Shown one piece after another: positions 1 through 64,000 of a DNA stretch of 64,000 bases. Under the pieces are notes generated by a model. That model did not search any database, had not been told where the DNA came from, and saw nothing but the letters and a program-made list of their open reading frames with translations. Position 1 is the first letter of the stretch, and each line of letters opens with the position of its first letter. Source of the stretch: Sphingomonadales bacterium (GTDB lineage Bacteria; Pseudomonadota; Alphaproteobacteria; Sphingomonadales; Sphingomonadaceae); contig JAIXPC010000011.1 of assembly GCA_027486415.1 (NCBI GenBank), positions 107,411 through 171,410 on the forward strand, read 5' to 3'. A program made the position numbers and the translations under genes.

Positions 1-1826
1 CGATCCCCGGCCATCAATATGGTTTTGGCATCGCGCGCAGCCCCGATACCGGTGCGCCGCAATTCGGCCCGCCCGCCAGCCACGAAAAGCAGCTGATCGT
101 GCCGACGCCGCAGCCGGAGCCGAACGAGGCGCTGGTCTACATGCTCAGCAGCGAAGTGAACTTCAACGATATCTGGGCGCTGACCGGCATTCCCGTCTCC
201 CCGTTCGACAATCACGAGGAGGATGTGCAGCTCACCGGTTCGGGCGGCCTCGCGCTGGTGGCAGCGCTGGGCAGCGAAGTGCGCTCGCAGGGCCGGTTGA
301 AGGTGGGCGATATGGTGGCGGTCTATTCCGGCACCTCCGACCTGCTCTCCCCGCAGGCCGGGCGCGACCCGATGTACGCCGATTTCTCGATCCAGGGTTA
401 CGAGACGAAGTCGGGCAGCCACGCCCAGTTCCTCACCGTGCAGGCGCCGCAGCTGCACCCGGTGCCGGGCGATCTGACGCTGGAACAGGCGGGCAGCTAC
501 ATCCTCAACCTCGGCACCATCTGGCGCTGCCTCTACACCACGCTGGAAATCGTCGGCGGCAAGACCATCTTCATCGAAGGCTCTGCCACCGGCACCGGCC
601 TTGATGCGGTGAAGTCGGCCAAGGCAAGCGGCCTCGCGGTGACCGGCCTCGTCTCCAGCCCGGCCCGAGCCGAGTTCGTGAAGTCGAAGGGCGCGGTTGG
701 CGCGCTCGATCGCACCGATCCGCGCTTCAAGTCGCTGTTCACCACCGTGCCCGATGGCAGCAAGGCCGATTGGGCAGCGTGGGAGCAGGCCGGCGAGGCG
801 CTGGTGGCTGAGTACAAGGCGCTGAACGGCGGCAAGCTGGCGGATTATGCCGTCAGCCATGCCGGCGAAACGGCCTTCCCGCGCTCCTTCCAGCTGCTGG
901 GTGATGGCGGCGTGCTCGCTTTCTATGGCGCGTCGTCGGGCTATCACCTCAGCTTCATGGGCAAGAAGGGCGGTTCAGACCCCGTCACCATGCTGGCGCG
1001 TGCCGGTGCGCGTGGCGGCGAGGCGGTGCTGATCTTCTATGGCCCCGGCACGACGCAGCTGGCTGACGAGACCGGCCTCGAGATGATCGAGGCGGCGCGC
1101 GGGCTGGGTTGCCGCATCGTTGTCGTCACCAACACCGATGGCCAGCGCGAGTTCATCCTGTCGCTGGGCTTTGAGGACGCGGTGGCGGGCGTTGTGTCGC
1201 TTGAGGGCATCAAGCGGCGCGAAGGCGGCAATTTCGAATGGCCCGACACCATGCCGCGCCTGCCGGTGGCGCGCGAGGATATCGAGACGTTCCGCGAGGC
1301 CGTGCGCCAGTTCCAGGACAAGACGCTGAAGCCCTTTGGCAACGCCGTTGGCAAGCTGCTGCGCAGCCCGGACAATCCGCGCGGCAACCCCGATATCGTG
1401 CTGGAACGCGCCGGCCAGGACACGCTGGGCGTGACCACCGCAATGGTGAAGCCGTTCACCGGCCGCGTCGTCTACTGCGAGGACATGGCCGGCCAGCGCT
1501 ACAATTTCTATGCGCCGCAGGTGTGGACGCGCCAGCGCCGCATCATCATGCCGATGGCGGAGATCCGCGGTACCCACCTGTGCAACGCCTATGAAGTCAC
1601 CCGCATGAACGACATGATCGCGGCCGGAATCCTGGACGTGACCGAGCCGACGGTGGTGCCGTGGGAAGGCCTTCCGGAAGCGCACCAGTCGATGTGGGAC
1701 AACCGCCACACCGGCGCGACCTACATCGTCAATCACGCGCTGCCGGCCATGGGCCTGCGCGGCAAGGAAGAACTTTACGAGGCTTGGGCGTCGCTGGGCG
1801 CCAACGAAAAGGGGCAGGGCGAATGA
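1..1826 (+). CDS. pcs: Propionyl-CoA synthase, C-terminal enoyl-CoA reductase part (5' truncated by window edge)
   Basis: The reading frame is open from base 3 to the stop at 1824-1826, so the start lies outside the window. The visible 607 or so residues resemble the medium-chain reductase fold of crotonyl-CoA carboxylase/reductase, including the family stretch VNFNDIWALTGIPVSPF and a Rossmann glycine motif (EGSATGTG). In propionyl-CoA synthase this reductase is the last of three domains (CoA ligase, enoyl-CoA hydratase, reductase) and reduces acrylyl-CoA to propionyl-CoA with NADPH. That identity is inferred from the overlapping downstream malonyl-CoA reductase gene (ATGA overlap) and the missing 5' part. 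A stand-alone acrylyl-CoA reductase is the alternative, since the ligase and hydratase domains cannot be seen here. Confidence 0.72.
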   Translation, partial: IPGHQYGFGIARSPDTGAPQFGPPASHEKQLIVPTPQPEPNEALVYMLSSEVNFNDIWALTGIPVSPFDNHEEDVQLTGSGGLALVAALGSEVRSQGRLKVGDMVAVYSGTSDLLSPQAGRDPMYADFSIQGYETKSGSHAQFLTVQAPQLHPVPGDLTLEQAGSYILNLGTIWRCLYTTLEIVGGKTIFIEGSATGTGLDAVKSAKASGLAVTGLVSSPARAEFVKSKGAVGALDRTDPRFKSLFTTVPDGSKADWAAWEQAGEALVAEYKALNGGKLADYAVSHAGETAFPRSFQLLGDGGVLAFYGASSGYHLSFMGKKGGSDPVTMLARAGARGGEAVLIFYGPGTTQLADETGLEMIEAARGLGCRIVVVTNTDGQREFILSLGFEDAVAGVVSLEGIKRREGGNFEWPDTMPRLPVAREDIETFREAVRQFQDKTLKPFGNAVGKLLRSPDNPRGNPDIVLERAGQDTLGVTTAMVKPFTGRVVYCEDMAGQRYNFYAPQVWTRQRRIIMPMAEIRGTHLCNAYEVTRMNDMIAAGILDVTEPTVVPWEGLPEAHQSMWDNRHTGATYIVNHALPAMGLRGKEELYEAWASLGANEKGQGE

Positions 1827-4800
1827 ACGCGATGGCCAAGACCAAGGGCGGCGAACCTGTGCCCGCACCGCAGGGCGAACAGCAGGGCCGGCTGGCCGGC
1901 AAGGTGGCGCTGATCACCGGCGCCGCCGGCAATCTGGGCGGCAGCATCGTGCGCCGTTACCTGGCCGAAGGCGCGACCGTGGTGATGAGCGGCCGCGATG
2001 CGGCGCGCACGCAGGCCGCGCTGGATGCGGCGCTGGCCGATACCGGCGCCGCTGCGGCGCAGGCCAGCATCGTGACGATGGACGGTGCCGACATTGAATC
2101 GGTGCGCGCCGGCATCGCCGAAGTCGTTGCCCGCCACGGCCGCATCGACGTGCTGGTCAACAACGCCGGATCGGCTGGCCCCAAGCAGGTGATGGGCGAT
2201 CTGCCGCTGCTGCGTGACGAGCTGGACGGCACGCCCGACAGCGAGACGGTGGGCGATGCCGCCCGCAACATCATGGTGGTGGCCTGGAACCTCGTCCGCG
2301 CCGCTGCGCCTGCGATGGGGGAGGGCGGCAGCATCATCAACGTCTCCACCATCTTCAGCCGCACCGATTATTTCGGCAGAGCCGCCTACACGGTGCCCAA
2401 GGCCGCGCTCAACATCCTGTCAAAGGGGCTGGCGCGCGAACTGGGCACGCGCGGCATTCGCGTCAACCAGCTCTATCCCGGCCCGATCGCATCGGAACGC
2501 ATCCGCACCGTGTTTGCGGCGATGGACAAGTTGAAGGGTGACGAGGCCGGCAGCACCGCCAACCATTTCTTTGACCTGATGGCGCTGGAACGCAGCGTGG
2601 ATGGCGCGGCCAAGGCCAAGACCTTCCCGACGCCGGCCGACATCGCCAATGCCTGCGTGTTCCTGGGCAGCGACGAGAGCGCGGCCTTTGCCGCCCATGA
2701 TTTCGAGGTGACCCACGGCATGAACGTGCCGCTGGAATCGCGCACCGAGTTCCTGCACCGGCCCGACATGCGCGCGGTGGATGGCGACGGCCACGGCATC
2801 CTGATTTCGGCGGGCAACCAGCTGGACGATGCGATCGCCATTGCCGGCCTGTTCGCGGCGCAGGGCGCCAAGGTGCTGCTGGGCTTCCACGCGCAGGCGG
2901 CCCTTGACGATGCGGCCGACAAGCTGCCGGCGGGCGTGAAGGCGGTGCGCTTCCCGCGCCACGATCACCTTGCCATGGATGCCGAACTGGCGCGCTTCAC
3001 GGCGCACGTGGCAGCGATCAACGGCGCGGTGATCCTTCCGACGCGTGGGCCCGGCTATTTCACCGGCGACCTCGGCCAGGCCAGCGACGCGCACGTCGAA
3101 CGCTTTGTCGATGACGAGCTGGAAGGCGCGATTGCCGTTGCCCGCACGCTTGATCGTTACTGGCAGCAGGCCCACGATATGCCGGCCGATCCGCGCGTGC
3201 TGTTCATCACCAACCCGGATGATGGCGCCGGCAACCAGTGGGCCGACGTGCAGCGTGCCGCCATCGAGGAATTGCTGCGCGTGTGGCGCGATGAAGCCCG
3301 CGTGGCGACCGCGCAAGGGAAAGCGCCGCGCGCCCTGTGGGGCAACCAGATCGTGCGTTTCGGCAACACCGAAGCCGAAAACCGCGATTTTGCCGCCGGC
3401 CATGCCGCGCGCCTGCTGTTGGGCGGGCGCAAGGTGCACCCGATCAACCTCTACATCCCCGGCAGCATCGTGGCGGCGACGGGCGCGCGCCGCGCACTGG
3501 TCGGCACGGCGGAGAACATCACCGGGCTGCACCTGGGCAAGGTGGCGCTGATCACCGGCGGCTCGGCCGGCATCGGCGGTGCGCTGGCGCGCCTGCTGGC
3601 GCTGGCCGGGGCCAAGGTGATGATGGTGGCCCGCCGCGAGAGCGAACTTTCGGCGGCGCGCGAACGCATCGTCGGCGAACTGCAGGACATCGGCTTTGCC
3701 GGGGTCGAGCGCCGGGTGCGGACGCTGGCCGGCATCGACGTCGCTGACATGGCGTCGTTGAAGCACGCCGTTGACGAGACGGTGCGTGCCTTTGGCCGCA
3801 TCGATTACCTGATCAACAATGCCGGCGTGTCGGGTGCGGAGGAAATGGCAGTGGACATGGGGGTGGACGCGTTCCGCCACACCCAGTTTGCCAACCTCAT
3901 CTCCAACTATGCCCTGATGCACATGGTGGTGCCGATGATGCGCCGCCATGGTTCGGGCTATATCCTGAATGTTTCCAGTTACTTCGGTGGGGAAAAGTTC
4001 CTCGCCGTGTCCTACCCCAACCGCACCGATTACGCCGTGTCGAAATCCGGCCAGCGCGCGATGGTGGAGACGATGGCGCGCCATCTTGGCCCGGAAATCC
4101 AGATCAATGCCATTGCGCCCGGCCCGGTGGACGGGGACCGTCTGGCGGGCCTGGGCGGCAAGCCCGGCCTGTTCGAGCGGCGCGGGCGGCTGATCCTGGA
4201 GAACAAGCGCCTGAACGCCGTCCATGCCGCCGTGATCAAGGCGGTACGGGGCGGCGCGCCGGTGGCGCAGGTGCTCATCCGACTGTCGCGCAACGATTCG
4301 GTGCAGCTCTCCCACGACAAGTCGAACGCGCAGGCGATCCGCGACCTGGCGCTGGCCTGTGCGCGCGAGGGCGATGAAAGCTGCTGCTGGGATCGTTACA
4401 TCCTCACCCCGCCGCTGGCCGCCAAGCTGCTGAAGCGGCTGCGTCTGGGTGGCTGGCTGATTGGCACCGACTGGCAGAGCCGTGACGAGAATGACTGGCT
4501 GCTGCGGGTGCCGCCGGACGACACGCCGTGGCTGCCGGTGGCGCAGATCGGTCGTGAGGCCGCCAAGGTTCGGGGTGGCGTGCTGAGCCAGCTGCACCTC
4601 GGCAAGATGCCGACCGAAACCGAAGTGGCGCAGGCCACCGTGTTCTTCCTGGCCGATCGCGCCGTGTCGGGCGAGACGTTCATGCCGTCGGGCGGCCTCA
4701 ACGTCGAACGCTCCCACACCGAACGCGAGCTGTTTGGCAGCCCGAAATCGGAACGGCTGGCCCAGATGGGTGGCAAGACCGTGTGGCTGGTGGGTGAGCA

Positions 4801-5479
4801 CCTTGCCGATTACCTGGGCGCGGCGGCGCAGGGCTTCCTCGATTGCGATGTGGCGCGCGTGGTGCTGATCACGGCGAGTGCCGCGGGGGCCGCCGCCATC
4901 AAGGGCCATGTGAAGCAGGGTGCCGACCGCATCGAAAACGTGGTGATCGAAGGCGACATCGAAAGCGCCATGGACAGCGCGCTCGCAAAATGGGGCCATC
5001 CCACCACCATCGTTTCCACGCCGCTGAAGCCGCTGCCGGACCAGCTGTTCGGGGCGGAGACCGCGCTGGATGGCGACGGCTTTGCCGACGTGGTGGAAAC
5101 CAACCTGACCCACCATTTCCGCATCGCGCGCAAGGTCAGCTTGTTCGACGATTGCCAGCTGGTGCTGGTCTCGCCCGACGTGCCGATGGGCGAGGGGGCC
5201 AATGGCGCCTTTGCGCTGGCCAATTTCGTCAAGACGACGCTGCACGCCTTCACCGCCACGATCGCGGTGGAAAACGAGCGGCTGGTGCACGAAGTTGCGG
5301 TGAACCAGATCAACCTCACCCGCCGCGTGCGGTCGGAAGAGCCGCGCAACGCCGGCGAGCACGAAGAGGAGGTGCGCCGCTTTGCCCGCGCCGTGCTGCT
5401 GGCCGGCGCGCCTCTGCCCGATGCCGAGGACAGCCGTTATCGCAGCCGCATCTATCGCGGCATGTCGCTGACGGTGTGA
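1823..5479 (+). CDS. mcr: Bifunctional malonyl-CoA reductase (NADPH), 3-hydroxypropionate pathway
   Basis: This is a 1,218-residue protein built of tandem short-chain dehydrogenase/reductase units, very close to the length of Chloroflexus malonyl-CoA reductase. The N-terminal half has a nucleotide loop (TGAAGNLGG, near residue 31) and catalytic Tyr189/Lys193 (YTVPK). The C-terminal half has a second loop (TGGSAGIGG, near 578) and Tyr737/Lys741 (YAVSK). In the family the C-terminal half reduces malonyl-CoA to malonate semialdehyde and the N-terminal half reduces that to 3-hydroxypropionate. The ATG at 1823 overlaps the upstream stop, which implies translational coupling to the propionyl-CoA synthase gene. 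An in-frame extension 5' of this ATG would lie wholly inside the upstream gene, so it was not used. Confidence 0.9.
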   Translation: MNAMAKTKGGEPVPAPQGEQQGRLAGKVALITGAAGNLGGSIVRRYLAEGATVVMSGRDAARTQAALDAALADTGAAAAQASIVTMDGADIESVRAGIAEVVARHGRIDVLVNNAGSAGPKQVMGDLPLLRDELDGTPDSETVGDAARNIMVVAWNLVRAAAPAMGEGGSIINVSTIFSRTDYFGRAAYTVPKAALNILSKGLARELGTRGIRVNQLYPGPIASERIRTVFAAMDKLKGDEAGSTANHFFDLMALERSVDGAAKAKTFPTPADIANACVFLGSDESAAFAAHDFEVTHGMNVPLESRTEFLHRPDMRAVDGDGHGILISAGNQLDDAIAIAGLFAAQGAKVLLGFHAQAALDDAADKLPAGVKAVRFPRHDHLAMDAELARFTAHVAAINGAVILPTRGPGYFTGDLGQASDAHVERFVDDELEGAIAVARTLDRYWQQAHDMPADPRVLFITNPDDGAGNQWADVQRAAIEELLRVWRDEARVATAQGKAPRALWGNQIVRFGNTEAENRDFAAGHAARLLLGGRKVHPINLYIPGSIVAATGARRALVGTAENITGLHLGKVALITGGSAGIGGALARLLALAGAKVMMVARRESELSAARERIVGELQDIGFAGVERRVRTLAGIDVADMASLKHAVDETVRAFGRIDYLINNAGVSGAEEMAVDMGVDAFRHTQFANLISNYALMHMVVPMMRRHGSGYILNVSSYFGGEKFLAVSYPNRTDYAVSKSGQRAMVETMARHLGPEIQINAIAPGPVDGDRLAGLGGKPGLFERRGRLILENKRLNAVHAAVIKAVRGGAPVAQVLIRLSRNDSVQLSHDKSNAQAIRDLALACAREGDESCCWDRYILTPPLAAKLLKRLRLGGWLIGTDWQSRDENDWLLRVPPDDTPWLPVAQIGREAAKVRGGVLSQLHLGKMPTETEVAQATVFFLADRAVSGETFMPSGGLNVERSHTERELFGSPKSERLAQMGGKTVWLVGEHLADYLGAAAQGFLDCDVARVVLITASAAGAAAIKGHVKQGADRIENVVIEGDIESAMDSALAKWGHPTTIVSTPLKPLPDQLFGAETALDGDGFADVVETNLTHHFRIARKVSLFDDCQLVLVSPDVPMGEGANGAFALANFVKTTLHAFTATIAVENERLVHEVAVNQINLTRRVRSEEPRNAGEHEEEVRRFARAVLLAGAPLPDAEDSRYRSRIYRGMSLTV

Positions 5480-5519
5480 GGATCGCGCCGCCCTGGCCCA
5501 GCAGCCGGGGCGGTGCCGA

Positions 5520-5894
5520 TCAGGCGGCCAATGCGGCCGCGAGCCGGTTGCGGATGGCGATCAGCGCCCCGCGGTCCACGCCCGCCATTGCCGCAGGAGC
5601 AGGGACCGCAGTGGCAACGGGCGGCGGTGGCGGCGGCGCTTCGACCGCCACGCCCTTGCCGGCCAGCGCCAGTTGCGCGCCGCGAATGGTCATGCCGCCA
5701 TCGTGCAGCAGGCCCTTGATCTGGCGAAGCAGCGCCATGTCAGCCGGCCGGTAATAGCGGCGGCCACCAGCGCGTTTCAGGGGCTGCAGCTGTGGGAAAC
5801 GCGTTTCCCAGAAGCGCAGCACGTGCGCCTGCACGCCGATTTCATCGGCAGCTTCCGAAATGGTGCGGAACGCGGTGTCGGATTTGTCGGTCAC
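5520..5894 (-). CDS. MerR-family transcriptional regulator
   Basis: This is a 124-residue protein with an N-terminal winged helix-turn-helix of the MerR type. The motifs [19 protein letters not shown], then FPQL and GGRRYYRP, are the typical recognition and wing segments. A proline-rich linker (APPPPPPV, about residues 87-94) leads to a short alanine-rich tail with no visible metal-binding cysteines, so it is not a metal sensor. It follows ihfA with a 15-bp gap, the usual alphaproteobacterial arrangement of fabH, ihfA and a merR-like gene. The effector and targets cannot be told from sequence. Confidence 0.88.
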
Positions 5895-5909
5895 GCTCCG
5901 CGCCAGTCC

Positions 5910-6212
5910 TTACTTGTTGATGGCTTCGCGCAGCAGCTGGCTGGGCCGGAAGGTCAGCACGGTGCGCGGTTCGATCGGCACTTCCACGCCGGTCTTGGGA
6001 TTGCGGCCGACGCGCAGGCCCTTTTCGCGCAGCACGAAGCTGCCAAAGCTGGAGATCTTGACGTTGCTGCCAGCCACCAGGGCTTCGCTGATCTGATCGA
6101 GCACCTGTTCGACCAGTTGCGCTGATTCCGTGCGTGACAGACCGATTTCCCGATGGACGGCGTCGGCCAGATCGGCGCGGGTGACGCTGCCTGCCGTTGC
6201 TGCACTCGCCAT
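5910..6212 (-). CDS. ihfA: Integration host factor subunit alpha
   Basis: This 100-residue HU/IHF-fold DNA-bending protein pairs with IHF-beta to bend DNA at promoters, origins and att sites. The beta-arm sequence [24 protein letters not shown], ending in an RTVLTFRPS segment, is diagnostic of the IHF-alpha type. It lies between fabH and the merR-like gene on the same strand. The ATG at 6212 is preceded by a purine-rich GGGGGAAG stretch, supporting the start. Confidence 0.93.
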
Positions 6213-6364
6213 GGTTTCTTCCCCCCAGTTGCCGCTAGCCCCGCGGCAGTTCGACCCAACGGAGAGACACTTGTCACAAGCGACTCACGTTATTCTACAT
6301 TTTTACCGAGGCCGTTGTGATTCGCCAGCAATATTGCGACATGCCGACGCAGTGCAGGCAAATG

Positions 6365-7345
6365 TTACCAGCGAACTGCCGCGGCACCCCAGGTGAAGCC
6401 GCCGCCCATTGCTTCCAGCAGCAGCAGATCACCACGCTGGATGCGGCCATCGCGCACCGCAACGTCGAGCGCCAGCGGCACCGAGGCCGCCGATGTGTTG
6501 GCATGGCTGTCCACCGTCACCACCACGCGCTCGGGCGCAAGGTTGAGCTTTTTCGCCGTGGCTTCGAGGATGCGGAGATTGGCCTGGTGCGGCACCACCC
6601 AGGCGACATCGGCCGGGGTCAGCGAAGCCACCTCAAGAACCTCGCCCATCACGCTGGAAAGATTGGTGACGGCGTGGCGGAAGACTTCCTTGCCCTTCAT
6701 CCGCAGCTTGCCGGTGGTGCCGGTCGAACCTGGGCCGCCATCGACATGGAGGAGATCATTGTAGCGCCCGTCGCTGTGCAGGCGGCAGGCGAGCACGCCG
6801 CGATCGCTGGCAGTGCTGCCGGGCTGGGCCTGTGCCTCCATGACGATGGCACCGGCGCCATCACCGAACAGCACGGCGGTGGTGCGGTCTTCCCAGTCGA
6901 GCAGGCGCGAGAAGGTTTCGGCGCCGATCACCAGCGCGCGGTTGTGGGCGCCTGATTGCAGCAACGAATCCGTGACGGTGAGGGCATAGAGGAAGCCGGA
7001 GCAGACGGCGGCCACGTCAAACGCAACGCCGTGCAGCATCCCGAGCTTGTGCTGGATGACGGTGGCCACGGCCGGGAAGGTCTGATCCGGTGTCGCGGTG
7101 GCGACCACGATCAGATCGATATCGTTCGGCGTCAGCCCGGCAGCGGCCAGCGCGCGGCGGGCGGCTTCGGCACCCAGATCAGAGGTGAACTCGCCAGCGG
7201 CGGCGATATGGCGGCGGCGGATGCCGGTGCGTTCCTGGATCCACTCGTCCGACGTGTCGATGCGGGCCGCGAGATCCGCATTGGTCAGCACCTGTTGCGG
7301 CAGATAGCTGCCGGTGCCGATGATGACGGAGCGGCGCACGCTCAT
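6365..7345 (-). CDS. fabH: 3-oxoacyl-ACP synthase III (KAS III)
   Basis: This 326-residue condensing enzyme joins acetyl-CoA (or another acyl-CoA primer) with malonyl-ACP to start fatty acid synthesis. The catalytic cysteine is Cys115 in [11 protein letters not shown]. The histidine lies in [10 protein letters not shown] and the asparagine in [10 protein letters not shown], completing the Cys-His-Asn triad. It overlaps the end of plsX by 4 bases, so the two are translationally coupled. A 150-bp gap with no other gene separates it from ihfA. Confidence 0.96.
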
Positions 7346-8418
7346 GCCGCGTCCGGCTCGATGGTGCGGGCAAGCGCCATGTTGATGCCGGCCAGGTCAT
7401 CGCGGATGCGGCGGCCGACATCGTCGATCACCAGGTCATGGGCAACGCCGATGGCATTGGCGAGGCCGCGGGCATTGGCGCTGCCATGGCTTTTGACCAC
7501 CAGGCCGTTGAGGCCAAGGAACACCGCGCCGTTGTGGGCATTGGGATCGAGATGGGCGCGCAGCGACTGCAGCGCCCCGCGCGCGATGAAATAGCCAAGC
7601 TTGCCCCAGATCGACGAGCGGAAGGCCTGCCCCAGCAGCCCCGTCACCAGCCGGCTGGTGCCTTCGGCGGTCTTCAGCGCGATGTTGCCGGAAAATCCGT
7701 CCGTCACCACCACGTCGACATCGCCGGAACCAATCTTGTCGCCTTCGACGAACCCCGTGAACTGCATCGGCAGTTGCGCGCCCTTCAGCACGGTGGCAGC
7801 GGCGCGGATCTCGTCAGTCCCCTTCAGCTCTTCCTCGCCGATGTTCAGAAGAGCGACGCGCGGGCGTTCCAGGCCCAGCACGGTGCGCGCAAACGCCGCG
7901 CCCATCACGGCGAACTGCACGAGGTTGGTCGCGTCGCATTCGGTGTTGGCGCCCAGATCGAGCATCACCGATTCGGATTTGAGGGTTGGCAGGGCGGCGG
8001 CCAGCGCCGGGCGATCGATCCCCGGCATGGTGCGAAGGCCAAACAGCGCCATCGCCATCAGCGCGCCGGTGTTGCCGGCAGACACGGCGGCGTTGGCGTC
8101 GCCCGTCTTCACGGCGTCTATCGCCATGCCCATCGATGTCGTCTTTGATCGCCGCAGCGCCTGGCTGGGCTTGTCGTGCATCGTCACCGTATCGGGCGAA
8201 TGGACAACGCGGGCACGCGCGGCAAGGCGCGGCCACCGCGCCAGTTCGGGCGCGATGACATCCTGTTGGCCGAACAGCAGGAAGTGCAGCCGGGGGTAAC
8301 GTTCGGCGGCGATATCGGCGGCGGCGATGGCTTCGGCCGCCCCTGCGTCACCGCTCATCACGTCAAGCGCGATGATCGGCCCCCCGTTCATGGCTGTCGT
8401 AAATGCCGGGGCTGTCAT
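7342..8418 (-). CDS. plsX: Phosphate acyltransferase PlsX
   Basis: PlsX converts acyl-ACP to acyl-phosphate for phospholipid synthesis at the membrane. The protein begins near [12 protein letters not shown] (the family usually has ALDAMGGD) and contains [12 protein letters not shown] and [12 protein letters not shown], both conserved in PlsX. I chose ATG 8418. ATG 8391, nine codons in, is also possible because neither has a strong ribosome-binding site. An upstream extension to 8505 would overlap rpmF and reads as non-family sequence. It sits between rpmF and fabH, the standard lipid operon order. Confidence 0.94.
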
Positions 8419-8450
8419 GGAAACCGGACCAGCCCGACGGGCACCAGGTG

Positions 8451-8630
8451 TCAGGCTTCGACGGCGACGACTTCGCGGCCGTTGTAGAACCCGCAGGCGC
8501 CGCACAGGTTGTGGGGCAGCTTGAGTTCACCGCAGTTCGGGCATTCCTGGAACTGCGTCGCGGTCAGCGCGTGGTGGCTGCGGCGCATGTTGCGGCGGGA
8601 AGGCGAGGTCTTGCGCTTGGGAACGGCCAT
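8451..8630 (-). CDS. rpmF: 50S ribosomal protein L32
   Basis: This is a 59-residue basic protein beginning [13 protein letters not shown]. It has the zinc-ribbon pair CPNC and CGAC characteristic of the zinc-binding form of L32. It heads the rpmF-plsX-fabH-ihfA run. The ATG at 8630 is used instead of one 24 bases upstream, because all L32 proteins begin with this MAVPK-like motif. Confidence 0.97.
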
Positions 8631-8868
8631 GAGGCACCTGTATCCATCATTCAAAAAAGGCGGTCGTGTGATCTGTCACCCGGTGCGGCATGGCCCGCCA
8701 TGGCACCGGGCCACGGCAAACGGCCGGGCTGATGCACCGGACTGACAGGGAAGCACGCGGCTATATTCGATTTTCGCCGCCATGCAAGCGTGAATGGCAC
8801 CGGGGCAGCGCAGGGGGCCACGAAAATGCCTCTCGCATCACCGGCGCGCAATCGGCTAACACACAGGC

Positions 8869-10521
8869 GTGCTGACTGCCATTGCCATCCAGAATGTCGT
8901 GCTGATCGAGGCACTGGCCATCGAATTCGCCCCCGGCCTTGTCGTGCTGACGGGGGAGACGGGGGCGGGCAAGTCGATCCTGCTCGATGCGCTGGGGCTG
9001 GTGCTGGGCAACCGGGCCGATGCCGGGCTGGTGCGCGCCGGCACCGATACGGCGCGGGTGGTGGCCGAATTTGCCGTTGGCAGCGATCATCCGGCGCGCG
9101 CGCTGCTGGCCGAAAATGACCTTGAGGCCGATGGCCCGATCATCCTGCGCCGCCAGCTGAAGGCCGATGGCGGCAGCCGCGCCTTTGTCAACGATCAGCC
9201 GGTGTCGGCGACGCTGCTGCGGGAACTGGGCGGGCTGCTGGTGGAAATCCACGGCCAGCATGACGAGCGGGGCTTGCTCAGTCCCAAGGGCCACCGCGCC
9301 TTGCTCGATATCTATGGCGGGCTGTTGCAGCCGGTGGCCGAAACGCGGCGCTGCTGGGAGGCGGCACGGGCGGCACGGGCTGCGGCGGCAACAGCGCGCG
9401 AGCGGCTGGAGGCCGACCAGCGCGACCGCGAGTGGCTGGATCACGCGGTGGCGGAACTCGACAGGCTGAACGCCCAGCCCGGCGAGGAGGAGGAACTGGC
9501 GCTGGCCCGTGCCGCCATGCAGAAGGGCGCGCGGCTGGCCGATGATCTGGCCACCATTTCCGATCTGATGGGGCAGGGCAGTGCAACGCTGGCGCAGGCG
9601 ACGCGGCGGCTGGACCGGATTTCGGGCGAGCATCCGCTGCTGACCGCCGCGCTGGAGGCGCTGGACCGCGCGCTGGTGGAAGCGGGCGAGGGCGAAACGC
9701 GGCTGGCCGAAGCCGTGGCGGCGCTGGATGCCGATCCGGCGCGGCTGGAAGAGGTTGAAGCCCGGCTGTTCGATCTGCGCGGCATCGCTCGCAAGCACAA
9801 GGTGGAGGCCGACGCGCTGCCCCAGCTGGCCGAAACGCTGCGCGCCAGAGCCGCCGCGCTGGTCGCTGGCGAGGAAGGGCTGGTCGCGCTGGATGCGGCC
9901 GTGACGGCTGCCGAAGCCGATTATGCCCGGGCGGCAACGGCGTTGACCGCCGCGCGCGCGGCAGCAGCCCAGCGGCTGGACACGGCGGTGGCGGACGAGT
10001 TGAAGCCGTTGAAGCTGGATGCCGCGCGCTTTCGCACCCGCATCACGGCGCTGCCGGCCGCGGAGTGGGGGCCGGACGGGCAGGAACGGGTGGAGTTTGA
10101 AATCGCCACCAACCCCGGCGCCGATTTCGCGCCGCTGATCAAGATTGCCTCCGGCGGCGAGCTTTCGCGCTTCATCCTGGCGCTGAAGGTGGCGCTGGCC
10201 AGCACCGGCAGTGCCGGCACGATGATCTTTGACGAGATTGATCGCGGCGTCGGCGGGGCGGTGGCGTCGGCCATTGGTGATCGGTTGGCGCGACTGTCCG
10301 GCGAAGCGCAGGTGCTGGTCGTCACCCACAGCCCGCAGGTGGCGGCGCGCGGCCACAGCCAGTGGCGCATCGAAAAGGCCAATGATGGCGGCACCACCCG
10401 CACCAGCCTGGCGTTGCTGGCCACAGAGCAGCGCCAGGAAGAAATCGCCCGCATGCTGTCGGGCGCCGATGTCACCCCCGAAGCGCGCGCACAGGCGCGG
10501 CGCCTGTTGGAAGGAGCGTGA
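8869..10521 (+). CDS. recN: DNA double-strand-break repair protein RecN
   Basis: This 550-residue SMC-like ATPase acts in recombinational repair. The Walker A motif GETGAGKS lies at about residues 27-34, followed by a long alanine- and glutamate-rich coiled-coil centre. Near the C-terminus come the ABC signature SGGELSRF and the Walker B segment MIFDEIDRGVGG. The start is GTG at 8869 (MLTAIAIQNVVLIE), which matches the family N-terminus. A GC-rich hairpin lies in the 240-bp gap between rpmF and this gene. Confidence 0.96.
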   Translation: MLTAIAIQNVVLIEALAIEFAPGLVVLTGETGAGKSILLDALGLVLGNRADAGLVRAGTDTARVVAEFAVGSDHPARALLAENDLEADGPIILRRQLKADGGSRAFVNDQPVSATLLRELGGLLVEIHGQHDERGLLSPKGHRALLDIYGGLLQPVAETRRCWEAARAARAAAATARERLEADQRDREWLDHAVAELDRLNAQPGEEEELALARAAMQKGARLADDLATISDLMGQGSATLAQATRRLDRISGEHPLLTAALEALDRALVEAGEGETRLAEAVAALDADPARLEEVEARLFDLRGIARKHKVEADALPQLAETLRARAAALVAGEEGLVALDAAVTAAEADYARAATALTAARAAAAQRLDTAVADELKPLKLDAARFRTRITALPAAEWGPDGQERVEFEIATNPGADFAPLIKIASGGELSRFILALKVALASTGSAGTMIFDEIDRGVGGAVASAIGDRLARLSGEAQVLVVTHSPQVAARGHSQWRIEKANDGGTTRTSLALLATEQRQEEIARMLSGADVTPEARAQARRLLEGA

Positions 10522-10523
10522 AG

Positions 10524-11816
10524 ATGATCCAGCTTGATCGCCGCCAGATGCTCGCCGCCGTGGCTGCGGCCGCCGCCGGCCCGGCGCTGGCCCGCCAGCA
10601 GGTTGCGCGCGGGCCGCTGCGCCAGGATGCGGTGCAGGCGCTGATCGAACGTTATGTGGCGCAGGGCAGCGTGCCGGGCGCCGTGGTGGCGCTGGTGGAA
10701 CCGGGCCGTGCGCGGCCGATGTTCGCTTCCGCCGGGGTGACGGCCTTTGGCGGCAGCCAGAAGGCGACGCCCGACACGCTGTGGCGCATCTATTCGATGT
10801 CAAAGCCGATCACCGGCATGGCCGTGATGCAGCGCGTGGCCACCGGAGAGTTGCAGCTTGACCAGCCGATCGCGACGATCCTGCCGGAATTCGGCCAGAT
10901 GCGCGTGGCGATCGATGCCTCCAGGGGGCTGGAATCGCGCCCTGCCGCGCGGCCGATCACCGTGCGCCACCTGCTCACGCACACGGCGGGCTTTTCCTAT
11001 GCCATCAATGGCAACGGCCCGCTGGAGAAGGAATACAAGCGCCTTGGCATCCAGCCGGGCAGCGTGCCGGCCTTCCTGCAGCCGGGCGATGGCGCGCTGG
11101 CCGATGTGCAGGTGATGGCCGCCGCGCTGGCCGGGTTGCCACTGGCCCATGATCCCGGCACGACATGGAAATATTCGGTCAGCCTCGATGTTGCCGGTGC
11201 GCTGCTGGAACGGCTGACGGGCCAGACGCTGGACGAGGTGATCCAGCGGCAACTGCTTGGCCCGCTCGGCATGGCCGATACCGGCTTCTGGGCGAAGGAC
11301 AAGGCGCGGCTGGCGGCCAATTATCTGTGGACGCCGCCGGGCGGCACCAGGCCGCTCGACAAGCCGATCCCGATTTCGGCGATGGAAAAGGATGGCTTCA
11401 CCACGCGGCCAACCCTGCTGTCGGGTGGCGGCGGCATGGTGGGTTCGGCGCGCGACTATGCCCGTTTTGCCCAGATGCTGCTGAACGGCGGCGACTATGC
11501 CGGCAAGACGATCATGCCGCGCAGCATCGCCCGGCTGGCGATGAGCAACCTGATGCCGCCCGGTGTGTTTTTCGACGGCAGCAACGGCTTTGGCGCTGGT
11601 GGCCGCGTGACCCTGTTCGACACGCGCGGGGCCGGGAAGGGGCCGGGCAGCCCGGCCGCCACCTATGGCTGGGGCGGTGCGGCCGGAACCTTGTTCATGG
11701 TCGACCAGGTGCGCCAGTTCGCCGTGGTGCTGATGCTGCAGACGATGGGTGACAGCCGGCTGCCGCGCGACACCGATCTGGCCGCCGCGCTGGCCGTGGA
11801 CGCCGCCGGCCGGTGA
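10524..11816 (+). CDS. Serine hydrolase of the beta-lactamase/class C (PBP-like) family
   Basis: The 430-residue protein has an N-terminal export signal with a twin-arginine-like DRRQML and an alanine-rich core, so it is probably periplasmic. Ser91 and Lys94 form the SxxK catalytic motif (SMSK), and a YSV segment near residue 216 fits the second motif. The C-terminal GWGG stretch fits the third. Substrates in this family vary (esters, D-amino acid peptides), so true beta-lactamase activity should not be assumed. The ATG at 10524 has GGAG seven bases upstream, which decides against the GTG at 10518. It follows recN directly and overlaps the DoxX-like gene. Confidence 0.88.
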   Translation: MIQLDRRQMLAAVAAAAAGPALARQQVARGPLRQDAVQALIERYVAQGSVPGAVVALVEPGRARPMFASAGVTAFGGSQKATPDTLWRIYSMSKPITGMAVMQRVATGELQLDQPIATILPEFGQMRVAIDASRGLESRPAARPITVRHLLTHTAGFSYAINGNGPLEKEYKRLGIQPGSVPAFLQPGDGALADVQVMAAALAGLPLAHDPGTTWKYSVSLDVAGALLERLTGQTLDEVIQRQLLGPLGMADTGFWAKDKARLAANYLWTPPGGTRPLDKPIPISAMEKDGFTTRPTLLSGGGGMVGSARDYARFAQMLLNGGDYAGKTIMPRSIARLAMSNLMPPGVFFDGSNGFGAGGRVTLFDTRGAGKGPGSPAATYGWGGAAGTLFMVDQVRQFAVVLMLQTMGDSRLPRDTDLAAALAVDAAGR

Positions 11817-12226
11817 GTGGCGACAGCACCGCCCGCCGGGCGGCGCGGCTGGTGCTGGCGCTGGCCTATGTCGCGGTCGGGGTGGTGCACATCAGGAGCC
11901 CCAACGGCTTTCTGCCGATCATGCCCGATTGGGTGCCGTTCCCCCGCGACGTGGTGATCTGGACGGGGGTGGCCGAAATCGCCGGTGCCATCGGGTTGCT
12001 GATCCCGCGCCTGCGCCGCGCGGCCGCATGGGGGCTGGCCGCCTATGCCGTGTGCGTGTTCCCGGCCAACATCAAGCACGCGGTGGATGGCGTGGTGCTG
12101 TCCGGCACGGCGCTGGGCTGGGGCTATCATGGCCCGCGCCTGCTGGCGCAGCCGCTGATCGTCTGGTGGGCCTTGTGGGCTGGCGGCATCACCGACTGGC
12201 CGTTCCGACAACACGCCGGGCGCTGA
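11813..12226 (+). CDS. DoxX-like small membrane protein
   Basis: This 137-residue protein has four predicted hydrophobic segments, with motifs GVVHIRSPNGF and IWTGVAEIAGAIGLLIP that recall the DoxX/DoxD-like family. The family is widespread and mostly of unknown role, sometimes linked to redox or thiol stress. The GTG start overlaps the stop of the serine hydrolase gene, so the two are probably co-translated. Confidence 0.8.
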   Translation: MSGDSTARRAARLVLALAYVAVGVVHIRSPNGFLPIMPDWVPFPRDVVIWTGVAEIAGAIGLLIPRLRRAAAWGLAAYAVCVFPANIKHAVDGVVLSGTALGWGYHGPRLLAQPLIVWWALWAGGITDWPFRQHAGR

Positions 12227-12241
12227 GCTTGGGTGCCGGCT

Positions 12242-12275
12242 GTCGCGGCGCCACTTTGGGGGGAAGCGCCGCGAC
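12242..12275. repeat. Perfect 10-bp inverted repeat downstream of the recN-doxX run
   Basis: GTCGCGGCGC at 12242-12251 pairs exactly with GCGCCGCGAC at 12266-12275 around a 14-base purine-rich loop. It sits 16 bases after the DoxX-like stop. There is no T-run after it, so it may be a transcript-end hairpin or an attenuating structure. The remaining 110 bases up to the convergent tetR end show no gene. Confidence 0.55.
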
Positions 12276-12385
12276 CCGGCCGCGCGCCCTAATGGGTGGG
12301 AAGGCACGCTGCCGGTGCCGGCTGTCATGGAATATAGTTACAGGAATGTAATATTCAAGCGCAAAGCTGTCGCATCGGCGCGGAA

Positions 12386-13081
12386 TCAGCGCGGTCCGAT
12401 CCCGTTGGCAATCAGGGCGTGGGCCGCTGCCGCGATGTCCTCCACGCTGCGTTCATCGTCCCAGACGCCGAATTTCAGGCCCAGGAATACGTTCATGCCC
12501 ATGATCGCCCAGGCCCGCACCTGCCAGTCGCCATCCGAAATCTCGCCGCGCCCGAACGCCTGTTGCAGACTGGCGGCATAGCCTTCGGCCACATCGGCGT
12601 AATGACGGCGGTAGGCATCCTCGGCGACGAAGGCGCTTTCATCGATGATGCGATACAGCGCCTTGTGGGTGCGCACGAACGCCAGATAGGCGGCAAGGCC
12701 GGCGCGTTCCCCGGCCAGCCGGTCCGGTGCCGCCAGGATATATGGCACCACATGGTCGCGCACCTGTCGGCTCATGTCGGCCACCAGCGCCCGGAACACC
12801 GCCTCCTTGCTGCTGAAATAGGTGTAGAAACTGCCGATCGCCACGTCGGCACGCTGGGCGATGCGGGCGATGCTGCCCTCGTGATAGCCGCGTTCGCCAA
12901 ATTCCTCGGCCGCCGCATCCAGGATCAGGCGCAGCGTGCGCCGCCCGCGTTCCGTGCGCGGGATCTTGGCCTGACCGGCCGCGGGCGCGGCGGCGCGGCC
13001 AGAAGATTGTGGCGTCTCGGTCACAGGCACATCTCGATTCCCATCATCGCCCCCGTTCACGCGGGTCTTTGGCGGCTCCAC
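12386..13081 (-). CDS. TetR-family transcriptional regulator
   Basis: The N-terminal helix-turn-helix is clear (AAAEEFGERGYHEGSIARIA, then VAIGSFYTYFSSKEAVF), followed by an all-helical ligand domain with no identifiable ligand. The start is uncertain. GTG 13081 gives 231 residues, but several in-frame GTG codons lie further in, before the conserved region. It is divergent from a TonB-dependent receptor 91 bp away, so that receptor is its most likely target. Confidence 0.88.
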   Translation of the reverse strand: MEPPKTRVNGGDDGNRDVPVTETPQSSGRAAAPAAGQAKIPRTERGRRTLRLILDAAAEEFGERGYHEGSIARIAQRADVAIGSFYTYFSSKEAVFRALVADMSRQVRDHVVPYILAAPDRLAGERAGLAAYLAFVRTHKALYRIIDESAFVAEDAYRRHYADVAEGYAASLQQAFGRGEISDGDWQVRAWAIMGMNVFLGLKFGVWDDERSVEDIAAAAHALIANGIGPR

Positions 13082-13172
13082 AGTTGAATAGTGGTTCAGG
13101 TTTCAGTATTGCATCAACAGGATCAAAACAAGTCAGGCCCGCAGCAAGCCGGCCACAACTGGGGAACCGCAC

Positions 13173-17713
<4,541 letters not shown>

Positions 17714-17812
17714 CGTGCCGTTCGTGGTAGACTGACGCTGCTGTCGTCGAGTCTGCGCCGCCAGTGCTGTCGGCAGCCGGGGGATTGCCCCCGCCACGAT
17801 AGGAGCGTTGCC

Positions 17813-18049
17813 ATGAAGACCGTGCCCGAGGGGACCAGGTCGGCGACCGAGGCGATGACGCCCGACCCCCGCACCGTGACCCGTCACCATCATCCCGCGT
17901 TTCACGTCGAACTGACCCCGGTTGCCGTTGATGCTCGCCCGTTCCACGCGGTGCATGGCATCCCCGGTGCCGCCGTTCCGGCTGCCTTGCCGAGCCATTG
18001 GGACGCCGAACCGGGCGATGCCGGCACGGGCGGTGAAACTGAGTCCTGA
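17813..18049 (+). CDS. Small protein of unknown function, paralogue A
   Basis: A 78-residue protein that I do not recognise. It is preceded by a good ribosome-binding site (AGGAGCG) and, 20 bases above the ATG, a 6-bp G/C hairpin. The segment ELTPVAVDARPFHAV closely matches MLTPAVVEARLFHAL in the next gene. The leaders, RBS and first codons (ATGAAG) also match. It therefore looks like a tandem duplicate whose 3' end has been extended by about 30 residues. There is no signal peptide or membrane span. Confidence 0.6.
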   Translation: MKTVPEGTRSATEAMTPDPRTVTRHHHPAFHVELTPVAVDARPFHAVHGIPGAAVPAALPSHWDAEPGDAGTGGETES

Positions 18050-18180
18050 TTAGATGTAACCCATGCATCAAATGCATGGCTGTTGGCGATATTGCTGCAC
18101 TGCACAAGCGGATGTGACAGGCTTATTACAGCTCCTGTCAGCCGGGAATGGTCCCGCTGACCAAGAACAGGAGCGAACCC

Positions 18181-18330
18181 ATGAAGGTCGTCACCACCGA
18201 ATTCGAACCGCAGATCCGCGCCCTCCCGGCCAGCGACGTCACCGCCCCGGTGCGCCGCCTGCCGATCCGCAAGCGTCGCATCATGCTGACCCCGGCTGTG
18301 GTCGAAGCCCGCCTGTTCCACGCGCTCTAA
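18181..18330 (+). CDS. Small protein of unknown function, paralogue B
   Basis: A 49-residue basic protein with an Arg/Lys-rich middle (RRLPIRKRR) and the C-terminal motif LTPAVVEARLFHAL shared with the upstream gene. It has the same AGGAGCG site and a 5-bp leader hairpin 25 bases before ATG 18181. A longer frame starting at 18148 would include the leader, so the internal ATG is preferred. It could be a small regulatory or processed peptide, but no family is recognised. Confidence 0.62.
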   Translation: MKVVTTEFEPQIRALPASDVTAPVRRLPIRKRRIMLTPAVVEARLFHAL

Positions 18331-18364
18331 GGCGCGTTGGACAGAGGGAACCCTTTACAAAACT

Positions 18365-19252
18365 TCACCCTTTGCGGCTGAGCACCAGGCAGGGCCATTC
18401 GGCCTTGCGATCAACAGCTCCCACCGGCACCAACCCGTGCCGGCGATAGGCGTTGGCCACGGCGCGTTGCTGTGACGCGAGAAGCCCCGCCATCACCAGC
18501 ACCCCGCCGGGCGCGATCACCGCTGAAAGATCCCGTGCGAGCGCGATCAGCGGCGGCGCCAGGATGTTGGCCAGCACCAGATCATAAGGCGCGCGATTGT
18601 TCAGCGCCGGCGCTGCCAGTCCCGGCGCAACCGCCAGTGCCATGCGCCCGGCGCATGCGCCCGATGGAAATCTGTTCAGAGCCAGGTTTTCCGCCGTCAC
18701 GTCGATGGCGATCGGATCGATATCGCTGGCAATGCAGCGCGCGTTGCGATGCTGCCTGAGCGCCGCCATCGCCAGCACGCCAGTGCCGGTGCCGATATCG
18801 GCGATGTTACGGAAATTGCGAAACTTTCCCAGCCGCGTGATGGCGCGCAGGCAGCCATGGGTGGTCGCGTGCTGCCCGGTGCCGAACGCCAGTCCCGCCT
18901 CGATCTGCAAAGGCCAGTCACCGGGACGCACCGCATCGGCATGATCGGCGGTGTGGACGAGGAAACGCCCGGCCCGCACCGGCTTCAAATCGCGCTGGGA
19001 CAGCGTCGTCCAGTCCTGTTCCTCAAGCTCCGCGACGGCAACGCCGCTGGCCGACGGGAACAGCGCCACGATCTTCGCCACGACGGCGTCATCGGGTTGA
19101 GCGGCGAAATAGGCGGTCAGCACCCAGTCATCGGGTTTGGCCGGGTCAGGCTCCTCGACATTCAGCGTCGGCGGCTCGTCCATCAGCTCGAACAGGTCGG
19201 GCAGCGTCTCTGCCTCGGCGCGGTTGACCGCGAAACTCAGCGTCCAGCTCAC
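18365..19252 (-). CDS. prmA: Ribosomal protein L11 methyltransferase
   Basis: PrmA methylates ribosomal protein L11 with S-adenosylmethionine. The 295-residue protein shows FGTGQHATTHGCLRA, DIGTGTGVLAMAAL (SAM motif I) and DLVLANILAPPLIALA, all hallmarks of PrmA. The GTG at 19252 overlaps the hisZ stop and yields the natural N-terminus MSWTLSFAVNR. Extension further upstream only reads the hisZ gene out of frame. It ends convergently with the small-protein pair. Confidence 0.93.
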   Translation of the reverse strand: MSWTLSFAVNRAEAETLPDLFELMDEPPTLNVEEPDPAKPDDWVLTAYFAAQPDDAVVAKIVALFPSASGVAVAELEEQDWTTLSQRDLKPVRAGRFLVHTADHADAVRPGDWPLQIEAGLAFGTGQHATTHGCLRAITRLGKFRNFRNIADIGTGTGVLAMAALRQHRNARCIASDIDPIAIDVTAENLALNRFPSGACAGRMALAVAPGLAAPALNNRAPYDLVLANILAPPLIALARDLSAVIAPGGVLVMAGLLASQQRAVANAYRRHGLVPVGAVDRKAEWPCLVLSRKG

Positions 19253-20334
19253 AGGGCCCGCACCTCGCCATCGGCCCAGACATGGCTGCTCGCCGGCACC
19301 TGGCCATCGTGCAGCGCCGCAACCGTGATCCAGCCATCGGCCCGCAACTGCGCGCCAATGTCGGCCGGTGTGCCAACCGGCAGCAACACCCGAACCCGCG
19401 TCTCCGCGCCCAGGCCCAGGTCTACCAGCCCATCGACGTACAGCGAGAAGCCCATGGCCGCTTCGGCGCTGCCATCGGCGTGGGAAACGACATAGGCGCC
19501 GCCGCGGCCAACCTCGGCCATCAGTCCCGCACCAAACAAGGAAAAGCCCAGCCACGTCTGATATTCAAAGCCGTGCCGTTCGGTGGGATCGAGCGTGACG
19601 GTCACATCAAGTCCGGCAGCCAGCGCCGCGATGGCATCCAGCCGGGCGAGGACGGTATCGGGCAGATCCAGCTGCTTCAAGGCAGCCAGCGCCATGGTGG
19701 CGGGCCCGGCGGCGGCGATCAGCGGCACGAACGCATCGGCACCGGCCGCGCGCAAGGCGCCGACATCCTTGCCATCCAGCCAGGCCTGCACCTCGGCCAG
19801 CGAGGCGGTGCCCAAGGGCCAGCCAGCAGAGGCCAGATCGGCGACCAACGTGGGCATGGTCAGGTCAACCGAAAGCCCGGTCAGGCCAGCGGCGGTCAGC
19901 GCTTCCACGGCAACGGCCAGCACTTCGGCGGCAGCGGCCGGGCTGTCGCTGCCGATCAGCTCCGCCCCGGCCTGCGTGCGCTCACGTTCCGGCGACAGCT
20001 GGTCACCGCGCACGCGCAGCACCGGGCCGGCATACATCAGCCGCAGCGGTCGCGGCTGGCTGGCAAGGCGGGTGACGGCAATGCGGCCCACCTGGCCGGT
20101 GATGTCGGAGCGCAGGGCCAGCGTCATCTGGCTGACCGGATCGGTGAAGCGAAGGCGTTCGCGGCTGCTGCCGCCCGCCAGGCTCGCCTCATATTCCACC
20201 AGCGGCGGCGCAACCCGTTCATAGCCATGGGCCGCACACACATCGGTGAGCGTGCGAACCAGGCTGGCCAGCGCCTGCGCCTGCGGCGGCAGGCGGTCGC
20301 GCAGGCCTTCGGGAAGGAGGCCGAATGTCGTCAT
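19249..20334 (-). CDS. hisZ: ATP phosphoribosyltransferase regulatory subunit
   Basis: HisZ is a histidyl-tRNA-synthetase-like protein that activates the short form of HisG in histidine synthesis. The 361-residue sequence begins MTTFGLLPEGLRDRLPP and has the class II motif 2-like RLMYAGPVLRV. It lacks the catalytic parts of a true synthetase. ATG 20334 is used because residues upstream are not family-like. No hisG is visible nearby, so the catalytic subunit must be elsewhere. It is followed by prmA with a 4-base overlap. Confidence 0.9.
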   Translation of the reverse strand: MTTFGLLPEGLRDRLPPQAQALASLVRTLTDVCAAHGYERVAPPLVEYEASLAGGSSRERLRFTDPVSQMTLALRSDITGQVGRIAVTRLASQPRPLRLMYAGPVLRVRGDQLSPERERTQAGAELIGSDSPAAAAEVLAVAVEALTAAGLTGLSVDLTMPTLVADLASAGWPLGTASLAEVQAWLDGKDVGALRAAGADAFVPLIAAAGPATMALAALKQLDLPDTVLARLDAIAALAAGLDVTVTLDPTERHGFEYQTWLGFSLFGAGLMAEVGRGGAYVVSHADGSAEAAMGFSLYVDGLVDLGLGAETRVRVLLPVGTPADIGAQLRADGWITVAALHDGQVPASSHVWADGEVRAL

Positions 20335-20390
20335 GCCTCGCCGGTTAGCCGGTTGGGGAGGGGGGAGCAAGGCCTGCTCCCCCCTTGGCC

Positions 20391-21971
20391 TCAGACGAAG
20401 CGCAGCGTCTGCGCCACCTTCACGCCCGGCAGGGCGCGGATGGTGGAGAGCAGGGCTTCGGGGATGGTGTTGTCGACCGACAGCAGCAGCACGGCCTCGC
20501 CTCCCGCGTCGCGGCGGCCAAGGTGGAAGGTGCCGATGTTGACACTCTCGCCGCCCAGCGTCGAACCCAGCCGGCCGATGAAGCCCGGCTTGTCCTCGTT
20601 GACGATGTAGAGCATGTCGCCGGCGAGATCGGCTTCCACGGTGATGCCGAAGATCTCCGTGAGGCGCGGCTTGCCATTGCCGAACAGGGTGCCGGCCACC
20701 GTGCGCGGGCCGCTGGCGGTGGTGACGGTGACGCGCAGCAGCGTGTGATAATCGGTCTCGCGGTCGTGGCGCACTTCGGCAATGTCGATCTCGCGCTCGC
20801 GCGCCAGATAGGGCGCGTTGACCATGTTCACCGTGTCCGAATGCGTCCGCATCAGGCCGGCCAGAACAGCCGCCGTGATCGGCTTGAGGTTGAGCTGGGC
20901 GGCGGCGCCTTCCACCTCGACACGCACCGACTTGATGCCTTCGTTGTCGAGCTGGCCGACCAGGCTGCCGAGGCGTTCGGCGAGGGCCATGTAGGGCTTG
21001 AGGCGCGGGGCTTCCTCGGCCGAAAGCGACGGCATGTTGAGCGCGTTGGTGACGCCGCCGGTGAGCAGGAAGTCCGACAATTGCTCGGCGACCTGGATGG
21101 CGACATTGACCTGGGCTTCGTCGGTGGAGGCGCCAAGGTGCGGCGTCGAGACGAAGTTCGCTGTCCCGAACAGCGGCGACGCCTTGGCCGGCTCTTCGGC
21201 AAACACGTCCAGCGCGGCGCCGGCGATGTGGCCGCTGTCGAGCAATTCCTTCAGCGCGACTTCATCGATCAGCCCGCCGCGGGCGCAGTTGACGATGCGG
21301 ATGCCGGTCTTGGTCTTCAGCAGATTTTCGCGGCTGAGGATGTTGCGCGTGCTGTCGGTCAGCGGCGTGTGCAGGCTGATGAAGTCGGCATTGGCCAGCA
21401 GTTCATCCAGCGTCACCTTGGTGATGCCGATATGTTCGGCGCGTTCGGGGGTGAGGAAGGGATCATAGGCGATCACCTTCATCTTCAGGCCCAGCGCGCG
21501 ATCGGCGACGATGCTGCCGATGTTGCCGGCGCCGATCAGGCCCAGCGTCTTGGCTGTCACCTCGACGCCCATGAAGCGGTTCTTCTCCCACTTGCCGGCC
21601 TGGGTGGAGGCATCGGCTTCCGGGATCTGGCGGGCCAGCGCGAACATCAGCGCGATGGCGTGTTCGGCGGTGGTGATCGAATTGCCGAACGGCGTGTTCA
21701 TCACGACGACGCCCTGCGCCGACGCCGCCGGGATATCGACATTGTCGACGCCGATGCCGGCGCGGCCGACGACCTTGAGGTTAGTGGCGGCGGCCAGCAC
21801 GTCCTTGGTGACTTTCGTCGAGGAGCGGATGGCGAGGCCGTCATACTGGCCGATGATCTTGATCAGCTCGTCCTTCGTCAGGCCGGTGATTTCATCGACA
21901 TGAATGCCGCGCGCCCGGAAGATTTCGGCGGCCTTGGGGGACATCTGGTCGGAAATGAGGACTTTGGGCAT
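20391..21971 (-). CDS. serA: D-3-phosphoglycerate dehydrogenase
   Basis: SerA catalyses the first step of serine synthesis, oxidising 3-phosphoglycerate. The 526-residue long form has a substrate domain and an NAD-binding loop (GLIGAGNIGSIVADRA). The catalytic Arg and His regions are NCARGGLIDE and STPHLGAST. An intervening domain and a C-terminal ACT domain (VNEDKPGFIGRLG) that senses serine follow. It is co-directional with serC, separated by REP-like hairpins. Confidence 0.96.
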   Translation of the reverse strand: MPKVLISDQMSPKAAEIFRARGIHVDEITGLTKDELIKIIGQYDGLAIRSSTKVTKDVLAAATNLKVVGRAGIGVDNVDIPAASAQGVVVMNTPFGNSITTAEHAIALMFALARQIPEADASTQAGKWEKNRFMGVEVTAKTLGLIGAGNIGSIVADRALGLKMKVIAYDPFLTPERAEHIGITKVTLDELLANADFISLHTPLTDSTRNILSRENLLKTKTGIRIVNCARGGLIDEVALKELLDSGHIAGAALDVFAEEPAKASPLFGTANFVSTPHLGASTDEAQVNVAIQVAEQLSDFLLTGGVTNALNMPSLSAEEAPRLKPYMALAERLGSLVGQLDNEGIKSVRVEVEGAAAQLNLKPITAAVLAGLMRTHSDTVNMVNAPYLAREREIDIAEVRHDRETDYHTLLRVTVTTASGPRTVAGTLFGNGKPRLTEIFGITVEADLAGDMLYIVNEDKPGFIGRLGSTLGGESVNIGTFHLGRRDAGGEAVLLLSVDNTIPEALLSTIRALPGVKVAQTLRFV

Positions 21972-21992
21972 GGGATTTCCCTTTTCTAGGCT

Positions 21993-22095
21993 CCCCTCCC
22001 GCTTGCGGGAGGGGCTGGTGGTGGGAATTGGTCATGCGGGACAGATCGCGCGGGTGGGACACGCCCACCCCCGACCCCTCCCGCGAGCGGGAGGG
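21993..22095. repeat. Pair of REP-like hairpins between serC and serA
   Basis: Two near-identical palindromes, CCCCTCCCGC-TT-GCGGGAGGGG at 21993-22014 and CCCTCCCGC-GA-GCGGGAGGG at 22076-22095, lie about 60 bp apart. Each is followed by CTGGT. A smaller GGGTGGG/CCCACCC pair lies between them. The arrangement looks like a dispersed extragenic palindrome element, probably also affecting the serC-serA transcript. Confidence 0.7.
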
Positions 22096-22099
22096 CTGG

Positions 22100-23245
22100 T
22101 TACTTGGTGACTTCGGCGTAGGCCCAGTCGAGCCAGTGGGTCAGCGCGACGATGTCGGCGGTGTCGACGGTGGCGCCGCACCAGATGCGCAGGCCCGCCG
22201 GGGCATCGCGATAGGCGCCGATGTCATAGGCAGCCTTCTCCTTCTCGAGGAGCGAGACAATGGCCTTGACCTGATCTTCGGACAGGCCGGGCAGCACGAG
22301 GCAGACCGACGTGTTGGAGCGCGACGCGGCGTCCTTGGCCAGATGCTCGACCCACGGACGGCCCTGCACCCAGGCATCGAGCGCGGCGGCGTTGGCGTTG
22401 GCACGCGCCTTCAGCGCATCGAGCCCGCCCAGGCTGTCGGCCCATTCCAGCGCGTCGATATAGTCCTCGACCGCCAGCATCGAAGGCGTGTTGATCGTCT
22501 CGCCAACGAAGATGCCTTCGGTCAGCTTGCCCTTGGATACGAGGCGGAAGATCTTGGGCAGCGGCCAGGCCGGGGTGTAGCTTTCCAGCCGTTCGACGGC
22601 GCGCGGGCCGAGGATGAGGACGCCGTGGCCGCCTTCGCCGCCCAGCACCTTCTGCCACGAATAGGTCAGCACATCGACCTTGGCCCAATCGACATCCTGC
22701 GCGAACACGGCGGACGTGGCGTCGGCGAAGGTCAGGCCTTCACGGGTGTCGGGGATCCAGTCGTAATCGGGGATGCGGACGCCCGATGTGGTGCCGTTGG
22801 CGGTGAACAGCACGTCGTTCGTGAAGTCCATAGACGCCAGATCCGGCAGTTCGCCGTAGGGCGCGGTGATCACGGTCGGGTTCAGTTTCAGCTGCTTGGC
22901 GGCATCCGTCACCCAGCCTTCGCCAAAGCTTTCCCAGGCCAGCGCGGTGACGGGGCGGGCGCCCAGCATCGTCCACATCGCCATTTCATAGGCGCCGGTG
23001 TCGCTGGCTGGCACGATGCCGATGCGGTGCGTGTCGGGCACGCCCAGCAGCTTGCGCGTCAGGTCGATGGCGTGCTTCAACCGCGTCTTGCCGATCTTGG
23101 ACCGGTGCGAGCGGCCAAGGCTGGCGATGCTGAGGCTGGCGGGGTCCCAACCGGGGCGCTTGGCGCAAGGCCCGGACGAGAAATAGGGGCGCGCAGGCGT
23201 TGTTTGCGGGCGCGTCGTCGCGCCGGCGGCAGGCTTGTCAGTCAT
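22100..23245 (-). CDS. serC: Phosphoserine aminotransferase
   Basis: SerC makes phosphoserine from 3-phosphohydroxypyruvate with pyridoxal phosphate. The 381-residue protein has YFSSGPCAKRPGW near the start. The PLP lysine is in LTYSWQKVLGGEGGHG, and RSHRSKIGK is conserved in the alphaproteobacterial type. It sits upstream of serA on the same strand, with REP-like hairpins between the two genes. Confidence 0.95.
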   Translation of the reverse strand: MTDKPAAGATTRPQTTPARPYFSSGPCAKRPGWDPASLSIASLGRSHRSKIGKTRLKHAIDLTRKLLGVPDTHRIGIVPASDTGAYEMAMWTMLGARPVTALAWESFGEGWVTDAAKQLKLNPTVITAPYGELPDLASMDFTNDVLFTANGTTSGVRIPDYDWIPDTREGLTFADATSAVFAQDVDWAKVDVLTYSWQKVLGGEGGHGVLILGPRAVERLESYTPAWPLPKIFRLVSKGKLTEGIFVGETINTPSMLAVEDYIDALEWADSLGGLDALKARANANAAALDAWVQGRPWVEHLAKDAASRSNTSVCLVLPGLSEDQVKAIVSLLEKEKAAYDIGAYRDAPAGLRIWCGATVDTADIVALTHWLDWAYAEVTK

Positions 23246-23364
23246 GTTCTCTCCTTACAGAGAGCGCGCGCCGCGTTGGGACGGCGTGGCCCGCCGCCGG
23301 GGATAGGGCTTTGGCCAGCGCGGTCAAGCGGTTTCGTTTTTACCGTGGGCCCAAGGCCCCGCCA

Positions 23365-24219
23365 TCAGGCCAGCGACTCGACGATGGCGCGGCCCAGCGG
23401 TACGAACTGGCGGTTGCGTTCCGCCAGTTCGGATTTGGCCGCGAACAGATAGGCCGCCACCCAGATCGGCTTGCGGCCGGGCGGCGTTATCACCGAAACG
23501 ATGTTGCGCGCGCGCCAGGAACCGGCGCCGGTCTTGTTGGCTTCGGCCCAGCCCGGCGGCAGCGCGGCGCGGATCATGGTATTGGCAGTCTGGCTGGCCT
23601 GCATCCACGCCCACAACTGCGCGCGAGCGGGGGCGGAGAGGGCGCCGCCTGTCACCAGCGCCCACGACGTGGCGAGCATGGCGGCGGGCGTGGTGGTGTC
23701 GCGCGGGTCGCCGGGAGTCTCGTTGTTCAATTCCGGCTCGACGCGGTCGAGGCGGGTGACCGCATCGCCAAGCCCGCGCAGCCATGTCGTCAGCGCCGCC
23801 GGCCCGCCGATGCGGGCAAGGCCGATGTTGGCAGCGGGATTGTCCGACAGCACGCACATGGCCTCGGCCAGTTCCAGCAGACTGGCGGTGTCGCCGACAC
23901 GCTTTTCGCTGAACGGCGCGTTGGCCAGCATGTCCTCACGGCGGACGGGCAGGCGATCGTTCAGCCGCCATTCCCCCTGATCCGCACCTTGCAGCAAGCG
24001 GGCGGCCAGCAGCAGCTTGAAGGTGGAGCAGAGCGGGAAACGCTCCCCGGCGCGATGTTGGAAGCGGGCGCCATCGTGGGTGTCGAGCAGGGCGACGCCG
24101 ATGCGGCCGCCAGCATCGCGCTCGATCCCGGTGATGGCGCGGCGCAGCGGGGCAAAGCGATCCGGGCTGGCAGCCGCGATCAGGGGCAGGCCGGCGATCA
24201 GGGTGCGGCGGTCGATCAT
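23365..24219 (-). CDS. bla: Class A beta-lactamase
   Basis: A 284-residue exported enzyme with a complete class A active site: Ser65-Thr-Phe-Lys68, Ser125-Asp-Asn127, Glu161 in EPELN, and Lys229-Thr-Gly. Nothing catalytic is missing, so penicillin hydrolysis is expected. The signal region (MIDRRTLIAGLPLIAAA) has a twin-arginine-like pair. The start overlaps the stop of the upstream amino-acid permease (ATGA), an unusual coupling. It lies in ordinary chromosomal context with no mobile element next to it, which suggests an intrinsic gene rather than a captured one. Confidence 0.93.
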   Translation of the reverse strand: MIDRRTLIAGLPLIAAASPDRFAPLRRAITGIERDAGGRIGVALLDTHDGARFQHRAGERFPLCSTFKLLLAARLLQGADQGEWRLNDRLPVRREDMLANAPFSEKRVGDTASLLELAEAMCVLSDNPAANIGLARIGGPAALTTWLRGLGDAVTRLDRVEPELNNETPGDPRDTTTPAAMLATSWALVTGGALSAPARAQLWAWMQASQTANTMIRAALPPGWAEANKTGAGSWRARNIVSVITPPGRKPIWVAAYLFAAKSELAERNRQFVPLGRAIVESLA

Positions 24220-25556
24220 GCGAGGCTCCGTTGCGCGAGACGGCGGGCGTGCCACCACGCCCAGGCGGCGACAAACACGCCGGCCATGATAAGAAGCGAG
24301 GGGCGTCCGGTGGCGGTATCGGTCCAGAAACTGTGCACCGCCCACAGGGTGACGGCCAGGCCGAGCAGCGGCAGGGCAGGGTGGGCCGGTGCCAGCCACG
24401 GGGCAGGGCGGCGATGGCGGCGGGCGACGATCAGCGCCAGCGCGATCAGCAGATAATCAGCGACATTGCCGCTGGTGAGGATCAGCAGCCAGCGTTCGCC
24501 AAGTCCGATGGCGGCAGCCGCCGCGATGGTGACCAGCAGGGTGCCCCCCCACGGGGCCCGCGTGCGTTGTGACACGCGCCTTGCCAGCGCGCCGATCGTG
24601 CCGGGCAGCACGCCATCGCGTCCCATGCCGTACACCATCCGAGAAAAGGCCATGATCGTGGCCACCATGGCGTTGAAGACGGCCGCGATCACCCCGGCAG
24701 AGACTGCCTGCGCCACGGCCGGGCTGGCCCGGCGATCCAGCAGTGCCGCAATGGGCGCGGGCGCGGCCAGCAGATCGGGCGCGGCGGCCAGGGCTGGCAC
24801 CAGCACCAGCATGGGCGTTGCAATCGTGATGGCCGAAAGCCCCCCGGCCCGCACCACCACCGGCCCGAGCGCGTCGCGACCGCCGGCCATCTCCTCGACG
24901 AAATACAGGGCATAGACCGCGCCGCCACACCAGAACAGGCCGCCCAGCACGGCGAGGCCAAAGCCGGCGCGATCGGCGGTGGCCGGTGCCAGCAGGCTGG
25001 CCAGCGGCACAGCCGGTGCCGTGGCCGCCACGCCGACGAGAATGGCCAGCGCCAGCAACTCCACGCCCAGAAACAGGCCGGTGACGAACGCCGACGTGCG
25101 GATGTTGAGCATCGCCACCGCCGCCGCCAGCACCAACCCTGCCGGGGCAACCGGCAGCGCTGGCAGGCCTGGCACGAGAAATTCGAAATACGCCGACAGG
25201 CCCAGCGCCGAGAAGGCGATCAGCGGCATGGCGGTGATCAACGTCATGAACATATAGGCATGGGCCACGCCCGGCCCGAGCAGGGCCGACAGGCCGGGGT
25301 AGACACCGCCTGCCCCGGCATGACGGGCACCAAGTTCGGCGTAGAGCAGGGCCAGGACGGCTGCGAGCACGCCGCCCAGCAGGAAGGCCAGTGCGGCCCC
25401 GGTTCCCGCCAGGTGCAGCACCGCTGATCCGCCGACAAAGACGCTGAGCACCGGGGAGACGGCCGACAGCACCAGCAGCAGCACGCCACCCGGTGCCAGG
25501 CCACGTTCCAGATCGCCTTGCAAGCCTGTTGATCCTCCCCGACCCGAGAGGTGCAT
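24216..25556 (-). CDS. APC-superfamily amino-acid permease
   Basis: This 446-residue polytopic membrane protein has about twelve hydrophobic segments. The first is LAPGGVLLLVLSAVSPVLSV, and the conserved APC-type GAGGVYPGLSALLGPGVA follows. The substrate is not predictable, and basic or neutral amino acids are typical of the family. ATG 25556 (MHLSGRGG) is preferred because the 33 codons upstream are hydrophilic and overlap a likely promoter. It is translationally coupled to the class A beta-lactamase gene. Confidence 0.87.
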   Translation of the reverse strand: MHLSGRGGSTGLQGDLERGLAPGGVLLLVLSAVSPVLSVFVGGSAVLHLAGTGAALAFLLGGVLAAVLALLYAELGARHAGAGGVYPGLSALLGPGVAHAYMFMTLITAMPLIAFSALGLSAYFEFLVPGLPALPVAPAGLVLAAAVAMLNIRTSAFVTGLFLGVELLALAILVGVAATAPAVPLASLLAPATADRAGFGLAVLGGLFWCGGAVYALYFVEEMAGGRDALGPVVVRAGGLSAITIATPMLVLVPALAAAPDLLAAPAPIAALLDRRASPAVAQAVSAGVIAAVFNAMVATIMAFSRMVYGMGRDGVLPGTIGALARRVSQRTRAPWGGTLLVTIAAAAAIGLGERWLLILTSGNVADYLLIALALIVARRHRRPAPWLAPAHPALPLLGLAVTLWAVHSFWTDTATGRPSLLIMAGVFVAAWAWWHARRLAQRSLA

Positions 25557-25657
25557 CGCAGCCGGCCTGTCGTCAATGCGTATGGCGGCGCGGGGGGTGA
25601 CAATGACCGTGCGATGCCGTATCGCACCCGGCCGTTTTGCAAAGAGTATATGCACCG

Positions 25658-26518
25658 ATGATGACCCCGCCGACCCCTGCGGTTCCCGAACGCATCTTTC
25701 CGACGGCCGAAGAAGACGCCCGCATCGGCAACCGGCCGACGGCGGTGCCGCAGACCGAACATCCCGCCTACCGCCTGGCCTTTCAGGACCCCGATTTCCT
25801 GCTGCGCGAAGATCTGCGCCCGGTGCGGTTCCAGCTGGAGCTGATGAAGCCGGAAGTGTTGCTGGCCGAAGCCGGCATCACCTCGACCTTTGTCTTTTAT
25901 GGCTCGGCGCGCATCCCGTCGCCGGAAGAGGCCTCCGCGGTGCTGGCGGCAGCGACAACGCCCGAACAGAAACTGGTGGCGCAGCGGCTGGCCGACAAGG
26001 CGCATTATTACGACGTCGCCCGCCAGCTGGCGGTGACTGTTTCCACCTTCTGCAAGGATGACGAGCGCTGCTTCACCGTCTGTTCGGGCGGCGGCCCTTC
26101 GATCATGGAGGCCGCCAACCGCGGTGCCTGGGAAGTGGGCGCGCCGTCACTGGGCATGAACATCGTGCTGCCGCACGAACAGGTGCCCAACCCCTATGTG
26201 ACGCCAGGCCTGTCGTTCCAGTTCCACTATTTCGCGCTCAGGAAGATGCATTTCCTGATGCGCGCCAAGGCGGTGGCGGTGTTCCCCGGCGGCTTTGGCA
26301 CGTTCGATGAACTGTTCGAACTGTTGACCCTGGTGCAGACCGGCAAGGTCGCGCCGCTGCCGATCCTGATCTATGGCCGCGATTTCTGGAACCGCGTGGT
26401 GAACTTCGAAGCGCTGGCCGAAGAGGGCGTGATCGCGCGCAGCGATCTGGATCTGCTGCACTTCGTGGAGACGGCCGAAGAAGGCTGGGCGATCGTCAAG
26501 GCGCATTACGGCCTGTAA
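25658..26518 (+). CDS. LOG-family protein (cytokinin riboside 5'-monophosphate phosphoribohydrolase-like)
   Basis: The 286-residue protein shows the two signature motifs of the LOG/TIGR00730 family, SGGGPSIMEAANRGA and PGGFGTFDELFE. Family members release adenine-type bases from nucleoside monophosphates. It has an N-terminal extension of about 75 residues before the Rossmann core. ATG 25658 is followed at once by another ATG, and either could serve. It is a single gene, ending at a strong bidirectional terminator shared with the cytochrome gene. Confidence 0.9.
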   Translation: MMTPPTPAVPERIFPTAEEDARIGNRPTAVPQTEHPAYRLAFQDPDFLLREDLRPVRFQLELMKPEVLLAEAGITSTFVFYGSARIPSPEEASAVLAAATTPEQKLVAQRLADKAHYYDVARQLAVTVSTFCKDDERCFTVCSGGGPSIMEAANRGAWEVGAPSLGMNIVLPHEQVPNPYVTPGLSFQFHYFALRKMHFLMRAKAVAVFPGGFGTFDELFELLTLVQTGKVAPLPILIYGRDFWNRVVNFEALAEEGVIARSDLDLLHFVETAEEGWAIVKAHYGL

Positions 26519-26536
26519 CGACTCCCTTCCACACAC

Positions 26537-26576
26537 AAAAAAGGGGCGTTGGCCGATATGGCCACCGCCCCTTTTT
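26537..26576. terminator. Bidirectional terminator between the LOG gene and the cytochrome c gene
   Basis: An A-run followed by GGGGCG, an inner GGCC/GGCC arm, then CGCCCC and a T-run forms a hairpin that is symmetric on both strands. The two convergent genes end 18 bp and 14 bp away. Confidence 0.9.
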
Positions 26577-26590
26577 CGTATCAGCAGCGC

Positions 26591-27247
26591 TTACTTGGCA
26601 GCAGCATCCGCCGGTGCAGCGGCAGCTGCATCAGCCGGGGCGGCTTCGGCAGCCGGAGCAGCCTCTTCCGCCGGGGCGGCGGGCAGCGGCAGCGGACTGG
26701 CGCTCTGGGTGTTGAGCCAGGCGATCACGGCGGCGCGATCTTCCGGCTTGGCGATGCCGGCAAAGCTCATCTTGTTGCCGGGGGCATAGGCCTTGGGGCT
26801 CTTCAGCCAGGCCCACATTTCGTCCCAGCTCCAGGCCTTGCCCGCCATGCCCTTCAGCGCATCGGAATAAGCAAAGCCGGCGTGGCTGGCGATCGGGCGA
26901 CCGATGACGCCATGCAGGGCCGGGCCGGTGCCGTTGGCGCCACCCGGGGCGGCGTTGTGGCAGGCAGCGCACTTCTTGAACACTGCCTCGCCCTTGGCGA
27001 CGTCGGCAGAGGCCAGATAGAAGGCTGCCGGCTTTTCCGCGTCGGCAGCAGCAGCGCCTTCGGCCGGGGCCTCTTCGGCGCCGGCGATTTCATAGCCCGG
27101 CTTTTCCGGGGCATGGCGCGCGAACATCATGTCGCTGGCGATGGACACGCCCAGCACGGCCACCAGGCCGGCCAGCAGGCCACCAAAGATCTTGTTCCAC
27201 TCGAAACTGTCCACGTCGAAGCTCCAACGATGGCGCCGGGTCGACAT
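26591..27247 (-). CDS. Membrane-anchored class I cytochrome c
   Basis: The 218-residue protein has one N-terminal membrane anchor (IFGGLLAGLVAVLGVSIA). A haem-binding CAACH motif follows near residue 95, and the methionine ligand is probably in NKMSFAG. An alanine/glutamate-rich tail extends beyond the usual cytochrome end. Such anchored cytochromes (CycM type) carry electrons from the bc1 complex to terminal oxidases. ATG 27247 gives MSTRRHRW before the anchor. It is divergent from pheA. Confidence 0.92.
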   Translation of the reverse strand: MSTRRHRWSFDVDSFEWNKIFGGLLAGLVAVLGVSIASDMMFARHAPEKPGYEIAGAEEAPAEGAAAADAEKPAAFYLASADVAKGEAVFKKCAACHNAAPGGANGTGPALHGVIGRPIASHAGFAYSDALKGMAGKAWSWDEMWAWLKSPKAYAPGNKMSFAGIAKPEDRAAVIAWLNTQSASPLPLPAAPAEEAAPAAEAAPADAAAAAPADAAAK

Positions 27248-27352
27248 CGGGCGGGCTTGCCCATCAGCGCCTTTTAACGCGCCAGCGATAGGCGCTTGCG
27301 CCGCCCCTCGCAAGCATTTGCTTGTTGCACCGCACTATCTTAAGCCAGAGGC

Positions 27353-28249
27353 ATGACGAGCAATTACCCTCCGCTGGCCCAGGCGCTGGTCGATCGCATG
27401 GCCGAAGCTGCCGCTGCCGAACCGTTGCGCGCCGTGGCGTTTCAGGGGGCACCGGGTGCCTATAGCCACCAGGCTGTGCGCGAGGCCTTCCCGGATCGCC
27501 TGCCGCTGCCGTGCGCGGGGTTTGAAGACGCGATCGAGGCGGTGCAATCGGGCCGCGCCGGGGTGGCGATGATCCCCATCGAGAACAGCCTGCATGGCCG
27601 CGTCGCCGATATCCACTTCCTGCTGCCCGAATCCGGCCTGTCGATCGTGGGCGAGCATTTCGTGCGCGTGCGCCATTGCCTGCTCGGGCTGGGTGACAAA
27701 TCGGCCCTGCGCGAGGTGAAGAGCCACCCGCAGGCGCTGGGCCAGGTGCGCCATTATCTGCGCGCATCGGGTATCGCACCGGTGCAATTCTTCGACACCG
27801 CTGCCGCTGCCGCCGCGGTTGCCGGCGAAGGCGATGCCAGCATCGGTGCCATCGCCAGCCGGCTGGCCGGGGAACTATACGGGCTGTCGGTGCTGGCCGA
27901 GGGCGTGGAGGACGCCGATCACAACACGACGCGCTTTGTCGTGCTGTCGCGGGAATCCGTGGCCGTGCCGGCAGGCGTGCCGGCGATGACCAGTTTCAAT
28001 TTCGAGGTGCGTTCGGTGCCAGCGGCCCTGTTCAAGGCGCTGGGCGGTTTTGCCACCAACGGCGTCAACATGACCAAGCTGGAAAGCTACTTGCGCGACG
28101 GCAAGTTTTCGCAGGCCGAATTCTATGCCGAGATCGAGGGGGCGCCAACCGAGGCGCCTGTGCAGCGCGCCATGGAGGAACTCGCCTTCTTCACCAACTG
28201 GGTGACAGTGATCGGGACGTATCCCCGCGCGCGGGACCGCGCGGAATAG
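27353..28249 (+). CDS. pheA: Prephenate dehydratase
   Basis: This enzyme converts prephenate to phenylpyruvate in phenylalanine synthesis. The 298-residue monofunctional form has FQGAPGAYSHQA at the N-terminus, the substrate motif IPIENSLHGRV, and NTTRFVVL (the TRF motif). A C-terminal ACT domain with the phenylalanine-sensing ESYLRDG segment follows. There is no chorismate mutase domain. It is convergent with rsmD, with a 28-bp gap. Confidence 0.95.
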   Translation: MTSNYPPLAQALVDRMAEAAAAEPLRAVAFQGAPGAYSHQAVREAFPDRLPLPCAGFEDAIEAVQSGRAGVAMIPIENSLHGRVADIHFLLPESGLSIVGEHFVRVRHCLLGLGDKSALREVKSHPQALGQVRHYLRASGIAPVQFFDTAAAAAAVAGEGDASIGAIASRLAGELYGLSVLAEGVEDADHNTTRFVVLSRESVAVPAGVPAMTSFNFEVRSVPAALFKALGGFATNGVNMTKLESYLRDGKFSQAEFYAEIEGAPTEAPVQRAMEELAFFTNWVTVIGTYPRARDRAE

Positions 28250-28277
28250 ACGAGGCGCGCGGGATCGCGCGGAATGA

Positions 28278-28814
28278 TCAGGCCGGCGCGCGCAGCAGAC
28301 GCACCAGCGCCTTGCCGAAACGCCGCTCGACGATCACCTCCCACTCGCTGGCCAGCGGGTCGGTGACGGCAGTTTCCAGGCTGATGATGGCGCCCGGCGC
28401 AATCCAGCCCTGCGCGTGAAGGTGGCCCAGCGCCGGATCGACAAGACCCTGACCGTAAGGGGGATCGAGAAAGACGAGGTGGTGGGCCCGTGGGGCCGGG
28501 CCAAGGCTGGTGACCGGGCTCTGACGCACGTCGCCGGCCGCGCCCAGCGTGGCCAGGTTGGCGCGAATGGCCTTCACCGCCGCGCCATCACTGTCGATGA
28601 AACAGGCACTGCCGGCACCGCGAGACAACGCTTCCAGCCCCAGCGCACCCGTACCGGCAAAGACGTCGAGCACGTCGAGCCCGTCGAAACTGCCGAGCCG
28701 GCTGGCCAGCATCGAGAAGATCGCTTCGCGCGCGCGGTCGCTGGTCGGGCGGGTCGACTGGCCCGCGGGGGCCGTGATCGCCCGTCCGCGCCAGCGCCCG
28801 GAAATGATACGCAT
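28278..28814 (-). CDS. rsmD: 16S rRNA (guanine-966 N2)-methyltransferase
   Basis: The 178-residue SAM-dependent methyltransferase has RIISGRWRGR at the start, DVFAGTGALGLEALSRGA (SAM-binding) and LDPPYGQGL (catalytic DPPY). It matches RsmD in length and order. Its ATG overlaps the stop of the upstream pseudouridine synthase gene by one base, so the two RNA-modification genes form an operon. Confidence 0.95.
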   Translation of the reverse strand: MRIISGRWRGRAITAPAGQSTRPTSDRAREAIFSMLASRLGSFDGLDVLDVFAGTGALGLEALSRGAGSACFIDSDGAAVKAIRANLATLGAAGDVRQSPVTSLGPAPRAHHLVFLDPPYGQGLVDPALGHLHAQGWIAPGAIISLETAVTDPLASEWEVIVERRFGKALVRLLRAPA

Positions 28815-29890
28815 CAGCCCCGGCCTGCCTTGCCTTGCTCCGTCTTCGCGGCCTTCAGCATCGATTTGAGCAGCGCCACGTCGGAATCGGGGATTTCATC
28901 GGCCATGCGCGGCGGCAGATCATCGAGCCCGATCGGGCCATAGGCGATGCGGATCAGGCGGTTGACCTGCAGACCGACGTGCTCGAGCACGCGGCGCACT
29001 TCGCGATTCTTGCCTTCGCGGATGGTGACGATCAGCCAGAGATTATGGCCGGTGCGGCGTTCGATATCGGCAATGATCGGGCCATAATGCACGCCATCGA
29101 TGGTGGCACCATCGGCCAGGCTTTCCAGCGCGGCCTGGGTGATCTCGCCAAAGGCACGCACGCGATAGACGCGCGGCACGCCCGACGACGGCAATTCCAG
29201 CGCCCGCTTCAGCTCACCATCGGTGGTGAGGAGGAGCAGGCCCTCGGTGTTCATGTCGAGCCGGCCGACGGGCACGACGCGTGGCAGGCCTGGCGGCAAT
29301 ATGTCCATGATCGTCGGGCGGCCGGCAGGGTCGCGCGCGGCGGTGAGGAAGCCGGCGGGCTTGTGGAAGCGATAGAGCCTGGCAGGCGCGATGCCCGCCA
29401 CAGGCTCACCATCGACCGTGATGTTGGCGAGGCTGGTGATGTTCAGCGCCGGCGAGGTGAGGGCGACGCCATCGATGGCGATGCGGCCTTCGGCAATCAT
29501 GCGTTCGATATCGCGGCGCGATCCGACACCGGCGCGGGCCAGTGCCTTGGCAATGCGTTGCGGTGCCACCTCGGTCTGGCGGACGGGTGGCGGGGCGCGC
29601 TTGGCGCGCGGGGCGGGGGCAAGCGCCGGCTTGCCGGGGCCGCGGGCGGGCCTGTCATCGCGAGCGGCACGTTCGGCGCGAGCGGGCCGCGCCGGGCGGC
29701 TGTCGCGTTGTGGGCGGTCGTTGCGTGGCTGACGCTCTTCGCCTTCGGCGCGCTCGCGGCGCTCACTCCACCCGGCGCTGCGTTCGCTGCGGCGTGTCGG
29801 GCGGGCAGGGCGCTCGCCGGAAGGACGGTCGCCTGGCGGACGATTGCCGGGCGGGCCTTTGCCGCCGGTGGGTTTGCGGGGTGGTCGCAT
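28814..29890 (-). CDS. rluB: RsuA/RluB-family rRNA pseudouridine synthase with long disordered N-terminus
   Basis: The core has an S4 RNA-binding domain (QRIAKALARAGVGSRRDIERM). The catalytic aspartate lies in VGRLDMNTEGLLLLTTDG, and KNREVRRVLEHVG is typical of the family. The first 110 or so residues are Arg/Pro/Gly/Glu-rich low complexity, probably an RNA-contacting tail common in alphaproteobacteria. The exact start is uncertain (ATG 29890 or 29902). RluB (23S) is likelier than RsuA (16S), but sequence alone does not prove it. Confidence 0.88.
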   Translation of the reverse strand: MRPPRKPTGGKGPPGNRPPGDRPSGERPARPTRRSERSAGWSERRERAEGEERQPRNDRPQRDSRPARPARAERAARDDRPARGPGKPALAPAPRAKRAPPPVRQTEVAPQRIAKALARAGVGSRRDIERMIAEGRIAIDGVALTSPALNITSLANITVDGEPVAGIAPARLYRFHKPAGFLTAARDPAGRPTIMDILPPGLPRVVPVGRLDMNTEGLLLLTTDGELKRALELPSSGVPRVYRVRAFGEITQAALESLADGATIDGVHYGPIIADIERRTGHNLWLIVTIREGKNREVRRVLEHVGLQVNRLIRIAYGPIGLDDLPPRMADEIPDSDVALLKSMLKAAKTEQGKAGRG

Positions 29891-29984
29891 GGCGCATCCC
29901 ATGCGGCCACGGCGGGTGATTGTCAAAACAAAGGGGGCCAGTGTTGCCACTGGCCCCCGATGCCTTGTGCAGGGGATCAGACGA

Positions 29985-32900
29985 TCAGAACTTCACCTGG
30001 ACGCCGCCATAGAAGAAGCGACCGGTGTTGGTGTAGATCGCCGAGCCCGCGCCGTCGCCCAGGATCAGATCCAGCGGCGGAAGCTGATCGAAGATGTTGT
30101 CCACACCGACATAGGCCGAGATGCCCTTGTACACCTTGGCCGTGAAACGCACGTCCGAATAGGTGATTGCCGGATAATAGACCTGCGGGAAGCGATCGAG
30201 GTTTTCCGGCGGGCGGGTCTGCTCTTCGTTCTGGTCGCGCCAGTTGCCGATCGTCTGCTTGCTCAGATAACGGAAGCTGTAGAGCAGATCGAAGCCCTTG
30301 TAGCCGACGGTCAGGTTGGCCTGGGCGTTCACCGACGGGTTGCCCAGCGTGTCATGCTCGCGGGTCAGGCGGTTCGGCTCGCTGAGCGAGGTGTAGACGT
30401 GCCGCTTGAGCAGGACCGACACCAGCGTGCGAACGTTCAGGCGCCAGTCTTCACCGAACTGGTGGGTGTAGGCGGCGTCGAAGTCGATGCCCTTGGTCAG
30501 CTGGCGCGCGAAGTTGAACGGCCGCTGGATGAACGAGATCCCGGTGGTGGGGATCGCGACATTCGTCCCCGCGTGCTGCACGTTGGCCTGGCCACGGAAG
30601 GTGCCGTTCGGGTTGCGGAAGATGTTGGCACAGAACTGGTTGTTGATGCCTCCCGGTTCGTCATAGCACTGGTTGACGATGGTTTGCGCCGCCGGCGAGT
30701 TGATCGCATCGCGCAGATTGATGCGATAGAAATCGACGCTGGCCACGAAGCCCGGCAGGTACGACGGGGTGTAGACCATGCCGACAGTCCAGCTGTCCGA
30801 CTGTTCGGCGAACAGGGTGGGATTGCCTTCAGTGACACCGGAGATGCCAGAAGCAGGTCGGTTGGTGAACGGCTCGGTGGTGGCCACCCCACCAACCGTG
30901 AAGGTCTGCGTCGTGGGCACGCCGGCAGCCTGACAATTGGCTCGGCGATTGGGGTTGGCGTTGATGTTCTGCTGGCCGCATGGATCGACCAGGCCATTGA
31001 GGAAGGTCTGGTTCTGGGCCTGGAACAGGTCGAGCTGCGTCGGAGCGCGGACCGCGCGACCGTAGTTGGCCCGGAAGCGGACATCGTCAACCGGCGACCA
31101 GATACCGCCCACGTTGTACGAGTAGACCGTGCCGGTGCGGCCGGTGCTGTAGTTCGAAACGCGGCTGGCGGCTTCGACCGTCAGTTCCTTGAAGAACGGC
31201 ACATCCTTCAGGACCGGGATGCGGACTTCCCCGAACGCTTCCCAGACGTCGAGACGCGGCGGGGTGAAGTTCGAGATCGAGTTCAGGAAGGTGGCGCCGC
31301 TGCGGGTGCTGTCGTCAAACGCCGAGAAGCTGCGCTCCTGACGCCATTCGCCGCCGACCGAGAAGGCCACCGGGCCGCCGGGCAGTTCGAACAGCTTGCC
31401 GAGGTCACCCGAGACGTTGCCAACCAGATTGAACTGTTCCGACCACTGACGGCGGCTCGACACCTGGCCGATGTAGGCCAGGGCTTCCGCCGACGGCGCG
31501 CCCAGACCGAACAGGTTCAGCGGACGGCAGGCCGGATCGTCGTTGGTGGTGCTCGTATCGGTGTTGATCGAGCAGACGATCTGGCCAGCCGTGTTGCGTG
31601 CCGCGTTCACAGCATTGGTGAAGCGAGCCAGGTTCACGTTGCCGTTGGTTTCGTAATAGGTCTCGACGCGGCCATAGTTGAAGGCAACGTTGTAGCTCCA
31701 CGTATCCATGAAGCTGCCTTGCGCGCCGACCACGGCGCGGAACAGTTCTCGGCTGTGGTTTTCACCGCGGCCACCGAAATCGATGTTGAAGCGCTGGATG
31801 CGGAACGTGCCGGCGGCCGGCAGGCTCACGGACAGCAGATCGCGGGCCTGCTGGGTCAGGAACGGGTTGGTGATGCTCAGCAGCGGATCAAGCGCGCCCG
31901 AGGAGAAGGTCGGCTGGCCTTCCTGCAGCGATTCCGTGCGGACCCACTTGGCTTCGAAATAGGGACGGAAGCCGTCCGAAACTTCATAGCTGCCGATCAG
32001 GTTGGCGGCATAGCGGGTGTTGCCGATCTGCATCAGGCCGGTTTCACGCAGGGTCGAACCGAGGCCGCCCTGGGCGTTGCCCGAACCGAACGGACGGAAA
32101 TCGCGATCCACCACGTTGCGGACGAGGCTGCCATCGGGAAGGAACACGAACACGTTGCCGAGCTGGTTGGCACCGTTGTTGCTGAACAGGCCCGAGCAGT
32201 TCAGCGTCGCACGCGGACCGGGGGCAACGCCCTGGCAGGTTGACGTGAAGGCGCCGCCGGTCGAAATGCCGATGTTCTTGATGCCGCCGATGAACTGGTT
32301 GTCGAACACGCCGTTGCCGGCAGCCGGCTCGGCCGTGCCGCCCGGGCCGCTGAAGGCCGTGTCCTCGACCAGCTGGAACTGGCTGCGGCCGGTCAAGGCG
32401 CCGGTGTTGGGGCGATCGGCAAAGAACAGCGGATCGCTCTTGTTGTATTCCAGCGACAGGGCGATGTTGCCGCGACCACCACCGAAGTTTGTGCCGGCGG
32501 TGATGGTGGCCAGATACTGGGCCGAATCGCCACGCGACGAGATGCCGGCCTGGGCGCGGCCCATGATGCCTTCAAAATCGCGCTTCAGCACGAAGTTGAC
32601 GACACCGGCCACGGCGTCCGAACCATAAACCGACGAGTTGCCGCCGGTGACGATGTCGACGCGCTCGATCAGGTCGACCGGGATGGTCGAAACGTCAACC
32701 GTCTGGGCGCCCGGCTGGGAGCTGACATGGCGCAGGCCGTTCTGCAGCACCAGCGTGCGGGCAGTGCCCTGGCCACGCAGATCGAGGATCGACAGGCCGG
32801 CAGTGCCGATGAAGCGGCCCGAGTTCTGGCTGGTGAAGGTCGGACGGAACTGCGGCAGCAGCGCAAGGCGGTCACCAACGTTGACCTGGCCGTTCTGCAG

Positions 32901-33104
32901 CAGCTCGGCCGCGCTCAGCGAGGTGATCGGCACGGTGGCGTCGATGTTGTCGCGCGCGATGCGCGAGCCGGTGACGACCATCATTTCGGTCGCGGCTTCC
33001 TCGGCAGCGCCCTGCGCCGTCTTGGTGGTCTGATCCTGGCCAGCGAATGCCGGCGACGCAACGAACGCCAGGGCGGATGCCCCGGCAAGGATGATTGAAC
33101 GCAT
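29985..33104 (-). CDS. Large TonB-dependent receptor
   Basis: This 1,039-residue outer-membrane receptor has a signal peptide (ALAFVASPAFA). A VVTGSRIARDN segment is followed by the plug (TLVLQNGLRHV, VDIVTGGNSSVYGSDAVAGVVNF). The long barrel ends in RFFYGGVQVKF. This oversized subgroup is common in sphingomonads and caulobacters and is associated with uptake of glycans or plant compounds. No degradative gene is adjacent, so the substrate is unknown. It is divergent from the split tRNA-Leu. Confidence 0.92.
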   Translation of the reverse strand: MRSIILAGASALAFVASPAFAGQDQTTKTAQGAAEEAATEMMVVTGSRIARDNIDATVPITSLSAAELLQNGQVNVGDRLALLPQFRPTFTSQNSGRFIGTAGLSILDLRGQGTARTLVLQNGLRHVSSQPGAQTVDVSTIPVDLIERVDIVTGGNSSVYGSDAVAGVVNFVLKRDFEGIMGRAQAGISSRGDSAQYLATITAGTNFGGGRGNIALSLEYNKSDPLFFADRPNTGALTGRSQFQLVEDTAFSGPGGTAEPAAGNGVFDNQFIGGIKNIGISTGGAFTSTCQGVAPGPRATLNCSGLFSNNGANQLGNVFVFLPDGSLVRNVVDRDFRPFGSGNAQGGLGSTLRETGLMQIGNTRYAANLIGSYEVSDGFRPYFEAKWVRTESLQEGQPTFSSGALDPLLSITNPFLTQQARDLLSVSLPAAGTFRIQRFNIDFGGRGENHSRELFRAVVGAQGSFMDTWSYNVAFNYGRVETYYETNGNVNLARFTNAVNAARNTAGQIVCSINTDTSTTNDDPACRPLNLFGLGAPSAEALAYIGQVSSRRQWSEQFNLVGNVSGDLGKLFELPGGPVAFSVGGEWRQERSFSAFDDSTRSGATFLNSISNFTPPRLDVWEAFGEVRIPVLKDVPFFKELTVEAASRVSNYSTGRTGTVYSYNVGGIWSPVDDVRFRANYGRAVRAPTQLDLFQAQNQTFLNGLVDPCGQQNINANPNRRANCQAAGVPTTQTFTVGGVATTEPFTNRPASGISGVTEGNPTLFAEQSDSWTVGMVYTPSYLPGFVASVDFYRINLRDAINSPAAQTIVNQCYDEPGGINNQFCANIFRNPNGTFRGQANVQHAGTNVAIPTTGISFIQRPFNFARQLTKGIDFDAAYTHQFGEDWRLNVRTLVSVLLKRHVYTSLSEPNRLTREHDTLGNPSVNAQANLTVGYKGFDLLYSFRYLSKQTIGNWRDQNEEQTRPPENLDRFPQVYYPAITYSDVRFTAKVYKGISAYVGVDNIFDQLPPLDLILGDGAGSAIYTNTGRFFYGGVQVKF

Positions 33105-33282
33105 GGAGAGCCCCTCTTTGCGGTTGTGGGTGCCCCCATGACGAAATTGTTACGTCGATGGAAGCCTGGATTGCCGAAAACGTCGCCCGTGCGACAACCG
33201 GGCGCAAGACTGTTGCTGCAATGCATCATTCTCGATTCCGGCGATTGCCCTGCCGACGCGCTTGCGCTAACCGGGCGCCACT

Positions 33283-33322
33283 GCCCCTGTGGTGAAATTG
33301 GTAGACGCGTCCGACTCAAAAT
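33283..33322 (+). pseudogene. 5' part of host tRNA-Leu(CAA), interrupted in the anticodon loop
   Basis: GCCCCTG (acceptor strand), the D-arm GTGAAATTGGTAGACGC and the 5' anticodon stem TCCGA lead into CTCAAAA. The sequence then becomes unrelated A/T-rich DNA. Its missing 3' part is found at 53587-53640. Joined, the parts give an 85-nt class II tRNA with the anticodon CAA at the same offset (34) as the intact tRNA at 34784. The host tRNA promoter must lie just upstream and points at the integrase. Confidence 0.9.
33314..33322 (+). other. attL core
   Basis: ACTCAAAAT spans the anticodon CAA (33317-33319) of the split tRNA-Leu and recurs at 53587-53595. The flanking bases differ immediately after the core (GGAATT here, CGGATG at the right), marking the crossover. 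Confidence 0.85.
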
Positions 33323-33365
33323 GGAATTGGGTCTAAAAAACAGCGTAAAAAACAAAATAAAATCA

Positions 33366-34724
33366 ATGACTTTGACAAAGTCAGATGCGCAAGATATACT
33401 TACACATGTCTTACACATTTTGGCAGCGCCGGAAGTGCCGACAGAGACGCACAGTTTGATGGATGGACGCCTTCACGTTTATCGACGTGAGGGCAGTCGC
33501 TTTTGGCAATGCTCCACCTACATGGGTAGCCGCAATCACCGGCAGACCACCAAAGAGACCAGCCTTCCGTTGGCGATTGAATTCGCCAAGGAGTGGTATT
33601 TGGAGCGAATGGTGGAGGACCGCCGCCGCCGCCGTGGCGGCACATCCCTGATTCTTGATGGGCCGGAACATCTGCCGCCGGATCATGAGAGTGCGCCTTT
33701 GGATCGGCGTAAGCGGCGCGCCGCGACCGGCCCAACGTTCAAGGATGCCGCCGATGCCTTCGAAAAAGAGTTTGGCATCATCACCCTTGGCGAACGCAAT
33801 GCCAACTACGTTGCGCAGAAGTCGATGCACATCAACGTGCACCTGCTTCCCTTCTTCGGTGACAAGCAGGTTGCCGACATCACCGCTGGGATGATCCAGG
33901 ATTACCGGATGCATCGGCAAACCTCGCGCATCGATCCGAAGACTGGCAAGGCGCGCAAGCCCGCTCGCGCGACCCTGCATGGCGAGATCGTGACGCTGCG
34001 CCAGGTCCTGAAAACGGCGAACCGCAAGGGTTGGATACCGGCGCTGCCAGACATGTCTGCGCCGTACAAATCCTCTGGCAAGGTTGAGCATCGCGCGTGG
34101 TTCTCCCCTGAGGAATACAAACTGCTGTACGAGCACACCCGCAAGCGCGCCCAGAACCCGCCTAAGGAGCGGTGGCGCGCCGAGTGCGAAACCTTCCATG
34201 ACTACGTTCTGTTTATGGGCAACACCGGGCTGCGGCCAGACGAGTCCGCCCGCCTGGAGCTTCGTGACGTGACCGTGGTGAAGGACGAGGCGACCGGCGA
34301 GCGCATTTTGGAGATCGAAGTGCGCGGCAAGCGCGGCGTGGGCTACTGCAAGAGCATGCCCGGCGCAGTGCTGCCGTTCGAGCGCATCCGCAAGCGTAAG
34401 CAGCTCAAACCCACCGATCCTATCTTCGGAAAAACACCCCGCGAACTGATGAACACGGTTCTCGACGAACTGAATCTGAAATTTGACCGGGATGGCCATA
34501 TCCGCACATGCTACAGCCTTCGGCATACCTATATCTGCCTTCGGCTGTTGGAGGGGGCTGATATTTATCAGGTCGCCAAGAACTGCCGCACCAGTGTGGA
34601 AATGATCGAGAAATACTATGGCAGGCACTTGAAGAATAATATCGATGCTTCAGCCGTGAATGTCCGCAAGGCGAAGAAACCTTCAAAGGTACGGGCTAAA
34701 GCTGTGAAATCAGCCGACGAATAG
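33366..34724 (+). CDS. int: Tyrosine recombinase (element integrase)
   Basis: The catalytic domain shows Arg290 (NTGLRPDESARLEL), a beta-hairpin lysine region (VRGKRGVG), and Arg386-His387 (YSLRHTYI). The nucleophile tyrosine is at 417 or 418 (EKYYGRHL). A SAM-like core-binding domain (KSMHINVHLLPFFGDKQV) precedes it. The start is uncertain. ATG 33366 gives 452 residues, while ATG 33459 (MDGRLHVYRREG) would leave the left arm sites outside the gene. An in-frame ATG even lies in the att core (33321). It is positioned to be read from the host tRNA promoter. Confidence 0.92.
   Translation: MTLTKSDAQDILTHVLHILAAPEVPTETHSLMDGRLHVYRREGSRFWQCSTYMGSRNHRQTTKETSLPLAIEFAKEWYLERMVEDRRRRRGGTSLILDGPEHLPPDHESAPLDRRKRRAATGPTFKDAADAFEKEFGIITLGERNANYVAQKSMHINVHLLPFFGDKQVADITAGMIQDYRMHRQTSRIDPKTGKARKPARATLHGEIVTLRQVLKTANRKGWIPALPDMSAPYKSSGKVEHRAWFSPEEYKLLYEHTRKRAQNPPKERWRAECETFHDYVLFMGNTGLRPDESARLELRDVTVVKDEATGERILEIEVRGKRGVGYCKSMPGAVLPFERIRKRKQLKPTDPIFGKTPRELMNTVLDELNLKFDRDGHIRTCYSLRHTYICLRLLEGADIYQVAKNCRTSVEMIEKYYGRHLKNNIDASAVNVRKAKKPSKVRAKAVKSADE
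33399..33417 (+). repeat. Left arm-type sites: two CTTACACA direct repeats
   Basis: CTTACACA occurs at 33399-33406 and 33410-33417, an 11-bp period. The same octamer occurs four times near the right end (53489-53527) and in the same orientation. This is the layout expected for arm-type binding sites of the tyrosine recombinase. They overlap the 5' end of the integrase frame if ATG 33366 is used. Confidence 0.65.
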
Positions 34725-34783
34725 GCAATGGGATAGCCTTTCCGGTTGCGCGCCCCGATGGGCACGCTATAGGAAGGGGCATC

Positions 34784-34868
34784 GCGGGCGTGGTGGAATT
34801 GGTAGACGCAGCGGATTCAAAATCCGCCGCCGCAAGGCTTGTCGGTTCGAGTCCGACCGCCCGCACCA
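34784..34868 (+). tRNA. tRNA-Leu, anticodon CAA, carried by the element
   Basis: An 85-nt class II tRNA with a perfect acceptor (GCGGGCG/CGCCCGC), anticodon stem GCGGA/TCCGC and loop TTCAAAA. The anticodon CAA is at 34818-34820. The T-arm is GTCGG-TTCGAGT-CCGAC, and CCA is encoded. It lies 60 bp after the integrase and has the same anticodon as the tRNA the element interrupts, with a clearly different body sequence. The loop differs from the att core at position 32 (T instead of C). Confidence 0.95.
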
Positions 34869-35116
34869 CCTTACAAAGCAGGATCGATCAGGCCGTTGCA
34901 CATCGGCCCGATCATGCGCTCAGGCGGGGTTCAGAGACCGAACGGGATCGCCGCGCCTGCCGCGAAATGCTCGTGGAGCCAGGGGCATGGTGGCGACCCG
35001 GCGGCGCGGACGCGCCGCAGCCATCGCACTGAAAATATTTGGCAACTTAGGCCATCTGTCCTACCAATACGCACTGGATTGCCAGAGCAGAACATTGAAC
35101 CGGCGTGGGGGTACGT

Positions 35117-36892
35117 GTGACGGAGTTGAATTTCAAAGGAAAAGAGTTCGTCTACAACCACCACCTAGCCGTGCCCTTCCGTCCGCTTGTGCCGGATGCA
35201 GCAAAGGGTATCGGACCGGTTTCTCTCGATGGCAATCTGGTGATCCAGGGTGACAACCTGCATGCGCTGAAGGCGCTCCTGCCGCTGTATGCGGGTAAGG
35301 TGGACTGCATCTTCATCGATCCGCCCTATAACACTGGCAACGAAGGTTGGTGCTACAGCGATAACGTTAATGCACCCATGATCCGGGAATGGCTGCAATC
35401 CAACCCCATAGGGATTGAGGATGGCCTTCGCCACGATAAATGGTGTGCGATGATGTGGCCGAGGTTACGGCTGCTGCATGAACTGCTGAGTGATCGTGGA
35501 TGCATGGCAGTTTGTATCGGCGATGATGAGCTGCATCGTTTAATTGTTATCCTTGAGCAGATATTCAGCCGTTCGATCTCTGCAACTCTCACTTGGAAAA
35601 GCCGGGCCAAGCCCCACAATACAGGGAGCGCGAAGGTTAAGCCACAAGGCGACACTGAGTATGTCGTGTTAATTTCAAAGACTGATGAGATTGATTACAA
35701 TCTAATTGTATCCGGAAACGCTCGTAGTTACCCACATGAAGATAAAGACGGTCGATTCAGGCTTCAGACAATTTTGAAGAGTGATCGCGGTGAGAACAAA
35801 CGCGACACAATGAAATTCGCCATTGATGGGTACAAGCCTCCTGCTGGTCAAAGATGGCAAGGCGGCGAGACGTATATTAAGGACTTGTTTCGTAGAAATA
35901 GAGCCGGTTTCTTTGACGGCACGCCCTTCCTAAAATATTATGAACATGAAGAGGCTGAAGAAACATCTCCATTTTGGTGTTACGTTCCTCGCGAATTTAG
36001 CGGAACATCTGAAAAAGGAAAAAACCTACTTAATGATATTGTAGGAAGTGATCATGGTATTGACACAGTTAAGCCATTGGAGATTGTTGATTATGTTATT
36101 TCGAGGGTATGTGGAAACGAGGCAATAATTCTGGACTCATTTGGAGGCTCTGGGACAACCGCGCATGCTGTTCTGGAGGCGAATAAGCGTGATAGAGGAA
36201 ACCGCCGATTTATAGTGGTGGAGATGGAGGATTACGCCGACCGCTTGACGGCAGAGCGCGTCCGTCGCGTCATCAATGGGTATGATTTCAAGGGAACACA
36301 GAAGACGGAACTTCTACGAGAACGGTTGAACTGGCGCGCGCTCACCAGCGCCGTTGAGATTGTGCAGAAAGTCGCTGCCATCGAAACGCTGCACGGACAC
36401 GAATACGACCGGATAAAAAAGGAAGTATCCGACGCCGAGCTTGTCGTCACGGGCGAGAAGACCGTGGATGAGCGAGCCGAGGGTTTGGGCGGCACCTTCA
36501 CTTATTGCACGCTGGGCGATCCCGTTGAGCTCGATAAGGTACTGAGCGGCGAGACATTGCCTTCCTTCGCCGGACTTGGTGCGCCGCTGTTCCATATGGC
36601 CACCAACCGCGCCATCGATCCCGCCGCCATGCGCGAGGCGGACTTCTATCTCGGTGCGACGGAAGGCCAGCATGTCTGGCTGATTTACAAGCCTGACCTC
36701 AATTGGCTGAAATCGCCTGATGCAGCGCTCACCCTGGCGCGTGCCAAGGCGTTTGCCGCAACCGACCCTGAGAAGAAGCACCTTATCTTCGCTCCGGCGC
36801 GGTTCGTGAGCCAGAAGATGCTGGCCGAGCAGAACATCCCGGTGGAGTTTGTTCCGCTGCCCTTCGCGCTTTATCGCATCGACAGGAGCTGA
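35117..36892 (+). CDS. Type III restriction-modification system, Mod (adenine methyltransferase and target recognition)
   Basis: Mod methylates adenine in the recognition sequence and gives specificity to the Mod-Res complex. The 591-residue protein has the catalytic DPPYNTG at residues 68-74 and the SAM motif DSFGGSGTTAHAV at about 340-352. This order defines the beta class. The target-recognition region between them (bases roughly 35600-36230) is visibly A/T-richer than the flanks, as expected for swapped domains. GTG 35117 gives the usual start MTELNFKGKEF, where GTG 35105 adds four unlikely residues. The 248 bp between the tRNA and this gene hold no other gene I can support. Confidence 0.93.
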   Translation: MTELNFKGKEFVYNHHLAVPFRPLVPDAAKGIGPVSLDGNLVIQGDNLHALKALLPLYAGKVDCIFIDPPYNTGNEGWCYSDNVNAPMIREWLQSNPIGIEDGLRHDKWCAMMWPRLRLLHELLSDRGCMAVCIGDDELHRLIVILEQIFSRSISATLTWKSRAKPHNTGSAKVKPQGDTEYVVLISKTDEIDYNLIVSGNARSYPHEDKDGRFRLQTILKSDRGENKRDTMKFAIDGYKPPAGQRWQGGETYIKDLFRRNRAGFFDGTPFLKYYEHEEAEETSPFWCYVPREFSGTSEKGKNLLNDIVGSDHGIDTVKPLEIVDYVISRVCGNEAIILDSFGGSGTTAHAVLEANKRDRGNRRFIVVEMEDYADRLTAERVRRVINGYDFKGTQKTELLRERLNWRALTSAVEIVQKVAAIETLHGHEYDRIKKEVSDAELVVTGEKTVDERAEGLGGTFTYCTLGDPVELDKVLSGETLPSFAGLGAPLFHMATNRAIDPAAMREADFYLGATEGQHVWLIYKPDLNWLKSPDAALTLARAKAFAATDPEKKHLIFAPARFVSQKMLAEQNIPVEFVPLPFALYRIDRS

Positions 36893-36896
36893 GCGC

Positions 36897-39488
36897 ATGT
36901 TCCGCCAGCTCGATTATCAGGACCGCGTGCTCTCGACCCTCGACGCGTATCTCGACCTGTTGAAGGAGAAAAAGGCGCGCGCTGACAAGGTTGCCGCGCT
37001 GGCTGCGCAAGACCCAGACCTCGGGCTTGCGATACCCGACTTTGCCAAAGAAGCATGGGAGGCCATGAAGGCCGCAGGCAAATTGCCCGCCTCGCGGGCT
37101 ACCATTCCCTTCTCTCCGCGCATGGACGGGTGCAGCCGCCCCGTGCCCAACGCCGTGCTGAAAGTACCCACCGGCGGGGGCAAGACGTGGCTGGCCGTCA
37201 CTGCTGTATCGCGGGTGATGGGCCGATACCTCGACCGCAACACCGGTTTCGTGCTGTGGATCGTGCCCAACGAAGCCATCTATTCCCAGACGCTGAAGCA
37301 CCTGAAAAACCGGCAACATCCCTATCGTCAGGCGCTCGACCGCGCCGCCGCTGGCCGCGTCAAAATCATGGAAAAGACCGACCGGCTCGATGCACGGGAA
37401 GTGGAGTCAAACCTGTGCGTCATGTTGCTGATGCTGCAATCCGCCAATCGCGAGACGCAGGATTCCCTGAAGATGTTTCAGGATCGCGGCGATGTGCACG
37501 GCTTCTTTCCGCCGGAAGGCGAGCAGCAGGCGCACAAGGCCGCCATAGACCGCACGCCCAACCTTACCGCCTACACGGGCATGTTCCCGATGGTGAAGGA
37601 TTCACTGGGTAATGCGCTACGCATCATTCGCCCGGTGGTGGTGATGGACGAAGGCCACCGCGCCATCTCCGACCTCGCCTTCGGCACTCTGTTTGGCTTC
37701 AATCCTTGCTTTGTGCTGGAGTTGACCGCCACGCCGCAGGACGTACAGCCGCGCGGCGGGCGCAATCCCCGCGAAGGCCGCTACGCCAACGTGCTGGTCG
37801 AAGTGACGGGCCGCGAGCTGGACCGCGAAGGCATGATCAAGATGCCGCTCAACCTCGATCCACGCCAGGGCAATGACTGGAAGGCGACCCTCAACGCCGC
37901 CCTGACCAAGCTCAACGCGCTGGACGCGCAGGCGCGCCAGCTTCGCGCCGACACGAACCGCTACATCCGACCCATCATGTTGATTCAGGTCGAGCGCACC
38001 GGGGCCGATCAGCGCGAGAGTGGTCATATCCATGCCGACGATGTGAAGGAATGGCTTCTCACCGCTGGCTTCGACCAGGCGGAGATCGCCATCAAAACCG
38101 CACAACAGAATGATTTGAGCGATCCGGAGAATCAGGACCTGTTGTCGCCCACCAACCGGGTACGGGCTATCATCACCAAGCAGGCGCTCCAGGAAGGTTG
38201 GGATTGCCCGTTTGCTTATGTGCTGTGCAGCCTGGCAGCCAGCTCAAACCTGAAGGCCATGACCCAGCTCGTAGGGCGCATTCTGCGGCAGCCTGGTGCA
38301 CTGAAAACCGGGGTTGAGGCGCTGGATGAATGCCATGTCATCACGCACCATGCCGATACGGCATCAGTGGTAGAAGCCATTAAGGATGGGCTGGAGCAGG
38401 ACGGGCTTGGCGACCTTGTGTTGCGCGTCACGCAGGATGACAAGGCGGCTGCGGCAAAGACGGCCCGCACCATCACGCGTCGTCCGGCTTTCGCCACCAC
38501 CGAAATCTATCTGCCCAAGGTGATGATCGTCGAAGGCGAACACGTCCGCGAGCTTGATTACGAGACCGATGTGCTCTCCGCCATCGATTGGCGGGGCTAT
38601 GATCCCAAAACCATCGCCGACCGCGTGCCGGAAAACGCGCAAGCCGCTGAAAGCCAGTTACAGCGCATCCGGCTGTCCGATGACGGCGACGAGCTTTTTG
38701 TCGGCGAAACGGTGGCCATGAATACCGAAACACTGGCCTTTGATCATGCCCATGCCGTGCGCATGATCTCGGACATTATCCCCAATCCGTTCGTTGGCCG
38801 CGAAATTGTCGGGGCGACCGTTGCGCATCTTTACGCGCGGGGCTTCGACGACGCCAAGCTCGGCCAACTCGCCAGCCTTATCGTCGAAGAGTTGCGCAAG
38901 GGGTTGGATACCGAACGCACCGCGCGTGCCGAGGCCCTGTTCAAGGCCGACGTGGCGGCAGCGCGCATTCAGTTTCGCCTGCGGCTGGACGGGCGCAATT
39001 GGCGCATGCCGTTCAGCGTCGAGACGACTGAGGCAGAGAATGCCCGCCAGCTGCTCAACCGCGCCGGTGGCGCGCTGGAGAAAAGCCTGTTCGCGCCGGT
39101 CTATGAGAACGAGCTGAACGGTGATGAGCGAGACGTGGCCGTCTATCTCGACGGTGAGAAGACGCTGGCATGGTGGCATCGCAATGTCGCGCGGTCGCAG
39201 TATGGCATCCAGGGGTGGCGTAAGGCGAAAATCTATCCCGATTTCATCTTCGCCGTGCAGCGCGACGGCGAGGCGCGCCGGATCACCGTACTGGAAACGA
39301 AGGGCGATCAGCTCGACAATCTCGACACTGCCTATAAGCGCGAGGCCCTGTCCTTCCTGTCCGATCATTTCCAATGGGATGATGCTACGCCCGTCGGTGA
39401 ACTGGAGCTCGTCAATAACGGTGAGACCGTCGAAGGCACGCTCATTCTCATGAGCGAATGGAAGGCCAAGCTGCCCAGCTACTTATAG
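36897..39488 (+). CDS. Type III restriction-modification system, Res (helicase-endonuclease)
   Basis: The 863-residue protein is a superfamily 2 ATPase fused to a nuclease. Walker A is VPTGGGKTW (near residue 90), Walker B is the DEGH box in VVVMDEGHRA, and motif III is ELTATP. The C-terminal PD-ExK nuclease is IYPDFIF followed by VLETKGDQ. With Mod it translocates or switches along DNA and cuts away from the site. ATG 36897 follows the mod stop by four bases with AGGAG seven bases before it, so mod and res are one operon. Confidence 0.93.
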   Translation: MFRQLDYQDRVLSTLDAYLDLLKEKKARADKVAALAAQDPDLGLAIPDFAKEAWEAMKAAGKLPASRATIPFSPRMDGCSRPVPNAVLKVPTGGGKTWLAVTAVSRVMGRYLDRNTGFVLWIVPNEAIYSQTLKHLKNRQHPYRQALDRAAAGRVKIMEKTDRLDAREVESNLCVMLLMLQSANRETQDSLKMFQDRGDVHGFFPPEGEQQAHKAAIDRTPNLTAYTGMFPMVKDSLGNALRIIRPVVVMDEGHRAISDLAFGTLFGFNPCFVLELTATPQDVQPRGGRNPREGRYANVLVEVTGRELDREGMIKMPLNLDPRQGNDWKATLNAALTKLNALDAQARQLRADTNRYIRPIMLIQVERTGADQRESGHIHADDVKEWLLTAGFDQAEIAIKTAQQNDLSDPENQDLLSPTNRVRAIITKQALQEGWDCPFAYVLCSLAASSNLKAMTQLVGRILRQPGALKTGVEALDECHVITHHADTASVVEAIKDGLEQDGLGDLVLRVTQDDKAAAAKTARTITRRPAFATTEIYLPKVMIVEGEHVRELDYETDVLSAIDWRGYDPKTIADRVPENAQAAESQLQRIRLSDDGDELFVGETVAMNTETLAFDHAHAVRMISDIIPNPFVGREIVGATVAHLYARGFDDAKLGQLASLIVEELRKGLDTERTARAEALFKADVAAARIQFRLRLDGRNWRMPFSVETTEAENARQLLNRAGGALEKSLFAPVYENELNGDERDVAVYLDGEKTLAWWHRNVARSQYGIQGWRKAKIYPDFIFAVQRDGEARRITVLETKGDQLDNLDTAYKREALSFLSDHFQWDDATPVGELELVNNGETVEGTLILMSEWKAKLPSYL

Positions 39489-39503
39489 CGGCGGCAGACT
39501 AAG

Positions 39504-39653
39504 CTACTCCCGCCGTCGCTGATCGAGGCGGCGCAGGGTCTCGCGCCGCCAGCGCAGGGCGTTTGCCCAGCGGCAGCAGGTGCAGCTCGTGGTAAGGGTG
39601 ACGTGCAGCAGCGCGCTCGCGATCAGGTCAAGCAGTGAGGTCAGTATTCGCAT
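39504..39653 (-). CDS. Small protein of unknown function
   Basis: A 49-residue protein (MRILTSLLDLIASALLHV...) with one hydrophobic N-terminal helix and an Arg-rich tail. A strong AGGAG site lies 6 bases before ATG 39653, which is the main support. A pair of cysteines (SCTCC) follows the hydrophobic stretch. It is convergent with res and unrelated to any family I know. It may be a small membrane peptide. Confidence 0.5.
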   Translation of the reverse strand: MRILTSLLDLIASALLHVTLTTSCTCCRWANALRWRRETLRRLDQRRRE

Positions 39654-40304
39654 CGGGTTCTCCTTTTCGGGTCGCGCGGCATGCGCAACCGTCCGGGAAT
39701 GACCGGCAGGCACGTTGAGACGGAGCCGTCACAGGCCGAAGCCCACCGGGGATGATGCTGCACGACCAGGAAGCACATCGCCTTGCACGGCCCGTTGGGT
39801 CTGTCACCACTTCCCCGGCGGTTGCCGCTGCCCGCGTCGATGCAAGAGAAGACGAGATGCATGGCCTCACTGCCCTTGGACTGGAGCCCGCGTGCGAAGC
39901 CATCCTTGACGCCATGGTGCACCTGATGCTGGAGTAGCCAGAGCTGCACGATGCACCCGCGCAGGGGTAGCTGGACGTCACAAATGCGTTGGCGTTGCCC
40001 GCCCTGCGGTGGAGTTAGGGCTGATTGCCAGGCAAAAAGCCCACGCCCCTGATCGATGGCGCATGCTGTTCGGCTGATGGTCTGACATCCTGACCCGTAG
40101 AAGGGGCTGGGCTGAGGCCTGTCCCTCCTTCCGCCATCCCTGAGATTGAGCCGCGAATCTGGCCGGGTGCGTCCCCCGGTCAACAGGCTGCCCGCTCCAT
40201 TCGCTACGCTCCCATGTTGCCTGTTCTGCCTGCGGCTGACCGCGTGCCTATGCCCTCCGGCCTTTTCCTTCGCGTCCTCAGGAACAGCGAAAGGAGATCA
40301 GGAC
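39654..40304. other. 650-bp stretch without a supported gene
   Basis: Between the small gene and ardC. Short frames exist on both strands, such as a 61-codon frame at 39752-39937 (+), but none has a clear ribosome-binding site or a recognisable product. The final part contains the strong AAGGAGATC site of ardC. It may hold promoters for both flanking genes. Confidence 0.5.
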
Positions 40305-41222
40305 ATGCCCAGCACCAGCACTTCCCGAACCGATGTCTACGAAGCCATCACCAACCAGATCATCACCGCCATCGAGGCCGGGGCAGGCTCCGGCAAGGTC
40401 CAGCTTCCCTGGCACCGTAGCGGGGCATCCATCACCCGCCCGGTGAACATCGCCAGCAAGAACCCCTATCGCGGGGTGAACACCATCGCCCTCTGGGCCG
40501 CCGCCGATGCGCACGGCTACGAACACGGCATCTGGGGCACCTACCGCCAGTGGCAGGAGCGCGGAGCCCAAGTCCGCAAAGGTGAGAAATCTTCCCTCAT
40601 CGTCTTCTACAAGCAGTTCGACCGCGACGACGACGCGGCCACCGACGCCGGGGGTGATGACGACGCGAACGGTCAGCGCCGCTTCATGGCGCGGGCGTCC
40701 TACGTCTTCAATGCCGCCCAGGTGGATGGGTACGAGCCAGACGCTGCCGCACCGGACGCGCAGCCCATCGATCCCATCGCCGAGGCGGACCGGCTGGTTG
40801 CCGCCACGGGTGCTACCATCCGCATCGGCGGCGAGGAAGCCTACTTCGCCCCCAAGGCCGACTACATCGCCATGCCTGCGCAGCACTGCTTCACCGGCAC
40901 CGCCACCAGCAGCGCCACGGAGGGCTGGTACTCCACCCTCCTACACGAGCTGACGCACTGGAGCGGCCATGAATCCCGCCTGGCGCGGGAGTTCGGCAAA
41001 CGCTTCGGTGACGATGCCTACGCCATGGAAGAACTGGTGGCCGAGCTTGGCGCAGCGTTCCTCTGCGGCGATCTTGGCATCACCGCCGAGCCACGGCCCG
41101 ACCATGCCGCCTATATCGGTCACTGGCTGCGCATCCTGAAGGGCGACCGCAAGGCGATCTTCACCGCCGCGAGCGCCGCCAACAAGGCGGCGGAATATCT
41201 GCGGGCATTCAGCGAAAGCTGA
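40305..41222 (+). CDS. ardC: ArdC-like antirestriction protein with zincin metallopeptidase domain
   Basis: The 305-residue protein has the N-terminal ssDNA-binding part of ArdC (NPYRGVNTIALW, GTYRQWQERGAQVRKGEK). A zinc protease-like motif His214-Glu-Leu-Thr-His218 lies in LLHELTHWSGH, with a later glutamate in EELVAELGAAF. Plasmid ArdC protects incoming single-stranded DNA against restriction. Here it accompanies the mobilization genes and would help transfer to new hosts. ATG 40305 has AAGGAG 9 bases upstream. An acidic DDDAATDAGGDDD insert interrupts the N-terminal part. Confidence 0.9.
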   Translation: MPSTSTSRTDVYEAITNQIITAIEAGAGSGKVQLPWHRSGASITRPVNIASKNPYRGVNTIALWAAADAHGYEHGIWGTYRQWQERGAQVRKGEKSSLIVFYKQFDRDDDAATDAGGDDDANGQRRFMARASYVFNAAQVDGYEPDAAAPDAQPIDPIAEADRLVAATGATIRIGGEEAYFAPKADYIAMPAQHCFTGTATSSATEGWYSTLLHELTHWSGHESRLAREFGKRFGDDAYAMEELVAELGAAFLCGDLGITAEPRPDHAAYIGHWLRILKGDRKAIFTAASAANKAAEYLRAFSES

Positions 41223-41272
41223 ATGCTTCAACCCGTTCAATTAGGTTTTCGTATCTGCTCTCCGATGCAAGC

Positions 41273-42121
41273 TCAGCGTAATGCGCCAACAAACACCATA
41301 CTGCACTGATTGCTTCTACTATCGTCTAAATCATACTCAGCCACTGTGGGATCAGCTGCAGTAAGGCAAGGCCCAGCGTCTGTTGAGCTACCCCCACGAA
41401 GAGCCTCGACCGAACCGCTCCCTGGTCTCCCATCATCCATCTTTACATCGAGATTCCAAGCTTCCGGAGCAGAAAGCACGCCACCGGACCACGCTTCCAG
41501 ACCAGAAGTGGGAAATAGCCACAGGGAGTTGATATAATAAGGCGAAGACGGAACACTGACATAATTGCCATAGAACTTTTGTATAGCGGCATTCCAACCC
41601 CCCACGTTCTCAGTATTCCAAAAACCTCGTGCAACTTTGGATAAAGGAACATTCCATCCACCGCGCTGTCTCGGCATGTCGGACGTGTATCCACTGAATC
41701 CGCCAGCAGCTGCATATGTCCCAGAAAAACTGCCTTCAATTAGTCCTGCGTTCGTAAGATGTTTCCAGAACAAGTAAGGATCATATTCGCTATGATGTAA
41801 TTGGCCATCACCATCGCCATTGCAGGTGGCAAGGCCCGTTTGTACCGTATTGCGGCAGGTCGCATCGTTCCCAGTTGAACCGGCAGCGATGCCCCAGAAT
41901 GCAGTGGCGTTCGTCATGTCGCCGGGCAGCGCAAAATACTTATCCCGGAAGGTCTGCGTCGCCGTCACCCAGCGGCTATACTCTGTACTCACCGCCCGCA
42001 GCTCCGCCGCGCGGATGAGCGCCTGCCCACCAAGGATGCCGCCTGTCAACAGACCGAGAATGACGAGCACAATTGAAAGCTCGACAAGGGAGAAGCCAGA
42101 CTGCAAACGCGACAACTTCAT
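41273..42121 (-). CDS. Lone type IV pilin / pseudopilin-like protein
   Basis: The N-terminus has a textbook class III signal: short basic MKLSRLQSG, then FSLVELSIVLVILGLLTGGI with the cleavage glycine before Phe and the conserved Glu5. The rest (about 240 residues) is a globular head with six or more cysteines and an EF-hand-like loop, NGDGDGQLHHSE. No prepilin peptidase, ATPase or platform gene lies on the element, so it would depend on the host pilus or secretion machinery. The gene is A/T-richer than its neighbours. Its role may be adhesion, uptake or surface modification. Confidence 0.8.
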   Translation of the reverse strand: MKLSRLQSGFSLVELSIVLVILGLLTGGILGGQALIRAAELRAVSTEYSRWVTATQTFRDKYFALPGDMTNATAFWGIAAGSTGNDATCRNTVQTGLATCNGDGDGQLHHSEYDPYLFWKHLTNAGLIEGSFSGTYAAAGGFSGYTSDMPRQRGGWNVPLSKVARGFWNTENVGGWNAAIQKFYGNYVSVPSSPYYINSLWLFPTSGLEAWSGGVLSAPEAWNLDVKMDDGRPGSGSVEALRGGSSTDAGPCLTAADPTVAEYDLDDSRSNQCSMVFVGALR

Positions 42122-42191
42122 GTTTCGGCAATTTACCGAAATCAGAACATAGTGTGAACATAAATTTTCGTATAGTTGGCGAAAGCCCGAT

Positions 42192-42737
42192 CTATAGTCC
42201 CATCTGTGGCCCTCCTTCCGGCAGTCCGAGGCGGCGGATGGACCGTATCCACGGTCCCGCATGGCCATTCGGCCAGACACTGGCGGCATATTCATGCAGC
42301 GCCAGCACCGAGCCGGATTGCAGGTGGCGGGCAAGCTCAATCAGCCCTTCGCCCTCGATCATGAATTGCCGAACGCCAAAATCGAGCGACAGCATCGTGT
42401 CGCCGATATATTCGACCGCGATCAAATGCGGGTAGCTGACCTGCCAGCCCACCCACAGGCCCGAGCGTTCCTCGAATCGGCGCAGATCGAGCATCATCGC
42501 CGGGCGGCTGCGGCCCCGCTGCAACTGCCATGGCCGATACTGCGCCGGATCGATAGTGGGGCCAGCTTCGGCTTCATCCGGCTCGTGTTGTAGGCCGGAT
42601 GCACCTCCTGACGGCTGGCCCTGCGGCGGGGGCGCGGTGCCCCCGCCGGGCCTTCGGTTGGATTCAAACAGTTCACGCCAATTGCCCATCTTGTTCGGGT
42701 CGGGCTCCCAGCCTTTGGGGTGATGGTAGTCGCTCAT
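42192..42737 (-). CDS. Unknown protein following the relaxase
   Basis: A 181-residue protein with a hydrophilic, proline/glycine-rich N-terminus (residues 1-60) and a folded C-terminal part (WQVSYPHLIAVEYIGDTMLSLDFGV). Its ATG lies one base beyond the relaxase stop, so it is translated with the relaxase. I do not recognise a family. Its position suggests an accessory mobilization protein, with no catalytic motif visible. Confidence 0.68.
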   Translation of the reverse strand: MSDYHHPKGWEPDPNKMGNWRELFESNRRPGGGTAPPPQGQPSGGASGLQHEPDEAEAGPTIDPAQYRPWQLQRGRSRPAMMLDLRRFEERSGLWVGWQVSYPHLIAVEYIGDTMLSLDFGVRQFMIEGEGLIELARHLQSGSVLALHEYAASVWPNGHAGPWIRSIRRLGLPEGGPQMGL

Positions 42738-42738
42738 G

Positions 42739-43704
42739 TCATCGCTCCATGTCGGGGGTTGGGTTGGGAGAATGGGACAGGTCGCGCTCCGGCGGCGCGC
42801 GGCTGGCGGGTTGCAGCCGCTCAATCTGCCGCTCGAACCAGGCGTAGAACCGCTCCGCCACCTGCGGCGGCGGATTGTTCCCGGCGGCCCGGAAGGCGTC
42901 CTTCGCGGCCTGTTCCACGGCACGGTAATGCCGGGCCATCTGGAAGTGCCCGAACCGCTCTTTCATGACGCCGTAGAGTTCCTTCATGTGCCAGGCCATG
43001 CGCAGGGCCGGTTCCGGCAGGCGCGACAAGCCCCGCTCCAGCAGCGACCGCCGATCAATCCGCGCCGCCGACCCGGCTCGCTCCAAAGCGGCGTTGGCGA
43101 TGCTCTCCCAATCCGCGCGGCACCGCTCGAAATAGGCCGGGCAGTTCCAGCTATCTTCGTTGCTCACGACCATGACGGGTCGACCATCTTCGTAGGTCCG
43201 GCCCGTCGGGTCCGGCACCCAGTCATGCCGTGACTTGGGGCCGAACCCGGAAGGCGTAAGGGGGCGCATCGTCAGCAGCACATGGGCATGGGGCTGTTCC
43301 AGCCCGTCGGAAGCGACGGTATTGTGCCAGGCCACATCGGCCACCATGCCCCGGCTGACGAAGCTCTTGGTGAGGTAATCCCGCACGACGCGGATCCGCT
43401 CCGCCGGATCGAGCTCGCGCGGGATCATGATGCGCAGCTCGCGCGCGGTCTGCGCATCTTTGCGTTTCTCGTGCGCTTCGACTGTGTTCCACAGCGCCTC
43501 GCGGGACGCGCCCCGGACCCAGTCCGGGGCATCGGCGGGAAGCAGGATTTCGGTGTGCTCAACCCCGCCCCGCCGGGAATAGTCATGGGTGATGTTCTGC
43601 CGCACATCGTGCAGACGCTCGCCTGCCCGATAGGCGGCAGCAGCGACCACCGAACGCCCACCGGAGCGTTTAATGATCTGCATCGACCAGCTGAATAGCG
43701 CCAT
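42739..43704 (-). CDS. MobA/MobL-type (MOBQ) relaxase
   Basis: The 321-residue nicking enzyme has motif I Tyr25 (AAAAYRAGERLHD), where MOBQ relaxases such as RSF1010 MobA have their catalytic tyrosine. The metal triad is His127 with His139-Ala-His141 in EQPHAHVLL. It would cut oriT and lead the strand into a recipient. There is no fused primase or helicase domain. An oriT-like hairpin lies just upstream, and the coupling ATPase is in the next block on the same strand. Confidence 0.92.
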   Translation of the reverse strand: MALFSWSMQIIKRSGGRSVVAAAAYRAGERLHDVRQNITHDYSRRGGVEHTEILLPADAPDWVRGASREALWNTVEAHEKRKDAQTARELRIMIPRELDPAERIRVVRDYLTKSFVSRGMVADVAWHNTVASDGLEQPHAHVLLTMRPLTPSGFGPKSRHDWVPDPTGRTYEDGRPVMVVSNEDSWNCPAYFERCRADWESIANAALERAGSAARIDRRSLLERGLSRLPEPALRMAWHMKELYGVMKERFGHFQMARHYRAVEQAAKDAFRAAGNNPPPQVAERFYAWFERQIERLQPASRAPPERDLSHSPNPTPDMER

Positions 43705-43775
43705 CTAACCCACCATCGCCACAGCCGAAGCCATGACCTGATTTGCGTGGTGAGCCTGAGTGAACGCCTTTAGGG

Positions 43776-43818
43776 GCCTAAGTGTGCACTTATACGTTGC
43801 AAGCAACGTGCACCTTGC
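43776..43818. other. Candidate origin of transfer (oriT)
   Basis: The sequence holds CTAAGTGTGCACTTATACG followed by the hairpin ACGTTGC-AA-GCAACGT. The first part resembles the nic region of MOBQ plasmids (TAAGTGCGCCCTTA type), and the arrangement recalls the Ti-plasmid oriT. It lies 72 bp upstream of the relaxase start in a 244-bp gap with no gene. The nick position is not proven. Confidence 0.6.
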
Positions 43819-43948
43819 CGGAGGCGTTTCAGTCTGTCTCATATTAGCAAATTCAGACATATTCGGCCACTTATTCATGGGGTGGCGAGGCCCCGACGCG
43901 GCGACTTGTCGTGCGCTGCACAACGGCGTGTCGGGGCCGGTGGGGTGC

Positions 43949-44479
43949 TCAGCGGGCAGCATCGAGCACCGCGCGGCTATGCGCCGGAAGGGCGGCATAG
44001 CAGTCGGCCAGCGACAGCGCCGGCAGCACCGGGCGCGTGATGGCCAGACGCACCGGGATGGCGGTGCGGGCTCGGTGGCGTGGCCTCTGCTTCCAGGCGG
44101 CGTAGAAGCCCCAGAGCATGAGCCACAGGAATGCGCCGAGGATCAGGCCGCCCACCGCAGCCCCAAGCCCGACCTGATCGCTGGCCGCTCCGGCAACCAG
44201 CAGGAGGGCGCATCCCAGCATCCCGGCCACATGCGCGCCGCGCAATTTGGGGGCCGGGTTGGGGTTCATGGCGTCCCATTCCCGCTTCCATTGCAGGTAG
44301 TCCCGCCGCGCTTCGCTGGCCTTCATGACCCGGCCCATGAAGACCAGCATGACGACCGCCAGCCACCATGCTTCGCTGTTCTGCGACCAGGCATAGAGGG
44401 TGGCCAGCGTGCCAAGCGCGACCGGGACGACCACCAGCGGGTGGCCCATCAGCATGCTCTGGGTAGAGGGCTTCATCAT
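43949..44479 (-). CDS. Small membrane protein in the mobilization operon
   Basis: A 176-residue protein with four hydrophobic segments: residues about 14-31, 36-50, 84-100 and 104-125. No enzymatic motif is seen. Its ATG overlaps the stop of the coupling-protein gene. The location suggests a membrane partner of the coupling ATPase, but the family is not recognised. Confidence 0.72.
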   Translation of the reverse strand: MMKPSTQSMLMGHPLVVVPVALGTLATLYAWSQNSEAWWLAVVMLVFMGRVMKASEARRDYLQWKREWDAMNPNPAPKLRGAHVAGMLGCALLLVAGAASDQVGLGAAVGGLILGAFLWLMLWGFYAAWKQRPRHRARTAIPVRLAITRPVLPALSLADCYAALPAHSRAVLDAAR

Positions 44480-46044
44480 TGCACGAACTCCGCCATGAGG
44501 GCGTTGCCGCCCGAGGCCCGGAAGACCCGGCCCGCCTGGAACCAGACCGCAGAGACGCGGTTGCCGTTGGCGGGGCCGCCGGTTTTCAGCATGTGGGCGA
44601 AGGCCCCCGGCTCGATCAGCCAGTCCATCTGTTCGCTGTAGCCCTGGCTGACATTGCTGGACTGGCCATGGCCACGGTTGCGGCCCCGGCTGTCATTGCC
44701 GCCGACCGAGCCGCCGCTGCTCCAGTTGCTGGAGCTGCTGCTGCCCTGCTGGCTGGAGCTGGTGCCGCCACCGCTGCCCCAGTTCTGCCCCCAGCTCGTG
44801 CCTTCGCCCATGTTCAGGCCGACATTGCTGGTGCTGCCGTGGCCTTCACTGAAATTGGCGCGGGTGTGCAGGGTGCGGCCCAGCGTCTTGGCCGCCCATT
44901 CGTTCGTCTCCGCACAGGCATTGTTATGCCAGATGCGCGTCGCAAAATTGCCCACCAGGTGATGCACCCGGTCACGGGCATGTTCGCCGCCCATGCGGGC
45001 ATAGAAGGTGGGCAGCGATTGCGTCAGGAACACCGTACAGGCGCGTGAGCCCCGGCAGGTGGACAGATACTCGGCATCGTAGCTGTTCACGAAATACTGG
45101 GCTTCATCGGCCCAAAGGAACACCGGGCGCACCTGCTGTTCCGGTGGCAGCGCGTTGCGCGCCAGCACCGCCCGCTGCCAGACATATTTGAACAGCTGCT
45201 GGGCGATGATGCCGTCTTCATTGAGCGTCAGCGCGGGCAGGTTCAGCAGGATGATCGCCCCATGGAACGTCAGTTCCGGGACAAAGCTTGTCTGGCCGCA
45301 GAACAGCCGGGCCAGCCAGCCATGCTGAAACCGGTCCAGCGCCGTCGTCAGGGAAATGACGATGTTGCCGCGCGTCTTGGGGTCCAGCGTCGCAAAATCA
45401 TTGCGCCAGTAGCTGACCATGCGCTCGCCTGTGGCGTCGTCCAACACGCCCGCCGCGCGGGCAAAGCACTCGCAGAAGAACGACCCGCGCTGCCATTCGG
45501 GATCATGCATCTGTTCAGGCGATTGCGGTGCCGACCGCACAAAGCGCAGCAGGTCCGCAATGCGCACCGTGCCGGTTGCGGCATAGAGCACCGGGATCGT
45601 GTGGCGCGTCACCTGCCGGGTGGTGTCTTCCCAGAACTGTTCGGAGCCGCGCCCCGGCGATGGGCTGGCCTGCCGGGACATCTCCAGCACCCGCATCACG
45701 CATTCCGTGACGGTATTCAGCCCCGTAATGCCCTGCCGGGCCAGCTCTGCCGCAACAAAGTTGTAGCTGTATGGCCCGTCCGCCGTGATCTCGATCAACG
45801 AGGCGCTGCGGCCATGTTCCGTGCAAAGCTGCCGCCAGTGGTCGGCCTCTTCGGGCTTGGCGGCCATGATGACACCGCCCATGCCTGCCCGCAAAAAGGC
45901 CCCGGCAAGCGCCTTGCCGGAGCCGGAGGTTTTACCGCTGCCAATCCCGCCAGTGACGAGCACGCCCTGGCAGGCATCGCGCAGGGTGAAGGCATCGTCG
46001 CGGGAAAGGTGCAGGAGCTTCGTATCAAGATCGAACTGGCGCAT
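44476..46044 (-). CDS. VirD4/TraG-like type IV coupling ATPase
   Basis: The 522-residue ATPase has Walker A GGIGSGKT (about residues 32-39) and Walker B FLWADEAQYF. A TraG/TraM-recognition-like domain (CRGSRACTVFLTQSLPTFYARMG) follows. A Ser/Gly-rich low-complexity stretch lies at residues 430-475. It would link the relaxosome to a conjugation channel. There are no obvious N-terminal membrane spans, so membrane attachment may come from the 176-residue membrane protein encoded next. ATG 46044 has GGGAGG upstream. Confidence 0.88.
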   Translation of the reverse strand: MRQFDLDTKLLHLSRDDAFTLRDACQGVLVTGGIGSGKTSGSGKALAGAFLRAGMGGVIMAAKPEEADHWRQLCTEHGRSASLIEITADGPYSYNFVAAELARQGITGLNTVTECVMRVLEMSRQASPSPGRGSEQFWEDTTRQVTRHTIPVLYAATGTVRIADLLRFVRSAPQSPEQMHDPEWQRGSFFCECFARAAGVLDDATGERMVSYWRNDFATLDPKTRGNIVISLTTALDRFQHGWLARLFCGQTSFVPELTFHGAIILLNLPALTLNEDGIIAQQLFKYVWQRAVLARNALPPEQQVRPVFLWADEAQYFVNSYDAEYLSTCRGSRACTVFLTQSLPTFYARMGGEHARDRVHHLVGNFATRIWHNNACAETNEWAAKTLGRTLHTRANFSEGHGSTSNVGLNMGEGTSWGQNWGSGGGTSSSQQGSSSSSNWSSGGSVGGNDSRGRNRGHGQSSNVSQGYSEQMDWLIEPGAFAHMLKTGGPANGNRVSAVWFQAGRVFRASGGNALMAEFVQ

Positions 46045-46076
46045 GGCGCTGCCTCCCTGGGAGGGGGAGCCCAGCA

Positions 46077-46292
46077 TCACCGATCGATGCCGTGCTCCCG
46101 CTCCGGTTGGGGCCTGCGATCCGCAGGCATTTCCCACCCTGCCTGCTGGGCAAAGGTGGACTCACGATCCGGCGAACGCGTCCGGTCAAACGGGCGCGGC
46201 GTGACCGTCCGCCCGAACCAGCCTTCTTCGATCAGCTTCTGCCGCACATCGGCGATGGCGGAGCCGAACGCGTCCGCGAACCAGTCACGCAT
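46077..46292 (-). CDS. Small unknown protein upstream of the coupling ATPase
   Basis: A 71-residue hydrophilic protein (MRDWFADAFGSAIADVRQKLIEEGW...) with a possible amphipathic N-terminal helix and an Arg/Pro-rich tail. It overlaps the end of the zinc-ribbon gene by 8 bases and precedes the coupling gene by 32 bp. No family recognised. Confidence 0.58.
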   Translation of the reverse strand: MRDWFADAFGSAIADVRQKLIEEGWFGRTVTPRPFDRTRSPDRESTFAQQAGWEMPADRRPQPEREHGIDR

Positions 46293-46509
46293 CGAAGACG
46301 TAGCCGCAGTCCATGCAGCGACTATCCTTGCGCAGCGCATCGACCGCACGGATGGCGACCGCGCCGAGACCGGCGAGGATCGACAGGCGCGGGATGCCGA
46401 GGGTCTGGACCGCCTGTGCTGCCTGCATGGTGCGGTCGATATGGATGGGGTCCAGCCGGTTCGAGGTCACATTCGGCGACTGGCAACGAGGACAGGTACA
46501 GAGATGCAT
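46285..46509 (-). CDS. Small zinc-ribbon protein
   Basis: A 74-residue protein with CPRC at the N-terminus and CMDC at the C-terminus, a likely zinc site. A hydrophobic stretch (SILAGLGAVAIRAV) lies between them. The ATG at 46509 has AAGGAA upstream. It heads the run into the coupling gene. The partner is unknown. Confidence 0.65.
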   Translation of the reverse strand: MHLCTCPRCQSPNVTSNRLDPIHIDRTMQAAQAVQTLGIPRLSILAGLGAVAIRAVDALRKDSRCMDCGYVFDA

Positions 46510-46628
46510 CGCTAGAGTTCCTTTCTGTTGAGAAGAGCACGCGGCGCAGCCGGGGGCCGTCGCGGGCACAGCACTGCGCCGCGTGAGGGTGGTTCGCTTG
46601 TGGTTGAGGGTTGCGGCTGGCGGCGGAC

Positions 46629-46823
46629 TTACGCGTCCGCGTTACTGGCCCCGCTGAGGAACGCCCCCAGCTTGGCACCAAGCGCCGCGCCCGGTCCCGG
46701 CAGCAAAATGCCGCCGATCACCGCGCCAAACAGCGTGGCACCCGCCGTGATCGCAATGCGCTTCACGGCGGCATCGAACACATCGTCCGAACTGGGCGAT
46801 GCGGTAGTGGAAGTATCGGTCAT
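46629..46823 (-). CDS. Small glycine-zipper membrane protein
   Basis: A 64-residue protein with a strong ribosome-binding site (GGAGG). After a 25-residue polar start comes a hydrophobic, glycine-spaced stretch (AGATLFGAVIGGILLPGPGAALGAKLGAFL). This would form one or two membrane-inserted helices. It could be a channel-like or toxin-like peptide or a mobilization accessory. No family assigned. Confidence 0.6.
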   Translation of the reverse strand: MTDTSTTASPSSDDVFDAAVKRIAITAGATLFGAVIGGILLPGPGAALGAKLGAFLSGASNADA

Positions 46824-47003
46824 CATCACCTCCATCATGGTGGCCAGAACCAGACCAAGCGGGGGCTTGCTCACCCAACAGGGGGGTGAGGCGGAAAGTT
46901 ACCGCATTGTGCTGGTTTTGGGCAGGGAACCGCTGATTCGGCCCCTGTGATGAGGGTGATGGATTTGGGTCAAATGGTCAATGCATAATCTATAGGCTTT
47001 GCA

Positions 47004-47816
47004 TTATTTTCTGTAGTGCGCTGCCGCATTGATCCGTGCGGCTTCGCGGAGCGCCTCTTGCCCGGTGAATTTTCCAAGGTGCTCTCGGATAGCATCCGAC
47101 CCAGCACTAAGCAGCCGTTCGTTTTGCTCTGCCTTCGTCGGCAGATCAACATCAGCAGGCCATTCGTTGCCGGGGCGGCTAAGCCAATTGGTAATCGCGA
47201 CCGAGAGCTTGGGATCGAGTTTGCGGATGTCGGCACGGGTCAGGCCCTGACCAAGCCATGGACCGTACACGCGTTTTACGAACTCCGGTGGGGTCTCGGG
47301 ACCGCGTAGGCCTTGGAAGGTCTCCGGTGCTTCGATAGGTAGCGCCACGGCTGAAAGGGAACCGCTGATTGAATGAGCAGCATTATGAGCAACCGAAGCG
47401 GATGACATCAATTCAGTCACAAGTTCGATAAATCTTGAGTGGATCGATTTGCGATCCGAATCTGAAATAGGATAGTCATCTAGAATTGCCGAAATTTCAC
47501 GCTTCAAGCGCGTCTGATCAAATTTTTCACTGTTTATTATGGATTCTATAAGATCGCGTTCTTTTGAGGATGTTGATTTCTGATTATCGCTCTTATTTTT
47601 CGTTCTTGCAACACTGATTAGGCCACCTTCTTTGGTACGCTTTGTGGCCCGTCCAATGCCTTTTGCTTCGAATAGATGTTCAAGCGCCTTCATCCTCGCA
47701 GCCGCGTTTGGATCAAGCGTTTCACGCGTTGGGTCGCTCACCGACCTTGGGTTGGCAGCAGTTTTATCGTCGCTTGGCTTTTCCGACTGACTACGAGGCT
47801 GTTCACTTCTGCTCAT
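47004..47816 (-). CDS. Unknown 270-residue protein
   Basis: A hydrophilic N-terminal part (SRSEQPRSQSEKPSDDKT, residues 2-19) is followed by helical charged segments and a C-terminal part with KFTGQEALREAARINAAAHY. No domain, signal or metal site is recognised. Its 5' half is A/T-richer than neighbouring DNA, like other recently gained cargo. It is transcribed alone, toward the coupling cluster. The 180 bp after its stop and the 296 bp before its start show no gene I can support. Confidence 0.68.
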   Translation of the reverse strand: MSRSEQPRSQSEKPSDDKTAANPRSVSDPTRETLDPNAAARMKALEHLFEAKGIGRATKRTKEGGLISVARTKNKSDNQKSTSSKERDLIESIINSEKFDQTRLKREISAILDDYPISDSDRKSIHSRFIELVTELMSSASVAHNAAHSISGSLSAVALPIEAPETFQGLRGPETPPEFVKRVYGPWLGQGLTRADIRKLDPKLSVAITNWLSRPGNEWPADVDLPTKAEQNERLLSAGSDAIREHLGKFTGQEALREAARINAAAHYRK

Positions 47817-48070
47817 GCAGGCACACTTAGCACGTCATAGCGAGCGTTTCACGTTCCCCGAGCATGCAAGAGGCGCAAGTGCTGCCAAGGCAATTTCCCG
47901 TCGCGGCCATCACGGCTTCTGACCGGTGAGCGTGCTGGCACAGCGCCGCCGCCGATCAACCCCATTCGCTTCCGCGCCGTTGGCTTGTGCAGCTCCATGC
48001 CCTGCGGGCGTGCTGGCGCACGGGGTGTGACCAGCGGCTCCATGCGCCGTGCCCTTGGCTCCCCATGAAG

Positions 48071-48089
48071 CCGCGAGATGGTCTCGCGG
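48071..48089. promoter_or_regulatory. Perfect hairpin in the leader of the 70-residue gene
   Basis: CCGCGAGA-TGG-TCTCGCGG, an 8-bp stem with a 3-base loop, ends 23 bases before ATG 48113 and just above the AAGGAG site. It may attenuate or control translation. Confidence 0.5.
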
Positions 48090-48112
48090 ATCATCACCAA
48101 AGGAGCATCATC

Positions 48113-48325
48113 ATGACCACCACCAGCAATCCCGGTCGCAAGCCGACCCACCGCATCTACCGTGTCGTTGGCGAAGGCAAGAACGCCAGCTGGACGCCCA
48201 TCGGAGCCGCCTGGCCCAATCAGGACGGCATGGGCTTCTCCATCACCTGTGATGCGATCCCTCTTCAGGGCCGCCTCGTGATGCGTGTCATCACCGAACG
48301 CACGATGACGGGGGCGGTCGCATGA
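48113..48325 (+). CDS. Small conserved-looking protein of unknown function
   Basis: A 70-residue protein (KPTHRIYRVVGEGKNASW, then WTPIGAAWPNQDGMGFSI) with a strong AAGGAG site before ATG 48113. The fold looks like a short beta-rich domain without cysteines. Proteins with this look occur on alphaproteobacterial mobile elements, but I can assign no function. It is convergent with the DUF6527-like gene. Confidence 0.68.
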   Translation: MTTTSNPGRKPTHRIYRVVGEGKNASWTPIGAAWPNQDGMGFSITCDAIPLQGRLVMRVITERTMTGAVA

Positions 48326-48364
48326 CCGCCCCTTGGGGCCAGCGCTGCCAACTGTTCGGTTGTG

Positions 48365-48817
48365 CTATTTGCCTAGAAGCCAGCGCGTGACGCGTGCGAA
48401 CACTCCGCTGTTCGGGGTAGGTTCTGGATTTGCCGACGGTGCCGGTGCTGGCGAAGGCTTGGGCGTCTCGGGTGCGCCGATATAGTGCCGCTCTTTCCGC
48501 TCGCGATCCATCGCCCGGCCATATTCAATCCGTTGGCGTGACCACTTGTCAGCCCACCGCACGTGGCCACGGCTGAGGACATAATGCGACTGGCACGCAA
48601 AGCTCCAGTTGCCAATCGAGGGGTTGAGCGAAACCGTTTCGCCATCAAAGGTCATCGACCAGTCACGCGGTGAGAAACGGGTATAAACCTCACTCTTGCA
48701 GCCGCAGAAGCAAAGATGAGCGGCAGTGCCAAATTCCACCGACACATAGAGGATGCCATCGTCCAGTTTTTCAGGGAAAGCCTTTACGAATTTATGGGTG
48801 TACGTTGCGCGGCTCAT
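48365..48817 (-). CDS. DUF6527-like cysteine-rich protein, partner of the E1/ubiquitin-like pair
   Basis: The 150-residue protein has a probable zinc site made from CFCGC (Cys36, 38, 40) and Cys75/His78 in FACQSHYVL, around a conserved PSIGNW core. The layout fits a treble-clef-like binding domain. A proline-rich tail (residues 118-134) leads to a basic C-terminus. Such proteins accompany ThiF/E1 genes in bacteria and are candidates for the substrate or ligase role. Its ATG overlaps the E1 stop by four bases. Family assignment rests on memory of the motif pattern. Confidence 0.72.
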   Translation of the reverse strand: MSRATYTHKFVKAFPEKLDDGILYVSVEFGTAAHLCFCGCKSEVYTRFSPRDWSMTFDGETVSLNPSIGNWSFACQSHYVLSRGHVRWADKWSRQRIEYGRAMDRERKERHYIGAPETPKPSPAPAPSANPEPTPNSGVFARVTRWLLGK

Positions 48818-50007
48818 GTCTTGTCCTCATTGGCGATCACATTGCCGCTGATGGCATAGGCCGAATAGTGCTCAACCTTTGGGTCAGTGCGGTAGAAGCC
48901 GAAGTGCTTTTTCCAGCGGATGACCGCCATGGCTGCGTTGAGCGCGTTCAGGTCAGCGATTTGGATGTTCTTCGCGTAGATGTTGTCCTTGCCACCGTCC
49001 TTGAACGAGAGGCGGCGATTGGCACGAACGTGGTCGCGCTGATCGGGAGTACTGGTGGTGATGCACACCAGACCCGTCAGCCCATCATCGTCGATCAGCT
49101 CGACGCCCATACCAACATCGATGAACGGCACACCATGCTGCTCGAAATGCTCCACCAACAGGCGCTTTGCCGTGCCAGAATCCATGCAGATGAACGCAAA
49201 ATCCATGGAACCGATTTGGCCAATCGTATGCTCATCGATGGCAAACGCGTGAGGGACAATGCCCCGATGCATCCGGGAGTAGATGCCAGCGAGATAGTCC
49301 ACTTTCTTCGGCAGCGCCTGCAACTGTTCTGCGCTGGGTGCGCCGGGAGCACGAAATGCATTATGCTGGAGGAAGGTGTCGCCGTCGAAGATCGCTACTT
49401 CCCGGACAGGGGTTTTAGCTACGAGGTCCAGCACATAGGAGCCCGTCCCGCCGACCCCGAAAATCCCAATGCGCGCAAGTTCAAGCTTCCGCATCACATT
49501 GGTAATGCCGACCCGCCCGGAAGCCGTGTCGGCATAGTGGAACGGGGACTCCGGGTCTTCGTTCTCGATGAACCGGTGCGTCTGTGCCGACACATCCTTG
49601 TCGATAGCCTGCGCATGCCGCGAGATCATCGCGATGTAGGTCGTCAACTTGTGGTGATAGTCGCGATAACCGTCCTGCGGCTTGTGCGAGAACGAATGGT
49701 TCACCGTCAGATTCGGACCCAGCACCTGATCCGTGCTGGCATGGCGAAACTTCTCAATGGGCTTGCCATCGCCGTCGCAGGGGTACTCGCCAGCCCACAT
49801 GGCCACATGCGCCGTCACCGGGGATGCCGTCACGTCGCCAGAGATGCAGGACATGTCAGACACCAGCGTGCCCAGGCGAATTTCGCGCTTGCTGTTCACA
49901 TAGGGCACGCCGGTGATGACGAGGTGGCCATGAAGGATGGACAGCTCGTATCCATCCTTCACGATACGGGCGAGGTCGGGGTTACGACTTGTCAGTGGCG
50001 GTGACAT
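48814..50007 (-). CDS. ThiF/E1-like adenylyltransferase with N-terminal extension domain
   Basis: The 397-residue protein has an N-terminal domain (1-165) of a type I recall being called DUF6791. The C-terminal E1 fold carries the ATP loop GVGGTGS (184-190), the FDGD acidic pair (208, 210), Asn216 and Arg219 (HNAFR), and Asp276 in ICMDSGTAKR. Cys315 (GLVCITTS) is a candidate thioester cysteine. It should activate the ubiquitin-like protein encoded just before it, whose last 26 bases it overlaps. The N-terminal domain may stand in for the missing E2. No separate E2 or JAB protease is visible. Confidence 0.85.
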   Translation of the reverse strand: MSPPLTSRNPDLARIVKDGYELSILHGHLVITGVPYVNSKREIRLGTLVSDMSCISGDVTASPVTAHVAMWAGEYPCDGDGKPIEKFRHASTDQVLGPNLTVNHSFSHKPQDGYRDYHHKLTTYIAMISRHAQAIDKDVSAQTHRFIENEDPESPFHYADTASGRVGITNVMRKLELARIGIFGVGGTGSYVLDLVAKTPVREVAIFDGDTFLQHNAFRAPGAPSAEQLQALPKKVDYLAGIYSRMHRGIVPHAFAIDEHTIGQIGSMDFAFICMDSGTAKRLLVEHFEQHGVPFIDVGMGVELIDDDGLTGLVCITTSTPDQRDHVRANRRLSFKDGGKDNIYAKNIQIADLNALNAAMAVIRWKKHFGFYRTDPKVEHYSAYAISGNVIANEDKT

Positions 50008-50314
50008 CGAAAATCATGTCCTTCTTAATACGGGTGGAGCCGCCGGGCTGGAGCGTGCCTTCCTTGTTGGGGCCGGGGCCGTCGCGGAAGGCGACCGTGA
50101 TTTCGATGAACTCGCCAGTTGGCGGGGTATCAAATGCCAGCGCCACGATCTGTTCGTAGGTGACGGTCTTGCCTTCGACGGTCTTTTCGCGCGTGTTCAC
50201 GATGATCGTCGTCTTGCTCTTGCCGCCACCGCCTTTGCCGCGATCTTCATCCTTGCCGTTGCCGTTGCCGTTGCCGTTGCCCTGGCCAGGGTTGTCTTTC
50301 TTGCCGTCTGTCAT
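49982..50314 (-). CDS. Ubiquitin-like protein, multiubiquitin-domain type
   Basis: A 110-residue protein. The first 35 residues are Gly/Asn/Lys-rich (NGNGNGNGK). The rest is one beta-grasp-like unit: IIVNTREKTVEG, VTYEQIVALAF, then IKKDMIFDVTATDKS. The NTR...KTVEG start and F-VTATDKS end match bacterial multiubiquitin proteins, of which this is a single-unit version. There is no C-terminal Gly-Gly, so conjugation through a processed diglycine is not evident. It is the first gene of the operon, and its own promoter region is shared with the HTH gene. Confidence 0.85.
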   Translation of the reverse strand: MTDGKKDNPGQGNGNGNGNGKDEDRGKGGGGKSKTTIIVNTREKTVEGKTVTYEQIVALAFDTPPTGEFIEITVAFRDGPGPNKEGTLQPGGSTRIKKDMIFDVTATDKS

Positions 50315-50349
50315 TGATAAGCTCCTATTCGTGATGGGCGCAACAAAAG

Positions 50350-50420
50350 TGCGCCTACTCCGAACTTAATCTCATGTTGCCATTCTGGTGTCAAGCACAT
50401 AAAATGCGTCTACACCGAAC
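50350..50420. promoter_or_regulatory. Candidate operator: two direct repeats between the divergent operons
   Basis: TGCGCCTACTCCGAAC at 50350-50365 and TGCGTCTACACCGAAC at 50405-50420 match in 14 of 16 bases, with a 55-bp period. They lie in the 137-bp gap between the ubiquitin-like gene and the HTH gene, where an HTH repressor would control both promoters. Confidence 0.6.
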
Positions 50421-50451
50421 ATGTGGAAAACCGACCGACAGGAGCCGTCGC

Positions 50452-50775
50452 TTGCAAAACAACCTTGGGGAGAAGATCCGCAAACTGCGGAAGGAGAAGG
50501 GATTCACGCTCGATAAGCTGGCCGAACTGACCGAATCCAGCAAAAGCTACATCTGGGAACTGGAGAACAAGAATCCGCCGCGTCCGTCCGCCGAGAAACT
50601 GGCAAAGATTGCCGACAAGCTCGGGACTACGATTGAGTTTTTGCTCGATGAGGATGCCGAGGTCAGCCAGGAAGAGGCTGCCGACGCGCAGTTCTATCGC
50701 CAGTACCGAAAGATGGATTCCGCGACGAAGGACAAGATCAGGCAGATGGTGAAGCTGTGGGGCGATGAAGAGTGA
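50452..50775 (+). CDS. XRE-type HTH regulator, CapH-like
   Basis: A 107-residue protein with an N-terminal helix-turn-helix (LGEKIRKLRKEKGFTLDKLA, then SKSYIWELENK) and an acidic/helical tail that could dimerise. TTG 50452 is chosen because GGAG lies 7 bases upstream and residues before it are unlike an HTH. It overlaps the ImmA/IrrE gene and diverges from the ubiquitin-like operon. This is the layout of CapH repressors cleaved by CapP in CBASS. That functional reading is inferred. Confidence 0.85.
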   Translation: MQNNLGEKIRKLRKEKGFTLDKLAELTESSKSYIWELENKNPPRPSAEKLAKIADKLGTTIEFLLDEDAEVSQEEAADAQFYRQYRKMDSATKDKIRQMVKLWGDEE

Positions 50776-51689
50776 CCGAAAACTTTTCGCCGCAGCGCTG
50801 GGCCAACACTCTGACCCTTTTGCTCAATGGTGTGCATGGCACGTCCGCTGAACGCTTTCCGGTCAATGTACCAGAGCTGGCGAAAGAGTTTACGCGCAAT
50901 CGCTTTCCAGACGATCCCGTGGCGATGGTGAAGGGCGCCAGCCTGCCTGGGTTTGATGGGGCACTCTACAAAGCCCCTCCCGGCAAGAAAGGCTGGGGCA
51001 TCATCTACAACGATGGCATTGCCTCAAAAGGGCGGATCAACTTCACGATTGCCCATGAGTTCGGCCATTACCTGGTGCACCGGCTCCAGTTTCCGGACGG
51101 CATTGAATGCGCGCCGCAGGATATGATGCGCTGGGACAGCGAATATCGGCAGATGGAGGCGCAGGCGAACGAGTTTGCGGCCAGTCTGTTGATGCCGCTT
51201 GATGATTTTCGTCGTCAGATCGATCCCAAACACAAGCCGACCCTTGATGACCTTGGCGAATGCGCGGTGCGTTATGGTGTGTCGCTTGTCGCAGCCACGC
51301 TCCGCTGGCTGCAATACACCGAGCGCCGGGCCGTGCTGGTTGTATCCCGCGATGGGTACATTCTCTGGGCGCGCTCAAGCCCGACGGCGCTACGCACGGG
51401 GGCCTATTTCAAGACGGCGGGCAGGCCGCCCATACCGGTTCCGGATTCGTCCCTCGCAGCGCAACCGGGCTTGCTGACCAACAGCAAGGGCCAGCTAGAA
51501 CATGATGCCGATGCGTGGTTTGCTGAGCCATGCGAAGAGATCGCGCTCGCCTCCGACCAGTATGACTTTACCATCTCCCTGCTGCATCTTGAGCGGTTTA
51601 TCCGGCCAAGCCGGTTCGAGGACCCGACGGAGGACGAAGATTCCTTCGATGTGATGACTCGCCGCATGGATGGCAACGGACCGCGCTGA
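50772..51689 (+). CDS. ImmA/IrrE-family zinc metalloprotease, CapP-like
   Basis: The 305-residue protein has His95-Glu96-Phe-Gly-His99 (FTIAHEFGHYLVH) and a third ligand glutamate, probably in MEAQANEFAASLLMP (about residue 134). These are complete zinc-protease motifs. ImmA/IrrE enzymes cut XRE-type repressors after DNA damage or ssDNA accumulation. Its GTG start overlaps the HTH stop, so the pair is produced together. The C-terminal half (about 160-305) probably senses the trigger. Confidence 0.92.
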   Translation: MTENFSPQRWANTLTLLLNGVHGTSAERFPVNVPELAKEFTRNRFPDDPVAMVKGASLPGFDGALYKAPPGKKGWGIIYNDGIASKGRINFTIAHEFGHYLVHRLQFPDGIECAPQDMMRWDSEYRQMEAQANEFAASLLMPLDDFRRQIDPKHKPTLDDLGECAVRYGVSLVAATLRWLQYTERRAVLVVSRDGYILWARSSPTALRTGAYFKTAGRPPIPVPDSSLAAQPGLLTNSKGQLEHDADAWFAEPCEEIALASDQYDFTISLLHLERFIRPSRFEDPTEDEDSFDVMTRRMDGNGPR

Positions 51690-51732
51690 GGGTGGCGTCG
51701 GTCGCGTAGCCCCTACCACCTCTCTTATTAAT

Positions 51733-51748
51733 GACCATTTTAATGGAC
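51733..51748. promoter_or_regulatory. Candidate HipB operator
   Basis: GACCATTTTAATGGAC is a near-palindrome (CCATT/AATGG arms) located 43 bp before hipB. A third half-site AATGGCC follows at about 51772. HipB-type antitoxins bind such inverted repeats to repress their own operon. Confidence 0.4.
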
Positions 51749-51791
51749 ACTAAATGCTTTTCTGACTATTCTAATGGCCAGGAAGGTCTTT

Positions 51792-52124
51792 ATGCGTACC
51801 ACGCCGCCACTGCCGCTACCCGTCAAGCGCTCCCTGATTAAGCTGGGCGGCGACATTCGTGCTGCGCGCCTGCGCCGCCGCATTACCACGACGTTGATGG
51901 CAGAGCGCGCCTTTATCTCCCGCACCACGCTGCAAAAGGTGGAGCAGGGTGATCCATCCGTTTCGTTGGGGGTTTACGCCACCATCCTGTTCATCCTGGG
52001 CATCAGCGACCGCATCGCCAGCCTGGCCGATCCCGGCACCGACTCCCTTGGGCTGGAGCTGGAAGAAGAGCGTCTGCCCAAGCGTGTGCGGTTATCCGGC
52101 AAGCCGCGTGGGGGCACCCAATGA
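51792..52124 (+). CDS. hipB: HipB-like antitoxin (XRE HTH)
   Basis: The 110-residue protein has an HTH (LGGDIRAARLRRRITTTLMAERA, split as LGGDIRAARLRRR and TTTLMAERAF) and the SRTTLQKVEQGDPSVSLG segment typical of HipB. ATG 51792 has GGAAGG upstream, so ATG 51774 is less likely. It overlaps hipA by four bases. HipB neutralises HipA and represses the operon. Confidence 0.88.
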   Translation: MRTTPPLPLPVKRSLIKLGGDIRAARLRRRITTTLMAERAFISRTTLQKVEQGDPSVSLGVYATILFILGISDRIASLADPGTDSLGLELEEERLPKRVRLSGKPRGGTQ

Positions 52125-53368
52125 GCGACCGCGAAATCCTCGTCTATGTGGATTTGGAAGGCGTCTGCCACCTCGTGGGCCGCCTCTGGGCGCGCCGCAA
52201 CCGTGGTCGCGAAAGCGCCAGCTTTGCCTATGATCCCGCCTGGCTTGCCAACCCGGCCCGCTTCCCGCTGGAGCCTGCATTGATCTTGGGCGCAGGCCCG
52301 CAACATACCCATCAAGGCCGAGCGCTGTTTGGCGCGTTCGGCGACTCTGCGCCCGACCGCTGGGGGCGCAACCTGATCAAGCGCGAAGACCGCAGGCGCG
52401 CGCAGGCCGAAGGGGTTGCCGCGCGGACGTTGGGCGAAGCCGACTTCCTGCTAGGCGTCAGCGACATTGCCCGCCAAGGCGCGTTGCGTTTCAAGGAGGC
52501 AGAGGACGGTCCTTTCCTTGCCGATGGCGATCATCGCACCGTTCCGCCGCTGATCTGGCTGGGTGAATTGCTGCATGCCGCCATGCGCATTGCGGCCGAT
52601 AATGATGATCGTGATGATGGTGATGATGATCTTCGTCTTCTTCTTGCGCCGGGCTCATCCCTCGGCGGGGCACGCGCCAAGGCGTCCGTGCTGGACAATG
52701 ACGGGCAGCTCTCGATTGCGAAATTTCCGCAGCTCGACGATCCCTATCCGGTGATGCAGTGGGAAGCCGTGGCGCTTGACCTTGCGCACCGCGCGGGCAT
52801 CCATGTGCCAACCTGGCGGCTGGAGAATGTTGCCGACCGCACCGCGTTGCTGCTGCGTCGCTTCGACCGTGAAGGCGACGTTCGTATTCCCTACCTGTCC
52901 GCCATGAGCATGCTGGGTGCGGCGGATAATGAGGAGCACAGCTACCTCGAAATCATCGACGCCATCCGTCAGTACGGTGCCGTCCCACAGGAGGATTGCG
53001 CCCAGCTCTGGCGGCGCATCGTCTTCAGTATCCTGATTGCAAACACCGATGACCATCTCCGCAATCATGGCTTCCTCTATGCACCGGGCGGGGGAGGGTG
53101 GCGCTTGTCCCCTGCATTCGACATGAACCCCACGCCGCTCGACGTGCGCCCGCGTGTGCTATCGCTCGCAATCGATGAAGCCGATGATACCGGGGATGTT
53201 CAAGTCGCGCTTGGTATGGCCCGTCAATGCGGGTTGAGGCCAAATGAAGCGCAAGCTATCCTGGCCGAGGTCGAAGCCGCTGTGGCGCAATGGCGCGACG
53301 TTGCCGCGCGCTATGGATTGAGTGCGCGCGAGATCGACCGCATGGCCAGTGCATTTGAACCGGCCTAG
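52121..53368 (+). CDS. hipA: HipA-like serine/threonine kinase toxin
   Basis: The 415-residue kinase has a HipA N-terminal domain (GRALFGAFGDSAPDRWGRNLI), an ATP/regulatory loop GSSLGGARAKA and the catalytic IANTDDHLRNHGFL. The metal-binding segment SPAFDMNP is present. HipA toxins phosphorylate glutamyl-tRNA synthetase or related targets to arrest growth, so this pair would stabilise the element. A GAT-rich codon run (bases 52600-52632) encodes an acidic DNDDRDDGDDD insert. All kinase motifs are intact. Confidence 0.9.
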   Translation: MSDREILVYVDLEGVCHLVGRLWARRNRGRESASFAYDPAWLANPARFPLEPALILGAGPQHTHQGRALFGAFGDSAPDRWGRNLIKREDRRRAQAEGVAARTLGEADFLLGVSDIARQGALRFKEAEDGPFLADGDHRTVPPLIWLGELLHAAMRIAADNDDRDDGDDDLRLLLAPGSSLGGARAKASVLDNDGQLSIAKFPQLDDPYPVMQWEAVALDLAHRAGIHVPTWRLENVADRTALLLRRFDREGDVRIPYLSAMSMLGAADNEEHSYLEIIDAIRQYGAVPQEDCAQLWRRIVFSILIANTDDHLRNHGFLYAPGGGGWRLSPAFDMNPTPLDVRPRVLSLAIDEADDTGDVQVALGMARQCGLRPNEAQAILAEVEAAVAQWRDVAARYGLSAREIDRMASAFEPA

Positions 53369-53488
53369 CGACCCCGAACGGATAATTCCCCTTACGGATC
53401 GGTGTTGAGTGCCAGGCGATTGCGCTGGACACCGGAATCTGCATCTGCGAAGAGGGTGTCAGGCGTGCCGCACTTTTTGTGGGAATCC

Positions 53489-53527
53489 CTTACACAAGTC
53501 TTACACACTTACACAAATCCTTACACA
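53489..53527 (+). repeat. Right arm-type sites: four CTTACACA direct repeats
   Basis: CTTACACA starts at 53489, 53500, 53508 and 53520, in a 39-bp cluster 60 bp from the attR core. The first two have the same 11-bp period as the left-end pair. Probably binding sites of the integrase. Confidence 0.7.
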
Positions 53528-53586
53528 AAATGTGGGCAACGTCTAAAATACCGTTATAGTGCAATAACTTCTCCAACCTATAGGGC

Positions 53587-53595
53587 ACTCAAAAT
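53587..53595 (+). other. attR core
   Basis: ACTCAAAAT matches the attL core. The tRNA-Leu body continues directly after it with CGGATGG, giving back the 3' anticodon stem. Confidence 0.85.
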
Positions 53596-53640
53596 CGGAT
53601 GGAGCAATCCGTGCTGGTTCGAGTCCGGCCAGGGGCACCA
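53587..53640 (+). pseudogene. 3' part of host tRNA-Leu(CAA), displaced by the element
   Basis: After the core come the 3' anticodon stem TCGGA, a variable arm (GGAGCAATCC), a T-arm (GCTGG-TTCGAGT-CCGGC), CAGGGGC and ACCA. CAGGGGC pairs exactly with GCCCCTG at 33283. No 5' half precedes it, so this copy cannot give a tRNA while the element is inserted. Confidence 0.9.
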
Positions 53641-53655
53641 CCTTACCCGACTGTC

Positions 53656-54924
53656 TCAATCGTCCGGCCGGCGCATCCGCCGTGCGCTCTGCATCTGGCG
53701 CCTTGCGTGTTCGTCGCCGGCTTCATCGGGCATCACGACCGGCACGGTCAGGCACAGGCTCTGGGTGGGCAACACGTCCTGCCATTGCGAGATCAGGCGT
53801 TGATAGGCGCGGCCCACCGGGCGGATCTGGCGATCGAGATCAAACAGGCCCAGCGCATTGACGGTGCCGTTTTCCTCGCGCAGGGCGCTGTCCCAGTCGA
53901 TCTGGTCGGTCAGCGAATACCAGGTGAAACCCACGATCGGCACACCATCGTTGCGGACGCGCAGCACGTTGGCCCATTGCTTCCACAGCCAGTCCACGGC
54001 CTCGGTTCCCAGCGGGCCTTCGACCAGATTGGTTTCGGTGTGCATCACCGGCAGGCGATAGCGATCATGATATTGGCGGGTGATCTCGCTGTAGCCGAAG
54101 ATCTCGCCCGAAGCCCTGGTGGTGCCGTCTTCGGCCACCCGGTGTTCGTTGGTGACGTAATAGTCGTTGCCCATGATGCTGTGCTGCTTCATGCGCTTGC
54201 CAAGGAAGAAGTGATATTCGTCCCGCGTCATGCCGTTGTCGCGCAGATATTCATACATTTCCGAATCCACGCGCCGCCCGTAATTCAGGTCGAGCGACAG
54301 GAAACGCTGGGCGTTCAGCAGTTCGGCCGGCGCGATGGCGGCCGGCGATTCCGCATGGAAATATTCGGACGATTCGCTCTGCACGAATATGGCATCAGGC
54401 CGGACGCGCAGGATCGCCTGCATGGCCAGCACATTGGCCTTTACCAGGTGTTTCAGAGCAGTGACGAACGCCCGATCGCTGGCCAGCTGTTCGTTCCACC
54501 AGCCGTAACGCGCGGAAAAAGTGGCACAGATGAACATCTCGTTGACCGGCGTGTAGAGCTGCACCCACGGGAAGCGTGTCGCAAAGGCCTGCGCGTAATG
54601 GCAGAAGAGTTCGGGGAAATCGGGGTTCTGAAAGTCTCCGATCCAGTCTGGCACGCCGAAATGACACAGATCGACAATCGGCACGATGTTGCGCCGCTGC
54701 AGGTCGGCAAAGGCGACATCGGCAAACGCCCAGTCATGTCGGCCCGGCCCCAGCCAGGTGCGGTGGAGCGGCGGGCCGAAGCGCAGGAAATCGATGCCCA
54801 TCTCCTGAACGAGGGCGAAATCCTCCTGCCAGCGCTGGTAATGGCCGCACCGCTCCATCTCGTCGACACGGGTGCGGCCGCCGTTGATCGTGGGCGCGCT
54901 GTTTTCGATGCCGGTGGCGAACAT
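53656..54924 (-). CDS. Family 1 glycoside hydrolase (beta-glucosidase-like)
   Basis: The 422-residue TIM-barrel enzyme has the acid/base glutamate in LYTPVNEM and the nucleophile glutamate in MHTETNLV. These two are the retaining pair expected for GH1. There is no signal peptide, so it is probably cytosolic. The sugar specificity cannot be read. It is shorter than the usual 450 or so residues of GH1. Its stop is 15 bp from the displaced tRNA end, showing that the element did not damage it. Confidence 0.85.
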   Translation of the reverse strand: MFATGIENSAPTINGGRTRVDEMERCGHYQRWQEDFALVQEMGIDFLRFGPPLHRTWLGPGRHDWAFADVAFADLQRRNIVPIVDLCHFGVPDWIGDFQNPDFPELFCHYAQAFATRFPWVQLYTPVNEMFICATFSARYGWWNEQLASDRAFVTALKHLVKANVLAMQAILRVRPDAIFVQSESSEYFHAESPAAIAPAELLNAQRFLSLDLNYGRRVDSEMYEYLRDNGMTRDEYHFFLGKRMKQHSIMGNDYYVTNEHRVAEDGTTRASGEIFGYSEITRQYHDRYRLPVMHTETNLVEGPLGTEAVDWLWKQWANVLRVRNDGVPIVGFTWYSLTDQIDWDSALREENGTVNALGLFDLDRQIRPVGRAYQRLISQWQDVLPTQSLCLTVPVVMPDEAGDEHARRQMQSARRMRRPDD

Positions 54925-54971
54925 GAAATTGGTGATGATCCGTCTCCTCGCTCGCGGACCGCGCCGCCTCG

Positions 54972-57047
54972 TCAGAACATGGTTCTGACCAGCGGTTCGC
55001 GCGGCCAGATGCGCCCGCGCGCCGCAGCGGCGCCGAAGGCGCTGACGCCGGCCCTGTCGAGATTGACGATGCCATCGTCAGGCATCACGCCAGCCTGATT
55101 GAGCAGCGGCAGCGCGGCGGCGCTGTGGCCGATCACCTTCAGGTGCTGGAATGCATCATGCACCCACGCCACGGCGCGCTGGTCGTGCTGCAGCATGGTC
55201 GTGCCATCCGCCGATGCCACCACGGCCACCGCATCGAACAGCACCGACGGGCCGCCCTGCAGGTCGTGATCGGCGGCCAGCGTCCTGCCGCTGATCAGGG
55301 TCACGCCGCCGATGCGCGGTGCGATGATTTCGGTCAGCCCGCCGGCCGCCGTCATGGCAGCCTCCAGCTTGGCCACGACCTCGCCGTCGGCGCCATCGGT
55401 GACGAGGATGCCAAGCTTGCGGCCCTTCAGTGTGGGCGTGAACTTGGCCAGCAGGCTGAGTGACGGGGAAGGGCGCAGATCGGTCCGCGTCGGCACGGCC
55501 TGGCCCAGTTCGGGAACCTCGCCCTGGAAGTTCAGGCCGGTCGCCACGCGTTCGCCCAGCTGGGGCAGGATATTGTGCAAGTGGGCGATCATCATGCCGC
55601 GGATGGGCAAGGTATCGACCTTGCCCAGTTCGAACACCAGCGCGGCGACGATGTGGGCCTGCTCGGCCTCGGTCTGGCTCAGGAAGAATTGCCGGGCCTG
55701 GCTGTAATGATCGGCAAAGGTGGCGCTGCGGTGCCGGGCCTTGGGGCCTGCGATCGTGGCCGGGTGGCTGGTGAACCCGGCCCTGGGGTCCTCGCGCGGG
55801 CCGCTGGGGTCGAGCAGGCTGGGCTGATAGGCAACCCGGCCGTTGGGCACGTGCATCTGCATATGGCCGTCGCGCTGGAAATTCGCGAACGGGCAGCGCG
55901 GCGCGTTGATCGGCAGCTGGGTGAAATTCGGGCTGCCCAGCCGCTTCAGCTGGGTATCGAGATAGGAGAAATTGCGCCCCTGCAGCAGCGGATCATCGGA
56001 AAAATCGATGCCCGGCACGACATTCTGGGTGCAGAACGCCACCTGCTCGGTTTCGGCGAAGAAATTGTCCACCGTGCGATCCAGGGTCAGCTTGCCGATC
56101 ACCTGCAGCGGCACGACCTCTTCCGGGATGATCTTGGTGCTGTCGAGATGGTCGAAATCGAAGCGTTCGGCCTCGGCCTCGGTGAACAGCTGCACGGCCA
56201 GATCCCATTCGGGGAAATTGCCGGTCTCGATCGCCTGCCACAGGTCGCGGCGGTGGAAGTCGGGATCGGCGCCGTTGATCTTCAGCGCCTCGTCCCACAG
56301 CACGGACTGGCTCTGCAACCGCGGCCGCCAGTGGAATTTCACGAAGGTGGACTCACCGGCCGCATTGACCAGCCGGAAGCTGTGGACGCCAAAGCCTTCC
56401 ATCATCCGGAACGACCGCGGAATGGTGCGATCCGACATGATCCACATGATCATGTGCATCGATTCCGGGGTCAGCGAAATGAAATCCCAGAAGGTGTCGT
56501 GCGCCGATTGCGCCTGCGGAAAGCCGCGGTCAGGCTCCTGCTTGGCGGCGTGGACGACATCGGGGAACTTCATCGCGTCCTGGATGAAGAACACCGGGAT
56601 GTTGTTGCCCACCAGATCCCAATTGCCCTCTTCCGTGTAGAATTTCACCGCAAAGCCGCGCACGTCGCGGGCCAGGTCCATCGATCCCTTGTTGCCGACA
56701 ACGGTCGAAAACCGCACGAATACCGGCACACGCTCGCCAGTTTTCGCCAGCACGCGGGCGCGCGTGTGGCGCTCCAGTGACTTGGTCAGTTCGAAATGGC
56801 CGTGCACGCCAAAGCCGCGGGCGTGGACCACCCGTTCCGGAATCCGCTCGTGATCGAAATGGAAGATCTTCTCCCGCAGCACGAAATCTTCCAGCAGCAC
56901 CGGCCCGCGCGGGCCGGCCTTCAGGCTGTTCTGATCATCGCCGATCACCACGCCCTGCGCGGTCGTCATCCGCACATGATCGCCGCTGGCCAGCTGGTGC
57001 AGCTCGCCGCCTTCGCCGCTCACAAATCTCGTGTCGTTGCCGCTCAT
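54972..57047 (-). CDS. katE: Large-subunit (HPII-type) catalase
   Basis: The 691-residue haem catalase has the distal His region ([15 protein letters not shown]), the conserved [13 protein letters not shown] and the proximal tyrosine segment [12 protein letters not shown]-terminal flavodoxin-like domain ([15 protein letters not shown]) marks the large-subunit clade. It detoxifies hydrogen peroxide. ATG 57047 has a good GGAGG site. It shares a strand with the PLP enzyme gene, 95 bp apart. Confidence 0.95.
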
Positions 57048-57142
57048 GTCGTGTTCCTCCGGGATCGTGATGATCCGGGAACAACCGGGGCGGCGGGAGG
57101 ATGCTCCCCGAACGCGGCGAATTTTTTTGGTGCGGCGGGCGC

Positions 57143-58438
57143 CTAGACGGCCATCAGCGCCTGTTCGAAATCGGCAATGAGGTCCCCGGCATCCTCGACG
57201 CCGATCGACACGCGCACCAGATTGTCGGTGATACCCAGTTCCTGCTTGCGCGCTGGCGGCACCGAAAGATGCGTCATCGCCGCCGGGTGAGAGGCCAGGC
57301 TTTCGGTGCCGCCAAGGCTGACCGCCAGCTTCACCAGCCTGAGATTGTCGAGCAGCCGGAACGCTTCGGCCTCGCCGCCCTTCACGATCACGGAGAAGGT
57401 GGAACCAGCGCCCGAACAGTGGCGGGCATAGATGTCGGCCTGTCGCGATCCCGGTTCCAGAAAGCCCAGATAGCCAACGCGTTCGATCTTGGGATGATCC
57501 CGCAGGAAGGCGCACACCTTGGCGGCATTCTCGCCGGCGCGGCTCATGCGCAGTTCCAGCGTTTCCAGCGAGCGCAGCAGCATCCACGCCGTGTGCGGAT
57601 CGGTGATCGTGCCGATGGTGTTCCGCATCATGCGGATGGGGGTGAGCACCGCCTTCGCGCCGATGCAGGCACCGGCCACCAGGTCGCTGTGGCCGCCGAC
57701 ATACTTGGTCAGCGAATAGATGGTCACATCGGCGCCCTGGTTGAGCGGCTGCGCCCACAGCGGCCCCAGGAACGTGTTGTCGATGACGATCGGGGGCAGG
57801 GCGCCGTCGCCCAGAACGGCAGCGCGGGCGGCGTGAACGGCCTCCACATCCACCAGCGCATTGGTCGGGTTCGCCGGGCTTTCCAGATAGATGGCGGCGA
57901 TCCGGCCCTTGTCCTTCGCGGCGGAGAGCACCGTTTCGATCTCGGCCTGCGTGGCGCCGGCCGGGAAATCCAGCCACGTCACCCCCAGCTTGCCCAGGAT
58001 GCGCCCAATCAGCGTTTCGGTGGCCGCATACAGCGGAGCGGAGTGCACGATCACGTCTCCGGGCTGCACCAGCGCCAGAAAGGTGGTGGCGATGGCCGAC
58101 ATGCCGCTGGAAAAGGTCAAGGCCTCCTCGGCATCCTCCCACAGCGCCAGCCGGTCTTCCAGGATCTCCTGATCCGGCCCGTTGAAGCGGCCATAGACAA
58201 GGCCCTCGGCCCCGCCCGGCCGCACGCCGGTGATGCCTTCGAAAAAGCGTTTCCCGTCGGCGGCCGTTTCAAAGACGAAGGTGGAGGTCAGAAAGATCGG
58301 CGGTTTCAGCGAGCCTTCCGACAGGCGCGGATCATAGCCATGGCCCATCATCATCGTCGACGGCTTCAGCTTGCGGTTGCCGATGCTGCGCGCCTGATGG
58401 TTCATGGCACGGCGCGGGCGGGGTGTGTCGTCGGTCAT
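57143..58438 (-). CDS. Cys/Met-metabolism PLP-dependent enzyme (methionine gamma-lyase/cystathionine gamma-synthase type)
   Basis: The 431-residue enzyme has the PLP lysine in [14 protein letters not shown] and the family segments [13 protein letters not shown] and [14 protein letters not shown]. Members act on O-acyl-homoserine, cystathionine or methionine. The exact reaction cannot be told from motifs. ATG 58438 is used because upstream codons read as non-family sequence. The 215-bp leader shows no riboswitch I can identify. Confidence 0.88.
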
Positions 58439-58653
58439 GGTGTCGGCTCCCGGATGACTGGGCTTGCTGCTTGAAAGGGTGGGGTGCCGCCACAGGCTGG
58501 GCCAAATTTGTCCCCCGAACAACCCCCGCCCGTGGCCACATCGTGCCGGGAACGGCCTGCGCCCGCGCGCACGAAAGCGGGCCGGGACCAGCGGCATCTG
58601 CCACCAGTCCCGACCCGCATTTTCGCCGGATCGGCTCGGGTCGCGGGCGGGAG

Positions 58654-58779
58654 TCAGCCCTTGCCCTTGGCCTTGCCGGTCTTGCCGCCGCCGCGACCGG
58701 TGCCGGTGCTGCCAGCGCCCGCGGTGTCGCCGCCTTTCTTGCTGGTTCCGCCCTGATTGGTGCCTGCCTTCTGTGCCAT
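58654..58779 (-). CDS. Tiny Gly/Lys-rich protein
   Basis: A 41-residue basic, low-complexity protein (MAQKAGTNQGG..., ending GKTGKAKGKG) with a strong GGGAGG site before ATG 58779. Its composition suggests nucleic-acid binding or a stress-linked disordered protein. No family is certain. Confidence 0.55.
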   Translation of the reverse strand: MAQKAGTNQGGTSKKGGDTAGAGSTGTGRGGGKTGKAKGKG

Positions 58780-59000
58780 GTCGACCTCCCGTGATGCTGC
58801 AGTTGTCAACCGGGCAGCAGGCAATTCGTTCCGCACACGCGCATCGGGCCAGTCTGCGCCTTGTCGCTGCCGTCAACGCCGCCGGGCCAACTCCTACAGT
58901 GGTCAAATGCCCCGCTTGCCAACATTATGTTATTCTGTATCACGCAGTTCCCAGCGATGGCCGGGCCTGTTGCCCGGCTGGCATCAACAGGTGGAACCGA

Positions 59001-61130
59001 ATGAAGACAGTCGTTGTGGCGGGGATCCTTGCCGGTCTGGCGACGCCGGTGCTGGCAGCAGAGGCTGCGGATGCCGGCGATGCCGCTGGTGGCGGCGAAA
59101 TCACTGTCACCGCCAGTCGTCAGCCCTATCGCGGCGATTTCACCCTGCAGGAAACCCCGGCCGCCATCACCATCATCGATCAGACCTGGTTGTCGAACAA
59201 CAATATCCTGCGGCTCACCGACGCGCTTGATCTCAACGCATCAGTGGCGCGGCAAAACAATTTCGGCGGGCTGTGGGATGCCTTTGCCGTGCGCGGCTTT
59301 GCCGGCGATGAAAACCTGCCGTCGGGATATCTCGTCAACGGCTACAACAACGGTCGCGGCTTTGCCGGCGTGCGCGACGTGTCGGGTATCGAGAGGATCG
59401 AGGTGGTCAAGGGGCCGCAGGCGGCGCTCTATGGCCGCGGTGAGCCCGGCGGCGTGATCAACATCGTCACCAGAAAAGCCGATTTCGACACACGCGGCAG
59501 CATCGGCGTGCAGGCCGGCAGCTGGGATCGCCAGCGCGCCGACGCTGACATCAACCTGGCGCTTGGTCAGGTGGCGGCCGTGCGCCTGATCGGCTTTTAC
59601 GAAGACGCCGGCAGCTTTCGCGGCCTGCGTTCGGAACGCTGGGGCTTCACGCCGTCTGTGCTGGTCAAGCTGGGGGAGGCGACGGCTCTGACCTATGAGC
59701 TGGAACTGACCCGGGCCAAGGCGCCCTTTGATCGCGGGGTGGTGGCCATCAACGGCCAGCTTGGCATTATGGATCGCCGGTCGTTTCTGGGGGAGCCGGA
59801 CGATGGACCGCTTGATGCCGATGCCACCGGCCACCAGCTGCAACTCAGCCACGAATTCAACGACGACTGGTCGATCCTGATCGGCGGCCAGCATCGTGAC
59901 ACGCGCCTCACCGGTTTTTCGACCGAGGCCGAACTGGCTGCCGGGCGCCAGCGGCTGGGCCGCGACGGGCGCTCGCTGTCGCGACAGCGGCGCTTCCGGG
60001 ATTATGATGCCCGGCATCAGGTGCTGCGCGCCGAGGTGCAGGGGCGCTTTGCCACCGGCGGCCTCGCCCATCGCATCCTGGCCGGTGCCGATTACGACCG
60101 CTTTGAAAACGGCCAGCTGTTCCTGCGCTTCCGGCCGCCATCGATCGGCACCGCCACGACCGCGCAGCAATCGAACGACATCGATATCATGGCGCCCGTC
60201 TATGGCCGTTTCCCGCTGCCGACGCCCGCCCCGCAGACCAACCGCCTCGACACGCAGGAAGCCTTTGGCCTTTATGTGCAGGACCAGATCGATCTGGGTG
60301 GCGGCGTGCAGGTGCGGCTGGGTGGTCGCTATGACGACTTCCGCCTGACGACGCTGAACCGCGCCAATGGCGTTGCCTCTGATCGCGGCTTTCGCCGCTT
60401 CTCGCCGCAGGCCGGCATTGTCTATGAGACCAGTCCGGTGCTGTCGCTTTATGCGGCTTATGGCGAAGGCTTCCGCGCCAATATCGGCGCTGACGTGGCG
60501 GGGCGCATCTTCGATCCCGAAACCAGCCGCTCGGCTGAAGTCGGGGCCAAGCTCAACCTGCTCGATGGCAAGCTGACCGGCACCGTGGCGCTGTTCACCC
60601 TCATCAAGGACAATGTTCTGGCTGCCGATCCGGCCAACCCGGGTTTTTCCGTCCCGATCGGCCGGGCGCGCAGCCGGGGTCTCGAATTCGATCTGAACGG
60701 CAAGCTGCCCGGCGATGTCGACCTGCTGTTGAGCTATGCCTTCGTCGACGCGACGGCGCGGGCGGCCGTGCTCGATCCCAATTTCAGCCTGAACATTCGC
60801 GTGGGCGACCGGCTGGTCAACATTCCGCGTCACCAGTTCAACATGCAGGCGGCCAAGGGCATTGCGATCGGTGACAGCCTCAGGGTGACGCTGGGCGGCG
60901 GGGTGCAGCATGCCGGCGGCCGGCTGGGCGAGACGGCGACGCAGTTCTTCCTGCCGGCCTACACGCTGGCCCGCGGCTTTGCCCGGCTCGACATTGGCGA
61001 GCGGTACGAACTGTTTGCCGAAGTCACCAACCTGTTCAACGCCACCTATTACACCAACAGCTTTGCCCAGCTGTGGGTGCAGCCCGGCCAGCCGCGCGCT
61101 GCCACGCTTGCTGCCCGGGTGAAATTCTGA
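59001..61130 (+). CDS. TonB-dependent siderophore-type receptor
   Basis: The 709-residue receptor has a signal peptide (AGLATPVLAAEA) and a plug with GIERIEVVKGPQAALYGRGEPGGVINIVT, the siderophore-receptor hallmark. The barrel ends in ATLAARVKF. Its stop overlaps the ATPase start by one base, so it is translated with an ABC exporter-like system. That pairing suggests metal or metallophore handling, but the ligand is not shown. Confidence 0.93.
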   Translation: MKTVVVAGILAGLATPVLAAEAADAGDAAGGGEITVTASRQPYRGDFTLQETPAAITIIDQTWLSNNNILRLTDALDLNASVARQNNFGGLWDAFAVRGFAGDENLPSGYLVNGYNNGRGFAGVRDVSGIERIEVVKGPQAALYGRGEPGGVINIVTRKADFDTRGSIGVQAGSWDRQRADADINLALGQVAAVRLIGFYEDAGSFRGLRSERWGFTPSVLVKLGEATALTYELELTRAKAPFDRGVVAINGQLGIMDRRSFLGEPDDGPLDADATGHQLQLSHEFNDDWSILIGGQHRDTRLTGFSTEAELAAGRQRLGRDGRSLSRQRRFRDYDARHQVLRAEVQGRFATGGLAHRILAGADYDRFENGQLFLRFRPPSIGTATTAQQSNDIDIMAPVYGRFPLPTPAPQTNRLDTQEAFGLYVQDQIDLGGGVQVRLGGRYDDFRLTTLNRANGVASDRGFRRFSPQAGIVYETSPVLSLYAAYGEGFRANIGADVAGRIFDPETSRSAEVGAKLNLLDGKLTGTVALFTLIKDNVLAADPANPGFSVPIGRARSRGLEFDLNGKLPGDVDLLLSYAFVDATARAAVLDPNFSLNIRVGDRLVNIPRHQFNMQAAKGIAIGDSLRVTLGGGVQHAGGRLGETATQFFLPAYTLARGFARLDIGERYELFAEVTNLFNATYYTNSFAQLWVQPGQPRAATLAARVKF

Positions 61131-61843
61131 TGACCCCGGCGCTGTCCATCGATCACCTGGTGGTGGAGCGCGGCGGCCGCCGCATCGTTGACGGTCTCTC
61201 GCTCAGCCTTGCCCCCGGCGACGTCTATGCCCTGCTGGGCGGCAATGGCGCCGGCAAATCGACGACGCTGTTTGCCATCCTGGGCCTTTTGGCCCGCAGT
61301 GGCGGCAGCATCCGTGTTGCCGGCCATGATCCGGCGCGGGCGCGCGATGATGTGCGCGCGTCCGTCGCCTATTTGCCGGAAAACGTGACGCTGTACCCGT
61401 CGTTCACGGCGCGGGAGAATGTCGGCTATTTCCTCGAACTGGCCGGGACGCCGCGCAGCGTGGCCGAGGTGGAAGCCGCTTTCGCCGCCGTCAATCTCGA
61501 TCCCGGTGCCTGGGATCGGCCGGCGGGTGGATTTTCCAAGGGGATGCGCCAGAAGACGGCCATTGCGCTGGCGCTGCTGCGCCGTGCGCCCCTGCTGCTG
61601 CTGGACGAGCCGACATCCGGCCTTGATCCGGCGGCCACCCGCGATTTTCACGCGCTGGTGGCCGACGTGGCGGCGCGCGGCATTGCGGTACTGATGGTCA
61701 CCCACGATCTGTTCGGCGCGGCCGACGTGGCCGGGCATATCGGGCTCTTGGCCAAGGGCCGACTGGCGCGGGAATGGACGGCAGTATCGGCATCGCCGCG
61801 CTTTGACCTGAATGACCTGCACGCTGGCTTCGTGACCGCATGA
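61130..61843 (+). CDS. ABC transporter ATP-binding protein
   Basis: The 237-residue ATPase has Walker A GGNGAGKS, signature FSKGMRQK (a variant of LSGGQ, as in NosF/CcmA-type ATPases), Walker B LLLLDEPTSGLDP, and a switch histidine in VTHD. It energises the two ABC-2 permeases encoded next. It overlaps both neighbours by one to four bases. Confidence 0.93.
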   Translation: MTPALSIDHLVVERGGRRIVDGLSLSLAPGDVYALLGGNGAGKSTTLFAILGLLARSGGSIRVAGHDPARARDDVRASVAYLPENVTLYPSFTARENVGYFLELAGTPRSVAEVEAAFAAVNLDPGAWDRPAGGFSKGMRQKTAIALALLRRAPLLLLDEPTSGLDPAATRDFHALVADVAARGIAVLMVTHDLFGAADVAGHIGLLAKGRLAREWTAVSASPRFDLNDLHAGFVTA

Positions 61844-63279
61844 GCCGGGTTCGCACCATCGCGGCCGCGCAACTGCGGCTGTTCGTCCGTTCGCGGCTGG
61901 CGGTGGTGGCGCTGGCGCTGCTGCTGATGCTGTCACTGATCGCGGCAGTCACCGGCGCCGGGCAGGCGGCCCGCATGGCAGCGGACCGAGCCACCGCCCA
62001 GGCGGCAAGTAACAGCGCCTTTGCCAACCAGCCGGATCGTCACCCGCACCGGATGGTGCATTATGGCACCTATGCGCTGCGCCCGCTGGGGCCGCTGGCG
62101 GCGTTCGATCCCGGCGTCGATGCCTTTGCCGGGTCGCTGATCTTTCTGGAAGGCCACCGCCAGAACGCCACCACGCTGGGGGCGGCGCGCGAATCCTCGG
62201 GGCTGATCCGCTTTGGCCAGCTGGCCCCGGCCTTCGTGCTGCGCGTGCTGGTGCCCCTGCTGCTGGTGTTCGTCGGCTTTGCGATGGTGGTGGGCGAACG
62301 TCAGAGTGGGCTGACGACCTTGCAATTGAGCCATGGCGCCTCCCTTCGTGACCTGATCGCCGGCAAGGCGCTGGCGCTGGGGGCCGTCGCCGGTGTGGCG
62401 GCCCTGCCGGCGCTGGGGGCGCTGGGTTGGGCGGCGGCGCAGGCCCCGGCAGATGCCGGCATCGCGCTGATGATGGCGCTGGCGGCGCTGTTGTGGCTGG
62501 GCCTGTGGGTGCTGGCGATCACGCTGGTTTCGGCGCGCGCGGCGTCGGCGCAATCGGCGCTGCTGGCGCTGGTGCTGGGCTGGGCCGTGGTGGTCGTGCT
62601 GGTGCCGCGCGCGGCCGCCGGCGTGGCGGCGCTGGCCTATCCATTGCCCACCAAGGCCGAAACCGATCTGGTGATCCACGACGAACTGCGCCGCATGGGC
62701 GACAGCCACAATCCCGATGATCCGCATTTTGCCGCGTTCAAGGCCGGCCTGCTGCGCCGTTACAATGTCGCCCTGGTCGAGGATCTGCCGTTCAATTATC
62801 GTGGCGCGCTGTCGGCAGAAGGCGAACGGCTGACCAGTCTGCTGTTTGCCCGCCATGCCGCCGACACGGCCGCGATCCAGATGCGCCAGCACGACCTTTT
62901 GGCCCTGATCGGCCTTGCCAGCCCGGCGATCGGCTTTGCCCAAGCCAGCATGGCGGGCGCAGGCACCGATCTTGCCGGCCATATCGCCTTTCTGGATGCG
63001 GCCGAGGCCCATCGTTACCGGCTGATCCAGTCGCTGAACGGTCTGCACACCTGGCAGGTGAAGGGTGCTGCCGACGCCGCCCGCAATCGCGATCCCATTG
63101 CCGAACGCCAGAGTCGCATCTCGTCGCAATTCTGGGCGCAGCAACGGCCCTTTGCCCATGCCGGCCCCAGCGTGGCGGCGCGCATGGCCGGGATGCTGCC
63201 GGGATTGGCGGTGATGCTGGTGTGGGCAGCATTGCTGGTGTGGCTGCTGCGACGCGCCGGCATGGGAGCCGAGGCATGA
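61840..63279 (+). CDS. ABC-2 type permease, DUF3526-like
   Basis: The 479-residue membrane protein has one N-terminal span (VVALALLLMLSLIAAVTGAG) and a long periplasmic loop. A block of five or so spans follows (ALVLGWAVVVVLVPRAAAG and others), with a final C-terminal span. The layout matches DUF3526 permeases. Its partners are the ATPase and the next permease, with ATGA overlaps on both sides. Confidence 0.85.
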   Translation: MSRVRTIAAAQLRLFVRSRLAVVALALLLMLSLIAAVTGAGQAARMAADRATAQAASNSAFANQPDRHPHRMVHYGTYALRPLGPLAAFDPGVDAFAGSLIFLEGHRQNATTLGAARESSGLIRFGQLAPAFVLRVLVPLLLVFVGFAMVVGERQSGLTTLQLSHGASLRDLIAGKALALGAVAGVAALPALGALGWAAAQAPADAGIALMMALAALLWLGLWVLAITLVSARAASAQSALLALVLGWAVVVVLVPRAAAGVAALAYPLPTKAETDLVIHDELRRMGDSHNPDDPHFAAFKAGLLRRYNVALVEDLPFNYRGALSAEGERLTSLLFARHAADTAAIQMRQHDLLALIGLASPAIGFAQASMAGAGTDLAGHIAFLDAAEAHRYRLIQSLNGLHTWQVKGAADAARNRDPIAERQSRISSQFWAQQRPFAHAGPSVAARMAGMLPGLAVMLVWAALLVWLLRRAGMGAEA

Positions 63280-64000
63280 TCGCGGCGCTGATGCGCGAAT
63301 GGCGGCTGCTGGCCGGGCCGGCGCGGGCCGGGCTGGCAGTGCTCGCGCTGCTGGCCAGTGTGGCCGTGGCGCTTGGCCTTGCTGACGTGCGCCAGACCCG
63401 CGCCGATATCGCCCGCGTGGCGGCGCTGGAGGCGCGCGAAACCGCAGCCATTGCGGGCTTTGCCAAGGGTGATGCCGGGGAGTTCGGCTATTATCGCAAC
63501 TTCCCGGTGTGGCGCGCGCCCGGCGATCTGGCCTTTCTGGCCCCGGCGCGCGGTGACGCTGTGCCGGCGGTGATGCGGATCCGCATCCTGGCGCTGGAAG
63601 GCCAGATCAACGACAACGAGGCCGCAAACCCTGAACTGCTGTTGGCCGGCCGTTTCGATTTCGCCTTCGTCACCCTTTATCTGGGGCCGCTGTTGCTGAT
63701 CGCGCTGCTGCATGATCTGTGGTCAGGAGAGCGCGAGGCCGGGCGGCTGGCAGCACTGGACAGCCTGCCATGGGCGCGCCGCCGGCTGTGGCTGCCGCGC
63801 GCTGCCATTCGCTGCGGGCTGGTGGCGCTGGCGTTGCTGGTTCCGCTGGCTGCCGGCGGCGTGATCGAGGGCACGGCCGCCGAACGGCTGGCATTGGCAG
63901 CAGCGCTGGTGCTGGCCAGCATCGGTTTCTGGGCGCTCGTCACGCTGGCCGTGGCGCGGGTGGAGGCGGCGTCGGCCACGCAGGCGGCGGTGCTGGCCGG
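63276..64000 (+). CDS. Second ABC-2 type permease, DUF3526-like (3' truncated by window edge)
   Basis: The frame is open from ATG 63276 to the last base, giving 241 residues. It has an N-terminal span (LAVLALLASVAVALGLAD), a loop containing FPVWRAPGDLAFLAPAR, and at least three further spans. It resembles the preceding gene in layout and is probably its heterodimer partner. The C-terminus lies outside the window. Confidence 0.82.
   Translation, partial: MIAALMREWRLLAGPARAGLAVLALLASVAVALGLADVRQTRADIARVAALEARETAAIAGFAKGDAGEFGYYRNFPVWRAPGDLAFLAPARGDAVPAVMRIRILALEGQINDNEAANPELLLAGRFDFAFVTLYLGPLLLIALLHDLWSGEREAGRLAALDSLPWARRRLWLPRAAIRCGLVALALLVPLAAGGVIEGTAAERLALAAALVLASIGFWALVTLAVARVEAASATQAAVLA

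Follow-up and report, generated by a model that had tools for sequence, protein, structure and literature searches.

How might a bacterial ubiquitin-like protein (Ubl) be activated at a locus that encodes an E1 with no E2 or JAB gene nearby? The question is raised by five genes at positions 48365-51689 of the window, which is the whole stretch of 64,000 nucleotides analysed here. Our best reading is that the cassette is of type 6e and represents a DUF6791 branch of the Bub family, without the usual E2 and JAB in its vicinity. We give a probability of about 0.55 to its being an ssDNA-induced, E2-less and cysteine-independent Ubl-activating cassette.

Organisation and survey of the locus

Each of the five genes is genuine and has the right coordinates (Table 1). 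The Ubl, E1 and DUF6527 genes form a single operon from which capH and capP diverge. The overlap is 26 nt between Ubl and E1, and 4 nt both between E1 and DUF6527 and between CapH and CapP. The first-pass annotation had proposed these coordinates and families, an overlapping three-gene operon and a divergent XRE gene whose stop overlaps the protease gene, all of which are borne out by Pfam, PADLOC and the overlaps. It was also correct, at this locus, that no E2 or JAB gene is visible and that the Ubl does not end in Gly-Gly.

Table 1. Coordinates of the features in the window
Feature	Position	Strand	Evidence or remark
DUF6527 gene	48365..48817	-	Pfam DUF6527 5.3e-23
E1 gene	48814..50007	-	Pfam DUF6791 2.4e-52 and ThiF 1e-9
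26-nt Ubl/E1 overlap (Ubl 3' end, E1 5' end)	49982..50007	-	same register in 106/109 loci
Ubl gene	49982..50314	-	Pfam Multi_ubiq PF14452 2.4e-14
Divergent control region	50315..50451	n/a	two direct repeats, promoter-like TAAAAT
CapH-like XRE repressor	50452..50775	+	PADLOC capH 7.7e-31
CapP-like ImmA/IrrE (M78) protease	50772..51689	+	PADLOC capP 3.8e-69; PDB 7t5t 2.6e-71

A Croceicoccus plasmid carries the same set of five genes, arranged in the same way, with an E1 that is 78% identical to the window E1, and this recurrence is far beyond chance. The five genes had been expected to be conserved as a unit, which holds for the plasmid; only 27 of the 109 cassettes surveyed have separate capH and capP genes as neighbours.

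The survey comprised 109 DUF6791-type loci, which are not independent, since 91 of them are at <90% E1 identity. The 80 contig-derived loci are the best 80 of at least 507 relatives, and remote members are therefore under-sampled. ORF starts were assigned mechanically, L030 and L086, whose contigs are equally long, were taken as one contig, and L054, a near-copy of L053, was omitted from the alignments A1-A3. With E ≤ 0.01, the Bub-type E2 profile matched a single locus (L077, where a canonical cassette is present as well) and the Bub-type JAB profile two of the 109. All 17 canonical loci scored with these profiles, which were built from the same loci. In the window, no Prok-E2_E gene or fusion was found between 40000 and 58000, and for other E2 families the search consisted of Pfam scans of 20 neighbouring genes. 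The host might supply an E2 or a JAB in trans, which would speak against the E2-less reading; the genome itself has no PF14462 and has two PF14464 matches, both on other contigs.

The Ubl ends in serine

The window Ubl has a single Multi_ubiq beta-grasp domain (aa 36-108; Pfam PF14452) behind a 35-residue N-terminal stretch rich in Gly, Asn and Lys, and its C-terminus reads -ATDKS-COOH. When counted anywhere within the fetched locus, a Ubl was present in 109/109 loci; adjacency was taken from the overlap analysis. The C-terminal Ser occurs in 108 of them, and the solved multi-ubiquitin protein 9cd2 likewise ends in TDKS, whereas in the E2/JAB-type Bub operons 5/7 separately encoded Ubls (a count that includes L193) end in TEG. 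The E1 ATG sits within the Asp-Val codons near the Ubl end, and the overlap keeps one register in 106/109 loci (the value of L130 was not used, its E1 ORF being without an N-terminus). Since the tail lies inside this overlap, the conservation of the Ser is confounded. Only two clear loci, L052 and L055, are without the overlap, and both keep the Ser. Because the two genes overlap, the amounts of Ubl and E1 are probably coupled. The E1 would adenylate the ready-made C-terminal Ser, and no processing peptidase would be required as the tail is already mature.

The E1 keeps its adenylation site and has no conserved cysteine

By Pfam, the E1 consists of an N-terminal DUF6791 and a ThiF/MoeB-type adenylation domain. 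The residues G184, G186, G187, G189, D208, D210, R219 and K235 are found in all 109 loci and D276 in 105; judged from its sequence, the window E1 has intact adenylation residues. The first-pass annotation had suggested predicting the structures of the E1 N-terminal domain and of the DUF6527-like protein. The AF2 model of the E1 (pLDDT 88) has BubCD as its nearest fold in the PDB (Foldseek E 1.4e-15; ranks 1-8). The E1 domain is homologous to the E1 portion of BubCD, as judged by hhalign against 17 BubCD homologues (99.4%, E 3.5e-21). A BubD-like E1 is present, and DUF6791 takes the place of the JAB domain (BubC). The 50 best fold matches listed were all E1-type chains, MccB and PaaA included. 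MccB and PaaA also have an N-terminal domain. PADLOC E1-E2 matches were weak (best 2.7e-5) and fell within residues 159-288.

Cys315, which had been put forward as the catalytic residue, is rejected: the position is Cys in the window sequence only (1/109) and Arg in 100/109. C274 occurs in 67/109 and C77 in 93/109, and no Cys is invariant. The conserved catalytic Cys of a canonical cysteine E1 is thus absent among the 109 loci. Tyr344 is found in 109/109. It was paired by hhalign with Tyr370 of BubCD, which is Tyr in 17/17 and Phe in the mutant 9eav, whereas MAFFT paired it with another residue that is Tyr in 8/17.

The DUF6527 protein has a putative zinc site

The DUF6527 protein contains the putative zinc site C36-x-C-G-C40 ... 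C75-x-S-H78-Y. C36, C38, C40, C75 and H78 are conserved in 98-99 of 99 aligned sequences, two rows of at least 260 aa having been omitted. The protein was found anywhere within the fetched locus in 101/109 loci; among the eight others, L031 and L135 stop at or just past the E1. Of 52 DUF6527 places 49 were used, as three were under the family cut-off, and one Multi_ubiq place was taken per locus. L031, L036, L047-L049 and L057, where no DUF6527 was called, are excluded from alignment A2. The canonical Bub loci gave a DUF6527 profile match in 15/17, and the strict C-x-CGC...C-x-SH motif in 5 of these 15. The predicted structure has a pLDDT of 86, but comparison with the PDB (125 matches at E ≤ 10, best E 1.1) returned none that was usable. 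The protein may be a zinc-binding accessory for target recognition or removal.

A CapH/CapP switch adjoins the operon

The regulators are true homologues of CapH and CapP, as had been proposed: an HTH protein and an M78 protease with the motif HEFGH (HExxH) at aa 95, which aligns with the solved CapP 7t5t across residues 5-276. The CapH ORF is open from the ATG at 50374. Its start is probably the TTG at 50452, giving 107 aa, because a 107-aa homologue is annotated in L139, the closest relative among the matches listed. Two direct repeats CTAC[AT]CCGAAC (50355-50365 and 50410-50420, spaced by 55 bp), the second beginning 5 bp after the promoter-like TAAAAT, are candidate CapH operators. L139, compared separately, has the same repeat at the same spacing, and in L050 the spacing is 57 bp. 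When 13 control regions were compared with 20 letter shuffles, only the window and L050 exceeded all shuffles. Going by published work on homologues, CapH would keep the cassette off until ssDNA-activated CapP cleaves it and so turns the cassette on.

CapH+CapP appears as one among several exchangeable switches in our classification, which rests on our own profiles and contains errors. The CapH+CapP class has 32 loci, 5 with one fused ORF. The M78-UvrD class has 22, of which four are doubtful (L046 has an RNase_H-helicase by Pfam, L068 and L102 run off their contigs and L135 has CapH+CapP as well), and L037, counted as 'M78 only', matches just the UvrD query. A further switch of this sort may be an IrrE-UvrD-nuclease fusion. 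At 34/109 loci none of the sought switches was found. Since the switches are common to both branches and to several immune systems, damage control of the family is directly testable.

Relation to known systems

The coupling of a Ubl cassette to a damage switch, which the first-pass annotation took to be new, is not new in kind. Bub operons adjoin CapW or CapH+CapP in 219 of 544 cases (2026 EMBO J; PMC13373217), and the type 6e operons of Iyer 2006 (PMC1779556), in the parts considered here, already include a variant in which an uncharacterised domain replaces the JAB on the E1. By our own identification, DUF6791 would be this domain. The same parts of that paper describe a Ub-like protein of one to three repeats (one in the window), an E1 N-terminal domain unrelated to JAB in a subset, which DUF6791 fits, a sporadic distribution that is partly on mobile elements, and a small metal-binding protein, to which DUF6527 with its conserved C/C/C/H may correspond. 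Its signature C-x3-C-x35-38-H-x2-C is close, but not identical, to C36-x3-C40-x34-C75-x2-H78. The parts considered do not contain the CapH/CapP switch, the Ser tail or the fixed overlap that are present here.

With the Citrobacter Bub system (BubCD/BubB/BubA; PDB 9ea5, 9eae, 9eav) the cassette shares a Multi_ubiq Ubl, a homologous E1, DUF6527 and like regulators. Bub has Prok-E2_E, a JAB on its E1 and mostly TEG-ended separate Ubls, whereas the window has DUF6791, a Ser end and no neighbouring E2 or JAB. The CapH/CapP switch of CBASS is also divergent, with an HTH repressor gene followed by that of a full-length CapP homologue; here it adjoins a Ubl cassette, a pairing reported for Bub (PMC13373217). 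CBASS Cap2 and the Bil E1 share the ThiF-type E1, but the window E1 differs by its weak PADLOC match and lack of a conserved Cys. The present survey adds the Ser tail, the one-register overlap and the absence of a conserved E1 Cys.

Possible fates of the activated Ubl

As there is no conserved E1 Cys, no separate E2 and no neighbouring JAB, a thioester-free hand-over by the E1-DUF6791 protein itself would be the most likely route. The full proposal, that this one enzyme attaches the Ser-ended Ubl without E2 or thioester, with the two-gene overlap fixed across bacteria and archaea and with damage induction through interchangeable ssDNA switches, seems to us rather unlikely. If E1-DUF6791 did transfer the Ubl alone, this would be minimal tagging without an E1-E2 thioester relay, and its three proteins of 110, 397 and 150 aa should lend themselves to reconstitution in vitro. 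Somewhat less doubtful is that DUF6791 is a cryptic, UBC-like E2, the protein being a one-chain E2-E1 comparable to the E2-E1 fusions that Iyer 2006 (PMC1779556, parts considered) describes in types 6a-6c. In the model, a helix is followed by four strands, a long loop that includes short strands and a further helix, which is the order of an E2. H67 occurs in 109/109 loci and Cys77 in 93, but Cys77 is replaced by His, Tyr, Ser or Phe in 16/109 and the fold matches listed are all E1-type. The profile comparison with Prok-E2_E failed as well (E 0.065; 2/60 shuffles reach the score). The hhalign score against 17 Prok-E2_E sequences was 16.2, with 85 decoy families at a mean of 11.2 (sd 2.7, maximum 21.9), and the global alignment was equalled by 34/60 shuffles. 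Since no Prok-E2_E match is significant, transfer by DUF6791 finds no support here, and the E2 survives only as a rival. A degenerate JAB is rejected, as the DUF6791 profile did not match that of the JAB in BubCD homologues (E 0.53). The viral fold library gave 18 matches at E ≤ 0.001, the best being ThiF-like and none informative on the N-domain alone.

The E1 might also activate the Ubl without conjugation, leaving a nucleotidyl, amide or cyclised C-terminus as with MccB and its peptide. The missing invariant Cys, the absence of a neighbouring E2 or JAB, and MccB and PaaA among the fold matches are consistent with this. It is unlikely, given that the best fold and profile match is BubCD, which was solved with BubA and BubB, and that Bub is called ubiquitination-like (PMC13373217). 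Very improbable is a Ubl that mainly self-assembles, with the E1 and DUF6527 controlling assembly rather than tagging targets; 9cd2 shares the TDKS end, but there is a single beta-grasp domain in the window Ubl and 57/109 Ubl ORFs are <130 aa. Compatible with the E2-less, Ubl-activating cassette that we prefer, and a real possibility although below even odds, is a role in stress or mobile-element maintenance instead of phage defence. Genes for mobilisation and transfer lie nearby, together with a HipBA pair and a locus that is restriction-like, 129 plasmid records hold an E1 relative, and no anti-phage effect of Bub is on record according to PMC13373217, but like switches sit on known immune operons (PMC13373217).

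Distribution on mobile elements

The stretch at 53616-53640 resembles a tRNA 3' end, but the genome holds no further exact copy of it, and the ends of an island are therefore not proved. A search of 50,697 phage records with the E1 gave no match. In IMG/VR, 6 of 64 candidate stretches encode a relative of it, and the Citrobacter Ubl-E2 query found no relative there.

Gene arrangement and occurrence of the cassette

The first-pass annotation had described a Ubl, an E1, a DUF6527 protein, CapH and CapP as a five-gene arrangement at this place, and this was correct. The Ubl and E1 genes overlap by 26 nt, and the E1/DUF6527 and CapH/CapP pairs by 4 nt each. Residues 5-276 of the window CapP matched the solved CapP 7t5t at 2.6e-71, and HEFGH is found at residue 95.

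Genes of the cassette, its switch and the adjoining pair in the window
Feature	Position	Strand	Remark
Ubl	49982-50314	minus	gene of cassette
E1	48814-50007	minus	gene of cassette
DUF6527 protein	48365-48817	minus	gene of cassette
CapH-like repressor	50374-50775 (ORF)	plus	probable TTG start 50452
CapP-like protease	50772-51689	plus
HipB-like HTH + HipA	51774-53368		directly after capP

The stretch 34784-53640 contains a tRNA-Leu, genes for a DNA methylase and a ResIII helicase, MobA/MobL, a TraG/TraD-like gene, the cassette, hipBA and a tRNA 3'-end-like stretch. It looks like a mobile defence island with putative ends.

In the host order, DUF6791 was found in 28, Multi_ubiq in 43 and DUF6527 in 48 (46 above the cut-off) of 396 genomes. 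A Pfam Multi_ubiq match was located within 4 kb of 25 of the 29 DUF6791 places of the order, and a DUF6527 match within 4 kb of 23. Seventeen of the 45 Multi_ubiq loci were paired with DUF6527 without DUF6791 and three with neither, and 9 of the 49 DUF6527 places had neither partner. We then compared 109 DUF6791-type loci, made up of the window locus, 28 loci of the host order and the best 80 of at least 507 relatives in genome_contigs. With our own profiles, the Ubl was detected in 109/109 and DUF6527 in 101/109. The 80 loci came from, among others, Proteobacteria, Cyanobacteria, Nitrospira, Bacteroidetes, Actinobacteria, Acidobacteria, a Paenibacillus and archaeal MAGs. The search for the five genes in other genomes found the identical layout on a conjugative plasmid of Croceicoccus naphthovorans, the closest relative found (E1 78% identical). 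A search of 72,556 plasmid records gave 129 with an E1 relative; among 50,697 phage records there was none. In the loci L036 and L057, a 466- or 561-aa ORF lies ahead of the Ubl gene and a 212- or 213-aa ORF at the usual DUF6527 position; a Pfam scan of the 212-aa ORF gave no match. At another locus, L045, a cyclophilin-type isomerase gene (6224-7282) is divergent from the cassette.

The E1 has no invariant cysteine

The model of the window E1 had a pLDDT of 88, and its best PDB fold match was Citrobacter BubCD (E 1.4e-15). In hhalign, its adenylation domain gave a 99.4% match to the E1 portion of 17 BubCD homologues. In the E1 tree (FastTree), the 109 DUF6791-type and 17 canonical sequences stood on the two sides of one branch with a support of 100, where, as the program warned, long branches meet. 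Residues G184, G186, G187, G189, D208, D210, R219 and K235 were kept in 109/109 sequences, T188 in 107 and Asp at position 276 in 105. Cys315 had been proposed as the catalytic cysteine. This is not borne out, as no E1 cysteine is invariant across the 109 loci and position 315 is Arg in 100 of them; C274 is Cys in 67 and C77 of DUF6791 in 93. H67 and Y344 were found in 109/109. The BubCD homologues have Y370, a possible counterpart of Y344, in 17/17; this residue is altered in PDB entry 9eav.

The Ubl ends with a serine

The lack of a Gly-Gly end on the Ubl held, with a C-terminal Ser in 108/109 loci, most often as TDKS (48) or TVQS (22). TDKS is likewise the end of 9cd2, a solved multi-ubiquitin protein. 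Seven canonical operons encode the Ubl separately, and its end was TEG in five, TEGSCG in one and NPGR in one. If numbered as in the C. braakii homologue, the BubA(155-229) construct in 9eav would end at Gly. The register of the Ubl/E1 overlap was identical in 106/109 loci. Since the Ser tail falls inside this 26-nt overlap with the E1 start, the conservation of tail and overlap is not fully separable. Of the three loci outside the common register, two (L052 and L055) retain the Ser end although their Ubl and E1 genes do not overlap, and L130 was set aside from this comparison.

E2 and JAB genes and the DUF domains

Profiles built from the 17 canonical Bub loci, which they therefore match 17/17 by construction, detected an E2 in one and a JAB in two of the 109 loci at E<=0.01. 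Pfam scans of 20 neighbouring genes for further E2 families gave no E2. The window's genome had no PF14462 match and two PF14464 (JAB) matches, both on other contigs. The earlier statement that neither gene lies beside the window cassette holds. In the archaeal MAG locus L077, a DUF6791-type and an E2/JAB-type cassette lie close together on opposite strands.

An E2 domain within the E1 was considered, as the elements of the DUF6791 model follow an E2-like order. Comparison with 17 Prok-E2_E sequences by hhalign gave an E of 0.065, and 2 of 60 column shuffles were as good. The score was 16.2 against a maximum of 21.9 among 85 decoy families, and global alignment gave no gain over shuffles. DUF6791 is therefore not claimed as an E2.

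In DUF6527, C36, C38, C40, C75 and H78 were kept in 98-99 of 99 sequences. It is predicted to be mostly beta with C-terminal helices, and comparison with the PDB by sequence and by fold gave no usable match.

The switch belongs to a published pattern

Our profiles labelled the genes upstream of the 109 cassettes as divergent CapH+CapP in 30 and co-directional CapH+CapP in 2 (two separate genes in 27 of these 32, a single fused ORF in 5), M78-UvrD fusion in 22 (firm in the 18 with a sigma-like and a 190-aa gene), CapK/CapS-like in 8 and M78 alone in 13, and gave none of these classes in 34. The eight CapK/CapS-like labels rest on Bub-adjacent genes of Citrobacter braakii, taken for capK and capS by order, length and weak Pfam matches. 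A ribbon-helix-helix and a GNAT-like gene were interposed in 8 of the 30 divergent loci. Among 91 loci below 90% identity, the numbers were 26, 1, 14, 8 and 12, with 30 giving none. On the E1 tree, the switch type changed at least 7 times versus 16-26 in 30 label shuffles (firm labels: 27, 18 and 8 loci); therefore, switches track lineages yet have been exchanged.

Plasmid-borne canonical Bub operons carried the same kinds of switch: HTH with ImmA/IrrE, RHH and GNAT with HTH and DUF955, a UvrD-helicase protein or, in Citrobacter braakii, the putative capK and capS. Bub is reportedly defined in Ye 2026 and Gong 2025. DUF6527 was not mentioned in the literature searched, and no paper on the DUF6791-type branch was found among the matches listed for multiubiquitin and DUF6791. 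On these limited matches, we do not claim that the branch is new to the literature. Its biochemical interest lies in the Ser tail, the fixed overlap, the lack of a conserved Cys and of an adjacent E2/JAB.

Operon type 6e of Iyer 2006 (PMC1779556) combines a protein of one to three Ub-like repeats with an E1 that carries a JAB; in a subset, an uncharacterised domain takes the N-terminal place of the JAB. An E2-like domain, regarded as inactive in some, and a metal-binding protein complete the set. The coupling of the switch to the cassette had been regarded as new; it follows a pattern already published, as PMC13373217 (EMBO J 2026) reports CapW or CapH+CapP beside 219 of 544 Bub operons and CapK+CapS beside 59. 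Phage protection by Bub operons has not been shown so far, according to the same paper.

A UvrD-type fusion of about 1130-1160 aa was observed upstream of the cassette with a sigma-70 region-4-like and a 190-aa gene. The three co-occurred in all 18 loci having the sigma-like gene (L030-L032, L034, L080, L082, L083, L085-L089, L101, L111, L116, L119, L131, L132), and the L030 fusion has M78, UvrD and PDDEXK domains (Pfam). The set may be a further DNA-damage switch. In the portions of PMC13373217 at hand, the word 'helicase' was not found and this set was not encountered.

The region between capH and ubl in the window contains two direct repeats of CTAC[AT]CCGAAC with a spacing of 55 bp. Sequence and spacing are the same in Croceicoccus, and the locus L050 has them 57 bp apart. 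Thirteen control regions were tested against 20 shuffles each; for 11 of them, at least one shuffle did at least as well as the best repeat. A promoter-like TAAAAT faces capH, and the second repeat begins 5 bp past it. Judged from sequence, the repeats are candidate CapH operators.
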